A stretch of DNA of 64,000 bases, from positions 1-64,000 of the forward strand of contig NZ_JAMQOT010000013.1 of the NCBI RefSeq assembly GCF_029502005.1, read 5' to 3'. Numbering within the stretch: position 1 is the first letter of the stretch; each line of letters starts with the position of its first letter. Below the pieces are notes generated by a model that had not been told where the DNA came from, did no database searches, and worked only from the letters and a program-made list of their open reading frames with translations. Both the position numbers and the translations under genes were made by a program. Shown here in pieces: positions 1 to 64,000 of this stretch. This stretch comes from Natrinema salsiterrestre. Its GTDB lineage: Archaea > Halobacteriota > Halobacteria > Halobacteriales > Natrialbaceae.

Positions 1-2
1 CG

Positions 3-119
3 TGGGTGGGCAGTCGGGTGAGCGTCAGAGAATGGCTTGAACAGTTCATACACTACTACAACACACAACGACCGCACCAATCACTTAACGAACAGACGCC
101 AGCGGAGGTGCTAAACTAG
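3..119 (+). CDS. transposase, C-terminal end (integrase core), cut by window edge
   Basis: The frame is open from the window start to TAG at 117-119. It encodes a tail with HYYNTQRPHQSLNEQTPAEV, the hallmark C-terminus of rve-type DDE transposases (IS3/IS481-like group), where a YN...RPHQSL motif closes the integrase core. The 5' part lies outside the window, so I cannot tell whether the gene is intact. It marks the left edge as a mobile-element boundary. The roughly 260 bp that follow are AT-rich and hold no gene I can recognise. Confidence 0.8.
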   Translation, partial: WVGSRVSVREWLEQFIHYYNTQRPHQSLNEQTPAEVLN

Positions 120-379
120 ACAGTGCCGAATAAATATAATAGTAAAAAAATTGCTACGTTATTACTATTAACCATATTCTTTTAATGATACCGACTAATA
201 TGGGCTTATAGAGACTATAAATGTCTTAGAGTTCGTGAAAACCTCCACCATCTTTTGGTGTAATTTTGTAATAATGTAGTTTATATCAGTTACATAAGTT
301 TATAAAATGTCGTGTTATTCTCTTGCGGTGGAGTCACACAGTGACGAACGACGGTTGCTGGCGTGACCCGAAACACACC

Positions 380-1513
380 ATGCAAGAAAACGATAGAGAG
401 CAAGTGAGCAGACGAGGCGTCGTCAAAGGCATTGGCGGGCTCGCAGCGCTGTCGATGTCGAACGCGACGTTCGAGACTGCGCAGGCAGCGATGGATGGTC
501 CACTGCAAAGTGACCCTCATACCGCGGACACGTACCGATCGATCGTCGACGCGATCGTCCCACGGACACCGGAACTCGAGGACGAACTCGGGCCCGAGCA
601 CGTCCCCGGCGGTCTCGACGCCGAGTTAGAGAAGTTCCTCATCTGGGACTTCAACCACTTCCAGGAGATTCGCGCCGAGATGGTGACCGAGAACTCGCTG
701 CTCGATCTCTCGGGCGATTCTGGACCGGAGATGCCGCGGGCCATGTTCGAGGTGACGGTCGACACGACGGGGTTCAGCTCAGATCTGGACGCGATGCTGG
801 ACCTCGCGGACATCAGCATCTTGGATCTGGATCTGGACGGCGAAGCGATGGAGGACTACCTCACGTTCGGCCCGGTCGAACGGTTCGAGATCGGATTCGC
901 TGACTTCGACGACGCGACGGAGGGGCCGGCGGAGTTCGAACTGGCTGTCGAGACGACGAACGAATCGGTCCACCGGATCCTCCAGAATTACCCCTATGCG
1001 CCGACCTTTACGCTCGTGTTCGATCTCGTGGCCGCTGAGTTCCTCGCTCTCGGGAAGAACGAAGATCCGGTCTCGCCGAACGAGCAGTTCCCGGGCGGCG
1101 GGACGTTCACCCGCCTCTCTCGAGAGGACCGACTCCGGTGTCTCTGGACGATCGTCGACGGCGGTGCCATCGATACGATCGACGATCTCCTATCGCCGCT
1201 GGTGCCAGACGTCGGCATCCTGAAGTACGTGGTTATGGCCGTCAACGGCCTCCACGGCTTCGGCTACTACACCGAGTGGTCCGGATACGGGGACACGAAA
1301 ACGAACACGCCAAACGAGCGCGAAATGCAACGGGACCCGGCCGAGGTCCAGAGTCGTCAGCAGAGCGGCTATCCTGGCCCTGCTCCGGGATACGCGGCAG
1401 ACTGGCGTCACGCCGTTCCGGGCGGGTTCAAGGACCCGAAGGCCAAGAACCTGAATCTCCCGGACGACCTGACCGGCGATGATGTCATCGACGGGATCGG
1501 AGGTGACACCTGA
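380..1513 (+). CDS. Tat-exported gluconate 2-dehydrogenase subunit 3-like protein
   Basis: 377 aa from ATG 380; an in-frame ATG exists at 323, but the Tat signal (RRGVVKGIGG) sits at the usual place only from 380. The mature part begins with a segment like HTADTYRSIVDAIVPRTPEL, typical of the small subunit of membrane-associated gluconate/sugar dehydrogenases. The C-terminal third carries a GYYTEWSGYG segment and a Pro/Gly-rich tail common in haloarchaeal relatives. Its stop overlaps the start of the GMC flavoprotein gene (TGATG), so the two are translationally coupled and probably form one complex. The subunit probably accompanies the flavoprotein through the Tat pathway. The substrate is unknown; the family call is inferred from sequence style and gene pairing. 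Confidence 0.75.
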   Translation: MQENDREQVSRRGVVKGIGGLAALSMSNATFETAQAAMDGPLQSDPHTADTYRSIVDAIVPRTPELEDELGPEHVPGGLDAELEKFLIWDFNHFQEIRAEMVTENSLLDLSGDSGPEMPRAMFEVTVDTTGFSSDLDAMLDLADISILDLDLDGEAMEDYLTFGPVERFEIGFADFDDATEGPAEFELAVETTNESVHRILQNYPYAPTFTLVFDLVAAEFLALGKNEDPVSPNEQFPGGGTFTRLSREDRLRCLWTIVDGGAIDTIDDLLSPLVPDVGILKYVVMAVNGLHGFGYYTEWSGYGDTKTNTPNEREMQRDPAEVQSRQQSGYPGPAPGYAADWRHAVPGGFKDPKAKNLNLPDDLTGDDVIDGIGGDT

Positions 1514-3267
1514 TGAACGATCCCGACGTCGTCGTCATCGGTGCCGGTGCGGACGGTCCGGCCACCGCGTCACGACTCGCTCGTAAACACGGCCTCGACG
1601 TCCTCATCCTCGAGGGCGGCCCGTGGCACGGCAACGAACAGTGGCCCGAACCACACGCCGACGCAGGTGGGACGGTGAGTACGGATCCCGACGATCTCGA
1701 TGGAAAGTTACTGGACGATCAGTTCACCCATCGGGAAGCCGATGCGAACGACCCTACTCACGGCTACCTCCGCGTGGGACCGGCCGACCACTCGCGAGCG
1801 CCGTGGTTCCGGAATCTCCATCAGAACGCGTTCATCTGGCAGGTCGGCGCGGTCGGTGGGACCTCGCTCCACTACTTCGCGAACCACCCCCGGGCGTATC
1901 CGTACGCCATCGACGAGCAGGACCACTGGCCGATTTCGTACGAGGACCTCGTCCCGTACTATCAGCTCAACGAGGAAGTGACGAGTACCCAGCAGGCACC
2001 GATGACGGCCAAGGAGGAGGTGTTCATCGAAGGAGCGACGAACGCCGGCTACCCGCGTCTCGACACGAAGAACGTCACGGAGACGGGGTGGCGACCTCAA
2101 GCGAATGCCGTCGCAGTCCCCGGAGAGGAAACGGCGACCGACCAGCCCCTCGATTCCGACTACGAAGGATCGTTCAGCTACGACGACGGGTTCCGCGGGG
2201 ACACGCTCGTGGGCGACCACTTCCAGGGCTCGTCCACTCCCGTCGACGCGCCAGTTCGCGAGAAGGCTCGCAAATCCGCGAACGTGAGTTGGGTGCCGCG
2301 AGCGCTCGATACGAACGACGAACCCGAACCGGGGAACGTCGCGATCCGCCCGAACGCATTCGTCACGAACATCGAAGCCGAAGAAGGACTCGGAACGATG
2401 GAAGCGACGGGCGTCACGTTCCGTGACTCCTGGTCCGGTAGCTCACAAACGGTCTCGGCCGACGTCGTCGTCCTCGCTGCCGGCTGCATCGAATCGCCTC
2501 GGCTCTGGCTCAATTCGGGCCTGCCGGACGACGGCTGGGTCGGCAAGGGACTCACGACCCATTGGTTCGACTGGGTCGTCGGCGTCTACGACGACGACAC
2601 CGTCGCCGAGATCAACCCCGAGAACGAACATATGGACCCCTACGTGGGTCAGAACTCGGCAGTTCGGTTCGACAAACCCGGCGTCGGCGGCATGGAAGAC
2701 ATCGGCATGTCACCCGGGCTCGTCTCCTACGCTGACTACCTCTTCACCGAGGCCGGGTACAGCTTCGACACGCCGGTCGATCCCGGCGAGCCGTGGGACA
2801 CACGCGGCTACGTCGTCGGCGAAGAACTCAAGCGTCGGATGTCGGACTACAGGCAAACGAAGGCGCTCCTGATCCTGACTGACGACCTCCCGCGTCAGGA
2901 CAACGGCGTCTCGCTGGACAATACGTTCAGCGACGAACACGGACCGGTTCCGAAGGTCAAGTACGAACCTCACCCCGACGACGATGCGAAGCGCGATGAA
3001 CTCGCACGTATCGCCGCGAACATTCATCGCGAGGCAGGTGCTGAGCACGTCCACCGCTGTGAGTGGCCTCCGCTGTTGCTCCACATGCAGTCTACGATGC
3101 GAATGGGGGAGGTGCTCGACGAGAACGCCGAGGCGAAGAACGTCTCGAGGCTCTTCGTCGCGGACCACTCTGCGATGGCGAACGGGGTGGGTGGTCCGAA
3201 CCCGACCAACACCGGGCAAGCGCTCGCACTGCGGACTGCCGATCGAATCGGCGACCTCTACTTCTAA
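1513..3267 (+). CDS. GMC-family FAD oxidoreductase (sugar/alcohol dehydrogenase-like)
   Basis: 584 aa. The N-terminus has the FAD-binding Rossmann motif VVIGAGADGPATA (residues about 4-16) followed by an ILEGG strand end. GGTSLHY near residue 115 matches the second GMC signature region. The C-terminus has HMQSTMRMG and the FAD-binding GGPNPTNTGQALALRTADRI block. Length and motifs fit gluconate 2-dehydrogenase/glucose-methanol-choline flavoproteins that oxidise an alcohol group. It overlaps the upstream small-subunit gene by 1 nt. It has no Tat signal of its own, so it may be exported by hitch-hiking on the partner. The electron acceptor is not visible in the neighbourhood: no cytochrome c gene follows. 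Confidence 0.88.
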   Translation: MNDPDVVVIGAGADGPATASRLARKHGLDVLILEGGPWHGNEQWPEPHADAGGTVSTDPDDLDGKLLDDQFTHREADANDPTHGYLRVGPADHSRAPWFRNLHQNAFIWQVGAVGGTSLHYFANHPRAYPYAIDEQDHWPISYEDLVPYYQLNEEVTSTQQAPMTAKEEVFIEGATNAGYPRLDTKNVTETGWRPQANAVAVPGEETATDQPLDSDYEGSFSYDDGFRGDTLVGDHFQGSSTPVDAPVREKARKSANVSWVPRALDTNDEPEPGNVAIRPNAFVTNIEAEEGLGTMEATGVTFRDSWSGSSQTVSADVVVLAAGCIESPRLWLNSGLPDDGWVGKGLTTHWFDWVVGVYDDDTVAEINPENEHMDPYVGQNSAVRFDKPGVGGMEDIGMSPGLVSYADYLFTEAGYSFDTPVDPGEPWDTRGYVVGEELKRRMSDYRQTKALLILTDDLPRQDNGVSLDNTFSDEHGPVPKVKYEPHPDDDAKRDELARIAANIHREAGAEHVHRCEWPPLLLHMQSTMRMGEVLDENAEAKNVSRLFVADHSAMANGVGGPNPTNTGQALALRTADRIGDLYF

Positions 3268-3354
3268 TCTCTACACTCTGGCTTTGCTCTGTTCTCTGTG
3301 TACTGTGGTCGCGAATTCCACTTCGGTACAGAAATTCTCCGTTGCTGAAGTACT

Positions 3355-3466
3355 GGTCCTGTCCAATACGTTTTTACGATGCCGATGTCCCTGTCAATCT
3401 CAAATTTGGAACTCGAAGAGTGTCAATCACGCGGACAACTCCTCACGAGACTCTCTACCAGCAGGT
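3355..3466 (+). pseudogene. 5' remnant (promoter and first ~15 codons) of an AddB-like gene
   Basis: This stretch aligns almost base for base with 10790-10890, the upstream region and start of the AddB-like gene. It shares AACTCGAAGAGTGTCAATCA and the codons for SITRxTPxxTLYxQ. After the codon for the second glutamine the match stops. The sequence jumps into GCAGGTCGAAGGCCCGCC, which occurs again at 16337-16354 just downstream of the AddA-like gene. The junction is therefore the addB-addA flanks joined without the roughly 5.4 kb of gene body. Deletion from a second copy is the simplest reading. No function is expected. Confidence 0.8.
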
Positions 3467-3649
3467 CGAAGGCCCGCCAGATCGTCGGCGAGTCACGTCC
3501 GTTGCATCGACGAGATCGGGGATCGTGAACTCCGTTTCGTGGGCGTCGACCAGTAGACGAAGGATATCGTCTGCTGCTTCGATGCGAAATGCGTCAGTGT
3601 CCGCGTTTGGATACGCATCGATGCAGATCGTTATGTCTTGTTTCGCCAT
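3455..3649 (-). pseudogene. winged-helix/nucleotidyltransferase-type regulator, truncated and frameshifted
   Basis: From ATG 3649 the product begins MAKQDITICIDAYPNAD and continues through FRIEAADDILRLLVD and FTIPDLVDATDVTR. I recognise this N-terminal wHTH from haloarchaeal proteins that continue into a nucleotidyltransferase domain; that family call is from memory. After VTR the expected STIWRAFDL is present only in the next frame: one base is missing compared with the homologous piece at 16285-16418. The downstream coding part is replaced by the AddB 5' remnant. Only about 60 codons survive, so this is a non-functional stub. An alternative upstream ATG at 3760 gives an N-terminus unlike the family. 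Confidence 0.65.
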
Positions 3650-3763
3650 CTCAGACACTGTCTGATTTTGTGCAACGAGATAAAAAAGGTGGCCACGATC
3701 CACTGAGAGGCATACTACTATCAAATTTCTCATATTCGACAGCGGGACCAGGACCGCCACTAT

Positions 3764-3858
3764 CTAACTACCTGTCCCTCTAGGTCGTAGTGAACCCATA
3801 ATTATATTGATAACCGCTCCGCGGTACGACAGCGACCAACTGCCTGAAAGACGTGGAT
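3764..3858 (+). pseudogene. 5' remnant (upstream region and first ~17 codons) of the flavoprotein gene at 20405
   Basis: The sequence aligns with 20366-20458: TAACTACCTGTCCCTC, a GTAGTGA segment, then CCGCGGTACGACAGCGACCA and CTGAAAGACGTGG. The coding part reads PRYDSDQLPERRG in both copies. After that Gly codon the two sequences part completely. Together with the AddB remnant and the regulator stub just upstream, this strip reproduces the order of landmarks of the 10.8-20.5 kb block in about 500 bp. Confidence 0.8.
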
Positions 3859-3885
3859 TTCCGCGTTGCACCGCTGTGATGAGCG

Positions 3886-4626
3886 TCAGTTTGCTGTAGT
3901 TCGGCGTTCCGCAAACCAGCCACCAAGGTATCCGCCGAGACCGCCGAGTCCGGCCCCAAGGGCTGCGGAGACGACCAACGATAGAAGTGCCGTTATACCA
4001 ACAAAAGCCGCGTTGCCGCCCTGTTCAATAGCAAGAAGTCCGGTGGCTAATCCACCGACACTGAACAGGCCGACTATGAGCAGTGGGAGTAAGGGTAAGA
4101 CACCTGCAAGCGCCCCGACGCTGATCGTTCGATCAGACTCGCTCTTTTCTAGATACCCCGCGACAGCCCCGCCAAGGGCCGACGAGACCGGGATAAAGGA
4201 GAAAATTGCAGTAATGACTGCCCCGAGAACGGCAAACGAGCCGTACGAATTGACGGTGCCATCTGTCCGAGCCCGCCGGTGTGCGCGGTGTCTCACAACA
4301 ATATATCCGATCGCAAAGACGATCATTCCGAGACCCGTTATGAGCAGGCCTGGACCCATCCACGAGATGACCGCGTCAGTTACTTCAAGCGCTTCCGCGT
4401 CAGTAAGTTCAGTCGTACCGACTGTTACCGTCGTGGCTTCTTCTTCGATGGCCTGTTCGAGCAACTCTCGATCAATACCAAATACAAGGGCGGCCCCGAC
4501 TGCTACAAAGATCAACCCACTGAGCGCAATGAGGGCTCCTAAAAGCCAGTCAACGATCTCCGGGAGTGGGGTACTAGACGTCGTTGATCCGTCCACGTTC
4601 GAACTCTCCGATGGCGTAGAACTCAT
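3886..4626 (-). CDS. DUF5518-like multi-pass membrane protein
   Basis: 246 aa from ATG 4626; a further in-frame ATG at 4653 would add nine residues. A Ser/Thr-rich N-terminus is followed by one or two transmembrane helices (about residues 25-50), a polar loop, a helix (about 90-110), and a Gly/Ala-rich helical region at 125-235 with repeated GGLGGYLGG-type turns. The C-terminal Gly-rich segment resembles the small DUF5518 protein at 5662-6072. Haloarchaea carry many copies of such proteins; the function is not known. It stands alone, convergent with the scar region. It is bounded on the right by an AT-rich intergenic stretch (4627-5087) in which I see no clear gene. Confidence 0.6.
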   Translation of the reverse strand: MSSTPSESSNVDGSTTSSTPLPEIVDWLLGALIALSGLIFVAVGAALVFGIDRELLEQAIEEEATTVTVGTTELTDAEALEVTDAVISWMGPGLLITGLGMIVFAIGYIVVRHRAHRRARTDGTVNSYGSFAVLGAVITAIFSFIPVSSALGGAVAGYLEKSESDRTISVGALAGVLPLLPLLIVGLFSVGGLATGLLAIEQGGNAAFVGITALLSLVVSAALGAGLGGLGGYLGGWFAERRTTAN

Positions 4627-5087
4627 GACGCTTCGTTTTATCACGGCTCTCACACTTAAATCCGGTATTCATCCCTCAGAGAACGTCTGTACTCTATTTC
4701 TGGCAACGCACCATCCCTTCTGAGGACGGTGGGGAATAATCGCTGAGTACTGTCCGAGGAGTATCTATTTATCAGAGAATACGTATTGATACTAGAATTA
4801 TTTTTGAGACTGGTTGCTGTTGGAAAGCGTATTGCTGTGGTATCGTGAGACCATTCTCACCGGGCCATGGTGGCAGGCAACGAACTGCGCTCCCTCTCCA
4901 TCACACATCTTGGAGTGGGAACCTCGAACGTCACACTCGACGGACATCTCATGGTGGGATTCCACGTCCTGACGGGCATGGGGGAGGTCAAGACCGAGGC
5001 ACCATTCATCGAGCGAGCGACGGCAGTACAGTGGGACGACACCGGTGACGCACTAGGTATCCTCTACTACGTTCTGGGCGACGCCGA

Positions 5088-5322
5088 GAACTCCTCGAGA
5101 GAGCAGCGGAGATCAGACGGAACTTGGAGACGGAAATACGAACGGAGTCGATCGATGGAAAAGCGGACTCGACTATCGTAACCTATGCGGAGGAACACGA
5201 CGTCGACCACATCGTCCTCGGCAGTCACGGCCGCAACGGGTTGGCCAGATATCTGCTCGGAAGTGTTGCCGAAAGCGTGGCGCGGAGAGCACACGACCCG
5301 TGACGATTATCCGAGAGGATGA
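5088..5322 (+). pseudogene. universal stress protein (UspA family), C-terminal fragment
   Basis: One frame encodes ELLERAAEIRRNLETEI, then STIVTYAEEHDVDHIVLGSH and GRNGLARYLLGSVAESVARR. That is the diagnostic ATP-binding end of a UspA domain (G-x-H-G-R-x-G...GSVAE). The expected last strand, PVTIIRED, is encoded one frame over after TGA 5301-5303, so a frameshift breaks the end. The N-terminal half is missing or scrambled: upstream sequence in another frame (4867-5087) shows at best a weak resemblance. The gene is dead in this copy. Confidence 0.7.
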
Positions 5323-5402
5323 CCCCCCCACGAGACTCGGAAGGCTGAGTGTCGATTCCCAGAGCGGAAACGATATGTTTCCGGCCATCTCGTTGCGAAC
5401 TC

Positions 5403-5560
5403 TCACGTTCGAGTACCGGCCTTCCGGCGAGATGCCCGGTTTCCGTTAGCCCACCCTCCGATCGAACCACCGAGCGCGTCGGGTACCGAATTGAACGCAA
5501 ACAGGGGGAAGCCGACGGCGAGAGATCCGAATCTCGAGGCGGGCACTGAAAGAACAGCGT
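5403..5560 (-). pseudogene. DUF5518-type membrane protein, C-terminal remnant
   Basis: The minus-strand translation ends with a segment containing VPDALGGSIGGWANGNRASR. It parallels IPGALGGAIGSWAKGRRTSR at the end of the neighbouring DUF5518 gene (5662-6072). Upstream of this segment the frame loses the membrane-helix pattern. It looks like the tail of a duplicated copy, left behind next to the intact gene. Confidence 0.55.
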
Positions 5561-5661
5561 CAGGAGTGTTACGATTACCAAAATGTGTTATTTCGATCAC
5601 TGTCTTTGCGAAGCAGGAGTCCGTTGTTCGATAAAAAGCGATCGGTGGTCTCGGTAGTCGC

Positions 5662-6072
5662 TCAGGCCCGTGCACCGACTACTTCCCTGGAGGTCCGACG
5701 ACCCTTTGCCCACGATCCGATCGCGCCACCCAGCGCGCCGGGGATGGCGTAGAACGCGAGCATGAGCAAGCCGAAGACGATCACGCCGAACGTCGGGACA
5801 ACGCCCGCGAACAGAAGCGTCGTGAACGCCGCGATAGCTAACAGGATGAGCGATCCGAAGACGGTCGCGATACCGCCGTGGAACGCGCCGGAACCCACTG
5901 TTCCGCCGACGAGGTAGCCGGCGACGAGGCCTCCGAGGACACCGATGGTTCCCCAGTACAAGACTACGACCGAGGCTTCCGATCCTACGTAGATCACACC
6001 GCTGATGAACCCGAGAACGAGGGTCACTACAAATCCAGTTACGACTGCTGACCAATTGATGTTCATGATCAA
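5662..6072 (-). CDS. small DUF5518 family membrane protein
   Basis: 136 aa with four predicted hydrophobic helices (about residues 6-28, 33-58, 66-87, 91-118). The Gly-rich final helix (AIPGALGGAIG) precedes a basic C-terminus. The start is ATG 6072; ATG 6066 (MNINW) is equally possible. The layout matches the DUF5518 proteins abundant in haloarchaeal genomes, whose role is unknown. It is monocistronic, with an AT-rich upstream region (6073-6130) suited to a promoter. A decayed copy of its tail follows at 5403-5560. Confidence 0.7.
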   Translation of the reverse strand: MIMNINWSAVVTGFVVTLVLGFISGVIYVGSEASVVVLYWGTIGVLGGLVAGYLVGGTVGSGAFHGGIATVFGSLILLAIAAFTTLLFAGVVPTFGVIVFGLLMLAFYAIPGALGGAIGSWAKGRRTSREVVGARA

Positions 6073-6420
6073 TAATAACTAAGCTGTCATAGTATATATA
6101 CCCCATCTCAGGGAAGACGGATAGTACGATCATCCTGAGCAGAGATTTGGAAATATTACACTATTCAGAGCAGACACACGAGTCCAGAATCAGGACGCTT
6201 GATTCACGTACGCTACTGAATTTTCGGATCCGCTGTACGCCGAGACGCCCTCATGGTATTAAATACGGACCCATGGTATGCTAGCTCAAGATACTCACCG
6301 TCCGCCGGTTCCAGAGTACCCGTGATAGAACCCGCGAAAGGACCGATCTCTCGTTGATAGAGTGGAAACCCATGTCGGTACGAGATATCCTCACCCCCTG
6401 AGCGGTACCGGTGACTACCC

Positions 6421-7449
6421 ATGACCGAGGATGACGACCTGTCCTCAACGACCTTTCTCCGACTTCTCTTGGTAGTGCTCGGGACGCTGTCCGTCGTCCT
6501 CGTATTGCCGTTTTTCCAGCCCGTGCTGGCGGGTGCATTACTGGCGTATCTGGTCGCCCCGATAAACGGTAGACTCTCACAGCGTCTGGGTGCGACCCTC
6601 GGCGCAGTCGTGACGATACTCGTCACAGTTATCGTCGTTCTCGTCCCGCTCCTGCTTATCCTCGCCGTCGCAGTGGACCAGGCGGTTTCGATGGCGAGCG
6701 GTGCCGAACTCCCCGACATCGCCGCCGTCGAAACGATCGTCCAGGAGCAGCTCGGACCGGATGCGGACCTCCAACGCCTCCTCGAGCCGTTGTCCGGTGC
6801 CGTCGAAACCGGTCTCCGCGGCGTTCTGGGGGGCGTCATCGGTATCGTCGGTGGGATTCCCTCGTTCGTCGTCGGCGTGGTGATCTTCCTGTTTACGTTC
6901 TACTATCTCTTACGAGACGGAGACGCATTCGTCGCGTGGCTCCGAACGGCCGCCCCGCTCGAGTCGGACGTTATGGATGAGTTGATAGAACGCACTGACG
7001 ACCTCCTCTGGGCGGCCGTCGTCGGCAACGTTATCGTCGCCGGCTTACAGGCGATACTGACCGTTCTGGCCTTTGTGGTCATCGGTTTCGAGAATATTAT
7101 CTTCTGGGGAGTAGTCACGTTCATCTTATCATTGCTTCCGCTCATCGGTGCGTCGATCATCTGGATTCCAGCTGTCGGCTATCTCGTGATCTCGGGAAAC
7201 ATTCCAGTAGCCGTGGGGCTACTCATATACGGCTCCGTCGTCGTTAGCGGCTCGGACAACTTCGTCCGACCGCTCGCAATGCAGCGCGGAGCGCGCCTCA
7301 ACTCTGGGCTGCTCGTTCTCGGCATCTTCGGTGGAGTGGCCGTCTTCGGATTCCTCGGGCTCTTTATCGGCCCGGTCATACTGGGGCTGTCGAAAGCCGT
7401 CGTCGATCTGCTGGTGGAAATACGAGGTACGTCTGGAGAGATCCGGTAA
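6421..7449 (+). CDS. AI-2E family transporter (PerM/UPF0118-type permease)
   Basis: 342 aa. Paired N-terminal helices (residues about 12-70) are followed by a soluble stretch (about 85-140). Helices at 145-165, 200-235, 235-270, 270-295 and 300-335 follow. The family signature region reads PLIGASIIWIPAVGYL, then GLFIGPVILG near the end. Proteins of this family export small molecules or act as Na+/H+ antiporters; the substrate cannot be deduced here. It is preceded by about 350 bp without a recognisable gene (6073-6420). A truncated paralogue lies at 8831-9484. Confidence 0.87.
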   Translation: MTEDDDLSSTTFLRLLLVVLGTLSVVLVLPFFQPVLAGALLAYLVAPINGRLSQRLGATLGAVVTILVTVIVVLVPLLLILAVAVDQAVSMASGAELPDIAAVETIVQEQLGPDADLQRLLEPLSGAVETGLRGVLGGVIGIVGGIPSFVVGVVIFLFTFYYLLRDGDAFVAWLRTAAPLESDVMDELIERTDDLLWAAVVGNVIVAGLQAILTVLAFVVIGFENIIFWGVVTFILSLLPLIGASIIWIPAVGYLVISGNIPVAVGLLIYGSVVVSGSDNFVRPLAMQRGARLNSGLLVLGIFGGVAVFGFLGLFIGPVILGLSKAVVDLLVEIRGTSGEIR

Positions 7450-7565
7450 GCGGCTGGCCTGTGCGATCCACTGCCCGACGGTAATACTCCACCATCGCTG
7501 AATCGGCCGGCGACCGCGCGACGGTACATTAGAGATGGATTGCTTTATTGAAACCATCACTCGGT

Positions 7566-7630
7566 GATAGGTTTCAGCGGGTGTGCTGAATACAAAGCGC
7601 GAATGTGGTACAGTCCGAGACGGGATCTAC
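7566..7630. repeat. dispersed repeat A, copy 1 (IS-like end sequence)
   Basis: This stretch aligns with 55971-56035 over about 60 bp with few mismatches, including GCTGAATACAAAGCGCGAATGT here and GCTGAATACACAGCGCGAATGT there. In both places it opens a segment of 1.2-1.6 kb that ends with repeat B. The rest of 7450-7727 holds no gene. Confidence 0.65.
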
Positions 7631-7727
7631 AGGTGGCATAGCTATCGAGGCGAGACTCACCTTCACCAAATGTTGATAGGATTGGTATACTGACTACAAG
7701 GATGTATTCACCACTGACTCTTTTGGC

Positions 7728-8156
7728 TCACCCACACGAGTGTTCATCAAGAGTCGTCGGGCATGAACTCGCTTCATAGAACGAGACAGGACTGAGGGAT
7801 GTGTCTACCTCGTTAATCACGATTTTTTTGCATAGCTTCCCTGCGTCACTCCACGTGATCGTCTGCCATTCGTCTTGATCAGTTGGTCGGACAGCCATCT
7901 CGTAGCTCCACGCTGTACGGGGCCACTCACAGGACAGATGCAGCAATTTATCCGGTGGTACATCACGGGTCGATTGAAGGACGGTTTCGCCGTCAGCATT
8001 CAGTCGCACGTCGACACTCACTGATTTTGCCTGGCGGTTGTCAAGCCGTACATCATATAAATGAGAACGGATCGGAAAGACCTGCAGTCCCACGTCGATA
8101 GTAGCAGAACCACATACAACGCCGCCGGCTTTGAGGAGTGTCCGTCGCTTCACCAT
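7728..8156 (-). CDS. secreted protein of unknown function with N-terminal RR signal
   Basis: 142 aa from ATG 8156, chosen because the signal-like KRRTLLKAGGVVCGSATI then sits at the very N-terminus; the open frame extends to 8219. The mature part (IRSHLYDVRLDNRQAKSVSV, then ETVLQSTRDVPP) has the alternating pattern of a beta-sandwich and resembles short haloarchaeal envelope proteins with immunoglobulin-like folds. Cys residues occur near the end. I do not recognise a specific family. It lies, with the HalOD1 gene below, inside the segment flanked by repeats A and B. Confidence 0.55.
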   Translation of the reverse strand: MVKRRTLLKAGGVVCGSATIDVGLQVFPIRSHLYDVRLDNRQAKSVSVDVRLNADGETVLQSTRDVPPDKLLHLSCEWPRTAWSYEMAVRPTDQDEWQTITWSDAGKLCKKIVINEVDTSLSPVSFYEASSCPTTLDEHSCG

Positions 8157-8293
8157 AGTTTTCTGTTGGAAGATGACTATTGTAAGTGTAGGGTAATATC
8201 TGCGCTGTATGTTTAGCACCGCTCTGTCAAAACATTAGATATTTATCAAAATCCCCATCGTTCCATTCGCAGACCGAGACCTCCCCGATTGAG

Positions 8294-8554
8294 CTACGCA
8301 GGCTCGTGAATGACGATCTCCCCATCGCCGTGGACGGTAGTCTGTGTCCCCTCATAGGTGAACGTCACCGTGACCTCATCTCCAGTATTGACGAGTGCAT
8401 TAAGTGCGTTACACGGAATCGCGTCAGCTAATGGAGGGAGATCTATCGGTCGCTTGTCTCGAAGAGACGCGTGGCTGCGAATCACTGCCTTTGTTGGTGT
8501 CTCGTCCGCTATGGAGTTAAATCGGTGAATTCTCCCATTTCCGTTCTCAGTCAT
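8294..8554 (-). CDS. HalOD1 (haloarchaeal output domain 1) protein
   Basis: 86 aa from ATG 8554; the longer frame from 8641 adds an N-terminus unlike the family. The HalOD1 pattern is clear. A TPTKAVIRSHASL helix is followed by DLPPLADAIPCNALNALV (the LPPL...I...ALxxLx core). A C-terminal hairpin then reads VTVTFTYEGTQTTVHGDGEI. HalOD1 is a small stand-alone domain widespread in haloarchaea, proposed as a signalling output module. The gene is monocistronic, with AT-rich sequence in front. Confidence 0.8.
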   Translation of the reverse strand: MTENGNGRIHRFNSIADETPTKAVIRSHASLRDKRPIDLPPLADAIPCNALNALVNTGDEVTVTFTYEGTQTTVHGDGEIVIHEPA

Positions 8555-8761
8555 AGTCTCCCTTGAGTATTGATCCGCTCGGTGGATTTCTGATCCTACC
8601 CTTCGAAGGGAGACGATGAAGAATAATTGTTCACCCAACATTAGTGGGCTCTATATTTTTACCGATGACAAAGATGACCTCGAGTAACGCTTGGACAAGG
8701 CGTCGCGGTCCCAGCCTAGTACCGGCGACGATTTGACTTGGTCAAACTGTTCCGCAATAAG

Positions 8762-8796
8762 ATCAAACGAAGTTGTCGTGCTGAACTCATCCTCTG
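8762..8796. repeat. dispersed repeat B, copy 1 (IS-like end sequence)
   Basis: TCGTGCTGAACTCATCCTCTG here matches TCGTGCTGAACTTATCCTCTG at 57531-57551, with further agreement to the left (CAAACGA...TT-TCGTG). The repeat ends 35 bp before the truncated AI-2E gene begins. This copy lacks the second hairpin arm (TTCAGCACG) present at 57554-57562. Confidence 0.65.
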
Positions 8797-8830
8797 GGCC
8801 TTGTTTGAACGCGTGATTTCACGGCTGTGA

Positions 8831-9484
8831 GTCCTCGATGGCGCGTTCGATGTCATCATCCTCTCGGCGATCATCTACACGGTATTCAACGTCGTCGCGC
8901 CCGGCGGACTGGCGATCCCGTCGGCGGTATTGTTCGCCGTCGTGACCGGCCTCTTCACGCTCGTCCCGCTCGTCGGCCGGTCGATCATCTATATCGCGAT
9001 TGCCGGGACCCTCGCGGTCCAGGCGGCGACGGTCGACCCGCGTCTCCTCTGGTTCCCGATCGCGTTCCTCGCGGTCATGATCGTCGCGTTCGACAATCTC
9101 GTCCGGACGTACATCCGGCCGTACCTCTCGGGGCGACTGCTCAACACTGGGCTCGTCATGTTCGCGTACCTGTTCGGCCCGCCACTGTTCGGCTGGTACG
9201 GTATCTTCCTCGGTCCGTTCCTGATGGTCTTCATCGTGACGTTCGTCCGAATGATCCTCCCTGTGTTGGCCGATCCCGAGTGCGAACGCGTCGAACTAAA
9301 TCCCGAACACACGCTCGACGAGTACGCCGAGAATGTTGGGGATCAGCAGAACGTTCCCCGTCCGAGGTGGATCGGACCGACATCGGAACGGGGTGAAATC
9401 TACCCACACAAAGTCTCGTCTCCGCTAGTGAGCGCCCCCGTCACCCATTTCAGCACGGACGTTCGTCGAGTGACACCGTGGTGA
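8831..9484 (+). pseudogene. AI-2E family transporter, N-terminally truncated
   Basis: The frame is closed by TGA 8828-8830. Downstream it runs open through FDVIILSAIIYTVFN, then FTLVPLVGRSIIYIAIAG and GWYGIFLGPFLMVF, the second half of an AI-2E permease. Compared with the 342-aa protein at 6421, roughly the first 170 residues are gone. No ATG or GTG precedes the homologous region in frame; TTG 8930 is the first possible start. Loss of the 5' part coincides with repeat B at 8762-8796, suggesting that insertion and excision of a mobile element removed it. The hydrophilic C-terminal tail of about 65 aa is intact. It is probably non-functional. Confidence 0.75.
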
Positions 9485-9912
9485 GAGACGGCCACTGCTT
9501 CGTCGGCGATCTGCGAGTTCGTATTCACCCGGGTTCGAGCCTCCGGGTGGAAAGCCTCTGTCCGGTCGCCAAACGCGAACGACGAGTTCTAAGAAACGCC
9601 GGTCTCTCGAGACCCCGTGACCGGCTATTCAGCCCGTCACGGACGATCACGATACATTCTCGAGCGAGTCACTCGTCAATATCACGATGGCGCACACTGC
9701 GGTGCTGGGTCGAATCGGGAGCGGAGCAACCGCAAGGGAACGCAGTACCTGTAAGAAACCGGAAAATGATCGCTATGTGATCTAAACCACATTAATTGCT
9801 TTCGCCGTCCTATTTCTCTGTAGAGAATCGCAACGATGGTGGAAATCGTACGCAGTAGTGAAAGTAGGGCATCTGGTCACGAGACTAAATCGGCACACCG
9901 CGAGTGCGAGCT
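9485..9912. other. intergenic stretch without a recognisable gene
   Basis: About 430 bp. A 100-codon open frame at 9478-9780 has a composition unlike haloarchaeal proteins (Arg/Ser/Pro-rich, no acidic bias) and I do not consider it coding. GGGTTCGAGCCTCCGGG at 9531-9547 looks like a tRNA T-arm, but no acceptor or anticodon arm fits around it. AT-rich sequence at 9780-9830 may hold the promoter of the next gene. Confidence 0.5.
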
Positions 9913-10545
9913 ATGAGTCTCCTCGAAGTTCTCCCGCTGGCTATCGTGATGATTGCGGGTCCGCAGATCCTCTCGCCCATCTTCCTCGCCACGAGCGAGA
10001 AGTGGCGGACGAACTCGATAGCATATGTCTTCGGTGCGTTCCTCTCGATCAGTCTCGTCGTCGTCGTCGCGTACCTCCTCGGGAACAGTTTCGGCGGTGG
10101 TGGCGGTCTGCTCGGTGCGAGCGCGAAGCAACTGCTCTACGTCGTCGTCCTCATCCTCCTCCTCTACGCGGCAGAGGAGACCTACCGAAAGCGGAATGTG
10201 ACGGAGCCACCAGCGTGGATGGGCAAGTTGACCACCGCGACACCACGGTTCTCGTTTCGACTGGGGTTTCTTCTATTGGGCGTCTTCCCGACCGATATCG
10301 TCACCTCGATGAGTGTCGGTACCTATCTCGCAGCGAACGGCGACCCGGTCACGGACGCGACTGGGTTTATCTTACTCACACTGTTCATCTTAGCGCTTCC
10401 GTCGCTCGCGGTGGTCGTGGTAGGCGAGCGAGCGGAAGCCGCGCTCCCGGAGATCCGCGACTGGATGAACGACAACTCCTGGATCATCTCCGAAGCAGTG
10501 ATTGCTCTCTTCATCGTTCTGACGCTGCAGAACCTTCTCGGATAG
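9913..10545 (+). CDS. GAP-family integral membrane protein (Sap/LysE-like)
   Basis: 210 aa from ATG 9913; GTG 9904 is three codons upstream. Six hydrophobic helices are visible: about residues 5-25, 35-60, 70-95, 115-140, 155-175 and 190-208. A cytoplasmic basic loop (EETYRKRNVTEPPAWMGK) sits after the third helix. The pattern, with DIVTSMSVG in helix 4, fits the GAP (Sap, sulfolipid-1-addressing protein) family within the LysE superfamily of exporters. The transported molecule is unknown. It appears monocistronic. The roughly 300 bp that follow (10546-10845) carry no gene and lead into the AddB-like gene. Confidence 0.65.
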   Translation: MSLLEVLPLAIVMIAGPQILSPIFLATSEKWRTNSIAYVFGAFLSISLVVVVAYLLGNSFGGGGGLLGASAKQLLYVVVLILLLYAAEETYRKRNVTEPPAWMGKLTTATPRFSFRLGFLLLGVFPTDIVTSMSVGTYLAANGDPVTDATGFILLTLFILALPSLAVVVVGERAEAALPEIRDWMNDNSWIISEAVIALFIVLTLQNLLG

Positions 10546-10845
10546 GTGCGTACGAACTCACAAACCATCACCCGGAAGGACGCTCAGCCACAACACTGGA
10601 AAGGTACTGTTCGCCTCTCGGTGGAATCCCTCTTCTGTATCGCACTGTGAGGAGCGTCTATTTTTTGCCATAAACCAACGCCAATGCCTGTCTCGACGCC
10701 GCTGATCAAGGATACTAACACAGTTTCCGTCACGTCATCACCAGTACGCTGCCTCGCGGTTTCCGTCGTCTGGATAGTACCATTCCGTCTAACACGTTCT
10801 GAAAATGCCGATAGTCTTATCTATCCTAAATTGTGAACTCGAAGA

Positions 10846-13431
10846 GTGTCAATCACGCGGGCAACACCTCTCGATACTCTCTACGAGCAAATCTCGGACT
10901 ACGACCTCGTTCTCGTTCCCGATGCACCGCTTGCCAGTGCGCTGAACCGTCGATTGGATAGGCCTCACTTCGGCCCGTTCGCGGTTCCACCTCGGCGTCT
11001 CGCGGCAGGTCGACGCGAGACGGCCGAGGATCGAACTGCGTTCCTCGAGCTCGTCGAACACAGCGACCTCGATTGGAAACGCAGCGCTTACGCGATTGGG
11101 AACATCCTCCAGTGCTGGGAGCATCAGGGGCGGCTGGATTCCATCCTCGAGTACAATGGCTACGCCGACGCGGTGACCGAAGAAGCGGTAGCGTATATCG
11201 ACGACCTCGAGACGACGTCGGGACGACTGACCGAGTACCGGATCGATGCCGATACAGACGTCGCGGTGGTGGGTGAAGACCAGCTGACCGCGCTCGAGCG
11301 ATCGATACTCCCGGCGGAGTACGATACCTACAGTCCATTCAGCGACCAGGCGTTCGAGCGACCACCGTTCCGGATCTTCGAGTCGACGTCGGCGATCGTC
11401 GACACAGTGGTCGATAGTATCGCGGGGAACGATTCCGAGAACGTCGCAGTCGTCCTCGACCAGGCGAGTCCGTATTCGACACTCGTGGAATCCGCGTTCG
11501 AATCGGCCGAGATACCGTTCTATGGCGGCCCTGGCTTTATCGACGATTCGGACCACCGAGCGTTCTGCCAGTTGCTCCGCGTGGCACATCGCGGAACGGA
11601 TACCGAGGTCCGCGACGTCAAACCGGTTCTGCGTACACTCGGCGTCGATCTCGCCCTCGAACACGACGAAAAACGGCTGTCCGACCTCGATATCGCTGAG
11701 ATCGAGTGGGTTCGCGATTTCTGTGACACCATCGAAAATCGGACCGTCGACGAGTCGATCACGGCGTTCGAGCAGCGAACCGGGTGTTCGATGGACGCCT
11801 TCCGAGACGAAGTGGCCGCATTGTGTCTCGACGACGAGTTCGTCACCGAGGAGACGGTCGATCGACTCGAGTTTTATCTGCAGACCTACGAGGTTCCGGT
11901 CGACCGAGAAAACGAGGGTGTGCTGCTGGCCGACGCGAAGTCGGCCGCGTACGTCGATCGGCCCGTCGTGTTCTTCCTCGGGCTCGACGAGAACTGGACG
12001 CACTCCGCACCGCGCCGTCCGTGGGTCGATCGCGATGCCCAGTACACCAGAAACATCCAGCAGTTCCAGCTGCTGTTGCAGAGCGGCGTCGAGCAATATT
12101 ACCTCGTTCAGGACACGAGTGGCGGGTCTCCGGTTACGCCGTGTCTGTACTTCGAGGAACTTCTGGAGGAAGAGTTCGACCGCTTCAGTGACCTCGAGTC
12201 GATACAGCACGCAAAAGCGCCCCGCGAACGAGGGACCGGATTCGAGAAAGAACCCGTCGACGCTACCGCGACCGAGGTGGAGACGATTAGCCAGTCCAGT
12301 CTCAGTACGTACGTCAACTGTCCGCGCGATTACTTCTTCAGTCGTCTCGTCGACGGCCCCGACAAGGACTATTTCGAAGAAGGAAATCTGTTCCACGATT
12401 TCGCCGAGTTCTACGTCGAGCACCGAGATGCAGTCGACGACGCGCTACTCGACGAGACGGTCGAAGTGATGCTCGAGGAAACGCGGCCGTTCGTCAGGCG
12501 CGTCGACCGGAAGACGCGACGAACGAAGTACCGTGTGGGGCTCGAAACGATCCGCGACTTTTTGGATGAAAACGTCCCGACCGACGGGACCTTTCTCACG
12601 GCCGAAAGCGGCTGGGGATCGAACTTCTTCGCCGAGCGGTACGACCGACCGATCGAGACGCCGATCACCGAGCGGTGGTTCGAGAACGACGATCTCGGCC
12701 TGAAGGGGAAGATCGATCTGATTCACGGCCCGACCAGACTCGTCGATCACAAGAGCGGCAGCCGAAAGCGAGCTTCCCAAGTCGTGACGAACTCGGCGAT
12801 AGATCCGCCCGCCGAGTCGCCGAACTTCCAGGCGCTGCTGTACCTCACACACTGGCGAACGGAACGGCCGGAGGACGAACTGGAGTTCACCTTCTTTCAC
12901 TTCCTCGAGACGCTCGACGACGTCGTCGCCGGTGACGCGGACCTCGAGGACACGCTCACCACGGTCACGTACCACCCGACGTCGTTCGAAGGACACGCTG
13001 AGTCACGAGCGGTGTTCGAGGATCTCCGCGAGGACGGCGCTGGGAACTGTCGAAAGACGCTCGAGAAGGTCACGTACGACGACTACAGAGCGGTCTTCGA
13101 AGTGACACCGATGCCGGACACGCGGGACAGTGACGAACTCATCGAGTCGGAGTTCGGCCAAGTGTTGATTGAGCGGATGAAGGAGTGCGTCGGTGACTAC
13201 AAGTACGTCTCCTCGGGGTGTAAGCAACTGATGCGCGAGCTGATGCGGGTTCGGAGTCGCAACTACTTCCGCGAGGACCTCGACGCTTTCGAGGAGTTCG
13301 TCGACGATCGGATCGCAGAACTGAATCGCCGGCGTCGCGGTGAGGAGCGCTTCCCGGTCGAGGGACTCGCCGGCGAACCCAACTACCGCTACGTGGACAA
13401 CCGCGATCTCCTGCTGAACACTGATGACTGA
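10846..13431 (+). CDS. AddB-like protein with PD-(D/E)XK nuclease domain
   Basis: 861 aa, GTG start. This codon is supported because the remnant at 3420 conserves it together with the preceding CTCGAAGAGT. The N-terminal ~450 residues look like an inactivated superfamily 1 helicase core, as in AddB: it opens LVLVPDAPLASALNRRL, and I see no Walker A. The C-terminal third is a RecB-type nuclease. SQSSLSTYVNCPRDYFFSRL opens it at about residue 483, GKIDLIHG at 622 and LVDHKSGS at 633 supply the D...DxK catalytic residues, and FQALLYLTHW follows as the QxxxY-like helix. The Cys of YVNCP and later Cys (GNC, KEC, SGC) could ligate an Fe-S cluster as in AddB, but spacing alone does not prove it. It overlaps the helicase gene by 8 nt. 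Probable role: end processing of double-strand breaks or of invading DNA. Confidence 0.8.
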   Translation: MSITRATPLDTLYEQISDYDLVLVPDAPLASALNRRLDRPHFGPFAVPPRRLAAGRRETAEDRTAFLELVEHSDLDWKRSAYAIGNILQCWEHQGRLDSILEYNGYADAVTEEAVAYIDDLETTSGRLTEYRIDADTDVAVVGEDQLTALERSILPAEYDTYSPFSDQAFERPPFRIFESTSAIVDTVVDSIAGNDSENVAVVLDQASPYSTLVESAFESAEIPFYGGPGFIDDSDHRAFCQLLRVAHRGTDTEVRDVKPVLRTLGVDLALEHDEKRLSDLDIAEIEWVRDFCDTIENRTVDESITAFEQRTGCSMDAFRDEVAALCLDDEFVTEETVDRLEFYLQTYEVPVDRENEGVLLADAKSAAYVDRPVVFFLGLDENWTHSAPRRPWVDRDAQYTRNIQQFQLLLQSGVEQYYLVQDTSGGSPVTPCLYFEELLEEEFDRFSDLESIQHAKAPRERGTGFEKEPVDATATEVETISQSSLSTYVNCPRDYFFSRLVDGPDKDYFEEGNLFHDFAEFYVEHRDAVDDALLDETVEVMLEETRPFVRRVDRKTRRTKYRVGLETIRDFLDENVPTDGTFLTAESGWGSNFFAERYDRPIETPITERWFENDDLGLKGKIDLIHGPTRLVDHKSGSRKRASQVVTNSAIDPPAESPNFQALLYLTHWRTERPEDELEFTFFHFLETLDDVVAGDADLEDTLTTVTYHPTSFEGHAESRAVFEDLREDGAGNCRKTLEKVTYDDYRAVFEVTPMPDTRDSDELIESEFGQVLIERMKECVGDYKYVSSGCKQLMRELMRVRSRNYFREDLDAFEEFVDDRIAELNRRRRGEERFPVEGLAGEPNYRYVDNRDLLLNTDD

Positions 13432-16270
13432 ACCCAACACGCAACAGCGAGAACTCATCGAAAGCACTGAGGGCACCTATCTCGTCGACGCCGGTGCCGG
13501 AACCGGGAAGACGTTCGCCGTCACCCGGCGCTACGCGAATATCGTCGAGCAGTCGGGGGTCGAACCGGACGATGTCCTCCTGGTCACCTTCACGAACAAT
13601 GCCGCGACCGAAATGAAAGAGCGAATCGTCGGCCAGTGCCAGTACGGAATGCGCGAGCTCGCCGACGCGCCGATCCGGACCTTCCATTCGCTGTGTCACG
13701 ATCACCTTCAAGAGCACGGTCACACTGCCCCAGCGTATCTCGGTATCGACGACACGATCACCGGCTCGACCCGGATTGTCAGCGACGACGTCGTCGAGGA
13801 CGGGCTGTTTCGGGAGTTTATCGACGGCTTCAGCGATGACAATCCCGCGTATGACGACCTGTTTCGAGCGATTTCCGCTCCGATGGAACTGCTCGGCCTC
13901 ATCGAAGAGTTAGCTTCGAAGGGAGTGTTCCCGACTGCCGACGGCTGGTATCGCAACGGAGAGCGCTATCTCGATGGTAACTTCGACGCGTTCAAACGCC
14001 TCTTCGACGATCGCAACGAACCGCGGAATGACGGAAGCAAACAGTCGCGGCTGCGATCGAAGCTCTACAGCTACGGGAAGAACAAGAACTACCTGCCGGC
14101 CGCTCCGGACAAGGCCGAGATCCGAGGCGACGGGAAGCAGGTTCCGGACGCAGTCGCTTGGGCGGCGTTCGAGGAGGACCGGAGTGATCTGAAGGGGTTC
14201 GTTCACGACGTCTACTACGACTATCTCAGATTCGCCCTCCGGCGCAATTACCTGAACTTCGGCTTCCTCCAGCTGTTCGCGTTCGTCCTGCTCTGTGAGA
14301 ACCACGAACTCCGCGGCGAGGCCGCCTTCGAGTACGTGATGGTCGACGAGTTCCAGGACTCGAGCGAGATTCAGTTCAAACTCGCACTGCTCCTGGCCGG
14401 GACCGACAACGTCTGCGTCGTCGGCGACTGGAAGCAGAGCATCTACGGCTTCCAGTACGCCGACGTGGACAATATCGTCGAGTTCGAAACGCGGTTGAAC
14501 GGGTTCGCCGAGGAGTTGAATCGGGACGCCGATCGCGTTCGCTTCGACACGACCGACGTGACCAGAATCGAGTTCGTCGAGAACTACCGATCGACGCAGT
14601 CGATCCTGGATTTCTCCGAACACGGGCTCCTTGTTCCGGCAACCGGCAGCGAGGAGATCGACGTCGAGGACACGCGAGACCGGATCGTCTCGCTCGAATC
14701 GAACGCCGATCACGAGAACACGACGATCGAAGCGATACAGAGCGAGGCGGAAGACGAGGCGATCCTGGCCAAAGTACAGGAAATCGTCGGAAACGGCGAC
14801 TATCGAGTAGAAGACGACGATGGGAACCTCCGAGTACCGGAGTACCGCGACATCGCAGTTCTGACTCGAACGCGCGACTTCGGTCGCGAACTCCTCGAGA
14901 CGGCCGAGGAGTACGGAGTTCCCACGGCGTACGAGGGTGGGATCGAACTGTTTCGGACCGATCAGGCGAAACTCCTGCTGGCGTGGCTCAGGATTCTCGA
15001 GAACGACCTCGATCGCGGGTGGGCCGTCGTCCTCGAGGAAGCCGGATACACGCTCGACGAGATCGATCGGATTCTGGATCGTGGAGACTATCCCGAGGAC
15101 ATGACCGCCTTCCGTGAGGAATTGGGGGCGATGGAGACGCTCGGTGGGATTACACGGCGTGTCTTCACTCGATACGGGTACGACGGGGAGACTGCCGACG
15201 TCATCCTGCACACGATTCAATCGATCCACAGTACGACGACGATGACGCAGGGCGATCTCATCCGTGTGATCGAGCGCAGCATCGACGCGGGGAGTACCCA
15301 CGAGGTCAGCGCGAGTGCGGGAGCGAATTCGGTGACGGTCCAGACGATTCACTCCGCGAAGGGACTCGAGTACCCGATCGTGATCCTCGCGAATATGAAC
15401 AGCGGCCGCTACCCGCCGTCCGGTGGTGGCAGTAGTTCCATCTCCTATCAGGACCCAGTTGGCCTCCGGCAGCGCAAGGTGTACACCGAAGCGGCACAGG
15501 GCCACCCCCACGTCTACGACAATTGGCGCTCGGACGTGCTTCGTCGCTGTCTTCCCCGCGACTACGACGAGGAGCGACGGTTGCTGTACGTTGCCATCAC
15601 ACGGGCCGAGAGCCACGTCGTCTTCACCGCGGGTGACGACCCCAATACGTTCCTCGAGGAGCTTCCCGTGGATATCGAGTCGGTCGTGCCGGACCCTGAG
15701 ACGGTTGCAGTCGACCAGAGTGAACAGCCCCACCTCGAGATCGACATTCGAGACCCGGAGGGACCGGTTCGGTATTCGCCACACTCACTGATGGACGAGG
15801 ACGTCTTCGAAGCGGTCGAGGCGGGGCGAGGCCTCGAGTTCGGCTCTCGCGTTCACGATTTCGCCGAGCGATATGCGTTGGGCGAGGCCGTCGAACCCCA
15901 GAGCGAGGACGAGAAACGCATACGAGATCTGTTGGATTCGATGGACGGTGAACTCAGGGTCGAAGAGAGCGCGTATCTCCCGCTCGAGGTCGATGGGGAA
16001 CGAGTGAGTCTTCACGGTATCGTCGACCTGGTTCACGTGACTGGGGATACGATCGAGATCGTCGATTACAAGACGGATCGCGGGCGGCATGCAGAATCCG
16101 AATATCGCACGCAGTTGAGCGTCTACTGGCATGTGCTCGATGCGGTGTATTCCGATCGGGAGATCGCGGCGAGTATCTTCTACACGGCGGACGGTGAGCG
16201 GGTGGCGGTTGCGCCGTTCTCGAGGGACGACCTCCGTGAACTCGTTCGCGATCAGACCGAGCGGATGTGA
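13424..16270 (+). CDS. AddA-like UvrD/Rep helicase with C-terminal PD-(D/E)XK nuclease
   Basis: 948 aa. Q-motif NTQQRELI (5-12) is followed by Walker A AGAGTGKT (23-30), motif Ia LVTFTNNAATEM, and Walker B VDEFQDSS (about 308). Motif III is VVGDWKQSIYGFQYAD, motif IV region ENYRSTQSI, motif V TVQTIHSAKGLEYPIVILA, and motif VI LLYVAITRAE. A RecB-type nuclease closes the protein: LEFGSRVHDFAERYALG, LHGIVDLVHV (about 866) and EIVDYKTDRG (about 880), then QLSVYWHVL. The order is that of AddA, though shorter than typical bacterial AddA. Coupled to the AddB-like gene (8-nt overlap), it should form a two-nuclease helicase complex. The pair replaces nothing obvious in archaeal repair and sits next to McrBC, so an anti-invader role is possible. 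Confidence 0.88.
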   Translation: MTEPNTQQRELIESTEGTYLVDAGAGTGKTFAVTRRYANIVEQSGVEPDDVLLVTFTNNAATEMKERIVGQCQYGMRELADAPIRTFHSLCHDHLQEHGHTAPAYLGIDDTITGSTRIVSDDVVEDGLFREFIDGFSDDNPAYDDLFRAISAPMELLGLIEELASKGVFPTADGWYRNGERYLDGNFDAFKRLFDDRNEPRNDGSKQSRLRSKLYSYGKNKNYLPAAPDKAEIRGDGKQVPDAVAWAAFEEDRSDLKGFVHDVYYDYLRFALRRNYLNFGFLQLFAFVLLCENHELRGEAAFEYVMVDEFQDSSEIQFKLALLLAGTDNVCVVGDWKQSIYGFQYADVDNIVEFETRLNGFAEELNRDADRVRFDTTDVTRIEFVENYRSTQSILDFSEHGLLVPATGSEEIDVEDTRDRIVSLESNADHENTTIEAIQSEAEDEAILAKVQEIVGNGDYRVEDDDGNLRVPEYRDIAVLTRTRDFGRELLETAEEYGVPTAYEGGIELFRTDQAKLLLAWLRILENDLDRGWAVVLEEAGYTLDEIDRILDRGDYPEDMTAFREELGAMETLGGITRRVFTRYGYDGETADVILHTIQSIHSTTTMTQGDLIRVIERSIDAGSTHEVSASAGANSVTVQTIHSAKGLEYPIVILANMNSGRYPPSGGGSSSISYQDPVGLRQRKVYTEAAQGHPHVYDNWRSDVLRRCLPRDYDEERRLLYVAITRAESHVVFTAGDDPNTFLEELPVDIESVVPDPETVAVDQSEQPHLEIDIRDPEGPVRYSPHSLMDEDVFEAVEAGRGLEFGSRVHDFAERYALGEAVEPQSEDEKRIRDLLDSMDGELRVEESAYLPLEVDGERVSLHGIVDLVHVTGDTIEIVDYKTDRGRHAESEYRTQLSVYWHVLDAVYSDREIAASIFYTADGERVAVAPFSRDDLRELVRDQTERM

Positions 16271-16284
16271 CGGATTGTACGCAT

Positions 16285-16418
16285 ATGGGAGTGCGGTACG
16301 GTGTCTCTCGGATCCGACCGGCACCGATACTCTCACGCAGGTCGAAGGCCCGCCAGATCGTCGAACGAGTTGAGTCCGTTGGATCGACGAGATCCGTAGC
16401 AGTGACGTAGACACTCAC
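16285..16418 (-). pseudogene. fragment of the winged-helix/nucleotidyltransferase-type regulator
   Basis: The minus strand encodes DLVDPTDSTRSTIWRAFDLR followed by RIRETPYRTP, the DNA-recognition helix and wing of the wHTH domain of which 3455-3649 holds the N-terminal half. The base-level match to 3453-3520 includes a 27-bp identity around GGTCGAAGGCCCGCCAGATC. The N-terminus (MAKQD...) is absent. In its place, 40 bp upstream, the McrB gene begins. The nucleotidyltransferase half is also missing because addA ends at 16270. It is a relic that fixes the orientation of the ancestral locus. Confidence 0.65.
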
Positions 16419-16456
16419 ACAGAACTATGTGTCACTGGCCGTAACCATGGATCAGG

Positions 16457-19003
16457 ATGTACAGCGCACTTCGCGTTGGCGAGTATGTTTTTGATACATG
16501 GGCACTACAAACGGCATTTGGCAGTATTTCTCTCGCGACGTCGGAGGCCAAGGGCGAGTACAGCGAAGAAAACCTCAGAGCACTTCTCGAACTCTTCTGT
16601 GACTGGGGGCCGGCACGGGGAACCGCGTCGTACGCCTCGGCTGCGGATTCGATAGACGAACTCTCACCCGCAGAACAACGCGATCTGTACGAACGGTGTT
16701 GTACCGAACTGGCTCGAAACCTCGAGGCCCAGTACGGATACGATGCTTCCGAAAGCGACGTCCGTCGATTTGCCGAGACACTTGCTATCGACGAGACCAA
16801 CGCCGACGTCGCGGATTTCCTCCTGACGTATCTGTGGCGCTTCTCGCGACAACTCCACGAGTTTGATCCCAACACGGACGGGGTCGATGATGCCCAACCC
16901 TTTCTCAACGCGGTTCGAAACCTTCCGGAGGAGTATCAATCGTCTAAACGCGCTCAGTACGAGGGAACGAAGAAAATCAAGCAGGTTCGCTACCAGATTC
17001 TCGAGGCCTTCCACGACGACGGCGAGGTCCCGATCGACAAGCTCGAGGATATCAAACGGGAAGAAAACGAGAAATACGACAGGAACATCCACCAGAACTG
17101 GCGAAATTATACGATCCTCGGCCAGCTCTATTTCGACTTTTACAAGCCCCGGATCGATGCGTATCTCACGCGTCTCGTCGAGTATCTCGCTACAGAACTC
17201 GGCGTTTCGGAGTTCGAAACTCATACGGTTCACTTCACGGATCCGCAAGCGTACCTGTCCGATTTCGCTTGGATGGCAATATATCCAGAGGGTGACGGAG
17301 ACCAACGAGAAAGATACCAACTGTATCTCGGTATCCACTGGAACCGACTTTCGTACGGACTCCACGTCGGTGACAACATCCGAGGAGATGACTGGAAAAC
17401 GCACCGTGATCTCGATCAGCTCAACGAGATTGAACATGCGTCGATCGCGACGGTCGTCGAAAAACTCCGTGCTGTCAAGTCCGATTTCCGTTCGCTCAAT
17501 GGCTTAGACGGTGGCGACGATCCGGTGGAAAAGCCGTCACGTGCCGACGAGATCGCACGACAGTTAGAGAGCTCGAAGCAGGCGGTGTTCTACGGCCCGC
17601 CCGGCACCGGAAAGACGTACATCGCGAAACGCTTCGCAGAATGGTGGGTGCAGGAGCGAACCGATACGGAACCGATCGACGAACAAATACAGACGGTCAC
17701 GTTCCACCCATCGTTCGCCTACGAAGACTTCATGGAAGGCCTCACGGCCACCGCGAACAACGGAAATGTCACGTACGAAGTCGAGGAAGGCGTCTTCAAA
17801 CGGGTCACAGCGACGGCTCGAGCCGCCTATCTGCGCGCCCGGCAAAACGACGAATCGCCGCCACCGTACGTGCTCATTATCGACGAGATCAATCGTGGGA
17901 ACCTCGCGCAGATCTTCGGTGAGACGATCACGCAATTAGAAGCCGACAAACGTCTCGACGAAGAGAACGAAACCGCCGTCCAACTCGCGCACTCGGGCGA
18001 GTCGTTCGTGATACCGCCGAACCTCTATCTCATCGGGACGATGAACACGGCCGATAGATCGATCGCGCTCGTCGATGCAGCACTCCGACGACGCTTCCGT
18101 TTTCTTGCGTTCCCACCGACGTTCGATGACGTTATTGCCGCATATGATCTTCCGGACGATCCGCTTCAGGACGGTGATGCGTTCGAGGCACTGCTCTCGC
18201 TCTCCGTCCAGTCACTTCGAGAGTTGAACGATCGAATCACGACGATCGCGGATCTCGGGAAGGGGAAACAGATCGGCCATGCCCGCCTGTTCGGACTCAC
18301 GACCACCCAAGAGATCCGGGATGCCTGGCGGTACGATATTCTCCCGCTCCTCGAGGAGTACTACTTCGGTCAGTTCGATCGAATTCGCCAAGAGTTGTTC
18401 GACGGCAGTGGCGACGAACTGTTCGACTGGGACCGAAAGCAGATTCGAGATTTCACCGAGCAGGAGCTTGCGGATGCCCTGAGTAATCTGGTCGGAGATG
18501 ACGTCGAACTCTCGTATTCCGCAGCCGATTCGGACACCGATCCGTCGACTGACTCGCGAAAACAGTGGGACGAGGAGTCGTTCTTCGACGAACTGGAGTC
18601 GGAGTACGACCCCGAAATCGTTGCCGTGTACAAGGATCTGTACGACTTCGCGGAGAAGGAAGCGGACGAGACCGATTACGGAACCGGCGTCAGGACGGGA
18701 GCGATGCAGTTCTACTGGGACGAGTTCAACGACGGTGACTATCTCGTGTTCGAATCACGAACCAACGGCACCGTCCAGTTTCGATTCTGGGGACGCAGCC
18801 AGTACGACGACTACGTGTTCGAAAACTTTGCTGAAAACATCGCGTCGGTTCTCGAGGACCCTATCGATGCCAAATATATGCTTTCGGAGGAGTTCGAGGA
18901 TCTCGAGATTCCCGCCGAGCGACTCATCGATGACGATGCCAGAGAACAGTTCAAAAATACTGTACGGGAGTTCGTCAACGACTGTGCGGCAATGACACAG
19001 TAG
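16457..19003 (+). CDS. mcrB: McrB-like AAA+ GTPase, modified-DNA restriction subunit
   Basis: 848 aa. The N-terminal region (about 1-170) is unassigned. Residues about 170-350 resemble the DUF3578/MrcB N-terminal domain (segment FAWMAIYPEGDGDQ and YQLYLGIHWNRLSYGLHVG), which in relatives reads modified bases. The AAA+ motor follows: Walker A GPPGTGKT (about 380), Walker B VLIIDEINRGN (about 471), and the McrB hallmark MNTADRS (about 528) with ALRRRFRF. The C-terminal region (about 690-848) has EFNDGDYLVFESRTNGTVQF, a second folded unit. The gene is 8 nt upstream of mcrC. Together they form a GTP-driven nuclease that cuts DNA carrying modified bases. The start could lie at ATG 16457 or at the ATG at 16447, which is out of frame; 16457 is retained. 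Confidence 0.88.
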   Translation: MYSALRVGEYVFDTWALQTAFGSISLATSEAKGEYSEENLRALLELFCDWGPARGTASYASAADSIDELSPAEQRDLYERCCTELARNLEAQYGYDASESDVRRFAETLAIDETNADVADFLLTYLWRFSRQLHEFDPNTDGVDDAQPFLNAVRNLPEEYQSSKRAQYEGTKKIKQVRYQILEAFHDDGEVPIDKLEDIKREENEKYDRNIHQNWRNYTILGQLYFDFYKPRIDAYLTRLVEYLATELGVSEFETHTVHFTDPQAYLSDFAWMAIYPEGDGDQRERYQLYLGIHWNRLSYGLHVGDNIRGDDWKTHRDLDQLNEIEHASIATVVEKLRAVKSDFRSLNGLDGGDDPVEKPSRADEIARQLESSKQAVFYGPPGTGKTYIAKRFAEWWVQERTDTEPIDEQIQTVTFHPSFAYEDFMEGLTATANNGNVTYEVEEGVFKRVTATARAAYLRARQNDESPPPYVLIIDEINRGNLAQIFGETITQLEADKRLDEENETAVQLAHSGESFVIPPNLYLIGTMNTADRSIALVDAALRRRFRFLAFPPTFDDVIAAYDLPDDPLQDGDAFEALLSLSVQSLRELNDRITTIADLGKGKQIGHARLFGLTTTQEIRDAWRYDILPLLEEYYFGQFDRIRQELFDGSGDELFDWDRKQIRDFTEQELADALSNLVGDDVELSYSAADSDTDPSTDSRKQWDEESFFDELESEYDPEIVAVYKDLYDFAEKEADETDYGTGVRTGAMQFYWDEFNDGDYLVFESRTNGTVQFRFWGRSQYDDYVFENFAENIASVLEDPIDAKYMLSEEFEDLEIPAERLIDDDAREQFKNTVREFVNDCAAMTQ

Positions 19004-19011
19004 GGGAGCTC

Positions 19012-20259
19012 ATGGCATCCACAGAACAGGGTCCGTTGCGGACGATCGAACTCGCCGAACACGAGACGTCACACCCGCTAGACCTTCCAGAAGCGGTGCT
19101 CGAGACGATCGATTCCAAACTCAACCGATCGAAGCACCGCCTCACGTACGAGTACACGGCTGACGGACAGGTACGCCTCCGGACATCGTCGTACGTCGGT
19201 CTCGTCTCGCTCCCGGAGGGGACGCAGGTTCGGATCCGGCCGAAGGCCGCAGGTGGGAACTTCCTCCGGCTGCTCCTCTACGCACAGGGCGCCTCATCAG
19301 CGACGATCGATTCGACTGTCGAGGCGCTTTCCGGTGACCTATTCCTCGACGCGATTGGTGCGCTGTTTCTCGAACGTCTGGAGGAACTCATCCAACGCGG
19401 CCTCGGGAAAGACTACCGGACACAAGAGTCTCGAGAATCGCATCTCCGCGGGCGGCTCGATGTGCAGCGCCAACTCTCGCGGGGGGACGTCGTGACGACT
19501 CAGTTCGACGTCGAATACCAGGAATTGACACACGATACGGTTCCGAATCAGGCCGTGCTCTATGCGACCCATCTCCTGACACAGCTCGTCGACGAGCAAT
19601 CTCTTCAGGGGAGTCTCCGACAACGAGAGCAGCAGCTCAGACGAGACGTCACGCTCCGTCCCGTCCCGTTATCCGAACTGGACGCAGTCCACCTCGACAG
19701 GCGAACTCAATATTACGAGGACATCCTTCGACTCGCCGAACTCGTGATCCAGTCGACGTTCGTGGATAACTTCCGGTCGGGGACGCGGGAGACATACGGG
19801 ATGCTCGTCAATATGAACCGGATCTTCGAGGCAACTGTCGAACGCGCTGCCTGCGACGCGCTCGAGGGTACTGCGTGGACGATGGACGCACAGTCCCGGC
19901 TCGATCGGCTCGTAACCGGGGGGAACCCGTCGATAAACATGTATCCGGATTTCGTTATCAGCGACCCGAACGGAAATCTCGAACTCGTCGGTGATGCGAA
20001 ATGGAAAACAGGACGGCCGAGCCAATCCGATATCTATCAGTTGACGTCCTATCAGTTAGCGGACGACGTTCCCGGATTGCTTCTTTATCCGTCACAGGAC
20101 GGTTCCGTTGAAACCGAGTATCGAGTTGACGATCGGTTGCCGCTCCACCTTCGAGAGTTGCCGACCGGAGCGGATGTATCTAATTTCAGTTCGTTCGCAA
20201 ACAGGCTCTCCGACGTTTTGAAGCAGGAACTAGAAGCGGTCGGAATGAATATCAGCTAA
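19012..20259 (+). CDS. mcrC: McrC-like PD-(D/E)XK nuclease subunit
   Basis: 415 aa. An N-terminal beta-rich domain (VRLRTSSYVGLVSLPEG then VRIRPKAAGGNFLRLLLYA) is typical of McrC, which docks on the McrB hexamer. The GLGKDYRTQESRESHLRGRL region is also McrC-like. The nuclease centre is INMYPDFVIS (D about 311) and LVGDAKWKTG (D-x-K at about 328-330), then DIYQLTSYQL. It is transcribed with mcrB (8-nt gap). The stop at 20257-20259 is followed by 145 bp with no gene before the flavoprotein. Confidence 0.9.
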   Translation: MASTEQGPLRTIELAEHETSHPLDLPEAVLETIDSKLNRSKHRLTYEYTADGQVRLRTSSYVGLVSLPEGTQVRIRPKAAGGNFLRLLLYAQGASSATIDSTVEALSGDLFLDAIGALFLERLEELIQRGLGKDYRTQESRESHLRGRLDVQRQLSRGDVVTTQFDVEYQELTHDTVPNQAVLYATHLLTQLVDEQSLQGSLRQREQQLRRDVTLRPVPLSELDAVHLDRRTQYYEDILRLAELVIQSTFVDNFRSGTRETYGMLVNMNRIFEATVERAACDALEGTAWTMDAQSRLDRLVTGGNPSINMYPDFVISDPNGNLELVGDAKWKTGRPSQSDIYQLTSYQLADDVPGLLLYPSQDGSVETEYRVDDRLPLHLRELPTGADVSNFSSFANRLSDVLKQELEAVGMNIS

Positions 20260-20404
20260 CGAAGTTCTCGTATTAACAAACCGAATGGGCATCTGGTGTC
20301 ATTTCGATAGACACAACCACCATTGCAGGCCATGAAAGTTGGCCAGTAGGTGCGTGATAGTCACTAGCTAACTACCTGTCCCTCGAGGCCGTAGTGACCT
20401 CATC

Positions 20405-21763
20405 ATGACTTTGGCAACCGTTCCGCGGTACGACAGCGACCAACTACCTGAAAGACGTGGGAAAGCGGTGGTGAGTGGAGCGAGCATAGCCGGCCTGCTC
20501 GCAGGTCGCGTGCTAGCTGATATATTCACCGACGTCACGATCGTCGAACGAGATCGCCTTCCAACCGATCCAGTTGTACGCCGAGGAGTGCCACAAGGCG
20601 CACATCCCCATGCGCTGCTCGAGGCCGGACGAGCGACGTTGGAGGACCTGTTCCCCGGATTCGGAGAGGATCTCATCGCCGCTGGAGGCGTTGTCGTCGA
20701 TTTTGCCAGCGATGTGAATTTCTACAGCGAGGGTGACTTCCTCGCCCACGGTCCGACTCCGATGGAGACGTACTCCGCGACTCGGCCGTTGATCGAGCAG
20801 GTAGTCCGAGAGCGCGTTTCCACTCTCGACGGCGTTCACATCCGGTCGGGCTGCCAGGTCACTGACTACCTCCTCGACGATACTCGGACGGCCGTGGAAG
20901 GCGTGGTACTCCGTGAGGGTAGTGAGCAGACGGAGATCACCGCGGATCTGGTCGTGGATGCCACCGGACGGACGAGTCGAACACCGACATGGCTCGAAAC
21001 TCACGGCTACACGCCGCCGGAGGTCGAGGAGGTGCGCATCGACGTGGCCTACAGCACCACCTTTATCGAGCGACCTGCCGACGACCTGCGTACGTTTCTC
21101 GTTCCGCCGTCTTCCCCGCACACACGCGGTGGGATGGCTGCGCCCGTCGAAGGAAACCGCTGGGTAGTTAGCGTACACGGCGTCCACAGTGATCATCCCC
21201 CGACGGATCCTGAGGGACTGGTGGAGTTCGCAGCAAGCCTTCTGGCACCTGATGTGAAGCATCTCCTCGACGACCATCGACAGGTCTCCACGGACATCGA
21301 GCAGTACCCGTTCCCGACCAACAGACGGTACCGCTATGGGGACCTCGACCGATTCCCCGATGGATTGGTCGTTATCGGTGACGCGATTGCGAGCTTCAAC
21401 CCGATCTACGGGCAGGGTATGTCTGTGGCGGCTCTCGAGGCACTCGAGCTTCATCAGGCCCTGGCTGGGGACGGTCTTGAGGATCTCGCGCCTCGGTTTT
21501 TCGATCGGGCCGAAGCGGTCATCGACATGGCGTGGTTGTTGGCGGCAGGCAGTGACTTCGCGTTTCCACAAACGACCGGCCCCAAACCGTTCGGCACTGA
21601 CCTCATCAGCTGGTACCTCACTCGGTTGATTCACAAAGCTCACACCGATAGCACGCTGTCCAGTGCGTTCTTTCGGGTGCTGACGATGGAACAGCCACCG
21701 ACCACGCTATTGCGTCCACGGAAAATGTGGCGGGTGTTCAACCCTATTAGCCGAGCAGCCTGA
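20405..21763 (+). CDS. FAD-dependent oxidoreductase (PHBH-fold, halogenase/monooxygenase-like)
   Basis: 452 aa. The FAD motif KAVVSGASIAGLLAGRVLA sits at about 19-37. It is followed by IVERDRLP, then RRGVPQGAHPHALLEAG, a sequence common in haloarchaeal and actinobacterial oxidoreductases of the group-A monooxygenase fold. The second FAD contact, VVIGDAIASFNPIYGQGMSV, is near residue 320. The substrate is unknown. A remnant of its upstream region and first 17 codons lies at 3764-3858, with the codons for PRYDSDQLPERRG identical in sense. That also supports ATG 20405 as the start. It lies downstream of mcrC in the same direction, but the 145-bp gap argues for its own promoter. Confidence 0.8.
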   Translation: MTLATVPRYDSDQLPERRGKAVVSGASIAGLLAGRVLADIFTDVTIVERDRLPTDPVVRRGVPQGAHPHALLEAGRATLEDLFPGFGEDLIAAGGVVVDFASDVNFYSEGDFLAHGPTPMETYSATRPLIEQVVRERVSTLDGVHIRSGCQVTDYLLDDTRTAVEGVVLREGSEQTEITADLVVDATGRTSRTPTWLETHGYTPPEVEEVRIDVAYSTTFIERPADDLRTFLVPPSSPHTRGGMAAPVEGNRWVVSVHGVHSDHPPTDPEGLVEFAASLLAPDVKHLLDDHRQVSTDIEQYPFPTNRRYRYGDLDRFPDGLVVIGDAIASFNPIYGQGMSVAALEALELHQALAGDGLEDLAPRFFDRAEAVIDMAWLLAAGSDFAFPQTTGPKPFGTDLISWYLTRLIHKAHTDSTLSSAFFRVLTMEQPPTTLLRPRKMWRVFNPISRAA

Positions 21764-21937
21764 TGGATGATCTATTTCACTCGACACGTGGGGTCAGATA
21801 GAATATCCCGACACCGTATCGGCTCTCTCGAGGATTCGAGGAAGTCCTCGAGCGGAAAATAACGGCTCTGAAACTGCTCAGTGATTGCGGCAGCGGTGTC
21901 ACCAGATTCTTCAGCCAGAGCAGCGACGGTGACCGTA

Positions 21938-23374
21938 ATGGGAAATCGGTTCGACGTGCGGGGAATGTCGAAGACGGAGCTGTTCTCGTGGCAATCTTTG
22001 GGATTGCTCACTGCCGCTATCGTACTCGCGCTCGGTGTGATGAGTTCCCCACCGACGGCCCTGACTCTCGAGGGACAGCGGACGCTGGCGGTGTTCCTCT
22101 CTGCGCTCGTGCTGTGGTTGACCCGACCTGTCCCGTACGTCGTCTCGAGTATTCTCAGCGTCACGTTGTTGTTCGCACTGGGTGCCGTCGATTCGTTCGG
22201 TGCGGCGACGACAGGGTTCACGTCGACGCTCGTGTTCTTTCTGCTCCTGTTGCTGTTGTTGGGCGACGCCACGACGAGTGTCGGTCTTGACCGCCAGCTA
22301 GCGAGACGATTACTGTCTGCGGATAGTACGCCGCGCCGCGCGTTACACTCCGTCGCCGGGAGTGTCCTCGCACTGGCGTTCGTGATGCCCTCCGCGATGG
22401 CCCGCGCGGTAACGTTCATCCCAATCGTGAAGCGGCTCGCCGGCGGGTTCGAATCTGACACCGACGGCGGGTTCGAGAGCGCGGCGTTTCTCGTTCTCGG
22501 TCACGTCAACCCGATCGCGTCGATGGCGTTGATGACCGGCGGGGGAATGGCGCTGGTCACCTCCGAAATCGTCGCGACTTCCGTGCGGCCGATAACGTGG
22601 GTCGACTGGGCCGTACTGATGCTTCCGCCGACGATTCTCCTCTATACGCTGGCGGTGGTCTGCGCTGGCCTGTTCGCGTTGGTCGACGAAGACGTGACGA
22701 TACAGACGGACGATACCGCGCGACTGGAAACGGACGGGGACGGAACGACACGATTGACTCGCGACCAACGCCTCGTCGGAGCGGTTCTTCTCGGGGCTAT
22801 CGTGAGCTGGATCGTCGGCTCGTTCGTCGGGATCCCGACCGTGTTGCCGGCCGTCGCCGCGGTCGTCGCACTCTCGATCCCGTCCGTGGGCGTTATCACG
22901 ACCGAGGACGTCTCGGAGGTGAGCTGGGGGATCGTCTTCCTTATCGGTGCGATGTTATCGATTCTGGACGCGATGGAAGCGACGGGCGCGATTACGGCGG
23001 TGGTCGACGGCCTCACAGGATGGGTCCCGTTCGCAGTGCTCGCTCAGTGGCAGATCGTCGCGGTACTGATACTCATCGCGATCTGTATTCGGATCCTGTT
23101 CTCGACCGCGTCGGCCGCGATCGTCGTCGTACTCCCCATCGTCCTCGAGTTCGCGAGCGTCTTTGCAATCAATCAACTATTCCTCGCGCTCACCGTGTTA
23201 CTCGTCGTCGGCTCGACGACGGTTCTTCCCTTCAATACGACGGCGGTACTGGTATCGATGGACCGAGGGCCGCTGTCGCATCGCGACGTCGCCTCGTTCG
23301 GTCTCGTGACGATGGCACTCTCTATCGCCGTCGCCATTGTTTCGTGGCTCGTCTACTGGCCGCTCGTGGTCTAA
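21938..23374 (+). CDS. SLC13/DASS-type permease
   Basis: 478 aa from ATG 21938, chosen over the further upstream frame start (21881) because GGTGACC lies 7 nt before it; ATG 21965 is a second candidate. About 11-12 hydrophobic helices are present. Family features include an early LEGQRTLAVFLSALVLWLT and two re-entrant-type loops: MPSAMARAVTFIP with GHVNPIASMALMTGGG in the first half, and STASAAIVVVLPIV with LPFNTTAVLVSMDRG in the second. Such proteins carry dicarboxylates, sulfate or similar anions with sodium. No pathway gene is adjacent. The 21770-21937 stretch may hold a C-terminal relic on the minus strand but is too short to name. Confidence 0.78.
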   Translation: MGNRFDVRGMSKTELFSWQSLGLLTAAIVLALGVMSSPPTALTLEGQRTLAVFLSALVLWLTRPVPYVVSSILSVTLLFALGAVDSFGAATTGFTSTLVFFLLLLLLLGDATTSVGLDRQLARRLLSADSTPRRALHSVAGSVLALAFVMPSAMARAVTFIPIVKRLAGGFESDTDGGFESAAFLVLGHVNPIASMALMTGGGMALVTSEIVATSVRPITWVDWAVLMLPPTILLYTLAVVCAGLFALVDEDVTIQTDDTARLETDGDGTTRLTRDQRLVGAVLLGAIVSWIVGSFVGIPTVLPAVAAVVALSIPSVGVITTEDVSEVSWGIVFLIGAMLSILDAMEATGAITAVVDGLTGWVPFAVLAQWQIVAVLILIAICIRILFSTASAAIVVVLPIVLEFASVFAINQLFLALTVLLVVGSTTVLPFNTTAVLVSMDRGPLSHRDVASFGLVTMALSIAVAIVSWLVYWPLVV

Positions 23375-23383
23375 CCTCGTTGA

Positions 23384-24639
<1,256 letters not shown>

Positions 24640-24705
24640 ACCTTAAATGTAGAACGAATGTTTCTTAAACGTTGGGAGGAGGACTGCCACTGTCGCGTGG
24701 TTTGA

Positions 24706-24755
<50 letters not shown>

Positions 24756-24844
24756 TATTTTGTATAAACGTGAGCTATATATGACCGGATCGGATTCGTC
24801 CCTGTACGGAGGATTCCCCTATTCTACGCGTCGAGTTTACGACT

Positions 24845-25510
24845 GTGCCGACGGGCGTGATGGCGAAACTCCAGCAGACGTTAGACGACGTCCGGAGTAT
24901 CGAGCTCGACAATGCGTTCTACGTCGAAGACGGCACGTGGATCGAATCGCTGACCGTCGCGTCGAACACCGAATTCGATCCCGAAACGGTCCTCGAAGAG
25001 ATCTCGGGCGTCTCGCTGTTTTACAGTAGCAAGATCCCGACCGCCTCGGAGGAGCTCGAGATCCGTCGACTCACGATTTTGGCGAACGAGTCGTACCCGT
25101 TCATCCTGAGTCTGATTCTCCGTCAGGAAGCGATTCCGAACCGAATCGTCCTCCAGAACGACGTCTTCGAAATCGTGGCGACAACGAGGGACTGGGATCA
25201 GTTCCGATCGATGGCCGACGAGGTGCAGGAGACCCTCGGCGAGTTCGAACTGCTGTCTGTCACCCAGAACGAGGAGCCCGGGGAGCCACTGGATAGCGGA
25301 CGATTAACGGAGGTACTCGTCTCGAAACTCACCAGCGATCAGCTCGAAGTTCTCGAGACGGCGTACAATCACGGCTACTTCGACGTTCCCCGAGAAACGT
25401 CGGAGACGGACCTCGCGGACGAACTCGATATTACCCAGTCGACGATCAACGAGCGACTCCGGACCGCCGAACGAACGTTGCTCGAACTCATTTACGGCCC
25501 TCGTGAATGA
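24845..25510 (+). CDS. Bat-type HTH transcriptional regulator (HTH_10), N-terminus uncertain
   Basis: 221 aa from GTG 24845. The C-terminal HTH of the bacterio-opsin activator family is clear: KLTSDQLEVLETAYNHGYFDVPRE (positions about 157-180), then ADELDITQSTINERLRTAER. The N-terminal half is the usual beta-rich sensor-like region of these proteins. In the same frame, upstream of the GTG, the codons read ILRVEFTTVP, which matches the beginning of this family. No ATG precedes it before TGA 24782-24784, and ATG 24781 is in another frame. The true start may have been lost through the IS insertion 35 bp upstream or a frameshift. It lies 125 bp upstream of the ABC transporter operon and may regulate it. 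Confidence 0.72.
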   Translation: MPTGVMAKLQQTLDDVRSIELDNAFYVEDGTWIESLTVASNTEFDPETVLEEISGVSLFYSSKIPTASEELEIRRLTILANESYPFILSLILRQEAIPNRIVLQNDVFEIVATTRDWDQFRSMADEVQETLGEFELLSVTQNEEPGEPLDSGRLTEVLVSKLTSDQLEVLETAYNHGYFDVPRETSETDLADELDITQSTINERLRTAERTLLELIYGPRE

Positions 25511-25635
25511 AACCGAGCCGAATCCCCCTCGATCACGAATATCCCTCTGTATTCTCTCCCCCGACTTAAAGAACGATAGCTATCGGTCGCTATCGGGAGT
25601 AAAACGATTCTAGTTAGCCCGTAACGTGGGAGTGG

Positions 25636-27546
25636 ATGTCTCAAAGAGAAAACCATGACAGTTCGGTCACCGGGGCACGTGATCGGATCACGCGACGCGG
25701 CTACATCGCCACGGCCGCCGCGGCGCTCGGAACGAGCGCGCTGGCGGGCTGTAGCAGTAGCCGTGGCGAGAGCCTCGAGCCGGACGTGCCCGAGGGCGTC
25801 CCGGAGACCGTCGAGACGCAGTACTGGCGCGAGTGGGAGACCGTCGACGCCGAGTCGCCGCCGCTGGATTACAGCGCCAGGGCGGGTTCCGTCCTCGACT
25901 CGTTACCCGTCGAATTCTCGAGCGAGGACGATCCGTGGATGCGCGAGCACGCGTTGATGGTCCAGCGCGGGCTCGACGACCTCGGAATCGCCGTGACGCT
26001 CAATGACAGGCCGTTGAATCAGCTATACGCACAGAGTTGGACGGCGAACGGACTCGAAGCGGTCATTTCGATGAGCACACACGGGCCCGATCCACAGCGG
26101 GGACTCGATCCGAACCCGCTGTTGATGCGTCGGACGGAAGGGTCCCTCTCGAATTACGATAATTACTACCATCCCGAACTGCAGGAAGTCCTCACCGAGC
26201 AGGCCCGGACGACCGAGCGGGCCCGACGAGAGGAACTCGTCGATCGAGCACAGGAGATCTTCGCCGAAGACGTCGGGGCGCTCATCACGCTGTTTCCGAA
26301 CATCATCACGGCCGTGAACACGGAGCGGTGGACCGGGTACGTGGAGACGCCGGGGAACGGCCCGACGATGGACTCGTTCGTCTGGACCGAGGTCAACCTC
26401 CAGCCCGAGACGGACAACCGGACCTACGTCAAAGGGGTTTCGACGTCGATGAACTCGCTGAACCTTCCGTGGGCCGCCGGCGGGGCCGAGGCGAAACGCC
26501 TGACGTTCATCTACGACGGCCTGTTCGACGCCACGCCCGACCTCGAGGTGGTCCCCGCGCTGGCGACTGGTGGCGGGTTCGTCGACGACACTACCGTTGA
26601 ACTCACCCTGCGCGAGGGCGTCGAGTGGCACGACGGCGAGGCGTTCACCGCCGAGGACGTGAAGTTCACCGTCGAACTGTACGAGGAGTATGCCTCCACG
26701 AGTCAGGTACCGTTCTACGACCCGATCGAGACGGTCGAGGTACTCGGGGATCACGAGGTCCGGTTCAACCTGACGAACCCCGACGCGTCGTTCATGACCC
26801 AGCGGGTCGTCCGGAGCGTCATCCTCCCGAAACACCGGTGGGAGGACGTCGGGAATCCGTCACAGCACAACCCGGATGCCCCCGTCGGAACCGGCCCCTT
26901 CCAGTTCGAGGACTGGGAGCAGGGGACCCGATTTGAGGCCTCGCGCAACGACGGTCACTGGATGTTCGACGACGACTGGCGGGCCGACGCCCTCGGTGAC
27001 CAGGCCGAGCGCGGGCCCGGCGTCGACAGCGTCATCTGGATCAACGTGAGCAACGTCGACGCGCTGATCGGCTCGCTCCAGAGCGGTTCGATCGACGCTA
27101 TCGGAACGAATCTCTCGGACCTTCAGGCGGACCGCGCGGCCAACACCGACGGTATCGAGAAGATGTCGGCTGGGAGCTACGCCCCCCTGGACGCGAAACT
27201 CATGTTCTCCTGTCCGCTGATTCGGGACAAGGAGTTCCGCGTCGCGCTGGCGAAAGCGGTCGACTCCCAGGGGTTCGTCGAGGATTTCCTGCAGGGTCAG
27301 GCGACGGTACCAGCTGGCGAGAACCCGATTTCGTCGCTCACGCCGTGGCACAACGCCGAGACGACAGACTACGAGTACGACGTCGGCGACGCACGCACCG
27401 TCCTCGAGCGGGCGGGCTACACCTGGGACGGCGACGACAACCTGCGATTCCCCAACGGGGAGGCGTGGGGGGCGTTCGTCGAGCGGATCCAGCCCGAGAA
27501 CACGAACAAGCGCCGCGCGGACCTCGACCAGCCCGATTTCTCATGA
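25636..27546 (+). CDS. peptide/nickel-type ABC transporter substrate-binding lipoprotein (SBP family 5)
   Basis: 636 aa. A Tat signal (TRRGYIATAAAALGTSALAG) ends in a lipobox LAGC, so the protein should be exported folded and lipid-anchored outside the membrane. The SBP_5 fold is recognisable from EVVPALATGG, LREGVEWHDGEAFTAEDVKF (about residues 326-345, the family signature), NPDAPVGTGPFQF and FRVALAKAVD. It is the first gene of an operon with two permeases and a fused ATPase, linked by ATGA overlaps through a 63-codon ORF. The ligand is probably an oligopeptide, but nickel and sugars are also handled by this family. Confidence 0.88.
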   Translation: MSQRENHDSSVTGARDRITRRGYIATAAAALGTSALAGCSSSRGESLEPDVPEGVPETVETQYWREWETVDAESPPLDYSARAGSVLDSLPVEFSSEDDPWMREHALMVQRGLDDLGIAVTLNDRPLNQLYAQSWTANGLEAVISMSTHGPDPQRGLDPNPLLMRRTEGSLSNYDNYYHPELQEVLTEQARTTERARREELVDRAQEIFAEDVGALITLFPNIITAVNTERWTGYVETPGNGPTMDSFVWTEVNLQPETDNRTYVKGVSTSMNSLNLPWAAGGAEAKRLTFIYDGLFDATPDLEVVPALATGGGFVDDTTVELTLREGVEWHDGEAFTAEDVKFTVELYEEYASTSQVPFYDPIETVEVLGDHEVRFNLTNPDASFMTQRVVRSVILPKHRWEDVGNPSQHNPDAPVGTGPFQFEDWEQGTRFEASRNDGHWMFDDDWRADALGDQAERGPGVDSVIWINVSNVDALIGSLQSGSIDAIGTNLSDLQADRAANTDGIEKMSAGSYAPLDAKLMFSCPLIRDKEFRVALAKAVDSQGFVEDFLQGQATVPAGENPISSLTPWHNAETTDYEYDVGDARTVLERAGYTWDGDDNLRFPNGEAWGAFVERIQPENTNKRRADLDQPDFS

Positions 27547-27734
27547 GGAGACGAAACCCAATGCATCCGATCATTGACCGATACTCACCGGAGCGGACCC
27601 GACCCGAAACGAACCGGCATCCTGACCGCGCCACTGCTCGAGCGGAGCGCGCCGCATTCGGCCGCCGTGCGACCGTCGGCGCGGCGACGCGGTCAGCGAA
27701 CCACATCGCAGTCATTCGAGGGGACGACCGATGA
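27543..27734 (+). CDS. 63-codon ORF joined to both operon neighbours by ATGA overlaps
   Basis: ATG 27543 overlaps the stop of the binding-protein gene (ATGA). Its own stop, TGA 27732-27734, overlaps the ATG of the first permease (ATGA). The product is very Arg-rich (about 15 Arg in 63 residues) with HPDRATARAERAAFGRRATV in the middle and no membrane segment. The double coupling is the same as between the other cistrons of the operon, so ribosomes probably traverse it. Whether the peptide has a function or only bridges the gap for translational coupling cannot be told. I do not recognise a family. Confidence 0.45.
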   Translation: MRRRNPMHPIIDRYSPERTRPETNRHPDRATARAERAAFGRRATVGAATRSANHIAVIRGDDR

Positions 27735-28726
27735 CGAAGTTCCAGCGGTTCCTGCTCAAGCGGCTCGCGATCTCCGTCCTGCTGACGCTGATCGCGGTCT
27801 CGGTCATCTTCGTCGTTCTGCGGCTCCTGCCGGGGAGCCCCTTCGAGGCGCTCGTGACTTCGGGGAACCTCAATCAGGCGCAGATCGACGAGATCCGTGC
27901 GATGTACGGGCTCGACGAGCCGATGTGGAAACAGTATATCAACTACCTCGGGAGTCTGCTGACCTTCCAGTTCGGCTACTCCATCCTGCGGAGTCAGCCG
28001 GTCTGGGAAGTCCTCGAGCCGCGGCTGATCAACTCGCTGATCTTGCTCGTCCCGGCCCTCGTGACGACGGCCGTTCTGAGTTCGGTGCTGGGTATGTACG
28101 CCGGCTGGAATCGCGGGAGCCGCCTCGAGAAGTTCAGTATCGTTTCGACGACGCTGCTGCGATCGACGCCGGTCTTCATCACGGCGATCTTCTTCATCAT
28201 CGTCTTCGCATACAATCTGGAAATCGTCCCCGCGCTCGGGATGCGATCGATCCGGGCGACGCCGGACGGCTACCTCGAGACGTTCGTCTCGCTGGACTTC
28301 CTCCATCACTATATCTTACCCTTCACCGTCGCCGTCCTCTACTACAGCGGTGATTTCCTGTTGCTCGCCCGCAACGGCGTCGTCGAGAAGCGGGGATCGG
28401 AGTTCCTGAAGCTCCACCGGGCGAAGGGACTCTCGGAGATGGAACAGCTGGCCCGCGCGGGCCGGAACTCGATGCTGCCCATCCTGACGTACTTCACCCT
28501 CCGGCTGGGCATGATCTTCCAGGGACTGATCCTGCTCGAGGTGGTCTTCAGCTGGCCCGGCATCGGCCGCGAACTCGTCTTGGCCATCCAGCAGCAGGAC
28601 TATCCGCTCGTGCAGGCCGCGGTCTTCATCATGGCGCTGGCAGTTATCATCGCGAACCTCACTGCGGACGTCCTCTACGCGTACTTCGACCCGACGGTCT
28701 CCACGAACGGAGGTGGGTCCGCATGA
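27731..28726 (+). CDS. ABC transporter permease (DppB/OppB type)
   Basis: 331 aa with six membrane helices. The N-terminal FLLKRLAISVLLTLIAVSVI helix and RLLPGSPFEALVTSG are the DppB signature. The EAA-type coupling loop GVVEKRGSEFLKLHRAKGLS lies near residue 220, and SWPGIGRELVLAI follows near 275. It pairs with the next permease (overlap ATGA at 28723-28726) to form the membrane channel. Confidence 0.92.
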   Translation: MTKFQRFLLKRLAISVLLTLIAVSVIFVVLRLLPGSPFEALVTSGNLNQAQIDEIRAMYGLDEPMWKQYINYLGSLLTFQFGYSILRSQPVWEVLEPRLINSLILLVPALVTTAVLSSVLGMYAGWNRGSRLEKFSIVSTTLLRSTPVFITAIFFIIVFAYNLEIVPALGMRSIRATPDGYLETFVSLDFLHHYILPFTVAVLYYSGDFLLLARNGVVEKRGSEFLKLHRAKGLSEMEQLARAGRNSMLPILTYFTLRLGMIFQGLILLEVVFSWPGIGRELVLAIQQQDYPLVQAAVFIMALAVIIANLTADVLYAYFDPTVSTNGGGSA

Positions 28727-29643
28727 GTACCGAAACGAAGCCGAAGGCCGAGCTGTACAGACGCGTCGACGCGCTGTGGACGCTCGTGCGCGACCAGTTC
28801 GCGTTCCTGCGACGGGATCCGCTGGCGTTCGCGGGGATGCTCGTCGTCGCGGCGTTCGTCTTCCTCGGATTGTTCGGGCCGTTCCTGGCGCCCCACGACC
28901 CGATCGAACACACCGTTCGCAGCGACACCGGATCCGTGCTCCGGCTCTCTGCCCCGAGTCTGGACGCGTTCTTCGGAACCACGGCGTTCGGGAAGGACGT
29001 CCTGAGTCAATTCCTCGCCGGCGCGCGGCCGACGCTCATCGTCGGCCTGTTCGGCGGTCTGGGGACGGGCGCGCTAGGCTTCACCGTCGGCGTCGTCAGC
29101 GGCTACTACGGCGGCTGGGTCGACGAACTCCTGATGCGGCTGACCGATCTGACGTTCTCGCTGCCGTTCATGCCGATGGCGCTGCTACTGTTGACGTTCG
29201 TGACGCCGAACATCTGGCTGATCACGGCGATCATCGCCGGCTTCCTCTGGAAGATGCCGGCGCGGGTCGTCCGCTCGGAGGTGCTATCGGTCCGCGAGCG
29301 GACGTTCGTCAAGTCCGCTCGAGCCAGCGGCGCGAGCGATCTGCGGACGATGCTGTATCACGTCGCGCCGAACGTGTTGCCGATCGGGTTCCTCTACACC
29401 GCATACGGCGTCGCCTGGGCCATCGCCGCACAGGCGAGTCTCGCGTTCCTCGGCTTCGGCGATCCGACGATGACCAGCTGGGGGCGAATGCTCCGGCAGG
29501 TGTTCGCGTCGGGGAACATACGCGTCGCGTGGTGGTGGGTGCTCCCGCCCGCCATCGGTATCGCTGCGATAACCACCTCGGTGTTCCTCATCGGACGGGC
29601 CTACGAGGAAGTCATTAACCCCGAAATTCAGACCGACCAATGA
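28723..29643 (+). CDS. ABC transporter permease (DppC/OppC type)
   Basis: 306 aa. It opens with a short cytoplasmic N-terminus, then FLRRDPLAFAGMLVVAAFVF and LFGPFLAPHDPIEH, the DppC signature. FGTTAFGKDVLSQFLAGARP follows at about 85-104. The EAA loop is VRERTFVKSARASGASDLRT near residue 190, and ASLAFLGFGDPTMTSWGRML follows near 240. The stop overlaps the start of the fused ATPase gene (ATGA at 29640-29643). Confidence 0.92.
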   Translation: MSTETKPKAELYRRVDALWTLVRDQFAFLRRDPLAFAGMLVVAAFVFLGLFGPFLAPHDPIEHTVRSDTGSVLRLSAPSLDAFFGTTAFGKDVLSQFLAGARPTLIVGLFGGLGTGALGFTVGVVSGYYGGWVDELLMRLTDLTFSLPFMPMALLLLTFVTPNIWLITAIIAGFLWKMPARVVRSEVLSVRERTFVKSARASGASDLRTMLYHVAPNVLPIGFLYTAYGVAWAIAAQASLAFLGFGDPTMTSWGRMLRQVFASGNIRVAWWWVLPPAIGIAAITTSVFLIGRAYEEVINPEIQTDQ

Positions 29644-31733
29644 CGCTACTCAACGTCGAAGACCTCAAAGTCACGTACGCGACCGACGACGAAACAATCC
29701 ACGCCGTCAACGACGTCTCGTTCAGTATCGACGAGGGCGTCAACTACGGCCTCGCCGGCGAGTCAGGCTCCGGGAAGTCCACCGTCGCGGAGGCGCTATT
29801 AGGATTGCTCCCGGGGAACGGAACCGTCGAGCGCGGGACGATCGAGTTCAACGGGACGGACCTCATGTCGCTCTCGGACGCCGAGCGCCGTGACATCCTC
29901 TGGGAGGACATCGCTTACATCCCCCAGAGCGCGATGGACTCGCTCGATCCCGTGATGTCGACCGGCGATCAGATCGCACAGGCGATCCACACCCACCGCA
30001 ACGTCACGGACGCCAAGGCGCGCGATCGCGTCAAGGAACTGTTCGAGATCGTCGGCCTCGATCCGGACCGGATCGACGAATATCCCCACGAGTTCTCCGG
30101 CGGAATGCGTCAGCGAGTCACCATCGCGATGGCGCTCGCCCTCGAGCCGGACCTCATCATCGCCGACGAGCCGACGACCGGGCTGGACGTCATCGTTCAG
30201 GACAAGATCATCGACAAGATCCTCGAGATTCAGGAGCGGATGGACAGCTCCCTGCTGTTGATCACCCACGAGATCGGCGTCATCGCGGAGACCTGCGACG
30301 AATTATCGATCCTCTACGGCGGAAAGGTGATGGAACAGGGAAGTGTCGACAACGTGCTGGTCAATCCCACGAACCCCTATACGATGGGGTTGAAGAACTC
30401 CTTTCCGGAGATCGACGAGAGCGACGACCCCGTTGCGATCCCCGGCTCCCCACCGAACCTGAGCCGGGAACCAACCGCCTGCGTCTTCGAGGACCGGTGT
30501 CCGTTCGCCACGGACGAGTGCGGGGAGTCCCACCCCGAGCTGTTCGATCTCCCCAATCGGAACCACCGATCGGCCTGTCACCGCGTCAAAGAGGCGGCCC
30601 AGTTGCGACGTGACGCTCACGATCCGGAGACGTGGAACATCCCCGACGACGGGGACGACGACTCCGATCGCGGCGAGGTCATCCTCGAGACGGACGACCT
30701 CGAGAAGCACTACGAACAGAGTCAGACCCTCCTGAGCAAGTTCCGCGCCGAGGATCCCGATTACGTGAAGGCCGTCGACGGTGTTTCGTTGTCGGTCCGC
30801 CGATCCGAAGTACTGGGCATCGCGGGGGAGAGCGGCTGCGGAAAGTCGACGCTCGGCGAGACCATGGCCTTACTCGAGGATCCGACGGGAGGCGAGTTGT
30901 CGTTCGATGGAGAGTCCTACGAGCACTATCAGAACGGCAATCTGCAGGAGTTCCGGCGAAAGGCCCAGATCATCTTCCAGGATCCCTTCGACTCGCTGAA
31001 TCCCCGCCAGACCGTCCGCAAGATCGTCGGCGAACCGCTGACGATCCACGACTATCGCACCGACGAGACGGAGCAGGCGATCGTCGAGACGCTCGAGAAG
31101 GTGGGACTGACCCCTGCTGAAAAATTCCTGGACAGCTACCCGCACGAGCTCTCCGGCGGGCAGCGACAGCGCGTCGCGGTCGCCAAGGCGTTGGTGCTGG
31201 ACCCCGATTTCCTGATCTGTGACGAACCGGCGTCGATGCTGGACGTGTCGCTGAAAGTCAATCTGCTGAACCTGCTGCGGGGGCTGGCCGACACCGAGGA
31301 CATTGGGATCGTCTACATCTCCCACGACCTCGCGAGCCTGACGCAGGTTTCAGACCGGCTGGCGATCATGTATCTCGGCCGGATCATCGAGGAAGGCGAC
31401 GTCGATCGCGTCGCGAACCGACCCAGCCATCCCTACACCTCGTCGCTGCTCTCGGCCGCGCCGGAGAAGGATCCGACCGCCGATCGAGCCCGCGTCCTCC
31501 TCGAGGGGGAGCCACCGGACCCGGTCGATCTCCCCTCGGGCTGTGCGTTCGCTCCGCGCTGTCCGAAGGCCCAGGAATCGTGCTGGGAGAGCGAACCGGC
31601 AATCGACGAGACGGGAGACGAGACACATCGGGCAGCGTGTTACTTCCCGGACAGCGACGGCGAGCCGGCCGCGTCGGCGGTCGACGATCCGGAGTTGCCG
31701 GGATCCTCGAATGCCGATTCGATAGGTGACTGA
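29640..31733 (+). CDS. fused ABC ATPase (DppD-DppF) for peptide-type transporter
   Basis: 697 aa with two complete ATP-binding cassettes. First: GESGSGKST (about 40), signature FSGGMRQRVTIAMAL, Walker B LIIADEPTTGLD, then a Cys-containing oligopeptide-transporter tail (ACVFEDRCPFATDEC). Second: GESGCGKST (about 400), LSGGQRQRVAVAKAL, FLICDEPASMLD, and the tail CAFAPRCPKAQESC. In most bacteria these are two genes; the fusion is common in haloarchaea. It energises the two permeases upstream. The gene ends 5 bp before the CNNM-type gene. Confidence 0.93.
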   Translation: MTLLNVEDLKVTYATDDETIHAVNDVSFSIDEGVNYGLAGESGSGKSTVAEALLGLLPGNGTVERGTIEFNGTDLMSLSDAERRDILWEDIAYIPQSAMDSLDPVMSTGDQIAQAIHTHRNVTDAKARDRVKELFEIVGLDPDRIDEYPHEFSGGMRQRVTIAMALALEPDLIIADEPTTGLDVIVQDKIIDKILEIQERMDSSLLLITHEIGVIAETCDELSILYGGKVMEQGSVDNVLVNPTNPYTMGLKNSFPEIDESDDPVAIPGSPPNLSREPTACVFEDRCPFATDECGESHPELFDLPNRNHRSACHRVKEAAQLRRDAHDPETWNIPDDGDDDSDRGEVILETDDLEKHYEQSQTLLSKFRAEDPDYVKAVDGVSLSVRRSEVLGIAGESGCGKSTLGETMALLEDPTGGELSFDGESYEHYQNGNLQEFRRKAQIIFQDPFDSLNPRQTVRKIVGEPLTIHDYRTDETEQAIVETLEKVGLTPAEKFLDSYPHELSGGQRQRVAVAKALVLDPDFLICDEPASMLDVSLKVNLLNLLRGLADTEDIGIVYISHDLASLTQVSDRLAIMYLGRIIEEGDVDRVANRPSHPYTSSLLSAAPEKDPTADRARVLLEGEPPDPVDLPSGCAFAPRCPKAQESCWESEPAIDETGDETHRAACYFPDSDGEPAASAVDDPELPGSSNADSIGD

Positions 31734-31738
31734 GTTCC

Positions 31739-33091
31739 ATGCCCGGCCTCAGGACGATCGCGGTGCTGGAATCCGTCGGCGCTCTCGGCCTTCCAACGAG
31801 TCTTGTGGCCGTCATCGGTGTCGGAACACTTCTGGTGTTGCTCGTCCTGTCGGGGTTCTTTTCCTCGGCGGAGATCGCGATGTTCTCGCTGGCCCAGCAC
31901 CGCATCGAGGCGCTCGTCACGGATGGCACGCCCGGTGCCGAGACCGTGCAGGCCTTGAAGGACGACCCCCACCGGCTGCTGGTGACGATCCTCGTCGGTA
32001 ACAACCTCGTCAACATCGCGATGTCGTCGATCGCGACGGGACTGCTCGCGATGTACCTCGGGCAGGGCGAGGCGGTGCTCGCCGCCACGTTCGGGGTGAC
32101 GGCCGTCGTCCTCCTGTTCGGCGAGAGTGCTCCGAAGTCCTACGCGATCGAAAATACGGAGTCGTGGGCCCTCTCGGTCGCCCGACCACTGCGGCTCTCG
32201 CAGTACGCGCTGTACCCGCTGGTGGTCACGTTCGACAGGCTGACCCGCGTCATCAACGGGCTGACTGGCGGGACCCCCGTCGAATCGTCGTACGTCACCC
32301 GCAAGGAGATTCGAGAGCTGATTCGCACCGGCGAGAGTGAGGGAATCATCGAGACCGACGAGCGCGAGATGCTTCAGCGTGTACTTCGGTTCAACGACAC
32401 GATCGTGAAAGAAGTAATGACGCCGCGGTTAGACGTCACCGCCATCTCTCGAACTGCGACGGTTGACGATGCCGTCGCCAAATGCATCGAGAGCGGTCAC
32501 ACTCGTTTGCCGGTCTACGAGGGCAGCCTCGACGCCGTCGTCGGCGTGGTCGCGCTCGGCGATCTCATTCACGACTATCGCGTCGGAGATTCGGGCGATG
32601 ACAGCTCGCTCGAGAGTCATATCGAAGAGACTCTGCAGGTCCCCGAGAGCAAGCACGTCGACGAACTGTTCCGCGAAATGCGCCGGGAGCGTGTCGAACA
32701 GGTCGTCGTAATCGACGAGTTCGGGACGACGGAGGGCATCGTCACGACCGAAGACATCGTCGAATCGGTCGTCGGCGAGATACTCGATACGCAGGAGGCG
32801 GACCCGATCGAGACCGTTGACGAGCGAACGGTCCGGGTCAGCGGTGAGGTAAACGTCGAGGACGTCAACGACGCGATCGGCATCGAATTCCCGGAAGGCG
32901 AGGAGTTCGAGACGATCGCCGGGTTCGTGTTCAATCGCGCCGGGCGTTTAGTCGAACCCGGCGAGACGTTCGTGTACGAGGGCGTCGAACTGACCGTCGA
33001 ACGTGTCGACGATGCGCGAATCAAACGCGTCCGCATCAGCGAATCCGCCTCCTCGAACGGTGACGATTCAAGCGTTGCTGCCGAGGGGTAG
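31739..33091 (+). CDS. CNNM/CorC-type transporter protein (DUF21 - CBS pair - CorC_HlyC)
   Basis: 450 aa. The N-terminal DUF21 membrane domain (about 20-200) has SGFFSSAEIAMFSLAQHRIE, NNLVNIAMSS and LLFGESAPKSYAIE. A CBS pair spans about 215-345 (VMTPRLDVTAISRTATV; VEQVVVIDEFGTTEGIVTTE). The C-terminal CorC_HlyC domain (about 360-440) includes VSGEVNVEDVNDAIGIEFPE and FETIAGFVFNRAGRL. Relatives move Mg2+/Co2+ or regulate such transport; older annotation calls them hemolysins. The start is ATG 31739, 5 nt after the ATPase stop, so it may be co-transcribed with the peptide transporter, though a functional link is not evident. Confidence 0.88.
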   Translation: MPGLRTIAVLESVGALGLPTSLVAVIGVGTLLVLLVLSGFFSSAEIAMFSLAQHRIEALVTDGTPGAETVQALKDDPHRLLVTILVGNNLVNIAMSSIATGLLAMYLGQGEAVLAATFGVTAVVLLFGESAPKSYAIENTESWALSVARPLRLSQYALYPLVVTFDRLTRVINGLTGGTPVESSYVTRKEIRELIRTGESEGIIETDEREMLQRVLRFNDTIVKEVMTPRLDVTAISRTATVDDAVAKCIESGHTRLPVYEGSLDAVVGVVALGDLIHDYRVGDSGDDSSLESHIEETLQVPESKHVDELFREMRRERVEQVVVIDEFGTTEGIVTTEDIVESVVGEILDTQEADPIETVDERTVRVSGEVNVEDVNDAIGIEFPEGEEFETIAGFVFNRAGRLVEPGETFVYEGVELTVERVDDARIKRVRISESASSNGDDSSVAAEG

Positions 33092-33166
33092 AGAGATCGT
33101 TTCGGCCCTTAGGTGTACCAGACAATGAAGCCCGTTCGTACTCGCTCGAGGGGGTCCCCAGCGGGC

Positions 33167-34186
33167 TCAGTCCGCGTCGATCCGGACGAGTTGTTTCCCA
33201 ATGTTCGTCCCGTCGAACAGCCCCAGAAACGCATCGGAAGCGTTCTCGATGCCGTCGGTGACCGTCTCTCGATACTGGAGCCGGTCCTCCTCGACCCACC
33301 GCCGGAGCCGAGCATTGATGTGGTCGAACCGATCGGCGTGATCGCTGACGATAAACCCCTCGACGCGAGTGCGGGTCCGCTGGTGAAGGCGCCGCGGACC
33401 GCGTAGCCGGTCGTCGCCGTTTTCCGCGTTGTAGAGGGCGATCTTCCCGCAGACGGCCACTCGAGAGTGGTCGACGAGGTGGTCCATGACGGCGTCGGTC
33501 ACCTCCCCACCGACGTTCTCGAAGTAGAGATCGACGCCGCGCGAGCAGGCGTCGGCGACCGCTGCCGAGAGGTCGTCGGTCGTTCGGTAGTTGATCGCCG
33601 CGTCGAAGCCGAGGTCGTCGGTGAGCCAGTCGGCCTTCTCGTCTCGGCCCGTGATCCCGACCACGCGGCAGCCGGCAATCCGAGCGATCTGGCCGGCGAC
33701 GGAGCCGACTGCGCCGGCCGCGGCGGAGACGACGACCGTATCGCCGGGCTCGACCTCGCCAATGTCGACGGTGCCGACGTAGGCGGTCCGGCCGGGCATC
33801 CCGAGGACGTGGAGCGCCGTCGATACCGGCGCCGTTCCCGTGTCGACCGTCTCGAGGTCGGTGCCGTCGACGACCGCGTACTCGGCCCAGTACAGGTTGC
33901 CCAAGACAGTGTCGCCGGGCTCGAACGCGGCGTGGTTCGATTCGACGACCGTGCCGACGGCCCGTGCTCGCATCGGCTCGCCGACGGGCCACGGGTCGGC
34001 GTAGGATTGGCTGTCGCGCATCCGACCGCGCATGTACGGATCGACGGAGAGGTACTCGGTCCGGACGAGCACCTCCTTCGGTCCCGGCTCTGGGATCGGG
34101 TCGTCAGTCAGTTCAAAATTGTCGGCCGTCGGTTCGCCGGTCGGTCGTTCCGTGAGCCGCCACTGTCGATTGCGCGTTGTTACCAT
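33167..34186 (-). CDS. NADP-dependent zinc-independent MDR oxidoreductase (PTGR/LTB4DH-like)
   Basis: 339 aa. The N-terminus (NRQWRLTERPTGEPTADNFE, then LVRTEYLSVDPYMRGRMRD) is the signature of the leukotriene B4 dehydrogenase/prostaglandin reductase group, in which SVDPYMRGRM replaces zinc ligands. The Rossmann part has VVSAAAGAVGSVAGQIARIAG near residue 150. DLYFENVGGEVTDAVMDHL follows. These enzymes reduce the C=C bond of alpha,beta-unsaturated ketones or aldehydes with NADPH. It is monocistronic and convergent with the CNNM-type gene (75 bp apart). Confidence 0.9.
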   Translation of the reverse strand: MVTTRNRQWRLTERPTGEPTADNFELTDDPIPEPGPKEVLVRTEYLSVDPYMRGRMRDSQSYADPWPVGEPMRARAVGTVVESNHAAFEPGDTVLGNLYWAEYAVVDGTDLETVDTGTAPVSTALHVLGMPGRTAYVGTVDIGEVEPGDTVVVSAAAGAVGSVAGQIARIAGCRVVGITGRDEKADWLTDDLGFDAAINYRTTDDLSAAVADACSRGVDLYFENVGGEVTDAVMDHLVDHSRVAVCGKIALYNAENGDDRLRGPRRLHQRTRTRVEGFIVSDHADRFDHINARLRRWVEEDRLQYRETVTDGIENASDAFLGLFDGTNIGKQLVRIDAD

Positions 34187-34249
34187 GGCTCTCAGCCACT
34201 TCGGCGGCTTCGATCATCACAGTATGGATAGAAGCAACGGGGTATATCA

Positions 34250-34570
34250 GCTACCCACGACCAAAGTCGTGGGCTTGTCAGTGGACACCTAGTCCGTGGC
34301 AGTACATTCTGCATCCACGGACGAGAATGGCCGCAATCTGGTCCTTTCGCCGGTGCTCGAGGGTGAGATGGGGGTAATTCTGTCCGACTCGATCGGATTC
34401 GCAGACAGGGTTCACTCTCCCCGAAGATTCGTGACCTGCATTTTGGACTCGAGGACGTCCGTCTGAAAATCCGAATCTGCAACGATGAGTGATTCGCTAG
34501 GTGATTTCCGGAGGTGTCTGTCGGCCTTACACAAATACAGCGCGAAAGCCCACGACTGAAGTCGTGGGAG
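34250..34570. mobile_element. IS605-type end remnants (two palindromes, no transposase)
   Basis: CCCACGACCAAAGTCGTGGG at 34254-34273 and CCCACGACTGAAGTCGTGGG at 34549-34568 are the terminal hairpins of IS1341-type elements; the second is identical to the right-end hairpin at 23388-23407. The 275 bp between them contain no tnpB frame I can recognise. The piece is therefore a decayed or miniature non-autonomous element. It fills most of the gene-free interval 34187-34743. Confidence 0.6.
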
Positions 34571-34743
34571 GACGTCAGTGACGATGGCTTTGGAACGTAT
34601 TGTACCCCCTCCCTACTCCGCACTCAAGCGCTTCGCTCCCTACGTTATTGCTTGAGGACGGAAACTCGGTACCCGTCTTCAGTTAAATCTGGTTTTGATA
34701 CTACGCCCGAACTAATACGTACCGACGGTTATTCGTGGATACG

Positions 34744-35553
34744 ATGGTCACAGTCTCCGCATTCAAAGATGGATTCGCCGCCCTCCGATCGAATCCGATC
34801 CTGCTCGTCGCTGGCCTTCTCATTGGGGCCGGAAACCAACTGCAATACGCGGATCAGCTGATCGAATCACCATTGCTGTCAGCAGGTGTCTCACTCGCGT
34901 GGTTGGTTGTTTTCCCGTTCGTTCTCGGGGGCTTCATCGGAACCGCTCAGGCCGCGATCGAAGGAACAGACACGTCGATCACCCTATTTTTCACTGCAGC
35001 GCGGACACAGTATCTTCCACTTCTCCTTGGAACCGTGTTGTTCGTGCTTCTCGTTCTCGGAACCGCTATTGGACTTGGACTCATCGGGTTCGTTCTAGGT
35101 ATCGGTTCGATGGTGCTCGCTGTCATTAACGAGATGGCTGCCTTTGTCGCAGGTGTCGTTTCTATCCTCATCTGGTTGGTGTCGATCCTCGTTGTCATTA
35201 TGTTCGTGCAGTTTTACGACACTGCGATCGTCATCGAAAACGAGAGTGTTACTGATGCGTTCCGAAGAAGTATTGCGCTCGTCCGCTCGAACCTCAAAAG
35301 CGTCGTCGGATTTTCATTGGCGTGGATCGTCCTGTTGAACGCTTTTCTCATCCCTGAGTACCTGCTACAGTTGACGCTGACGGACGCCGGGCCAGCTGAC
35401 GTATTACCGGTCGATCTCGGGATTCCGATGGCTCTCCTAGTGCCGATCGGAGTTGCCCTTTCCGCGGTCGGTTTCGCATACTTCTATACGGTGTACACTG
35501 CCTACTACTTGCGATTAATTGCTTCCTCATCCGTTACCTCCCAATCAATATAA
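34744..35553 (+). CDS. multi-pass membrane protein (DUF7847-like)
   Basis: 269 aa from ATG 34744 (GTG 34735 is three codons upstream). It opens SAFKDGFAALRSNPILLVAG, then about six helices. A conserved-looking loop, VTDAFRRSIALVRSNLKSVV, near residue 190 recalls the amphipathic repeat in haloarchaeal DUF7847 membrane proteins. The gene two positions downstream (36093) encodes a protein with the same loop type (VESLQVSWRITANYRGKLVL), with an HTH gene between them. This suggests a small membrane-associated unit with its own regulator. The function is not known. Confidence 0.6.
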   Translation: MVTVSAFKDGFAALRSNPILLVAGLLIGAGNQLQYADQLIESPLLSAGVSLAWLVVFPFVLGGFIGTAQAAIEGTDTSITLFFTAARTQYLPLLLGTVLFVLLVLGTAIGLGLIGFVLGIGSMVLAVINEMAAFVAGVVSILIWLVSILVVIMFVQFYDTAIVIENESVTDAFRRSIALVRSNLKSVVGFSLAWIVLLNAFLIPEYLLQLTLTDAGPADVLPVDLGIPMALLVPIGVALSAVGFAYFYTVYTAYYLRLIASSSVTSQSI

Positions 35554-35643
35554 ACACCCACCGACAACTGCATACTATGGTCTCGAGCAGCCTCCGATTC
35601 GATCCGATCCCCATGACCTGACCCCACATAATATAACAGAATC

Positions 35644-36096
35644 ATGTCACGACTCCTTCCGACACAAACGGACGCCGCCGTCGAACGGAGCGATACCCCT
35701 GCTGTACTGAGCCTTGACGACGACGCGACACGAGACGTGATCGAAGCGTTGTCGTCAGAGACTGCCTACGAGATTTTCAGGCTGCTCAACGAGACGCCGG
35801 CGACCCCGTCGCGGATCGCTGACCAACTCGACCAGAGCGTTCAGAACGTCCACTACCACTTGGAGAATCTCGAAGCTGCTGGGGTAATCGAAGTAACAGA
35901 CACCTGTTATTCGGAGAAAGGCCGTGAGATGAGCGTTTTCGTCGTTTCCGAGGATCCGACGCTTCTCTTCCTCGGTACCGAGGACGATCGACCGAGTCTC
36001 AAACGCGCTTTCAAATCCGTTGCGTCACTGCTCGGCCCACCATCGATTCTGCTTGCCGCTGGTGAATCCATCTCACAGTTTGTTACCGCTGAATGA
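35644..36096 (+). CDS. ArsR/winged-helix transcriptional regulator
   Basis: 150 aa. The wHTH is clear: DVIEALSSETAYEIFRLLNE (residues about 32-51), RIADQLDQSVQNVHYHLENL (recognition helix) and AAGVIEV. It continues with YSEKGREMSVFVVSE, typical of haloarchaeal ArsR-type proteins. The C-terminal 40 residues are mildly hydrophobic (SVASLLGPPSILLAAGESIS). The gene is preceded by an AT-rich CATAATATAACA and overlaps the next gene by 4 nt (ATGA at 36093). It probably controls the two flanking membrane-protein genes. Confidence 0.8.
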   Translation: MSRLLPTQTDAAVERSDTPAVLSLDDDATRDVIEALSSETAYEIFRLLNETPATPSRIADQLDQSVQNVHYHLENLEAAGVIEVTDTCYSEKGREMSVFVVSEDPTLLFLGTEDDRPSLKRAFKSVASLLGPPSILLAAGESISQFVTAE

Positions 36097-36998
36097 GCGA
36101 ACCCACCGACTCCCCGACCCGAAGCACTGCTACCGGCAACGGCGCAACCAATCGTGATGAGGCACCAACGGTCAAGGCACGAGATGATATCAATGAATGC
36201 GGATGTCTCGAATGCCGTAACATCGAAACGAGTGCAACTCGTCGAACCGTCCTCGATGCGTTAGTCTGGTCCGTTCGCCTGTTTCGATCCTATCCGTCGA
36301 TTGTCGTCTTCGCGGGTATGATAATCCTCGCTAATCGTCTTCTCGAGATGGACAGCATCGATGTGCTTCCGATGCCTGCAGTCGGCGTGTTCGAGACCCT
36401 GACGGCGTTCGCGTTCATCTTCTTGGTACGAGCCTACGTGGGAACGATCGCTGCTGGAGAACTGATTGGCGAACCCGTAACGATACGCGAGGGACTACAG
36501 CGAAGTATCGCTCGGACGCCAGCGTTAGTCGGCTTGATTTTCCTTCTCGTTTTTTTGATCATGACGATTCCGTTCTTCAGCTTGCTCCCGCTTTTCGTTC
36601 TGGTCGGCGCTATCCCAGGAAATCCCGTGGAGGTGGTAGGCTTTCCCGTCGCAGCGGCAGTCGGTGTAATTCTCTTTGCCGTACCGTTTCTTCTTTTGGT
36701 GTTCAAGTTCTGGTTCGCACCGGAAGCCTGCGTTATTGGCCAGTACGGTCCCGTCGAATCACTTCAGGTTAGCTGGCGCATTACGGCGAACTACCGAGGA
36801 AAGTTGGTGCTCGTCACAGTGATCGTTATTGGGAGTGCAATCAGCCACTATCTGCCAATATATCTGCCCAAGATGGGGACAAGCCTGACATCGTTATATT
36901 TTGTTTTTGGCGTGCTCTCATCAAGCATCGGTGAACTGCTTTCTATTGTGTGGGCAAGCGCTTACGCGCACATCTACGTTCAGGAGATGGTGTCCTGA
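36093..36998 (+). CDS. membrane protein with N-terminal Cys motif, coupled to HTH gene
   Basis: 301 aa. A disordered, polar N-terminus (about 1-50) contains CGCLEC (residues about 37-42), a potential metal site or redox motif on the cytoplasmic side. Six hydrophobic helices follow. A loop with ECR...TSATRRTVLDALVWSVRLF leads into the first. The region VESLQVSWRITANYRGKLVL near residue 225 parallels the loop in the protein at 34744. It overlaps the HTH gene by 4 nt, so the two are co-translated. I do not recognise a functional family beyond the DUF7847-like resemblance. Confidence 0.6.
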   Translation: MSEPTDSPTRSTATGNGATNRDEAPTVKARDDINECGCLECRNIETSATRRTVLDALVWSVRLFRSYPSIVVFAGMIILANRLLEMDSIDVLPMPAVGVFETLTAFAFIFLVRAYVGTIAAGELIGEPVTIREGLQRSIARTPALVGLIFLLVFLIMTIPFFSLLPLFVLVGAIPGNPVEVVGFPVAAAVGVILFAVPFLLLVFKFWFAPEACVIGQYGPVESLQVSWRITANYRGKLVLVTVIVIGSAISHYLPIYLPKMGTSLTSLYFVFGVLSSSIGELLSIVWASAYAHIYVQEMVS

Positions 36999-37130
36999 AT
37001 TCTATGCTCTAAAATGTCTGTGCCCTCATACCAGGGGGTATTCCCATCGGTTGCGCTCCTCGAAGGCGTTCGAGACCCCACCCATTCTGGGGCGACAGAC
37101 TGTCTCGAGCAATGGCTCAGTTTCTTCTCG

Positions 37131-37702
37131 TCAGTGACTAAACGTCCCATCCGGCGCAGGAACAAGTCCGGTACGGATCTCGAGGTCGTCGAGCATGCCG
37201 GTGTACTGCATCCGGACGGCGGGATCGAACTGCATCTCCTCGATATCGATCCCGTCGCGTTCGAAGGCGTCCTCGGCCTGATCGCGCAGCTCCCGGAGCG
37301 TGGCGGTCAGTGCTTCAGCGACGGCGTCGGCGTTGCTCAGGTCCGGCTGAATCATCAGATCCAGCGAGTGGTCGTACCGGTAGGCGTAATCGGCCGTCAC
37401 ACAGCCGAAGGCCGAGAACGCAGCTGCCCAATCCGGAATGAGGACGTCCTGGAAGTCGAGGTTCTTCGTATAGCCCGCCGCGTGGAGCGGACCACCGCCA
37501 CCGTAGCTGACGAGTTGGTAGTTCTCCGGCGAGTAGCCCAGCCCCAGGATCATTGCGTTCAGTTCGTTTGTCATGTCCCGCTTGACGATATCGAGCACGC
37601 CGCGGGCAGTTTCGTACGGGTCTTGATCGAGCGGTCCGGCGACCTTCTCTTCGATGTACTCCTCGGCCCGATCGACGTCGAGCTCGAGATCGACACCAGT
37701 GA
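37131..37702 (-). pseudogene. hydantoinase/oxoprolinase (HyuA-type) subunit, internal fragment
   Basis: The minus strand reads TGVDLELDVDRAEEYIEEKV, then RDMTNELNAMILGLGYSPEN and QLVSYGGGGPLHAAGYTKNL. That is the characteristic ASKHA-fold C-terminal half of HyuA/acetone carboxylase-like proteins (the SYGGGGPLHA motif). The left end runs through VRMQYTGMLDDLEI into a stop. The right end has no start and breaks off at 37702, where an unrelated plus-strand tail begins. Both ends are lost, so it is a relic of a longer (about 700 aa) gene. Confidence 0.75.
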
Positions 37703-37810
37703 GCTACAGGAGAAAGCAGAGGAGATTCAGCGCCAGAAACAGCAAGTGCACAGCGGTTACAGCAGGCACAGGGCCAGCAGGAAGAACCCATCCAGGGCAT
37801 GTTCCGATAG
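37701..37810 (+). pseudogene. C-terminal tail of an unidentified protein, frameshifted
   Basis: From 37701 the plus strand encodes ELQEKAEEIQRQKQQV. After a one-base shift it encodes QRLQQAQGQQEEPIQGMFR and TAG 37808-37810. The Gln/Glu-rich helical composition looks like a genuine coiled-coil tail, but I do not recognise the family. It abuts the HyuA fragment directly, so the junction at about 37702 joins two broken genes. Confidence 0.4.
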
Positions 37811-38077
37811 AGTACTACTCTATTTGGGGAAGCGGTGTTAGAAAAACAGATTCGAGTTAGCCCGTTCTCAGACGAAGGGTAGCCCCGTACTCAGGTTAAA
37901 ATGGAGAGATAGTCCTCAGCGAGACCGATAGTGATAGAGTGACTGGCAGTAACTACATATGTCAGCCACGTCCATCTTGACAATCGATGATCTGTGCTGG
38001 GACAGTATTGGATTGACAGTTCCACGTCGTGGAACTCGGTACTGGGATTCATTACTGTCTCATGCGACGTATCGTCT

Positions 38078-38392
38078 ATGGAGTTCGTCACCACGGAAAC
38101 GGTTCCTGGTCGGGAAATCGAAGAGGCGCTTGGTATCGCACGAGGGAACACTGTGAAAGCACGGAACGTTGGTAGGGATATTACGCAGAGCATCCGCAAT
38201 ATCACTGGCGGTGAGTTGAAAGCCTATTCCGAACTGCTAACCGACGCGCGTGATGAGGCTCTCGAGCGCATGGCTGATGATGCCCGGTCGATGGATGCCG
38301 ACGCTGTGGTCAATGTCCGTCTCGAGAGTTCTCAGATTGCAAACGGTGGCTCCGAAGTGATCGCATACGGCACGGCCGTGCGACTCCGATAA
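38078..38392 (+). CDS. YbjQ/UPF0145 family protein
   Basis: 104 aa from ATG 38078; the longer frame from 37994 adds a non-family N-terminus. VTTETVPGREIEEALGIARG, TVKARNVGRDITQSIRNITG, GGELKAYSELLTDARDEALERM and DADAVVNVRLES give the full YbjQ pattern. The family forms pentameric rings and its function is not established. It stands next to a small membrane-protein gene in the same direction (49 bp gap). The 265 bp upstream (37811-38077) contain no gene. Confidence 0.88.
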   Translation: MEFVTTETVPGREIEEALGIARGNTVKARNVGRDITQSIRNITGGELKAYSELLTDARDEALERMADDARSMDADAVVNVRLESSQIANGGSEVIAYGTAVRLR

Positions 38393-38441
38393 CTCTCGCT
38401 GCCACCATCGGCGGTACGATGATCGCTAGGTGACGTCATCT

Positions 38442-38915
38442 ATGGTCGAACGGACTGACCCAGCTAGAACCGGCGTCAAAGCTGGCCGTGTCGTCGGGCT
38501 GCTAACGGCCGTGTTTGCGGTTATCAGTCTGATACGGGTCCAGGGCTCGTACTATGAGAACGTCGCGACGGTATTCACGCTGCTCGGAATTGAGTCCCAG
38601 TTCTCGGTAACGGTGCTGTTCTGGGGAAACGTCCTTCTCACAGCTTCTGCGCGCTACGTTATCGGGTATGTTGTCGGCTCGCTTATCGGTGTCCTGTATG
38701 ACTGGCTTGACCGCCCATCTCTACTGATTTTGATCGGAATCGTATTCGTCGTTGGTGCCGTCGACGGGCTTCTTGCAGCCATCGATACACGTAGTATCGG
38801 CATCGGATGTGCGTACGCCATAGCCTGGCTCTGTTACGTCCCGGTCTTCGCCTGGTTATTCGAGGATGATGCCGGTACTGTGGAGAAAGGCCCGCTCCGA
38901 CTAGGGGATCTCTGA
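38442..38915 (+). CDS. four-helix membrane protein of unknown function
   Basis: 157 aa from ATG 38442 (GTG 38430 is also in frame). Hydrophobic helices lie at about 15-38, 60-88, 92-115 and 120-145. The N-terminus is polar, and the C-terminus (FEDDAGTVEKGPLRLGDL) is acidic and probably cytoplasmic. I do not recognise the family. It follows the YbjQ gene closely and may be co-transcribed. A hairpin at 38935-38960 may end the transcript. Confidence 0.5.
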   Translation: MVERTDPARTGVKAGRVVGLLTAVFAVISLIRVQGSYYENVATVFTLLGIESQFSVTVLFWGNVLLTASARYVIGYVVGSLIGVLYDWLDRPSLLILIGIVFVVGAVDGLLAAIDTRSIGIGCAYAIAWLCYVPVFAWLFEDDAGTVEKGPLRLGDL

Positions 38916-38934
38916 TCGCATTGTGGCCGTGGTG

Positions 38935-38960
38935 CGAGAGCGTTCCAGAGAGTGCTCTCG
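38935..38960 (+). terminator. possible hairpin terminator
   Basis: CGAGAGC (38935-38941) and GCTCTCG (38954-38960) form a 7-bp stem with a 12-nt loop, 20 bp after the membrane-protein stop. There is no U-run, which archaeal terminators usually need, so the assignment is weak. Confidence 0.3.
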
Positions 38961-39030
38961 TTACGACCACTGGGCCGAGCGGCATCACGAAAGAACTAGA
39001 GAGGAACGGTTTTAGCGAACAGTGCTCCAT

Positions 39031-39219
39031 TCAGTTTCGGAATCGCTGGATCACGACAAGTCCGCCAGCGACGGCTGCGACGCCGCCAATGACGAGTGGG
39101 AGAACTTCCCCATCTGGATTACTCCATGTCCAGTCAAGGAACACGGTTCCGATGATGGCGATGACCATGACAAGGACGCCGAGTACGGTTCCAATCGAAC
39201 TGCCTCGGTGGAAGACCAT
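39031..39219 (-). CDS. small two-helix membrane protein
   Basis: 62 aa from ATG 39219 (MVFHRGSS). Helix 1 is at about 8-28 (TVLGVLVMVIAIIGTVFL) and helix 2 at about 38-56 (LPLVIGGVAAVAGGLVVI), with a short acidic loop between and RFRN at the end. Many haloarchaea encode such mini membrane proteins; no function is known. It lies divergently upstream of the HTH/DUF7521 pair. Confidence 0.5.
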   Translation of the reverse strand: MVFHRGSSIGTVLGVLVMVIAIIGTVFLDWTWSNPDGEVLPLVIGGVAAVAGGLVVIQRFRN

Positions 39220-39313
39220 ACACAACCTATACAGGGGCAGATAGTTAAATCGAATAACACAACTCCAGGACGTGGAACTGTGGTGTCGGCTTTACACCGA
39301 AAGGAGGATATCA

Positions 39314-39667
39314 ATGGATCGTGATAATGAGGAGCTTCGGTCAATCGCGTCTCTCCTCGCAGATGAATGTACACAGACGATCCTCATCGAAACAGCTACT
39401 GAGCCAATGTCTGCTGAAGAATTAAGTGAGGTGTGTGAGGTGTCGCCCCAGACGATTTACCGTCGGTTAGATGATCTTTCCGAACATGATCTGATTGAGG
39501 AGGACCTGCAGCCAGATGCTGACGGGCACCACTACAAAGTCTATACTGCAACCCTTGATCGTGTTGTTGTTGATCTCACGACAGACGGATTTGAACTCAG
39601 TCTCTCACGCCGGGATCGGATGGCCGATCGGTTCACCCAGTTTGTTAACGAGGTGCGGGATCGATGA
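39314..39667 (+). CDS. winged-helix transcriptional regulator (ArsR-like), paired with DUF7521 gene
   Basis: 117 aa from ATG 39314, which has an AAGGAGGA ribosome-binding site at 39301-39308. The wHTH is ADECTQTILIETATEPMSAE, then SEVCEVSPQTIYRRLDDLSE and LIEEDLQPDADGHHYKVYTA. The last 35 residues are an amphipathic helix. The stop overlaps the next gene (ATGATG at 39664). In haloarchaea such regulators commonly stand next to a DUF7521 membrane protein, which they may control. Confidence 0.82.
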   Translation: MDRDNEELRSIASLLADECTQTILIETATEPMSAEELSEVCEVSPQTIYRRLDDLSEHDLIEEDLQPDADGHHYKVYTATLDRVVVDLTTDGFELSLSRRDRMADRFTQFVNEVRDR

Positions 39668-39978
39668 TGCTCTTCCAGGTCAACCCTGCTCTCCAGACAC
39701 AGATCGCGTTCGCCTTGACCCTGATATCAACTCTCCTTGGCTTGCTCGTCGGATATATTGCGCTGAGAGGCTACTGGCGGAGTCGGAAACGGCCGATGAT
39801 GTTTATTGCGATCGGCTTTTTCCTCGTCTTCTGGACGCCTGTCTTGCTGCTCGCTGGCCCAGTACTTGTACCAGTAGTCGGCCAATTTATCTACGGAATG
39901 CTTGGAGAGATCAGCCGCATACTGGGTCTCATCTGTATTCTGTATGGGTTGCGAATACCGTTCACGCAATCCGACTAA
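39664..39978 (+). CDS. DUF7521-like three-helix membrane protein
   Basis: 104 aa; ATG 39664 or 39667. Three hydrophobic helices occupy about 13-36, 46-66 and 68-98. The loop after helix 1 is RGYWRSRKRPMMF, the feature by which I recognise the family. It overlaps the upstream regulator gene by 4 nt. The role is unknown. Confidence 0.65.
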   Translation: MMLFQVNPALQTQIAFALTLISTLLGLLVGYIALRGYWRSRKRPMMFIAIGFFLVFWTPVLLLAGPVLVPVVGQFIYGMLGEISRILGLICILYGLRIPFTQSD

Positions 39979-40032
39979 CGAAGAACGCGTCTCGTTATCG
40001 CCAGTACATCTCAGGCAGTAGTGGCAGCAGTG

Positions 40033-40473
40033 CTATGGGCCGTTTTCCTCAAATTCGATCGAATCCGGGTGGACCGTGATGTAGAGGTAGTGGTCCGGTG
40101 AAGGAAGATTCCATTCGTAGCTCTCTGACAGGCCGTCCTCGGTTTCAGCCTCAAACCGATACTGTGTTGCCGACTCGAACACGTCGTTGTACTTGGTGGC
40201 CTCTGATGCGGCGATATCCGTCGTATCTGAGAGGGGTTCCGTCTCCTCTGTGAGATTTGTGACTGTGGTCGTTACTGTGATTGTAGAATCGGTGTTATTG
40301 AATACGGTAACTTCTCCTGGATTGCCGCCGAAGAGTCCAGAAAGGGCTGAACAACCGGCGGTAAGCGGCAGTCCCATCACGGCAACGCCACGGCAGATTG
40401 CACGGCGAGAGATCGTTTGGGAAGAGTCTGAACGAGGTCCAGTTGACTGATTGTCCGATAAGGTACGTCTCAT
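40033..40473 (-). CDS. Tat lipoprotein of unknown function
   Basis: 146 aa from ATG 40473, giving a Tat-type signal SRRAICRGVAVMGLPLTAGC with the lipobox Cys at about residue 41. The mature part (EVTVFNNTDSTITVTTTVTN, then EATKYNDVFES) has the pattern of a small beta-sandwich found in haloarchaeal lipoproteins with Ig-like folds. The C-terminus includes HYLYITVHPDSIEF. The gene is convergent with the DUF7521 gene. No functional family is recognised. Confidence 0.6.
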   Translation of the reverse strand: MRRTLSDNQSTGPRSDSSQTISRRAICRGVAVMGLPLTAGCSALSGLFGGNPGEVTVFNNTDSTITVTTTVTNLTEETEPLSDTTDIAASEATKYNDVFESATQYRFEAETEDGLSESYEWNLPSPDHYLYITVHPDSIEFEENGP

Positions 40474-40732
40474 ACTCGGATATAAGCCAGCAGTAAAAAA
40501 ACAGTAGGACCCGAGTTCCATTGGCTGGAACTGTGTTACTCGCTTCAAGTCGTGATGTGTGTTGTTTCCGATACCATTCTGCAGATAGAGAGAAGACTAT
40601 GATTGGCGAGAGATGTACTCTTACACTCCCTTAATCGTGTGGATCTGTTGAAATGATATTCTTCAGACACATTCCCGTCTGTAATGGTTGGTCACTGAAG
40701 AGTGCGAATCTATCGGCAGAATGGGTTCACGG

Positions 40733-41140
40733 TTAGCATTCGATGTCGGCGACCTGCGCCAACTGCGGTCGCTCGTCGCTTGGATGTGAGTACCAGAAAT
40801 GGAATTGGAGACAGTAGTTCTCGTCGAGGTCATCAACACCTAAGATATCGACGCTCCCTGCGAAATCCTCGACGACTCCGTGTAACGCGACCGGGGAGAC
40901 GTCTTCGTCCGGAGCTATCGTCAATAGCTCGTTGACGCCCGCGTCGACACGATGTGAGTCCCAGTCTAGCATGCCGGCTTCGGTTTCGAGCGCGAGGTGG
41001 AACGTCCGCGCTCCGCCGTCCGCATTCCGGAGTTCGACACTCACCTCCCTGAGGGATCCGCTAGACGTGAACGGAGTGATACAGCCGGAGAACCCGGTCA
41101 ACACGGCGGTCGCAGCGAGGAGGGCGTGGCGGCGTTGCAC
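40733..41140 (-). CDS. small Sec/Tat lipoprotein of unknown function
   Basis: 135 aa. The N-terminus MQRRHALLAATAVLTGFSGC is a short signal with a lipobox (Cys 20). The mature domain (EVSVELRNADGGARTFHLAL, later VNELLTIAPDEDVSPVALHG) suggests a beta-sandwich like that of the neighbouring lipoprotein at 40033. It ends in a Cys (ADIEC). It lies directly downstream of a damaged IS5-type transposase in the same direction. Confidence 0.6.
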   Translation of the reverse strand: MQRRHALLAATAVLTGFSGCITPFTSSGSLREVSVELRNADGGARTFHLALETEAGMLDWDSHRVDAGVNELLTIAPDEDVSPVALHGVVEDFAGSVDILGVDDLDENYCLQFHFWYSHPSDERPQLAQVADIEC

Positions 41141-41213
41141 ATATCCGACTACTTTCGGCCGTAGTAAGTATGTTATCTGTACTGAGCGATTCTTGAGTCC
41201 CTGTATTGATCTC

Positions 41214-42034
41214 TCAGAGTGATCGGTCTACATTATGAGTGAGACATGCGATGGTGAGCTCACGGAACTGCTTCCACCAGCGTCGTGACCGGACAAACGC
41301 ACCGTACTTCCGCTTGAGTGTTGAGTTGACAGTCTCGGATTGACTCCGCTGGCCGTCGAGGTCAGCGTCTAAGCGCGCGTTCCATGCCTTGTGGAACGAT
41401 GTGAATTCACGATGCTTCATCAGTGGCCGAACCTCGTATTGACGGGCAAGCCGTCTGATCTTCTGGTCGTCGTAGCCCTTGTCACTGGGCAGAATGTCAA
41501 TATTCTCGGGATTGCGCTTGATCAACGACGGAGCGATCTGGCTATCGTGTTTTCGTGTCGTCGTCACGTGTAAATCGAGACTCGCGTTTACTTTCGCATC
41601 GACCAACAACGTCACTTTGAGTTGCTGAATCGTAAGCTCAGCGCGTTTCGTGTAGTGTTTCGAAGCGTGACTGCGGTCGAATCCTGACGAATCAACACCA
41701 ACAACTCCGCTTGTCGGAAGTAGCGTCGCTGAGAGGGTCAATATAACACGCCACACAGCCATATCAAGCCGGTTGAACGCCTTACAGAGTGTTGAAGGCG
41801 CAGGAAGTTCGGTAAGCCAAGGGTTCGACGGACGCGTGGCACCTCGATCAGTTCGTCAAGCAGACCACGATAGGTCGTGTTCTTCCGCACTTTGAGACAG
41901 ATCAGAACAACGTGTTGCGGAAGTGTATAGCGGTGTTTGGAGAACTTTGAGGAGTATCGAGAGACCGTTCGGCGTGCCAGATGGATCGCTTTCTCAGTAA
42001 ACCGGAGGATCTGTGACTTTGGGAGGGCCTTCAT
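41214..42034 (-). pseudogene. IS5-type transposase, split by a frameshift
   Basis: The N-terminal frame (42034 to about 41800) encodes FTEKAIHLARRTVSRYSSKF, then YTLPQHVVLICLKVRKNTTY, the start of a haloarchaeal IS5-group transposase. Residues ELPAPSTLCKAFNRL and then LTLSATLLPTSGVVGVDSSG continue in another frame, which runs to 41214 with the DDE segment (VDSSGFDRSHASKHY; ILPSDKGYDD; NSTLKRKYGAFVRSRRWWKQ). At least one indel near 41790-41830 separates the halves. A possible terminal sequence, GGCTTTGTTGAAATCCT (minus strand), ends near 42083. Confidence 0.8.
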
Positions 42035-42208
42035 GCCGTGGAATTACAGGCCAAATATGTGACTCTCTGAGGATTTCAACAAAGCCAGATTATGAGAAGA
42101 CACTGGACACGATGGGGTGTGGACACTGGATTAGGACTCGAGACACACCCCGTCCATAGCAGCCCGGCGGTGACTGTCGAGATCGGCGGCTCCTCGAGTA
42201 CGATACGA

Positions 42209-42233
42209 TAGGAGAACCAGCTAGATTCTCCTA
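42209..42233 (-). terminator. hairpin immediately after the HalOD1 stop codon
   Basis: TAGGAGAA (42209-42216) and TTCTCCTA (42226-42233) are perfect inverted repeats with a 9-nt loop, touching the stop of the minus-strand HalOD1 gene at 42234. The position suits a transcript end; the mechanism is not shown. Confidence 0.4.
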
Positions 42234-42449
42234 CTATGGGCTTTCAAGAACCTGCACATCGGACTGCGTCACGCAGAGACGGAACTCACCAACCGAGAAT
42301 GTGACTTCGAGATCAGCACCTGCTGAGTCGACGAGTTGCTCGAGCGCTTCGACATCGATCACTCGGTGCAGTTGGTACTCGTCACGACCGAGTCCCTGTT
42401 CTTCGAGCGCAGTGACGAGCTCGAGGAGTAGATTTCGATCACTCATCAT
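42234..42449 (-). CDS. HalOD1 domain protein downstream of the ArdC-like gene
   Basis: 71 aa; ATG 42449 or 42446. NLLLELVTALEEQGLGRDEY, then LHRVIDVEALEQLVDSAG and LEVTFSVGEFRLCVTQSDV give the HalOD1 layout of helix, ALxxL motif and C-terminal beta hairpin. The gene begins inside the last codons of the ArdC-like gene (11-bp overlap), so the two are translationally coupled. HalOD1 is usually linked to signalling; the coupling to an antirestriction-type gene is unusual. Confidence 0.75.
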   Translation of the reverse strand: MMSDRNLLLELVTALEEQGLGRDEYQLHRVIDVEALEQLVDSAGADLEVTFSVGEFRLCVTQSDVQVLESP

Positions 42450-43380
42450 CCATCACCCCGTCGATGACATCAATGATCTCGGCAGCTGTCGAACTGATCC
42501 GTTCGAACCGGTCGCGAACGACCTCCGGATCGTCCGACTCCCAGGCTGCGAGGTAGAACGCAGAGCCGCTCGTGTCGAGACCGCAGTACTGGCCCACGAC
42601 GTACGCGACGGCCTCAGCCTCGACTTCCCGCTTCGACCGCTCAGTGTTGTCGTCGACGTCGAAGTGGAGCAAGGCGTGCGCGTACTCGTGAATCAGCGTC
42701 CGTGCGAGATCGGCATCGTTCTCCCGATCACGAACCTCGACAAGCGGCTGCGCATCAAAGAGACTCAGCTGCTCACAGACACCCTTCGCCTCCCCGTGCG
42801 TCCACTCTTCGTCTGGAACTATCTGAACCGTCACGCCGAGTTTGTCAGCGGTCTCAGTCAGCTGAGCGACGAGGTCGCCGGCATCACCAGTCGCTTCCGT
42901 CTCGAGGTCAGGGAGCGGCTCGCCCTCGGTCTGAGATATGTCGAACACTGGGGTGGGCTTGAACCCAACGAGGCCTTTCGACCACTTTTTGGGCGGCGTC
43001 TCGTCGTAGTCACAGTTGCTGTCCTCGTGGTAGCTCGGCGAGTTCTCGCACTCCGGGCACTGCGTCGTGATGATCGGTGCCCAGATCCAGATGGCCGACT
43101 CGCCCTCCTTCACGTGGCGGTCGAACTCCTCCTGCCACGTCCGGTAGCCCGCCACCCGGCTCGCCTCGGGACACTGCCGCTTGATGAGGAGCGTATTCCG
43201 ATAGGAGTAGTCGTGGAAGCGACTCTGGATGTCGAGCCACTCTTGGAACTCTGCGCTGGCCTGCGCGTCATCGACGCCGGCGACGAGGTCGTCGATCCAC
43301 TGTTCGATGGTACTGTTCATCTCGTCGGATCGCGTGTCGGTCTGATTGAAGGAGACCGACGGGTCACTGGTCGTTGCCAT
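42439..43380 (-). CDS. ArdC-like antirestriction protein (N-terminal ssDNA-binding, C-terminal metallopeptidase-like)
   Basis: 313 aa from ATG 43380. The ArdC N-terminal type region (about 10-110) has FHDYSYRNTLLIKRQCPEAS, VAGYRTWQEEFDRHVKEGES and AIWIWAPI. A Cys-rich insert (CPEC...C) follows. The C-terminal part has the zinc-metallopeptidase motif LIHEYAHALLHF (HExxH, near residue 212) and EVEAEAVAYVVGQYCGLDTS. In plasmids, ArdC-type proteins protect incoming single-stranded DNA from restriction. This one stands with plasmid-type genes and upstream of a coupled HalOD1 gene. Confidence 0.82.
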   Translation of the reverse strand: MATTSDPSVSFNQTDTRSDEMNSTIEQWIDDLVAGVDDAQASAEFQEWLDIQSRFHDYSYRNTLLIKRQCPEASRVAGYRTWQEEFDRHVKEGESAIWIWAPIITTQCPECENSPSYHEDSNCDYDETPPKKWSKGLVGFKPTPVFDISQTEGEPLPDLETEATGDAGDLVAQLTETADKLGVTVQIVPDEEWTHGEAKGVCEQLSLFDAQPLVEVRDRENDADLARTLIHEYAHALLHFDVDDNTERSKREVEAEAVAYVVGQYCGLDTSGSAFYLAAWESDDPEVVRDRFERISSTAAEIIDVIDGVMDDE

Positions 43381-43467
43381 TGTGCTCACCGAATCGAGTT
43401 CACGGCGACTGCGCCAGTTCAGGATACGCCGCACCCCTCAGGGGCGTACAAAAAACCGAGATCTCGG

Positions 43468-43815
43468 TTACTGGAGTTCGTGGGGTTCGTCAGCGAAGCC
43501 GACTGTGACGAGGTACTTGAGGAACTCGTCGAACCGCCCGACGTCGCTAGGCGTGTCGGTCGCAAGGTGACGCGCCCATTCGATAGCCCACCGGAAGGCG
43601 GGATCCGTTCCGCCCTTGCCGTGAATGTGCCACCAGCGAGCAGCTTTCAGCACGACCAGCGGATTCGTTGGTGGATGCTCGCCGGCAAGCCCACGGGTGA
43701 TGGACTTGATTTCGTCGGGGACGTCAGCGGGATCGATGTCCTCTGATTGCGTGTTATCGATATCAACCGGGATGTCGTCGATTGAGACGTTGTCGGCACT
43801 CTGTTGTTGACTCAC
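43468..43815 (-). CDS. plasmid-type protein of unknown function
   Basis: 115 aa. An acidic, disordered first third (DIPVDIDNTQSEDIDPADVP) is followed by a helical region, LVVLKAARWWHIHGKGGTDP and FRWAIEWARHLATDTPSDVG. I do not recognise a named family. It lies 87 bp upstream of the ArdC-like gene in the same direction. An inverted repeat shared with 54966-55007 lies about 80 bp upstream of its start. Confidence 0.5.
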   Translation of the reverse strand: MSQQQSADNVSIDDIPVDIDNTQSEDIDPADVPDEIKSITRGLAGEHPPTNPLVVLKAARWWHIHGKGGTDPAFRWAIEWARHLATDTPSDVGRFDEFLKYLVTVGFADEPHELQ

Positions 43816-43895
43816 AGGAAGTCACCTCTGGACGAGGACCCTCGATGGAGCCCTCGCCCTCTCTGGGGGCGCAAAAAACATGGGACTACATACTG

Positions 43896-43937
43896 TTAAC
43901 CAACAATAGGTGAACCAACTCGCATATTGTTGGTTAA
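43896..43937. promoter_or_regulatory. inverted repeat TTAACCAACAATA...TATTGTTGGTTAA, site 1
   Basis: Perfect 13-bp arms at 43896-43908 and 43925-43937, total length 42 bp, located 81 bp upstream of the minus-strand gene at 43815. Site 2 (54966-55007) has the same outer ten bases in both arms and the same total length. This suggests an operator for one regulator. Confidence 0.55.
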
Positions 43938-43946
43938 GAGCGGACC

Positions 43947-44168
43947 TTACTCTTCATTTTCACGCAACTCTTCCGCCTTCCACTTGAGCCGTCGCAGAAT
44001 TTGCGTCCGGTTCTGGTGTGCGTTCTCGTAGGCAACGCACTCCTGGAGCGTCTCCATATCTGGAATCGTCGCGACACCAGCCTCGATCAATCGGTGATTC
44101 GGTGCTTCGAGACGCTGCTTCGGTGTAAGACCACCTGATTCTCCAGATTGATCTGACGAGTCATTCAC
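43947..44168 (-). CDS. small plasmid-type protein
   Basis: 73 aa from GTG 44168. KQRLEAPNHRLIEAGVATIP, then MLQECVAYENAHQNRTQILR-like helices (written in the sequence as METLQECVAYENAHQNRTQI) and RRLKWKAEELRENEE suggest an all-helical DNA-associated protein. The family is not recognised. The upstream frame to 44210 has a basic, unlikely N-terminus. It ends 10 bp before inverted-repeat site 1. Confidence 0.45.
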   Translation of the reverse strand: MNDSSDQSGESGGLTPKQRLEAPNHRLIEAGVATIPDMETLQECVAYENAHQNRTQILRRLKWKAEELRENEE

Positions 44169-44250
44169 TGGTGTTCGCCTCCGCGTTCTCAAGGCGACGA
44201 CAAACAGCACCTGCTCACTCTCTGTCCGGCTGATCTTCGGCGACGGTTAC

Positions 44251-45513
44251 TTACTTCCGAATATGCCCTAATTCGCCCTCAATGATCTGCTCGAGACGGT
44301 CGATGACTTCGTCGTAGTCCCGGAGATACGACAGCCGAGCGGGTGGACCGTCGTCCGTCTCGATGACCACTGTTCCGTATCCTCCGATTCGAGCATCGAG
44401 CCCGCGCTCGAGGGACACTCCCGTCATATCCTCGTATGCGAGTCGCCAGACCGGTTCCTCGAGCCAGTGATCGTGACAGACCAGTTGCTCGTCGTAGAAC
44501 TCGTACACCAGAGTCGCGTGTCGTGGTAATATAAACACCAATACGGGCACCACAGCGAACACCAGTGCAGTAGTGAACGAGATAAGTGGAAGAATCAGTT
44601 GAACATCCAATACGAGGGTAAATAGTGCGAAGATAAGGAAGAAGATGGCACCACCAGTATGAGAAATTAATAGCCCGTGAATCGGGCTAACTCCGAGAAT
44701 CCGCCAGATACTCGGACGGGCCGTTGCTTGCGGCTGCGTAGTCGGTCGCTCCACACGAGGTAGTGTAGTGGCCGTCACGCCAACAGCCTGGAAGTCTAAC
44801 CCACCACCGGTCTGATCTTCGAACGGGTTCACGTCGTGGTCGGTCACCTCGAACCGGTTTCGGTCACGACACCGGAACAACAATGTCATCGCGATTTTTC
44901 CGGCAACGAGTACGTATGCCAGTCCGGAACCGGTGATATCCCCATCTCGAAGCCACAATAAGACAACGACAAGAGTAACGCCTACGCCGGTCCTGAACCA
45001 CGATTGAAACGCTTGCCTCGCTGGGGCTCGATCGTACTGTTGCTTGTCAAAGTATATCTTTGCGGTCAAGAAATGTGTCCCCGCTAGGATGCCAGCGATG
45101 ACTGCAACGCTCTCGACCGTCTCGTGTGATGAATAGTAGACTGAAGATGACGGAACGAACAGCGCGAGCCCCGAAATGCAAAAAGCGGATAGAAACCCTA
45201 ACTGAGCACCAATAACTGACGCGTTTCGAACGCAGCCTGTGAGAGGCCCAATACTGAGTGTTCCATGTCGGCTCTTGAGCAACGGCTTGGAACGTGGCTG
45301 TGGCAACGGGATGTCTACAAGTCGGGCCGGAAACGTTTTTGCAATACTGACAATGGTGCCGATCACGGCCTCAATCCAGTAGACAACCAGTAGCTCGGTC
45401 ACTCCCCACTGGAAACCTACGAACCCGATCAGCGGAAGGAGATTTGCGATCATAATAGCGTACACCACCCGCAAGGGAAATGCGAAAAAGCTGTTTGCTT
45501 CTTCAGAATTCAT
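44251..45513 (-). CDS. DUF6498-like multi-pass membrane protein with PH-like C-terminal domain
   Basis: 420 aa. The first half has DUF6498 character: RVVYAIMIANLLPLIGFVGF, LLVVYWIEAVIGTIVSIAKT, later YYSSHETVESVAVIAGILAG. Six or more helices are visible. After a loop with VERPTTQPQATARPSIWRIL come two further helices (about 285-345). A soluble C-terminal domain (about 350-420) follows with LVYEFYDEQLVCHDHWLEEP and YGTVVIETDDGPPARLSYLR, resembling the PH-like (YdbT/DUF304-type) fold. It starts 64 bp after the end of the cysteine-tailed Tat protein gene, in the same direction, so the two are probably one operon. If that neighbour is a bacteriocin precursor, this protein would be the natural immunity or export candidate. 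Confidence 0.6.
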   Translation of the reverse strand: MNSEEANSFFAFPLRVVYAIMIANLLPLIGFVGFQWGVTELLVVYWIEAVIGTIVSIAKTFPARLVDIPLPQPRSKPLLKSRHGTLSIGPLTGCVRNASVIGAQLGFLSAFCISGLALFVPSSSVYYSSHETVESVAVIAGILAGTHFLTAKIYFDKQQYDRAPARQAFQSWFRTGVGVTLVVVLLWLRDGDITGSGLAYVLVAGKIAMTLLFRCRDRNRFEVTDHDVNPFEDQTGGGLDFQAVGVTATTLPRVERPTTQPQATARPSIWRILGVSPIHGLLISHTGGAIFFLIFALFTLVLDVQLILPLISFTTALVFAVVPVLVFILPRHATLVYEFYDEQLVCHDHWLEEPVWRLAYEDMTGVSLERGLDARIGGYGTVVIETDDGPPARLSYLRDYDEVIDRLEQIIEGELGHIRK

Positions 45514-45577
45514 ACTAAACGTAATATAGTGGTATTTTCACATATTCATCTCTTCTGGGTAATAGATGATAAATCTA

Positions 45578-47644
45578 TCAACAAAGATTAGCCTCGGAAC
45601 ATGTTTTTTCCAGTGCTACCTCTACTTTGTCATGTTGCACGAGCATATCTGATAAAACGTTAAAGAACACCGAACAGGTAAGACCTCCAACAGGACCCCC
45701 AAGAGCGGTACAGCCCATTGTCGCTGCTGTTCCGACCCCTTCACTAAGAGCTACTGTTCCGAAAGTTATACAACAACTGCAGGTAGTGACTTCCCCTTGT
45801 TGGTTGAATTCATTAAGAGCAGTTACGAATGGGCTAGGGGCAGCCAATGCCTTATTTAGTGCCATCGCGCCTTTCTTAGAAAAGCCTTGGAATTTACCGG
45901 CTTCATACGCCCAGTCATTGAGAGCTCCGTACCCAGACAAGCTAACTTGTACTCCGCTGTTCGCGATATCCACAGCGACATCAACACCGTCGTCGATCAT
46001 CTCTTTCACTTGATCCGGAATGAGCCAATCCGGAATATCAATGAGGCCGTTGGTGTTAACGGCTAGATCACCTACTTTCTGCGTATTTGCCTCCTGAGTG
46101 ACAGACTGCGGTGACAGCTGATCCGTATCATATTCCACAGCGGCACTTTCGAATTCTGCAGATCCTGAGGTCGTAGCCGTTCCAAGACTTTTGGTATCGA
46201 GTTGTTCTACTTGTACCCCCTCTGGAACGTTGTTTTCCGTTCGGAGCCGTTTGATGATCTGGCCTTCCACTACTTCTCCAGTGGATGTGTTCTTTGCGAT
46301 CTTTGCTGATACGATATCTTCTCCATCGACATCTGCGAGATCGAATTTAGCCCCAATGAACAGAGTTCTTTGTGCCGGATCAGCAGAGTTGCTACCTCTA
46401 CTTATGCGAAAAGCCGTTATCCCGGCCGAATCGTATCGAATCCGGCCACTCGTCGATTCCGCCCGTCTGGCGACCGCTTCGAACTCCGGTTCTCGCTCTA
46501 GCTCGGCAGCCAAGTGAAGCTTCTTGGCACGTTCGGCCGCCTCGGCCGTTACGTTTGGTTCCAAGTTAACCTCAATTCCTTCAGGGCCTTGCTGATCCTC
46601 AGGTTCCATTCGGATATTCGTTATCTGAACGTTCACTTCGGATTTATTGAGAGCTTCCGATGTAGCTGATAATTCTTTTGTGGACCCGTTAGAGGTAACA
46701 ATTGTGACTGACAGTTCCTCATCGGCCAAGGAGATACATGCTACGGTGTCGTCTTTCGGGTTGTTCTTAACAAGTCCGACATCAGGAACGACAACGAATT
46801 GGAAAGCGCCGCTGTACGAATAGGTAGTAGTCTGGGACGTTGCGGTCGCTTGAGCCATCCCGTAGTCGGTACGATCGACAACTTCACCGCCGGATTCAGT
46901 AGCGACGTCCCATCCCAGATGCAGGTAGTAATCATGCGCACTCCCAAGTGACTCGACCCTTGCACGACTGGGCTTAACCGAAGGGAGTGGGCGATCGGGA
47001 TCGATTTCGGTACCGTTCTTGACGACGACTACCTCTGAACCATCCGTTTGGCTCCCAGTATCGAGATAGGTGAGTTCGCCAGCGTACGTGATCGCATGGA
47101 ATGACCATCCATGTGTACTGTGAACCGTGCCAGTGACGCGCCGGTCGCTGGGCCGTTCTGATGTCTCAGACTCGACCTCCACACGCCCGGTCGCCGAAAT
47201 ATCATAGTCCACAGTCCCACCGGTAGCAATCACAAGCGTGTTGTGTGGGAACGTCTCGTAATCAAATGCTTCTCCATCAACCCTAACAGTAGCATCACCG
47301 GCAATATCGAAAGCAGTGAACTCACCGGTGAATGAGAATTCATGTGTCTCGTTCTCCAGCGTAGCTGAGCCGGTCCCGTTGCTGATGGTCTCGGACGGTG
47401 CATCATTCGCCGACAAGAGCCCGGTCACAGTGAATTCATACTCAACTTTACCAGAAGATTCGATTACGAGTGATCGCAACGACGTGTTATCAATAGTGCT
47501 AGGGGTTGCACTGGCATTACCGAATACCTGAGCCTCAGCAAGCGAGGAAATCGATGGTAATGCAGCGACTCCCGCGCTGGTAGCACCTATTGATTTGAGA
47601 ACATTCCGTCGTTTCACACCTTTTTCTGGCTTTTTCTTCTGCAT
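45578..47644 (-). CDS. 688-aa Tat-exported protein with halocin-C8-like Cys-rich C-terminal tail
   Basis: It opens with a twin-arginine signal, KRRNVLKSIGATSAGVAALP (about 11-30). The following ~300 residues are Thr/Ser/Asp-rich and beta-patterned (VEYEFTVTGLLSAN; YEFTVTG-like repeats near 68 and YDISATGRVEV near 145). A middle region (about 360-520) reads like a processing or adhesin domain. The last 67 residues contain 7 Cys: CSCC, TMGCTALGGPVGGLTC, then KTCSEANLC at the very end. Halocin C8 is likewise a C-terminally released, Cys-rich, Gly-rich peptide that ends in a C...AGLC-type tail. The resemblance is in pattern and ending, recalled from the family and not computed. The N-terminal domain is longer than in the known ProC8 precursor. 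Alternative: an unrelated secreted protein with a disulfide-rich tail. Confidence 0.55.
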   Translation of the reverse strand: MQKKKPEKGVKRRNVLKSIGATSAGVAALPSISSLAEAQVFGNASATPSTIDNTSLRSLVIESSGKVEYEFTVTGLLSANDAPSETISNGTGSATLENETHEFSFTGEFTAFDIAGDATVRVDGEAFDYETFPHNTLVIATGGTVDYDISATGRVEVESETSERPSDRRVTGTVHSTHGWSFHAITYAGELTYLDTGSQTDGSEVVVVKNGTEIDPDRPLPSVKPSRARVESLGSAHDYYLHLGWDVATESGGEVVDRTDYGMAQATATSQTTTYSYSGAFQFVVVPDVGLVKNNPKDDTVACISLADEELSVTIVTSNGSTKELSATSEALNKSEVNVQITNIRMEPEDQQGPEGIEVNLEPNVTAEAAERAKKLHLAAELEREPEFEAVARRAESTSGRIRYDSAGITAFRISRGSNSADPAQRTLFIGAKFDLADVDGEDIVSAKIAKNTSTGEVVEGQIIKRLRTENNVPEGVQVEQLDTKSLGTATTSGSAEFESAAVEYDTDQLSPQSVTQEANTQKVGDLAVNTNGLIDIPDWLIPDQVKEMIDDGVDVAVDIANSGVQVSLSGYGALNDWAYEAGKFQGFSKKGAMALNKALAAPSPFVTALNEFNQQGEVTTCSCCITFGTVALSEGVGTAATMGCTALGGPVGGLTCSVFFNVLSDMLVQHDKVEVALEKTCSEANLC

Positions 47645-47796
47645 GTACCATGGGATTAAATATTAGATATAAAATGTTTTTCGATTTAAAATACAATTTG
47701 AAAATAATGTCATAAAATAGCATATATGGATATATCAAGTGGTAAGTACTGCTATGTTCGAACCGAATTCACGTTCGTGATTTTGATGGGGTGCAA

Positions 47797-48043
47797 GTGA
47801 CCGGCTGGCTTACCAACCAGGCAACGCCGGAGGACTGTACGGACATCGAGCCGGTCGTGCTGCTGGCCGTCAGTGCTCTTGAGATCATTACTGGTTGCCC
47901 CGCTGGCAACCGCTCCGATCGCTGCTGAAGAAATTCAGGGCTACGAGTGGGTCAACGAAGAACTGTGTATTAGCTCGGGGAACAACGTCCTCGATGCAGC
48001 TCATGCCCCTGGTCTTCGGCATGACCTTCGAGCACTTCGATGA
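47797..48043 (+). other. possible decayed coding fragment in gene-free interval 47645-48073
   Basis: Plus-strand frame 47797-47928 reads [20 protein letters not shown] and [13 protein letters not shown]. After a shift, 47921-48043 reads [20 protein letters not shown] and NNVLDAAHAP. Both have protein-like composition, but I cannot assign a family. The rest of the interval is AT-rich and may hold the promoter of the Tat-protein gene. Confidence 0.25.
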
Positions 48044-48073
48044 GTGCCTCGCTTCGGTCTTCTTGACTCATAT

Positions 48074-48529
48074 TCAGGCTGATCCCATCCGGGAGCTCGC
48101 GTCAGTGTCGACGTCGTCGTTCTCGTACGCTGCTCGCCACATCGCATGGACGGCACGAGTGACGAGTGACACCTCGGTCACGTCGATACAGGACGGCTCG
48201 GCGGCCGTCGTAGCGGCCTTAGACGGGGGATGGAAATGGATCTCCGAGGAGTGTGTATTCGGGTGGCGATCGAAGCGCCAGTTGACGTCGTCGCTATCGA
48301 CGTAGTGAAACGAATACATTCCCAGTTCGCTCCACTGGATATCGAGCCGAGCGTTCTCGGCGTCGCCGAGCCCATCACTGAGACTGATCTGCAGTTCCGT
48401 GGGAGCGACGACGTCATCGTACGAGGTTGCGTCGACTAACGGCTCAAGCTCGAGCCAGAGATCACGAATTCGTTGGAGCGCCGGGAGATAGATCGGCCCA
48501 AATTCGCCGGCACGGTCGTCCTCGCTCAT
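48074..48529 (-). CDS. protein of unknown function coupled to wHTH gene (toxin-like layout)
   Basis: 151 aa from ATG 48529. LPALQRIRDLWLELEPLVDA opens the protein, and DDVNWRFDRHPNTHSSEIHF and HPPSKAATT follow. The W-R-F-D-x-H-P...HFHPP pattern recalls small haloarchaeal DUF6516-type proteins, proposed as toxins; I hold this tentatively. It overlaps the end of the upstream wHTH gene by 4 nt (ATGA), so the pair is co-translated as in toxin-antitoxin or regulator-effector modules. Confidence 0.55.
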   Translation of the reverse strand: MSEDDRAGEFGPIYLPALQRIRDLWLELEPLVDATSYDDVVAPTELQISLSDGLGDAENARLDIQWSELGMYSFHYVDSDDVNWRFDRHPNTHSSEIHFHPPSKAATTAAEPSCIDVTEVSLVTRAVHAMWRAAYENDDVDTDASSRMGSA

Positions 48530-49038
48530 ACGGCAAGCTGGTGGCTGGCCTCGTCGTAGGCGAGTGCCGCCTGGGCGACGGCGAGATTCTGCCGTGTCGT
48601 TCGCCACGTGGTGAGGTCGTCCCAGCCCTCCGTCTCGTCGGCGTCGAGTTGCTGACTGAGCTCTTCAGGCGACACCACGTCGTAACGGTCCTCATAGCGC
48701 CGGATCTCGGCCTTCATGTCCTTGATGCCCTCAAGCAACTCCGGCCGATCGGCTTCCTCACGAAGCTCGCGGATCCGGGACATCAAAACTCGGTCGCTGT
48801 TTCGCTTGTACAGCGTCGTTTGGCCCTCTTGTTCCGTCTCGGCAAACCCGGTGTTTACAAGCGCCTTGCAGTGTCGACGTGCCGTCGGTTCGCTCACGAG
48901 GGCGCGGTCGGCGATATCGGCTGCCGACTGCCCATCGTGGGTCTGTTCGACGATTTCGTACACCCGCTCGAACGGCGTGGTGTCTTCTTTCCAGTCCGCT
49001 TTGACCTGCTCGTTGACGTCGTCCCACGTCTCGGTCAT
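48526..49038 (-). CDS. winged-helix protein (DUF7342-like)
   Basis: 170 aa from ATG 49038. An N-terminal wHTH is visible: TPFERVYEIVEQTHDGQSAA, then DIADRALVSEPTARRHCKAL and VNTGFAETEQEGQTTLYKRN. A helical domain follows (RIRELREEADRPELLEGIKD; DDLTTWRTTRQNLAVAQAAL). This arrangement is what I know as DUF7342 in haloarchaeal plasmids. Its stop overlaps the start of the downstream gene (ATGA at 48526-48529). Confidence 0.7.
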   Translation of the reverse strand: MTETWDDVNEQVKADWKEDTTPFERVYEIVEQTHDGQSAADIADRALVSEPTARRHCKALVNTGFAETEQEGQTTLYKRNSDRVLMSRIRELREEADRPELLEGIKDMKAEIRRYEDRYDVVSPEELSQQLDADETEGWDDLTTWRTTRQNLAVAQAALAYDEASHQLAV

Positions 49039-49234
49039 ACTGGGTGCTACGCGATCGAGGAACAAATAGTTTCCTGAGAAAAATATCTAACGGTAGCGAT
49101 TGTACAGGAGTGTTGTCGGGCTACCTGCTCCGCTAACGTCTCGAGATGCATCCGGACCGTAGTTGACGTGGCGTTTCCGGACTCGGAAACATCACTTTGT
49201 GTCACCCGCTGCCCCCGTTCCTACCCCGCCTTTA

Positions 49235-49368
49235 AGGCCACAGTCTTCGCAGACCGTTTCGACCGCGTTCGTCGTGACTCATCCGTCGCATTTGGGGCAT
49301 TGGTTCGGACTCGAATCTGCTTGCACATCCTCGTCGAAGCCAGTTTCGTAGATGTCTCTAGTTGTCAT
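49235..49368 (-). pseudogene. TFB (transcription factor IIB), N-terminal zinc-ribbon remnant
   Basis: From ATG 49368 the minus strand reads MTTRDIYETGFDEDVQ, then NQCPKCDG, a TGA stop (49279-49281), then VTTNAVETVCEDCGL. In intact haloarchaeal TFBs the ribbon continues CPxCDGRVTTN, so the stop looks like CGA to TGA. After CEDCGL the sequence leaves the family altogether. Only about 44 codons of a roughly 300-codon gene remain. The surrounding interval 49039-49577 has no other gene; 49480-49540 is a GC-rich stretch with GCGAGC-type repeats. Confidence 0.8.
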
Positions 49369-49577
49369 CGTTCTCACCGTGGTCAGGGACCCCATTAGTT
49401 CGGCGAGTTCCTCACCTCTTGAGGAGACAATAGACTCTATAGGGGATCCTCGCCGGGGTCAGACCGTTTTTCAAGGTCGTGGCTGCGTGCGCAGCGAAGC
49501 GAGCACGGAGCGGAGGGTGGGATGGCGGGGTTTGGGTCGGTCCGGCACACACCAAAAAAGAAGGCTGCTCCGACTGG

Positions 49578-50067
49578 CTATTCTTCCCACCACCGACCGC
49601 GTTCGGGGAACATAACGGTGCTCCAGCCGGTTAGAGCGACTGAGACGCGCCCATTGTACCAGTTCTTCGCCGCCCCGTGAATGCGAACGCGTTCACCCTC
49701 TTCGATCTAGGGTTGGTCACTCGCGACCCACGACGTCAGCTTCGTTTTCCCACTATCGTCCTCAATGAGTCCGACTTGTTGAATGCTCGGCGAGTCGCTC
49801 TCCCACAGGGTCGTCACGCGACCGTCGATACTCACCTCCTTGCGATCGACGTCCTCGAGCTTCCCGATGGGAACAACCTGTCCCGGCGCCGTCTGCAACT
49901 CCTCGAACACCCGCACGACCGCACTCGTCACGTCCGTGCCGTCGACGATTGCTTCGGCCAGCCGTCGACTGATCGCCGCACGCGACCAGCCATCTAACTG
50001 CGTCGCGAGTCGGTCCGCTTCCACGTTTACTGTCGCCAGTTCATCTAGTACAAAGAATATACCCCAT
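49578..50067 (-). pseudogene. RPA/OB-fold ssDNA-binding-type protein, broken by frameshift and TAG
   Basis: The body reads VLDELATVNVEADRLATQLD, then GWSRAAISRRLAEAIVDGTD, VVPIGKLEDVDRKEVSIDGR (OB-fold strand 1) and VGLIEDDSGKTKLTSWVASD. After DQP comes TAG (49707-49709), then IEEGERVRIHGAAKNWYNGR and VSVALTGWSTVMFPERGRWW to TAG 49578-49580. The intact family, as I recall it, has Trp at the stop position. The natural ATG at 50067 is one frame off from the body, so the N-terminus is frameshifted too. GTG 50024 could still start a truncated product. Confidence 0.75.
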
Positions 50068-50086
50068 TAGTCATCGAAAGAGAACT

Positions 50087-51319
50087 ATGATGAGAGACGA
50101 GTATACAAGGCGGACAATCCTAGGATATCTCGCAGGGGGCACGTTCGCCGGAATCAGTGGCTGTCTGGAGGTGTTCTCGGAGAACGGAACCAGTCCCAAA
50201 TCCGAAGGCGAGAACTGGAAGACTGTCTCACCAAAGCCGTTCACCGAGGTTTCCAAACCCCGCTCTCCAGTAGCCACACTCGGCAGCTCCGACCGATCGG
50301 AATCGTTCGGGCAGGAGGTCGCTACGACGGGTGATACTGTCTTTGTCGGCGTGCCCCAAGCTGCTCCCGATGGCGTCAAAAAAGCCGGAATCGTGGCCGT
50401 CTTTGAACGATCGGGGACTGGATGGGAGCAGACAGCGACGCTGACTGGTCGGAAACACAAACGCGACTATTTCGGCGGACAGATCGCAGCCAGCGGGTCG
50501 ACGCTGCTGGTCGGCAACGAGTACAACTATTCGGGGACGTCGCGAATTCCCGTGTCGGTGTTCGAGCGATCGAACGGTGACGGCTGGCAACTGACGACGG
50601 AGCTAACCGAGGGCGTCTACATCGAATCAATGGCGGTGGCCGATGATACGGCTGTCCTGCGGACAGCAGACAGCGACGGGCTCGTAGATGTCTTCGAGCG
50701 CGAAAGCAGGGAATGGAGGCGGCGACAGACGCTGTCTGATACTAGTCGGGATGACGGACGGATCGTCAGATCAATCGCGACTGATGGCAAGACGATACTG
50801 GTCGGAGCGCCACCGAAGTCAGGACCGAAGCGTCGACGCACGGGATCGGGCGTCGTTCACGTCTTCAGCCGATCGAGCGGTACCTGGAGTCATCGGACGA
50901 CTCTCTCCGGAGCGACAGGGAAGGATCACTTCGGCTGGTCGGTCTCGGTGGTCAATGGGAAGGCATTGATCGGCGATTATATCAACGATACAGCGTACGT
51001 GTTCGGCCTCTCAGATGAACAATGGTCTCGCGAGCAGATGTACACTGCAACCAGTGGTGGCTCACATCAGTATTTCGGTAACACAGTCGCAATAGATGGC
51101 GATACGTTGCTCGTCGGCGCACCGCATGCTCAGTTCGGCGACTCGGTCGGTGCGGTTTACAACCTCGATCAGCCGTCTAGTACAAACGAATCGCGAGGAA
51201 TATATTTCACAGCGCCCGATACGACCGAGCAGTTCGGCGACGCGATAGCGACCAGGAACGGAACGACGATCGTCGCAGGCAGAGATTCCGAGGAGAGTTT
51301 TGTCTATATTTACGAGTAG
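50087..51319 (+). CDS. Tat lipoprotein with FG-GAP/beta-propeller repeats
   Basis: 410 aa; ATG 50087 or 50090. A Tat-like signal TRRTILGYLAGGTFAGISGC leads to a lipobox Cys (about 26). At least six repeats of the form 'FG..VA..GDT..VG.P......G.V.VF.R....W....L' follow: ESFGQEVATTGDTVFVGVPQ, DYFGGQIAASGSTLLVGNEY, DHFGWSVSVVNGKALIGDYI, QYFGNTVAIDGDTLLVGAPH, EQFGDAIATRNGTTIVAGRD. These FG-GAP-type blades form an extracellular beta-propeller, often involved in adhesion or ligand binding. It is monocistronic, 20 bp after the broken OB-fold gene on the other strand. Confidence 0.75.
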   Translation: MMRDEYTRRTILGYLAGGTFAGISGCLEVFSENGTSPKSEGENWKTVSPKPFTEVSKPRSPVATLGSSDRSESFGQEVATTGDTVFVGVPQAAPDGVKKAGIVAVFERSGTGWEQTATLTGRKHKRDYFGGQIAASGSTLLVGNEYNYSGTSRIPVSVFERSNGDGWQLTTELTEGVYIESMAVADDTAVLRTADSDGLVDVFERESREWRRRQTLSDTSRDDGRIVRSIATDGKTILVGAPPKSGPKRRRTGSGVVHVFSRSSGTWSHRTTLSGATGKDHFGWSVSVVNGKALIGDYINDTAYVFGLSDEQWSREQMYTATSGGSHQYFGNTVAIDGDTLLVGAPHAQFGDSVGAVYNLDQPSSTNESRGIYFTAPDTTEQFGDAIATRNGTTIVAGRDSEESFVYIYE

Positions 51320-51429
51320 TGACTTGCGGTCGCTCTCAGAACGCGAATCCTCTGAATTCAGCAAACGCTGACACTATGTTCGAAAAGCGAGTGTTAGAGA
51401 ATCGATATCTACTCTAGGTACTCAGAGCA

Positions 51430-51632
51430 TCCGTCTTGGTCGTCTTCCGACAGCTGGCCTCGTTGAGGCAAGCCGCCAAGGGAAAACAAAGCAGATTCGA
51501 CTGTCGGACGCAAAGGCGCTCGTCGTATACGGACTCCTCGTCCACCTCGGGAACGGTGTCTATGATATCACCCGTAAGGGGGAGCAGTACCTTACCGGTG
51601 AGCTCGATGCTCGCAACCTCGAGGCCGAATGA
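51430..51632 (+). pseudogene. winged-helix regulator (PhiH1-repressor-like), C-terminal fragment with frameshift
   Basis: One frame gives VVFRQLASLRQAAKGK. A one-base shift in AAAACAAAG (about 51486) gives KQIRLSDAKALVVYGLLVHL, then GNGVYDITRKGEQYLTGELD and the stop TGA 51630-51632. The YDITRKGEQYLTGELD end is the wing and closing strand typical of haloarchaeal phage-repressor-like wHTH proteins. The N-terminal half is missing. Confidence 0.6.
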
Positions 51633-51659
51633 ATTCAGCTGGCGACAACCTCGGCCGGC

Positions 51660-51859
51660 GGATAAGGCGATTCTGCTGGCGTGACCACTCACAATCGTTG
51701 CGCGTCCGAACATACTCGGCCCAGCGCTTGATCATGGCACGCCGTCGCTCCGTGTTCCGGCGTTGATCGTCCTCAAACTCCTGTGAGTTCAGCATCGTAG
51801 TCTTCAACTCCAAGCTCTTTGGCGTACGTTTCGAGCTGCTCGGTGTTAAATTGTTTCTC
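51660..51859 (-). pseudogene. plasmid-type helical protein, frameshifted
   Basis: The minus strand reads EKQFNTEQLETYAKELGVED, YDAELTG. After a one-base shift it reads FEDDQRRNTERRRAMIKRWA and EYVRTRNDCEWSRQQNRLI. I recognise the two halves as one short haloarchaeal plasmid protein. No start codon precedes EKQF in frame. Function unknown. Confidence 0.5.
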
Positions 51860-51914
51860 AAAAGACAAATACAGTCCTTTCCACCCAGATACGTCTGTAA
51901 CGTTCGATTGGGGC

Positions 51915-52481
51915 TTACTCGAGGAGATCTCGCAACTGAGCGACGTAGGGGCTGTTTTCCCAACTCCGATGTGGACTAATCGTTGTCAACAACTTCCGGG
52001 CTTCGTCGCTGGTCATATAGCCGTTCCGAGCATAGTCGCAGATGAGCCGCGGTGTCGGGACGATACGCGGCCCTTTGAGCACAGCGTGAATCAGTGGGAA
52101 GTTCGTGCCGCCAAATTCGTCGGTGAGAAACCCGTCGACGTCGAGCGCGTTCGCGAGGACGATGCCATCAGTTTCGCCGTCATCGAGGCCGAACGTCGGT
52201 CGCGCGTCTGGGGTGTCGTCGTGCGCATACGGATCTTCGACCGTGTAGTGGCCACGGGCCGCGAGGACGTTACTCGCGGCTGCGGCGTGGATGTCCTGAT
52301 ACTGCGTGATGTCGCGGAGTTCTGCGACTACTTCTGGAGGGACGAACACGTCACAGGAGGTGAGCAGGTATTGGTACGGGTCGGGAACATCGGTACCGAT
52401 GGCTGCATCTGCACGGGGCACTGCGAGACTGACGAGCGCACTCGTATCGGCGACGACTGTTCGCAGTCGTGGACCGCTCAT
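51915..52481 (-). CDS. PIN-domain ribonuclease, VapC-type toxin
   Basis: 188 aa. The PIN core is VVADTSALVSLAV (Asp at about 11), VVAELRDI (Glu at about 55), LDDGETDGIVLANAL (Asp at about 100-104) and GFLTDEFGGTN (Asp at about 121). These are the four acidic positions of PIN nucleases. The start overlaps the RHH antitoxin stop by 4 nt (ATGA at 52478-52481), so toxin translation depends on the antitoxin. Unlike short VapC proteins (about 130 aa), it carries extra loops and a helical tail (MTSDEARKLLTTISPHRSWE) that is mirrored in the second module at 53295. Confidence 0.82.
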   Translation of the reverse strand: MSGPRLRTVVADTSALVSLAVPRADAAIGTDVPDPYQYLLTSCDVFVPPEVVAELRDITQYQDIHAAAASNVLAARGHYTVEDPYAHDDTPDARPTFGLDDGETDGIVLANALDVDGFLTDEFGGTNFPLIHAVLKGPRIVPTPRLICDYARNGYMTSDEARKLLTTISPHRSWENSPYVAQLRDLLE

Positions 52482-52834
52482 CGATCGTCGTCGACCGTCG
52501 TCACATCCCCATCGTAGACGTCGACGTCATCGGGGGTGCCGAGATCGAGTGGTTCGCCCTCGAGATCCGCTTTGAGGAGGCGGAGCCGCTGGGCGGTCTC
52601 GGCGCCGACCAACTGCTTGACCGTCTCGAACTCGAGTTGACCGTCGTAGTACTTCGTCGCGACCAGCTCCTGGAACGTCTCACTGTCGGCCGTATCTTCG
52701 ATGTACTCGCGAATAGCCTCGACAAGCAGATCCGTCCGATCTTTGTCGAAGAGCTCCGCGATCGCGTCCAGCCGGTCGACGAGATACTCCGGCGACTGGA
52801 AGTGAACCCGTCGCGGATCGTCGCTTGCACTCAT
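52478..52834 (-). CDS. ribbon-helix-helix antitoxin of PIN module 1
   Basis: 118 aa from ATG 52834. RVHFQSPEYLVDRLDAIAEL, then FDKDRTDLLVEAIREYIEDT form the RHH DNA-binding fold. The C-terminal helical region (FQELVATKYYDGQLEFETVK) would bind the toxin. It is clearly related to the antitoxin at 53808 (YYDDEITFEQLKALVG against YYDGQLEFETVKQLVG). A perfect 10-bp-arm palindrome begins one base upstream of the start codon and is the likely auto-operator. Confidence 0.82.
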   Translation of the reverse strand: MSASDDPRRVHFQSPEYLVDRLDAIAELFDKDRTDLLVEAIREYIEDTADSETFQELVATKYYDGQLEFETVKQLVGAETAQRLRLLKADLEGEPLDLGTPDDVDVYDGDVTTVDDDR

Positions 52835-52859
52835 CCTATGTGCAAGTTCTGCACATAGG
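52835..52859. promoter_or_regulatory. palindromic operator of PIN module 1
   Basis: CCTATGTGCA, a 5-bp spacer AGTTC, then TGCACATAGG: a perfect inverted repeat with 10-bp arms. It touches the antitoxin start codon. The position fits RHH autorepression of a leaderless or near-leaderless transcript. Confidence 0.65.
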
Positions 52860-52927
52860 CCCATAACGGTTTCGGGGATTGCACAGAGCTTGCCCCATCA
52901 ACATTCTGGCGACAGGAATCAATCTCG

Positions 52928-53263
52928 CTAGACTCGGTTGTTGCGCTGTGCGTTGAGTTCTTCGAGGAACTGGCTGGCTGCCGTCCCGATACGAATGCCA
53001 TCTACGTTGCGCATCTCGAGGTCGTGCGTGGCAGTCCGAAAGGGGTAGTGGTCGACGAGGATTCGATGGATAACGGTTCGGACGGGCTCGGTCCCGTACC
53101 TGTCGACGACAGTAGTCATCATCTCGTCGAGATGCGCGTCCCGGTGCTCTGTCCGGGGATGCTGTGCGCGTTCGAGGATGAGTTCGACTACATCGTCAAC
53201 TGATGCGTGCTCGGGATTCTTGGTTCGTTCACGAACGTCGTAGAGAGCGTCGCTATCGGCCAT
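52928..53263 (-). CDS. protein of unknown function between the two PIN modules
   Basis: 111 aa, all helical and acidic: ALYDVRERTKNPEHASVDDV, then VELILERAQHPRTEHRDAHL and TVVDRYGTEPVRTVIHRILV. It has no membrane segment or known motif. It ends 93 bp from the module 1 operator and starts 31 bp from the end of module 2 in the same direction, so it may be the third gene of module 2. No family is recognised. Confidence 0.55.
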   Translation of the reverse strand: MADSDALYDVRERTKNPEHASVDDVVELILERAQHPRTEHRDAHLDEMMTTVVDRYGTEPVRTVIHRILVDHYPFRTATHDLEMRNVDGIRIGTAASQFLEELNAQRNNRV

Positions 53264-53294
53264 TTCTGTTCACTTCGAGGTATCCTTCTCGGTG

Positions 53295-53807
53295 TCAGGG
53301 ATCCTTGAGCAATGAGCGAGCTCGCTGCACATAACTGTTCGCGCCCCAGCTACGGGCGTCGCTGATCTCATCGAGGAGCAGCCGCGCATCGGCAGCTGAT
53401 AGGTGTTCAGTTCGAACGAGAACCGAGAGCAGCGTCGGTGTCGTGACGAGTCGGGTATCAGCGAGTGAGGCATGGATCAAGCCAAGTTGGTTGAACTCGT
53501 CACAGAGGAAGAGTGCAGCATCGAGATCGTTCGCGAGCGTGACTGCCGCGTTTTCACCGTCGTCCAGCGGAAACTCGGCATCGAGGTCGATCGACTGTGT
53601 CTCGAATGACTCCGCTTGGTCGAGTGCGGCGGATGCGGCGTGTCCATGGACGTCATCGTACGAGGCAATCTCTTGGAGTTCATCGATGACTGCCGTTGGG
53701 ACGACGACCTCGTACCGGGAGAGACAGAGTGTGAGTGGATCGGAGTCATCGTCAGTAACGATGCCGAGACTCACGAGGGCGGAAGCGTCTGCGATAAGCC
53801 GCGACAT
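53295..53807 (-). CDS. PIN-domain ribonuclease, VapC-type toxin (module 2)
   Basis: 170 aa. LIADASALVSLGIVTDDDSD (Asp at about 7), AVIDELQEIASYDDVHGHAA (Glu at about 42), LDDGENAAVTLANDLDAALF and LCDEFNQLGL (Asp at about 106) give the acidic PIN residues. The C-terminal DARLLLDEISDARSWGANSY matches the tail of the module 1 toxin. It begins immediately after the antitoxin stop with no gap. Confidence 0.8.
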   Translation of the reverse strand: MSRLIADASALVSLGIVTDDDSDPLTLCLSRYEVVVPTAVIDELQEIASYDDVHGHAASAALDQAESFETQSIDLDAEFPLDDGENAAVTLANDLDAALFLCDEFNQLGLIHASLADTRLVTTPTLLSVLVRTEHLSAADARLLLDEISDARSWGANSYVQRARSLLKDP

Positions 53808-54110
53808 CTATGCGTCGGCGACCTCGTCGATGAAGTCCTCGTCCAACTGCTGTTTCAACACCCGGAGGCTTGCCGCCTCCTCGGCTCCGACGAGCGCTTT
53901 GAGCTGCTCGAAGGTGATCTCATCGTCGTAATAGGCGGCGGCGATCTCCTGGGTGAGTGCGTCGTCGTGAGCGGCGTCTTGGAGGTACTCCCGAAGCGCG
54001 GTCACGAGGACGTCTGTTCGGTCTTCCCCGAGGACTGCGGCCAGTGCGTCGGCCCGGTCGATGAGCCGATTGGGGGCCCGAAACTGCACGCGCTTCTTAT
54101 CGGTGCTCAT
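53808..54110 (-). CDS. ribbon-helix-helix antitoxin of PIN module 2
   Basis: 100 aa from ATG 54110; the open frame to 54185 gives a non-family N-terminus. RVQFRAPNRLIDRADALAAV, then LGEDRTDVLVTALREYLQDA form the RHH; YYDDEITFEQLKALVGAEEA forms the toxin-binding helices. Two 16-bp direct repeats lie just upstream (54114-54129 and 54151-54166) and probably act as its operator. Confidence 0.8.
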   Translation of the reverse strand: MSTDKKRVQFRAPNRLIDRADALAAVLGEDRTDVLVTALREYLQDAAHDDALTQEIAAAYYDDEITFEQLKALVGAEEAASLRVLKQQLDEDFIDEVADA

Positions 54111-54113
54111 GAT

Positions 54114-54166
54114 GTGTACATTGTGAGCCAACGCACTTAGCCGTTTTCGCGTGTACGATGTGAGCC
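54114..54166. promoter_or_regulatory. direct-repeat operator of PIN module 2
   Basis: GTGTACATTGTGAGCC (54114-54129) and GTGTACGATGTGAGCC (54151-54166) are 16-bp direct repeats (two differences) spaced 37 bp start to start. They lie 4 to 56 bp upstream of the antitoxin start. Module 1 uses a palindrome instead, so the related modules differ in operator design. Confidence 0.55.
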
Positions 54167-54508
54167 TACCTCGGCTGAGCGCCACTTGTTCACGAGATTC
54201 TCCTCGAGGTCGCGCGTCCAGTACGTTGCAAGCCCGCCCGGACTACAGCGCTCGTACAGTTGCAACGGGCCTTTGAGAGACCCAAGTTCGACCCGGAATC
54301 GCGTGAGCGCTGCAAGCATGTCAACGACTAGTCCACAGCCGTCACAGGCGACGTGATCGCGTTCGTTGGGATCCGGTTCCGTCTGAATCGCGCAGTCGAC
54401 GCAGATTGGGTGGGTGACCCGCTCGTCCTGTCCTCAGGTGTGGGCCTCGCCAGTCTCGGTACCGGGTAAGACATCGCAGAAGGCACAGCTGACGAGGGTT
54501 CGTTGCAT
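54137..54508 (-). pseudogene. three-CxxC zinc-finger plasmid protein, interrupted by TGA
   Basis: The frame from ATG 54508 reads MQRTLVSCAFCDVLPGTETG, EAHT, TGA (54434-54436), then GQDERVTHPICVDCAIQTEP and HVACDGCGLVVDMLAALTRF to the stop at 54137. The pairs CAFC, CVDC and CDGC would bind zinc. The frame is open except for the single TGA, which by my recollection of the family replaces a Trp codon (TGG to TGA). ATG 54319 (MLAALTRF) could start a truncated product. The gene overlaps the upstream 96-aa gene by ATGA (54505-54508). Confidence 0.7.
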
Positions 54509-54798
54509 CACTCACCCTCCGCGTCGGCGTCGCGGCCGGCCGTCCAGCCACGATGGAAGACGGCCAGCTGGGTCGATGAGTCGAACGCGGCGCCGCTCGG
54601 CTCGTGGACCAGAACTTGGTCTTCAGGAACCGAAGTGACGACGTCCGCGTCGACGAGGTCGTTGACCAGGTTCTGGGCTGCCGTGTCGTCGATGTCCGCC
54701 GTGTCGACGCCGGCGGCGTCGCGGTCCTGGGCGAGCAGTTCTTTTTCGAACTGTTCGTAGTTGCTATTCGTGTCGTCGTGAGGATCGGGACCAGGCAT
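54508..54798 (-). CDS. plasmid-type protein of unknown function
   Basis: 96 aa: acidic N-terminus, then NYEQFEKELLAQDRDAAGVD, AQNLVNDLVDADVVTSVPED and VLVHEPSGAAFDSSTQLAVF with HRGWTAGRDADAEGE at the end. The middle looks like a small winged-helix or alpha/beta domain. It is coupled to the zinc-finger gene downstream by ATGA overlap. Inverted-repeat site 2 lies about 170 bp upstream of its start. I know similar proteins from haloarchaeal plasmids, without a function. Confidence 0.6.
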   Translation of the reverse strand: MPGPDPHDDTNSNYEQFEKELLAQDRDAAGVDTADIDDTAAQNLVNDLVDADVVTSVPEDQVLVHEPSGAAFDSSTQLAVFHRGWTAGRDADAEGE

Positions 54799-54965
54799 GG
54801 TGAGTCACGCAGCGCACGCCGTCGCGCGCTGCACGCCTCCCGGCGCTGACAAACAACTCATGGCGTACAGATTCGGCACCTCCTCGGAACGCCCATCCGC
54901 CAGGATACACTCACTCGAGGAGTCGGGCGGTAGGTGGGGGCGAGGGAGTGGATCCAGCCCCAGCG

Positions 54966-55007
54966 TTAACCAACACTGTGCCGACAGCGGTCGGGAATGT
55001 TGGTTAA
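54966..55007. promoter_or_regulatory. inverted repeat TTAACCAACA...TGTTGGTTAA, site 2
   Basis: Perfect 10-bp arms at 54966-54975 and 54998-55007, total length 42 bp as at site 1 (43896-43937). It lies just after the end of the gene at 55017-55457 (minus strand) and upstream of the 54508-54798 operon. It probably binds the same regulator as site 1. Confidence 0.55.
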
Positions 55008-55016
55008 ATCTAGCCG

Positions 55017-55457
55017 CTACGGCGTTCGGAGATCTCGAACTGGCTTCACGACGAACGTGTCTGGCTCGCTGGCTGCTTCTTCATCTGACCGCTCCGCCGG
55101 TGTCGAGGCCGACCGCGTAAGCTGGGTGATGAGCTCGTCGCGAACGGTTCGGCGAGGGACGGTGGTCTCGTGCCAGCCCAGCCGGTCGTCGAAGTGCCGC
55201 TTCTGGAACTGCTCGCCGACGTCGTCGACGGCGACGTACTGCGTCCGCGCCGACCGCCCGACCTGCCGGGAGACGAAGACGGCGCCCACGGCCTCGTGCG
55301 TGAGCTCGACGAGAGCACACTCCACGAGGGCGACGACCGACGCGTGATCCCGGTTGATCGGGACCGTCACCTCGAGATCCGTCCACGGGGCCTCACCGTC
55401 GGGGTTGGTTCCTGCTTGATACGCTGATCGTGTCTCACTGAGTCGTTCCGAAGCCAT
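55017..55457 (-). CDS. plasmid-type protein of unknown function
   Basis: 146 aa from ATG 55457. WTDLEVTVPINRDHASVVAL, then VECALVELTHEAVGAVFVSR and GRSARTQYVAVDDVGEQFQK suggest an alpha/beta domain. The C-terminal 40 residues are polar (STPAERSDEEAASEPDTFVV). I recall similar proteins beside zinc-finger genes in haloarchaeal plasmids, but know no function. The start is chosen at MASERLSE because the longer frame is basic and unlike haloarchaeal N-termini. Confidence 0.55.
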   Translation of the reverse strand: MASERLSETRSAYQAGTNPDGEAPWTDLEVTVPINRDHASVVALVECALVELTHEAVGAVFVSRQVGRSARTQYVAVDDVGEQFQKRHFDDRLGWHETTVPRRTVRDELITQLTRSASTPAERSDEEAASEPDTFVVKPVRDLRTP

Positions 55458-55617
55458 CGTCCATCGGGGGCACGTGATGCGCCCTGCCACCCCTCGCGGG
55501 GCCGATGGACACCACCGAAACGCACCCGCTCAACCTATGCGTAAATCTGATACTTTCTTGACTTCAGTACCCCTGTGACGGCCCCTCGGCCTAAGAGAGC
55601 CGGCGGCCTTCGCACAC

Positions 55618-55658
55618 TGCATATCGCCTCTTTCTTTGGACGAAAACCGCGATATGCA
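55618..55658. repeat. inverted repeat TGCATATCGC...GCGATATGCA in gene-free interval
   Basis: Perfect 10-bp arms (55618-55627 and 55649-55658) with a 21-bp spacer. It lies within the roughly 700-bp interval 55458-56164, which holds no gene I can recognise. That interval also contains AAATTGCTCGACG twice (about 55758 and 55915) and repeat A copy 2. The role is unknown: operator, replication or recombination site are all possible. Confidence 0.4.
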
Positions 55659-55970
55659 AGGCGAAATAACGCCCTCAAATCGCAGAAGAACCTCGTCGGG
55701 ATGATTTGAGTCCGTAGAAAGTGCCTCGACGAGTTCCAGGATAATGCTGTGATCTCAAAAATTGCTCGACGGCGGGGTAACGAAGGCGATATCGGACGCT
55801 TCTGTGTTCTTGGTGGCCACTGCTTCACCCGTTCTGAGTCTCTCGAGGTACTCTGGCTCGGCATTTCGAATCGTGAAATACCCCGATTCCATCGATTCTG
55901 ATCGTGTTACCCGCTGAAATTGCTCGACGAGGATTTAGATTGATCTGGCTCTGTGAAATACTTTGTATAT

Positions 55971-56035
55971 GATACGCTCCAGCGGTTATGCTGAATACAC
56001 AGCGCGAATGTCGCACGAGATTCGGCTCGATTTAC
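55971..56035. repeat. dispersed repeat A, copy 2 (IS-like end sequence)
   Basis: Homologous to 7566-7630. TGCTGAATACACAG at 55989-56002 is the inverse of CTGTATTCAGCA in repeat B copy 2 (57549-57560). The pair thus behaves like terminal inverted repeats around the siderophore-binding-protein gene. Confidence 0.65.
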
Positions 56036-56145
56036 GAAGATGGTGACCGCTCAGTACAGGGGATAAATTCAGCGACGAACGGATATCTCGTTCGACTTCG
56101 CTCGTCTCGTCTAACAATATCGAATTCCGAAACCTATTTGTGGAA

Positions 56146-56161
56146 TTTAGGCTAGCCTAAA
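56146..56161. promoter_or_regulatory. iron-box palindrome (DtxR/SirR-type operator)
   Basis: TTTAGGCTAGCCTAAA is a perfect 16-bp palindrome ending 3 bp before the ATG of the siderophore-binding protein. Its TTAGGCT-AGCCTAA form matches the operator type bound by DtxR-family iron repressors. Its position implies a leaderless transcript with a TATA-like CTATTTG at about 56133-56140. Confidence 0.75.
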
Positions 56162-56164
56162 AAT

Positions 56165-57397
56165 ATGGCGCGTAATACTAACGAAGCAGACGCACCAACG
56201 CGACGTGACTACATGGAGTACGGCGGAGCAGTCGTCGGTAGTGGATTATTGGCGGGTTGTTTTGGGGACAACGGCTCTGAACCCACGGAGAATACGGCGG
56301 ACACGACTTACACGGCGACGATGGAGCCGGTCGGGACACTCGAGTGCGAATCTGTCCCCCAGAGCTTCGTCGGCGGCTGGGGGGCCGCGGCCGACGTCAT
56401 GACCGCCCTCGGGCAAGGGGAGAAGATTATCGCGGCTGAAGGCCCACAGTTCTGGTTCACCGGATTCTACGACAAGCTACCCGGTGTGTCCGTCCCTGAT
56501 CCGGACTCACTCGACCGCGTCCTGACCGAAGACTGGGGTGTCCGAAAGGAACTCCTGTACGAACTCGACCCGGACCTGCTCGCTACTGACCCGAACCGCT
56601 ACATCGCGTACTACGGCAGCGACAAGGACGAGGTTCAGGAGATCCATGACACTATTGCGCCGTTCTTCGGGAACGTGAGCCGCCGCAAGAGGGGTGACGG
56701 ATGGCCGAACTGGCCGAACGGTGAGTCGTATCCCTACTACACGATTCCTGAGTTCGTCGAACGTTATGGTGAACTGTTTCAGGCGTCTGAGCGTGCTACA
56801 GCGCTCAACGAGTTCTATCGAACGGCCCAGAAGGAGATGCGCTCGCGGGTCCCGTCGGAGTCGGACAAGCCGACCGTCGCTGTCTTGAACGCACGGAACA
56901 ACCCCGAGACTGCGGAAGGGTTCACCGTATACAACCCCGACACGGGGCTCGAGAAGACGTACGGGAAGAAGCAGTACCGTGACATGGAGATCGTTGACGC
57001 GTTCGACGGGCAGTACGACGGACAGTCGGGGATAACTATTGGGTATGAAGGGCTTCTAGAGGCAGACCCTGACATTATCATCCTCCACTTCGCCGTAAAC
57101 TACCGTGACTGGGACGGGAAGGATGCCACGCAAGCGACTGTCGAGGAGCTACGAAGCAGTTCTCTGGGGCAGAAACTCACGGCCGTTCAGGAAGACAACG
57201 TCTTCATCGGAGGGACACCCTATCAGGGCCCAATTATCAACCTCTTCCAGACGGAGATGCTCGGCAAGCAACTCTACCCCGACGAGTTCGGTGAGTGGCC
57301 GGGTGATGTGACCGACGATCAACTCCCCGATATTCCAGCGGAGGAGCAGTTGTTCGACCGTGACGCGCTTGCTGAGATCATCACAGGGGACAACTGA
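56165..57397 (+). CDS. Fe3+-siderophore-type ABC substrate-binding lipoprotein
   Basis: 410 aa. A Tat signal TRRDYMEYGGAVVGSGLLAG precedes a lipobox Cys (about 37). The mature protein has the class III (BtuF/FhuD-like) pattern: TALGQGEKIIAAEGPQFWFT, DPDLLATDPNRYIAYYG, later YEGLLEADPDIIILHFAVNY and QEDNVFIGGTPYQGPIINLF. It would deliver ferric-siderophore complexes to an ABC importer, but no permease or ATPase gene is adjacent. The perfect iron-box palindrome just upstream indicates iron repression. The gene is enclosed by repeats A and B, so it may have moved with an IS-derived cassette. Confidence 0.85.
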   Translation: MARNTNEADAPTRRDYMEYGGAVVGSGLLAGCFGDNGSEPTENTADTTYTATMEPVGTLECESVPQSFVGGWGAAADVMTALGQGEKIIAAEGPQFWFTGFYDKLPGVSVPDPDSLDRVLTEDWGVRKELLYELDPDLLATDPNRYIAYYGSDKDEVQEIHDTIAPFFGNVSRRKRGDGWPNWPNGESYPYYTIPEFVERYGELFQASERATALNEFYRTAQKEMRSRVPSESDKPTVAVLNARNNPETAEGFTVYNPDTGLEKTYGKKQYRDMEIVDAFDGQYDGQSGITIGYEGLLEADPDIIILHFAVNYRDWDGKDATQATVEELRSSSLGQKLTAVQEDNVFIGGTPYQGPIINLFQTEMLGKQLYPDEFGEWPGDVTDDQLPDIPAEEQLFDRDALAEIITGDN

Positions 57398-57517
57398 CCG
57401 CCAGACCGCTACGCGCGTATTTAGTATAACTCTTTGAAGAGATACGCTGATTGGTGGGAATCGCACCGGTCAATACGCATATCTACGGAACGGCTGATCC
57501 AGTAGATTGGGCATGAA

Positions 57518-57562
57518 ACAAACGAGATTATCGTGCTGAACTTATCCTCTGTATTCAGCACG
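57518..57562. repeat. dispersed repeat B, copy 2, with hairpin
   Basis: It shares TCGTGCTGAAC-TATCCTCTG with 8762-8796. Here it continues into TATTCAGCACG, so CGTGCTGAA (57532-57540) and TTCAGCACG (57554-57562) form a 9-bp inverted repeat. It lies in the 240-bp interval between the siderophore-binding-protein gene and the minus-strand plasmid genes. Confidence 0.65.
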
Positions 57563-57638
57563 CTGTTTATATCTGATTTGAGGATTGCCACGAAACCCCT
57601 TCAGCTCAATACTCGAAAACTGAGGCAAAATCGGTCAC

Positions 57639-58229
57639 TCAGAATTGCTCAGTAAGACCAGCGGACTCCTCCTCAACCTGCTCGTACATCTCATCAGGGA
57701 ACGGGAGGCTTCCCCAGATCGAGTAGGGACACTGGTCTTGGCCGATACAGTAGCGCTGCAGATCATCGTTATCACAGTTCATCGGCAACGGCGTGTCGCC
57801 GTCTATCGTGTTCGAGAACTCGTAGCGGACTTGGTACTCGGTCTCCTGCTCGTCGTACCATGGCCACCGGGAGAAGACGTCCTCGAGGTCCGCGAGTGGC
57901 GGATGCACGGAGGTGTCTGCTCCACCAGCGTCGAGGTCCTCGAAGTCGTTTCGCGTCCACGTTGTAGCGGTCGCGGGCGGCCGTTTGAACGTAATATCTG
58001 TTCCATTGGCGACTTGGTGAGCGGCGGAACGATTCTCGCCGTATCGCTGGCGGTACTCCTCCTGGGAGATGTAGGTGTCCGCATCGTGTGACCACAGCGA
58101 TGCAGACTCGTTTTCAGTGAGCCCGTTCCCCTCCGTGCCGGGCCGCGGTGGATCAGCTGCGACGATACCCGTTACTATGCTTGTCACGAGTACAGCGGCC
58201 ACGAACACGGAGAGTTTTCGGTGGAACAT
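57639..58229 (-). CDS. secreted plasmid-type protein, possibly C-terminally truncated
   Basis: 196 aa from ATG 58229. The signal peptide LSVFVAAVLVTSIVTGIVAA leads into YISQEEYRQRYGENRSAAHQ, TDITFKRPPATATTWTRNDF and DTSVHPPLADLEDVFSRWPW. I associate this beginning with much longer secreted proteins of haloarchaeal plasmids (conjugation-type regions), so the 196-aa form may be a truncated copy; it ends SAGLTEQF. It is followed upstream by a frameshifted two-helix membrane protein and a small helical protein, in the same direction. Confidence 0.55.
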   Translation of the reverse strand: MFHRKLSVFVAAVLVTSIVTGIVAADPPRPGTEGNGLTENESASLWSHDADTYISQEEYRQRYGENRSAAHQVANGTDITFKRPPATATTWTRNDFEDLDAGGADTSVHPPLADLEDVFSRWPWYDEQETEYQVRYEFSNTIDGDTPLPMNCDNDDLQRYCIGQDQCPYSIWGSLPFPDEMYEQVEEESAGLTEQF

Positions 58230-58257
58230 GGGACTCACGATGGGGGGAGCAGAGTGA

Positions 58258-58678
58258 CTACCAAGGGACGAGGTCGACACACTCCGCCAGCGGAAGGCTC
58301 ATCATCGACCCGGCGACGGTGTACAGTGGGCCAAGAACGACGAGGATGACTGCGGACTTCATCGCCGAGCGCTTGTGACGTTTGAGTCCCCCTCTTCTGC
58401 TCCGGATTGAGGGTAAACATCTCGATAAGGGAGTCTGCCTGCCAGACGATGGCGAGGCCGACGATTCCCAGTGCAGTGGTTAGCTGAAAGAAGCCCTCGA
58501 TCATACTGGGAAGGTTGTCCGCACTACAGACTGCGTTACTCTGTGCCGCGACAGGCTGTACGACAAACAGACTTAGGAGGACGATGGTGAATGCAGCCTG
58601 TTTTGGGATTCTACTGGTCCTCGATGGCTCCGTTTCGGTGCTAGGTTCGGGTTCGGAGGAGTTGATATCCTGGGACAT
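58258..58678 (-). pseudogene. two-helix membrane protein with frameshift in a G5 run
   Basis: From ATG 58678: a Sec-like start QAAFTIVLLSLFVVQPVAAQ, then FFQLTTALGIVGLAIVWQAD and MFTLNPEQKRG. At the five-C run on the plus strand (about 58391-58395) the frame breaks. With one base fewer it continues LKRHKRSAMKSAVILVVLGP and LYTVAGSMMSLPLAECVDLV to TAG at 58258. The protein is thus about 140 aa when whole and has three hydrophobic segments. The family is known to me only from plasmid context. Confidence 0.65.
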
Positions 58679-58684
58679 AGCGAG

Positions 58685-58963
58685 TTACTCATCAGTGGCA
58701 TCTCCAGCCGTAGGCTGGCGTTGCTGGTCCTCCACGAGCGACTGGAGATCGGCGAATCGATTAGTGTTTTCAGCGATCTCCTCGAGTGTGTAGCCCTGCT
58801 CACGGGCCCGCTCGAAGAGGTCACGAAGTTCATCAGGATCGACACCTCGAACGTCCATCTCCTCGCGGAGTGCGCGGCGATAGAGGGCAGAGGCGTTGAT
58901 ATGGTCGTTCCATATCAGGAACAAGTCATCGATCTCTTCGATAGTGACTGACCGTGTAATCAT
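58685..58963 (-). CDS. small helical plasmid-type protein
   Basis: 92 aa from ATG 58963 (MITRSVTIEEID). TIEEIDDLFLIWNDHINASA, LYRRALREEMDVRGVDPDEL and LFERAREQGYTLEEIAENTN form an all-helical, acidic protein. GYTLEEIAENTN looks like a short HTH-like turn. It precedes the membrane-protein gene by 6 bp and is the first gene of that group. Confidence 0.5.
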   Translation of the reverse strand: MITRSVTIEEIDDLFLIWNDHINASALYRRALREEMDVRGVDPDELRDLFERAREQGYTLEEIAENTNRFADLQSLVEDQQRQPTAGDATDE

Positions 58964-59166
58964 ACATGCGAATCTGGATATGCACCGGCTCAGTCCCGGT
59001 ACATACTGTCCCATCCATGAGATAGCAGATATATTTTTGATTAGACTAATATAAAATAATATAATAATGGTTACAATAGAACAAATTATACTGGCCTTTT
59101 AGATGGTAATTATTGAGCTGCGAGGAAACGAACATGTTAAAGTACCTGATTTTATGAGCGTTACAT

Positions 59167-60285
59167 ATGCTCCTCGCTCTTCAGATTAGTCTGGTACTTG
59201 CGTTTCTTTTCGTGACGCTGCCCACATACTGGGTACTTTCCCGCTTAGCGCTCCGAACATCTGCCCCGACCGTGTGGATTCGTCGGCTGTTGATCACTCT
59301 CGTTCCATTCGCTGGAGGCGCATATCTTCTATTCATGTTTGCTTCCGTCGACGACCTCGCTCGGGGTCTCGTCGCCACCCTCCTCTCAGGATTTGTTCCA
59401 CGATCGGTGCGATCAATGGCCGCTGACGTTGCAGCACAGGTCACGCTCTTTTTCTTCACGGGCGGTGTGATACTGGCCGCATACGCTGTAGTTGTTCCCG
59501 CAATCCGAGACGCGAGAGAAATCGAGGTGTCGACGTGGACTGCCGTTCGTCGAATGGGCAGGTACATCGCCGTCTTAGCGGTCCTTTTGACTATCTTTTT
59601 CGTTCCGTTCGTCCGCGTTGTGACGGGTGAAGATCTGGGGTTGGCTCCACTGACACTCATACTAATCCTGCTTGTGCTTCCGTTCGTAAGCCCAGTTCTC
59701 CCGCGTCTCTTCCGATCAGTCCGTGACCCTGGGAAGAACGACCATGACAGGTTCGACTCCCTGTGTGAACGAGCCGGGCTCCAAATAGATGACATCTGGA
59801 TACTCACCGATGCTGATGAGACGGTCGAGATCTATATTCGCGGACTGCCCGGGCGGCGATATCTGTATATTTCCGAGTTCGCATTGAAGAAATTCGATGA
59901 CGAGACACTAGGTGCGCTACTGGCTGCGAATGCTGGTAGCATTAAGTATCACTACAGAGCGATCAAGACCTATCCGTTATTCACATTCCTTATCGCTGGC
60001 GTGGCGACGCTCGCGTGGGGATCTCCACTGGGGTATACAGTCTTGATCGCACTTGCACTGCTGTTACCACTACCGATACTGTGGGCTGCGCGACGAGCGG
60101 TTCATCGCGCGGACGACTATGCGGCCGCTCAAGTCGGATATGAAACAGTTGCGGACGCATTGGAGGAGATGGCGACCGAACAGAATCTCGATATGCCATC
60201 GAAAGGGATGACGACGATTGTAAAGAGTCGCCCACCGTTACAAGAGCGAATCAACCGACTCCGGGACGGAAATCGACTTCGGTAA
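59167..60285 (+). CDS. M48 (HtpX/Ste24)-like membrane protein lacking the zinc-protease motif
   Basis: 372 aa. Four N-terminal helices (about 1-25, 38-60, 90-120, 135-185) are followed by a soluble region with DRFDSLCERAGLQIDDIWIL and RYLYISEFALKKFDDETLGA, which corresponds to the 'ISxxLLxxLxxxEL' region before the active site in M48 peptidases. Where HExxH should follow, the sequence reads LLAANAGSIKYHYRAIKTYP, so both His and Glu are gone. Downstream, RRAVHRADDYAAAQVGYETV parallels the E-x-x-AD motif with the Glu replaced. It is thus a likely inactive family member, possibly regulatory. Confidence 0.7.
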   Translation: MLLALQISLVLAFLFVTLPTYWVLSRLALRTSAPTVWIRRLLITLVPFAGGAYLLFMFASVDDLARGLVATLLSGFVPRSVRSMAADVAAQVTLFFFTGGVILAAYAVVVPAIRDAREIEVSTWTAVRRMGRYIAVLAVLLTIFFVPFVRVVTGEDLGLAPLTLILILLVLPFVSPVLPRLFRSVRDPGKNDHDRFDSLCERAGLQIDDIWILTDADETVEIYIRGLPGRRYLYISEFALKKFDDETLGALLAANAGSIKYHYRAIKTYPLFTFLIAGVATLAWGSPLGYTVLIALALLLPLPILWAARRAVHRADDYAAAQVGYETVADALEEMATEQNLDMPSKGMTTIVKSRPPLQERINRLRDGNRLR

Positions 60286-60498
60286 CTCCAGTTTCGGACC
60301 TGTCGACGGTCACTAAGCGATGACTAAACCAGCACTACCAATATCTTCCCAACAAACACCCAGTCTACCGATGGTCCCCGATTTTAATCCGAGAGGTAGT
60401 CCGCAGCACTTCTCTACTCTCGTTTTCTCTTCAGACGATTGGCAGCGAAGACATATCGGTGTGATTACTATGAATGGGGGTGTACAGCCGAGAACGAG

Positions 60499-61380
60499 AT
60501 GGTAAACCGGGTTCCCTACCACCACGAACTGGACAAGCAGTTCTCGGTGGACTTTGTCAGCCCTGAGCTGGAGGACGTAGGGGAGCGCATTGTCGGTTAC
60601 GAAAGCCACAAATCGGTCAAGGTCGAGTCCTTCGAGTTGGACCGAACCGTCTACGTCGTCTATACAATGTCCGGAGCGAGCGGGGCCGCAGACGATATCG
60701 ACTACGACCTCGTCGAATATATCGACTCAATGGAGCCAGCGAACGGCGTCATCGCGACCAGATTAGTCGACGTCTTCAACAGTATTCTTGAAGAGAACTA
60801 CGAGGAGGAAGGGAAGCGAGTCCAGGCGTACAAGGACATCGCGGCCGAAGAGATCGAACCCGCGCTCAATCAGATCGACTGGAACGGAACAGCGGTCGAG
60901 GTGGCGGGTCGCCTGGTCTCGAACTTGATCCTTAAGCACGCGCTTCCCAACGCGAACCATCGAACGGCTATCGGGATGTGCCAGCTCTATCTCAGACGAG
61001 TGAATCCAGATTTCTCGATGCCAGAGACGGCGACACAGTTCGATGAGGCCGACGAGTATGATTGGATGGAGTGGGTCAACGACTACATCAACGAGTCAAA
61101 GAGACTACTGACAGTTCGACGAAAAGGTGGCCGGTTCAAGTATCTCGAGGAGTTCGGATGCGACGTGCTCGTGCGAAAGCACGATATCGAGATCGCGCTC
61201 GAGGAGTACGAGCTAGATCTGCAGCGAAGTGAGCGGTGGAGACGGTACGCAGAACGGCACGAAGAGTTGTGGATCGAATTTATTGAGGAGGCCGTTCGAC
61301 GTGCGGGAATGACCGAGTTGCTCGATACTGGCGGACTCACAAAGCACGAATTCGCGGACGAACTCAAAGAGCTCGAGTGA
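60499..61380 (+). CDS. Fic/Doc-like protein
   Basis: 293 aa from ATG 60499; a TTG start at 60439 would add MAAKTYRCDYYEWGCTAENE. The central motif HALPNANHRTAI (His about 147, Arg about 155) followed by LYLRRVNPDF matches the Doc form of the Fic motif (HxFx(D/N)(A/G)NKRTA...LRR). The usual Phe is Leu and the Lys is His. Preceding helices (VAGRLVSNLILKHALPNANH) fit the Fic core. The C-terminal 110 residues are helical and charged. Doc phosphorylates EF-Tu and Fic proteins AMPylate targets; which reaction applies is not known. No Phd-type antitoxin gene is adjacent, but a 34-codon ORF converges from the right. Confidence 0.65.
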   Translation: MVNRVPYHHELDKQFSVDFVSPELEDVGERIVGYESHKSVKVESFELDRTVYVVYTMSGASGAADDIDYDLVEYIDSMEPANGVIATRLVDVFNSILEENYEEEGKRVQAYKDIAAEEIEPALNQIDWNGTAVEVAGRLVSNLILKHALPNANHRTAIGMCQLYLRRVNPDFSMPETATQFDEADEYDWMEWVNDYINESKRLLTVRRKGGRFKYLEEFGCDVLVRKHDIEIALEEYELDLQRSERWRRYAERHEELWIEFIEEAVRRAGMTELLDTGGLTKHEFADELKELE

Positions 61381-61383
61381 GAA

Positions 61384-61488
61384 TTAGTCCTGAAGACGAG
61401 CGACGGTCCGGCCGGCCTCTTCCACTTCTTCGCTCCGGCTCATTCCGAGACGTTCCTCTAATTCTCGGATGTTGTCCTCTAGGGTCAT
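61384..61488 (-). CDS. 34-codon ORF convergent with the Doc-like gene
   Basis: ATG 61488 to TAA 61384-61386. The product begins MTLEDNIRELEERLGMSRSE and continues EVEEAGRTVARLQD: acidic, strongly amphipathic helix, haloarchaeal-like composition. Its stop lies 4 bp beyond the stop of the Doc-like gene on the other strand. It resembles the length and character of a short antitoxin or leucine-zipper peptide, but no family can be assigned. Confidence 0.4.
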   Translation of the reverse strand: MTLEDNIRELEERLGMSRSEEVEEAGRTVARLQD

Positions 61489-61639
61489 ATCTCTAGGTCG
61501 CTCACTAGGAGGCATAAATCCACCGGTGAAAACAGGGTCTGAAATAGCAGAAAGGACGGGTGTGTTGGAGAGTCAATTTTCGGACGAATTTTCACCAAAC
61601 CACAGGATTCAGATCCTTCGTTATAGAGACTGCAAGGTG

Positions 61640-62015
61640 AATACACCCGACTTTAGGCGGGTGATGAAACCGATAGGGTGTTGACTTTCACCAATAGTTA
61701 CACGGCTGAGTTTCCATTACATACTTTCAAGTACGAAGAACCGCTATACAGTGGTAATTGATTATGACAATTAATTTATAGATGAGTGAAATCTCGAGAG
61801 ATACCCAGCCTTGTTCTCTCGCCATCAGAACTCGCGGAGTTCTGGTTGGCTCGAAAATCGAGACACGGTTTTCGAACGCAACCAGACTGGGGGCGACGGA
61901 GGCGAACCTTGGGCGTGCGCTTGAAAAGTGAGACGCTGAACGTGAACGGAGATTCTCTCGCTCATCTGGTGCCAGAACGGGACTCCACACTGAATTCCAC
62001 CGCTTTAGCGGTAGG
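61640..62015 (+). mobile_element. IS1341-type remnant with tnpB 3' end
   Basis: A left hairpin CACCCGACTTTAGGCGGGTG (61644-61663) and a right hairpin around ACCGCTTTAGCGGT (61999-62012) enclose a short piece. The piece translates in shifting frames into RNQTG...GDGGEPW, GVRLK and LNVNGD, the same tail as TnpB at 23410 ([20 protein letters not shown]). About 1.1 kb of tnpB is deleted. It occupies most of the gene-free interval 61489-62075. Confidence 0.7.
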
Positions 62016-62075
62016 TATCTCGATGTCCGTGAGAAGATCCAAAAGAGGTTTCCTAATAGGTTAGAATTTTGTTGT

Positions 62076-62546
62076 ATGCCCTCCAGACGAAGATTGCTAG
62101 CCACCGTCGGCAGTGCGGCCATTACTGGCTTGGCCGGCTGCAGCGGATCAGAGTCGGGTGGTTCCGATACAGTCGATTGTCAAACGAGCGCGTCCGATCA
62201 CGGTGACGGGGATATTCTAAACACCGGCGCACGCGGGATAGTCGAAGACGGCGACGTGCGGCTCACAGTTCCACTATCCGTCGAGGACGTTCGAGAAAGC
62301 GACATCGACAGACTCGAAGTGTATGACTCAGCAGACACGCTGACGTATACGATTCCAGTGTCAGCGGACGACGCCGAACTGATGGCGAACAAGGGAGGCG
62401 TCAACGAGGGACAGCTTCTGTACGAGCAATCTCTGGGCCACCGACCGTTCCACGGTCGGTACCGGGTCGTCGCAGTGAACACAGGCGGGGAAGCCGTCGA
62501 CTTCGTCACCGTTGAGCTCAACTGCTTCCCAGACGTGACCGACTGA
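62076..62546 (+). CDS. Tat/Sec lipoprotein of unknown function
   Basis: 156 aa. MPSRRRLLATVGSAAITGLAGC is an RR-type signal with the lipobox Cys at 22. The mature domain (DTVDCQTSASDHGDGDI, then VRLTVPLSVEDVRESDIDRL and YRVVAVNTGGEAVDFVTVEL) has a beta-sandwich pattern and two Cys (one near the start, one in ELNCFPD), which could form a disulfide. No functional family is recognised. The promoter region (62016-62075) abuts the IS remnant. Confidence 0.65.
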   Translation: MPSRRRLLATVGSAAITGLAGCSGSESGGSDTVDCQTSASDHGDGDILNTGARGIVEDGDVRLTVPLSVEDVRESDIDRLEVYDSADTLTYTIPVSADDAELMANKGGVNEGQLLYEQSLGHRPFHGRYRVVAVNTGGEAVDFVTVELNCFPDVTD

Positions 62547-62791
62547 CTGGTCGGTCCCGTGCATCGCGGTATGCCATCCCTCCGCGATAGATGCACTGAG
62601 AAATTCACAGTTCGTGACGCCGATATCGACTCTTCTTACTGGAAGACGGTCACGGACCTGATCGAAGAAATTAATTGGTTATTTTATGTTTCGACTTCCG
62701 GCTTAGAGCAACATACTAGGGCCTATAAACAACGAACTTGGCATATCGAAAGACAGTATCTCTATGTGCCTACATATCGTTAGTGGCCGTA

Positions 62792-64000
62792 ATGCGGAGT
62801 CAGATCCTCAGTGTACTTGCCGTGGTCGTCCTCGTCACCCTCGCAGGGTGTGGCGGTGCTATTACTGACGAAACGACCACTTCGAACGGAACGAACGAAC
62901 CGACACCCGAATCTCCGGGTGACACGCCAGACGAACCAACGGCGAGTTCGAATGGGACGCTGTCGGTCAATTTCATCAACGTTGGCCAGGGCTCGAGCAC
63001 GTTGATCGTCGGGCCGACGAACGAGACGATGCTCATCGATACGGGAGACTGGTCCGACGATGGTGAAGACGTCCTCGCCTATCTCGACGAACACGACATC
63101 GATCGAATCGACTACCTCGTGACGACACACGCCGATGCGGATCATATCGGTGGCCACGACGCCGTCATCGACTACCTCGAGACAGAAGGCGACGGGGTTG
63201 GTGCAGTGTACGACCCTGGAGTCACGTCGACGTCCCAGACCTATCAGGGATATCTGGATGCGATCGAGGAACACGACGTGACGTTGTACGAGACGCGAGC
63301 CGGTGACCAGATTCCGTTCGAGGATGTTGAAACGCAAGTGCTTGCGCCACCCGAGGGCTATCTCGCGAACGGCGATCGAAACGAGAACAGTATCGTCCTT
63401 CATCTCGGCTTCGGTCAATCGACCTTTCTCCTTCCAGGGGATGGCGAGACGGCCAGTGAACAGTACCTCGTCGACGAATACGAGGCCGGTCTCAATGCGA
63501 CTGTCTTGAGTGCTGGCCATCATGGAAGCCAATCGAGTTCAGGGGACGAGTTCCTCGACGTCACTGATCCACGCATCGCTGTCATCTCGAGTGGATACGA
63601 CTCCCAGTACGGGCATCCACACGAAGAGGTCCTCGAGCGGTTTTCCCAGCGGTCCATTCGGACCTACTGGACGGCAACGCATGGGAACATACAGTTGACG
63701 AGCAACGGCTCTGCGATCACGGTCGCAACGCAACAGGACGCACCGACTGCGCCGCTTGAACTTCGAGATGGAGACCCGGTCGAACCTGGTTCTGACACCG
63801 GACTTCAGAAGCGTCTGGTCGTTCCAATAGATGGGTCGGCAGCATCGCCGATCATGACTGACGGTGGAACGAACGAATCACCAGAACCGACGGACCAGGA
63901 GGGAACGATATCGATTGCGACGATCCACGAGGAGGCCTCGGGTGATGAACGGGACAATCTGAATGACGAGTATATCGTCTTCGAGAACACGGGCGACCAA
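62792..64000 (+). CDS. ComEC-like metallo-beta-lactamase lipoprotein with start of lamin-tail domain, cut by window edge
   Basis: ATG 62792; the frame is open to the window end (403 codons seen). A Sec-type lipoprotein signal (VLAVVVLVTLAGC, Cys about 20) is followed by a Thr/Pro/Glu-rich linker. The MBL domain begins LSVNFINVGQGSSTLIVGPT, with MLIDTGD, zinc motif VTTHADADHIGGH (HxDxDH), FGQSTFLLPGDGE, LSAGHHGSQSSS and YGHPHEEVLERF: the ComEC/Rec2 type of MBL. Then an acidic linker and ISIATIHEEASGDERDNLND, EYIVFENTGD, the beginning of a lamin-tail (LTD) domain. Such exported nucleases or phosphodiesterases act on extracellular DNA. The C-terminus is outside the window. Confidence 0.82.
   Translation, partial: MRSQILSVLAVVVLVTLAGCGGAITDETTTSNGTNEPTPESPGDTPDEPTASSNGTLSVNFINVGQGSSTLIVGPTNETMLIDTGDWSDDGEDVLAYLDEHDIDRIDYLVTTHADADHIGGHDAVIDYLETEGDGVGAVYDPGVTSTSQTYQGYLDAIEEHDVTLYETRAGDQIPFEDVETQVLAPPEGYLANGDRNENSIVLHLGFGQSTFLLPGDGETASEQYLVDEYEAGLNATVLSAGHHGSQSSSGDEFLDVTDPRIAVISSGYDSQYGHPHEEVLERFSQRSIRTYWTATHGNIQLTSNGSAITVATQQDAPTAPLELRDGDPVEPGSDTGLQKRLVVPIDGSAASPIMTDGGTNESPEPTDQEGTISIATIHEEASGDERDNLNDEYIVFENTGDQ

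Follow-up and report, generated by a model that had tools for sequence, protein, structure and literature searches.

The window analyzed here, a 64,000-nucleotide stretch of Natrinema salsiterrestre DNA, contains a small locus (the mini-locus, 3357–3856, ~510 bp) that is very probably what remains, after decay, of another copy of a gene cluster made up of addB–addA, a nucleotidyltransferase gene in reverse orientation, and a flavoprotein gene. The better-preserved copy, the main locus, occupies 10784–21763 of the same window. Of the two origins originally proposed for the mini-locus, duplication of the locus followed by loss of its cargo is the one borne out, by the collinear order of the matches, substitutions found only in the two copies, pseudogene damage, and a junction with microhomology. 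The remnant itself most likely does nothing.

Matches between the mini-locus and the main locus

The original prediction was that three landmarks of the main locus recur in the same order in the mini-locus. Comparison of the window with itself by blastn confirmed this. The matched segments are short (72–107 bp), with identities of 81–87% and E values from 1e-14 to 1e-25: 3357–3463 aligned with 10784–10889 (E 2e-15), 3446–3517 with 16325–16394 (86.3%, E 3e-14), and 3758–3856 with 20362–20460 (E 8e-25). All three are on the plus strand and collinear, and they account for three of the five self-matches in the window at E ≤ 1e-4. The first and last correspond, as predicted, to the addB promoter plus the first ~15 codons and to the flavoprotein upstream region plus the first ~17 codons. 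When the whole genome (4.79 Mb, 27 contigs) was searched, the landmarks had no copies beyond the three parent places; therefore they are not repeats dispersed within this genome, a finding that also eliminates a MITE.

The middle landmark had been described as the sequence that follows addA, and this description did not hold. The main-locus segment 16299–16394 is a scrap of a separate minus-strand HTH-nucleotidyltransferase gene, located between addA and mcrB and beginning 28 bp past the addA stop codon, so the 27-bp identity after addA reflects a shared gene fragment and not an addA trailer. In the mini-locus the upstream region and first ~66 codons of this gene fill 3455–3705. The mini-locus therefore contains three gene starts, instead of two starts plus a trailer. 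The segment 3455–3705 has 91% DNA identity to a plasmid of Natrinema sp. SYSU A 869 (G022) and 70–86% to many other haloarchaeal genomes. The matches, over 3460–3705, are to the start of a minus-strand gene that is intact in locus L021, where it encodes 229 aa with the domains HTH_11 and NTP_transf_2. The gene is widespread on haloarchaeal replicons, and many of its plasmid copies are annotated as "nucleotidyltransferase domain-containing protein."

On two plasmids (L149, 7032–8202; L150, 7029–8202) the HTH-nucleotidyltransferase gene is followed by a gene of unknown family, and the two overlap by 8 bp; this two-gene layout resembles that of toxin-antitoxin pairs. The downstream gene in L149 had no match in Pfam or PADLOC, so it was not established that the nucleotidyltransferase is an MNT antitoxin paired with a HEPN protein.

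Table 1 Features of the mini-locus, the main locus, and the adjoining gene (G019 and G022, genomes used for comparison)
Feature	Position	Strand	Evidence
addB remnant: upstream region and first ~15 codons, GTG at 3423	3357–3463	+	80.6% to 10784–10889; ~77% to G022 addB start
Putative deletion junction, addB to nucleotidyltransferase, at CGAGACTCTC...AGCAGG	3446–3463	+	Parental 10-mer CGATACTCTC at 10872–10881 and 16325–16334
HTH-nucleotidyltransferase 5' part (~66 codons, start near 3661 or 3649) and upstream region; truncated, frameshifted	3455–3705	−	DNA homology
Flavoprotein remnant: upstream region and first ~17 codons, ATG to ATT	3758–3856	+	86.9% to 20362–20460; 79% to G019 orthologue
DUF5518 gene adjoining the remnant	3886–4653	−	PF17647; relative on G019 contig C2, 87% DNA identity from 3872 on
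addB and addA, full, with promoter region (intact parent copy)	10784–16270	+	PDDEXK_1, UvrD families
addB; addA (main locus)	10846–13431; 13424–16270	+	
HTH-nucleotidyltransferase scrap, 96 bp (main locus)	16299–16394	−	83–84% DNA identity to four congeneric copies
mcrB–mcrC (main locus only)	16457–20259	+	AAA_5, McrBC families
Flavoprotein gene (20405–21763) and upstream region (intact parent copy)	20283–21763	+	FAD_binding_3; 95% DNA identity to G019 from 20283

In the main locus, McrBC occupies the place of the 5' half of the nucleotidyltransferase gene. Each gap in and around the mini-locus matches (3268–3360, 3700–3760, and 3850–3885) was compared with McrBC and other main-locus sequence, and no match scored above shuffled sequences; two marginal matches to unrelated parts of locus L020 were taken as chance among 42 tests. 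Nothing in the mini-locus corresponds to McrBC, so the label of a miniature AddAB-McrBC locus claims too much. McrBC may have been ancestral and then lost from the mini copy, or it may have been inserted later into the main copy.

Probable common descent of the two copies

Alignment of the nucleotidyltransferase segments (63 columns) showed two substitutions common to the mini and main copies and absent from 25 relatives: at one site the copies have A against G in every relative, and at the other T against A or G. Among the 27 sequences, every other pair had at most one such uniquely shared state. Because of these substitutions, and because the linkage was found only here, the two loci are unlikely to have been assembled independently. 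The aligned sequence is short, and it gives moderate support to common descent of the mini and main copies.

We also compared both outer landmarks with their closest relatives in unrooted three-way alignments. For the flavoprotein start, the identities were 86.9% (mini-main), 86.9% (main-G019), and 78.8% (mini-G019); for the addB start, they were 82.2% (mini-main), 83.5% (main-G022), and 76.2% (mini-G022). By these values the mini copy sits at the end of a long branch; they do not root the split between the copies, and they fit a local duplication and a transferred sibling copy alike.

A special case of the preferred explanation is that the mini-locus was acquired separately, as an allele of the cluster from a related species, for example together with its plasmid DUF5518 neighbor, and then eroded. 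We consider this possible but doubtful. The mini-main divergence (13–18%) equals the divergence of the main copy from other species over the same stretches, and the adjoining DUF5518 gene resembles one on contig C2 of G019, the contig that also has the closest flavoprotein region; the homology of this flank to G019 starts at 3872, just past the flavoprotein remnant. However, the extra divergence could be obtained by neutral decay alone, the linked cluster is known from no other genome, and the two substitutions are common only to the copies in this window.

Linkage of the modules in other genomes and setting of the mini-locus

Searches at the level of the genus, the family (125 genomes), and the order (392 genomes) found no other genome in which any two of the landmarks are linked. 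In G022, the addB start and the nucleotidyltransferase gene are both present, on different replicons. The G022 addAB genes have 84% DNA identity to the window over 10805–16270, ending exactly at the addA stop codon, and their surroundings differ. Likewise, the flavoprotein region (20283–31707) is 95–97% identical to contig C2 of G019, where the upstream flank is different. None of 33 named loci had a nucleotidyltransferase or flavoprotein gene beside the AddB relative. An intact form of the proposed ancestor (addAB, nucleotidyltransferase, and flavoprotein without McrBC) was likewise found in no genome, which counts against a second cluster copy as the source of the mini-locus. In a literature search, haloarchaeal AddAB loci were not the subject of any title or abstract.

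The G022 addB gene (L031, 10159–12739) is the closest relative of the addB in the window. It appears to contain two frameshifts, which could be real decay or sequencing error; its addA is intact.

In two other genomes (G023 and G020), the genes of 256–3267 are followed, after ~0.3 kb, by the sequence of 62792–64000; therefore the window contains an insertion of ~59.5 kb that begins just after 3267. This island (3268–62790) has the mini-locus at its left edge and the main cluster inside. Its flanks, a GMC oxidoreductase block on one side and a lipoprotein-like gene on the other, are near neighbors in two congeners (L172 and L173). No tRNA gene was present at the island edges in the window.

The position at the end of an island, and the presence of addAB and McrBC in the main copy, would fit the other origin originally proposed, an integration hotspot with conserved shoulders and exchanged defense cargo. 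The searches of the genus, family, and order, in which two landmarks were linked in this genome alone, largely refute this explanation, and we regard it as very improbable; what were taken for shoulders are three gene starts, and elsewhere those genes are found apart. Equally slight is the chance that a recurrent process in this lineage duplicates defense clusters and strips them to their starts, and that the short stretches of homology left behind act as handles by which new cargo, McrBC for one, later recombines.

Three further features of the window were noted. A minus-strand IS605 OrfB/TnpB-like gene (23371–24764), with 86% DNA identity to a copy in L033, is cleanly missing from the otherwise 95–97% identical G019 region. 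Positions 1–127 are a dispersed repeat that occurs many times across the genus and also where several contigs of this assembly end; it is probably an insertion-sequence terminus at which the assembly broke. Several fragments of 8827–10545, beside an AI-2E transporter gene (6421–7449), are 79–89% identical in DNA to places in congeners; with its long non-acidic reading frames, this stretch looks like a pseudogene-rich patch.

The first junction, decay, and the survival of gene starts

In the main locus, addB (CTCGATACTCTCTACGAGCA) and the nucleotidyltransferase scrap (CCGATACTCTC...) have the 10-mer CGATACTCTC in common. At the mini-locus junction, CGAGACTCTC at 3446–3455 is followed by nucleotidyltransferase sequence; that is, a direct repeat is present at both parental breakpoints and one copy is present at the junction, the pattern that a repeat-mediated deletion would leave. 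Such sharing is rare by chance: of 3000 shuffles, 2 gave two 45-bp windows with a common word of at least 10 bp, and of 3000 window pairs drawn at random from this stretch of DNA, 6 did. Deletion between the repeat copies in the main-locus layout would remove 5,453 bp.

The remaining sequence is damaged. In the alignments, the flavoprotein start codon has changed from ATG to ATT, and the nucleotidyltransferase gene is cut after ~66 codons and has a frameshift caused by a 1-bp deletion. This lost start, frameshift, and truncation, together with the long branch, fit a neutral remnant.

We infer the following series of events. A second copy of the cluster would have arisen by segmental duplication or come in as a sibling copy. 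A first deletion, from one 10-bp direct repeat to the other, would then have removed addB from codon ~15, all of addA, and the nucleotidyltransferase gene up to codon ~66, and a second would have removed the body of the flavoprotein gene from codon ~17. The remainder would have drifted neutrally since then, accumulating small mutations. The segment 20283–20361, which is common to the main copy and G019, was not detectable in the mini copy; its absence calls for an additional small deletion or for an original join that differed.

Conservation of start regions without gene bodies had been considered unusual for random deletion, but it can be accounted for without selection. The middle gene is opposite in orientation to its neighbors, and the starts are the pieces beside the two deletions. 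Because the nucleotidyltransferase and flavoprotein genes diverge, the piece between the deletions contains both of their starts; the addB start lies in the piece to its left. Selection on the starts and promoters, which might serve as decoy operators or give rise to a regulatory RNA, would also leave start regions as all that remains; but the geometry and two deletions suffice, one start codon and one frame have been lost, and the arrangement is conserved in no other genome searched, making this the least probable of the explanations and scarcely credible.

Comparison with known systems

The mini-locus is an ordinary genomic fossil, with little significance beyond this genome. It is perhaps a record of how the AddAB locus once looked, with the nucleotidyltransferase 5' end beside the flavoprotein promoter region and without McrBC. 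It also provides a clear within-genome case of short-repeat deletion in a haloarchaeon and shows that gene orientation alone can yield conserved starts.

Compared with the HTH-nucleotidyltransferase genes of haloarchaeal megaplasmids, the mini-locus copy is alike in its first ~66 codons and upstream DNA (up to 91% identity), but it is truncated and frameshifted and does not have the adjoining downstream gene of L149 and L150. Like other decayed segmental duplicates (pseudogene clusters), the mini-locus is collinear, partial, frameshifted, not conserved, and has lost a start codon; it differs in being unusually small and in having a geometry that preserves three gene starts. Deletions between direct repeats of 10–19 bp have been documented in Haloquadratum walsbyi (PMC3119063). 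In both cases short direct-repeat deletion in a haloarchaeal genome left truncated genes. The Haloquadratum deletions were inferred from two strains, whereas the one proposed here is inferred from two copies in one genome, and, unlike the Haloquadratum case, the repeat at the mini-locus junction has since been altered by one base.
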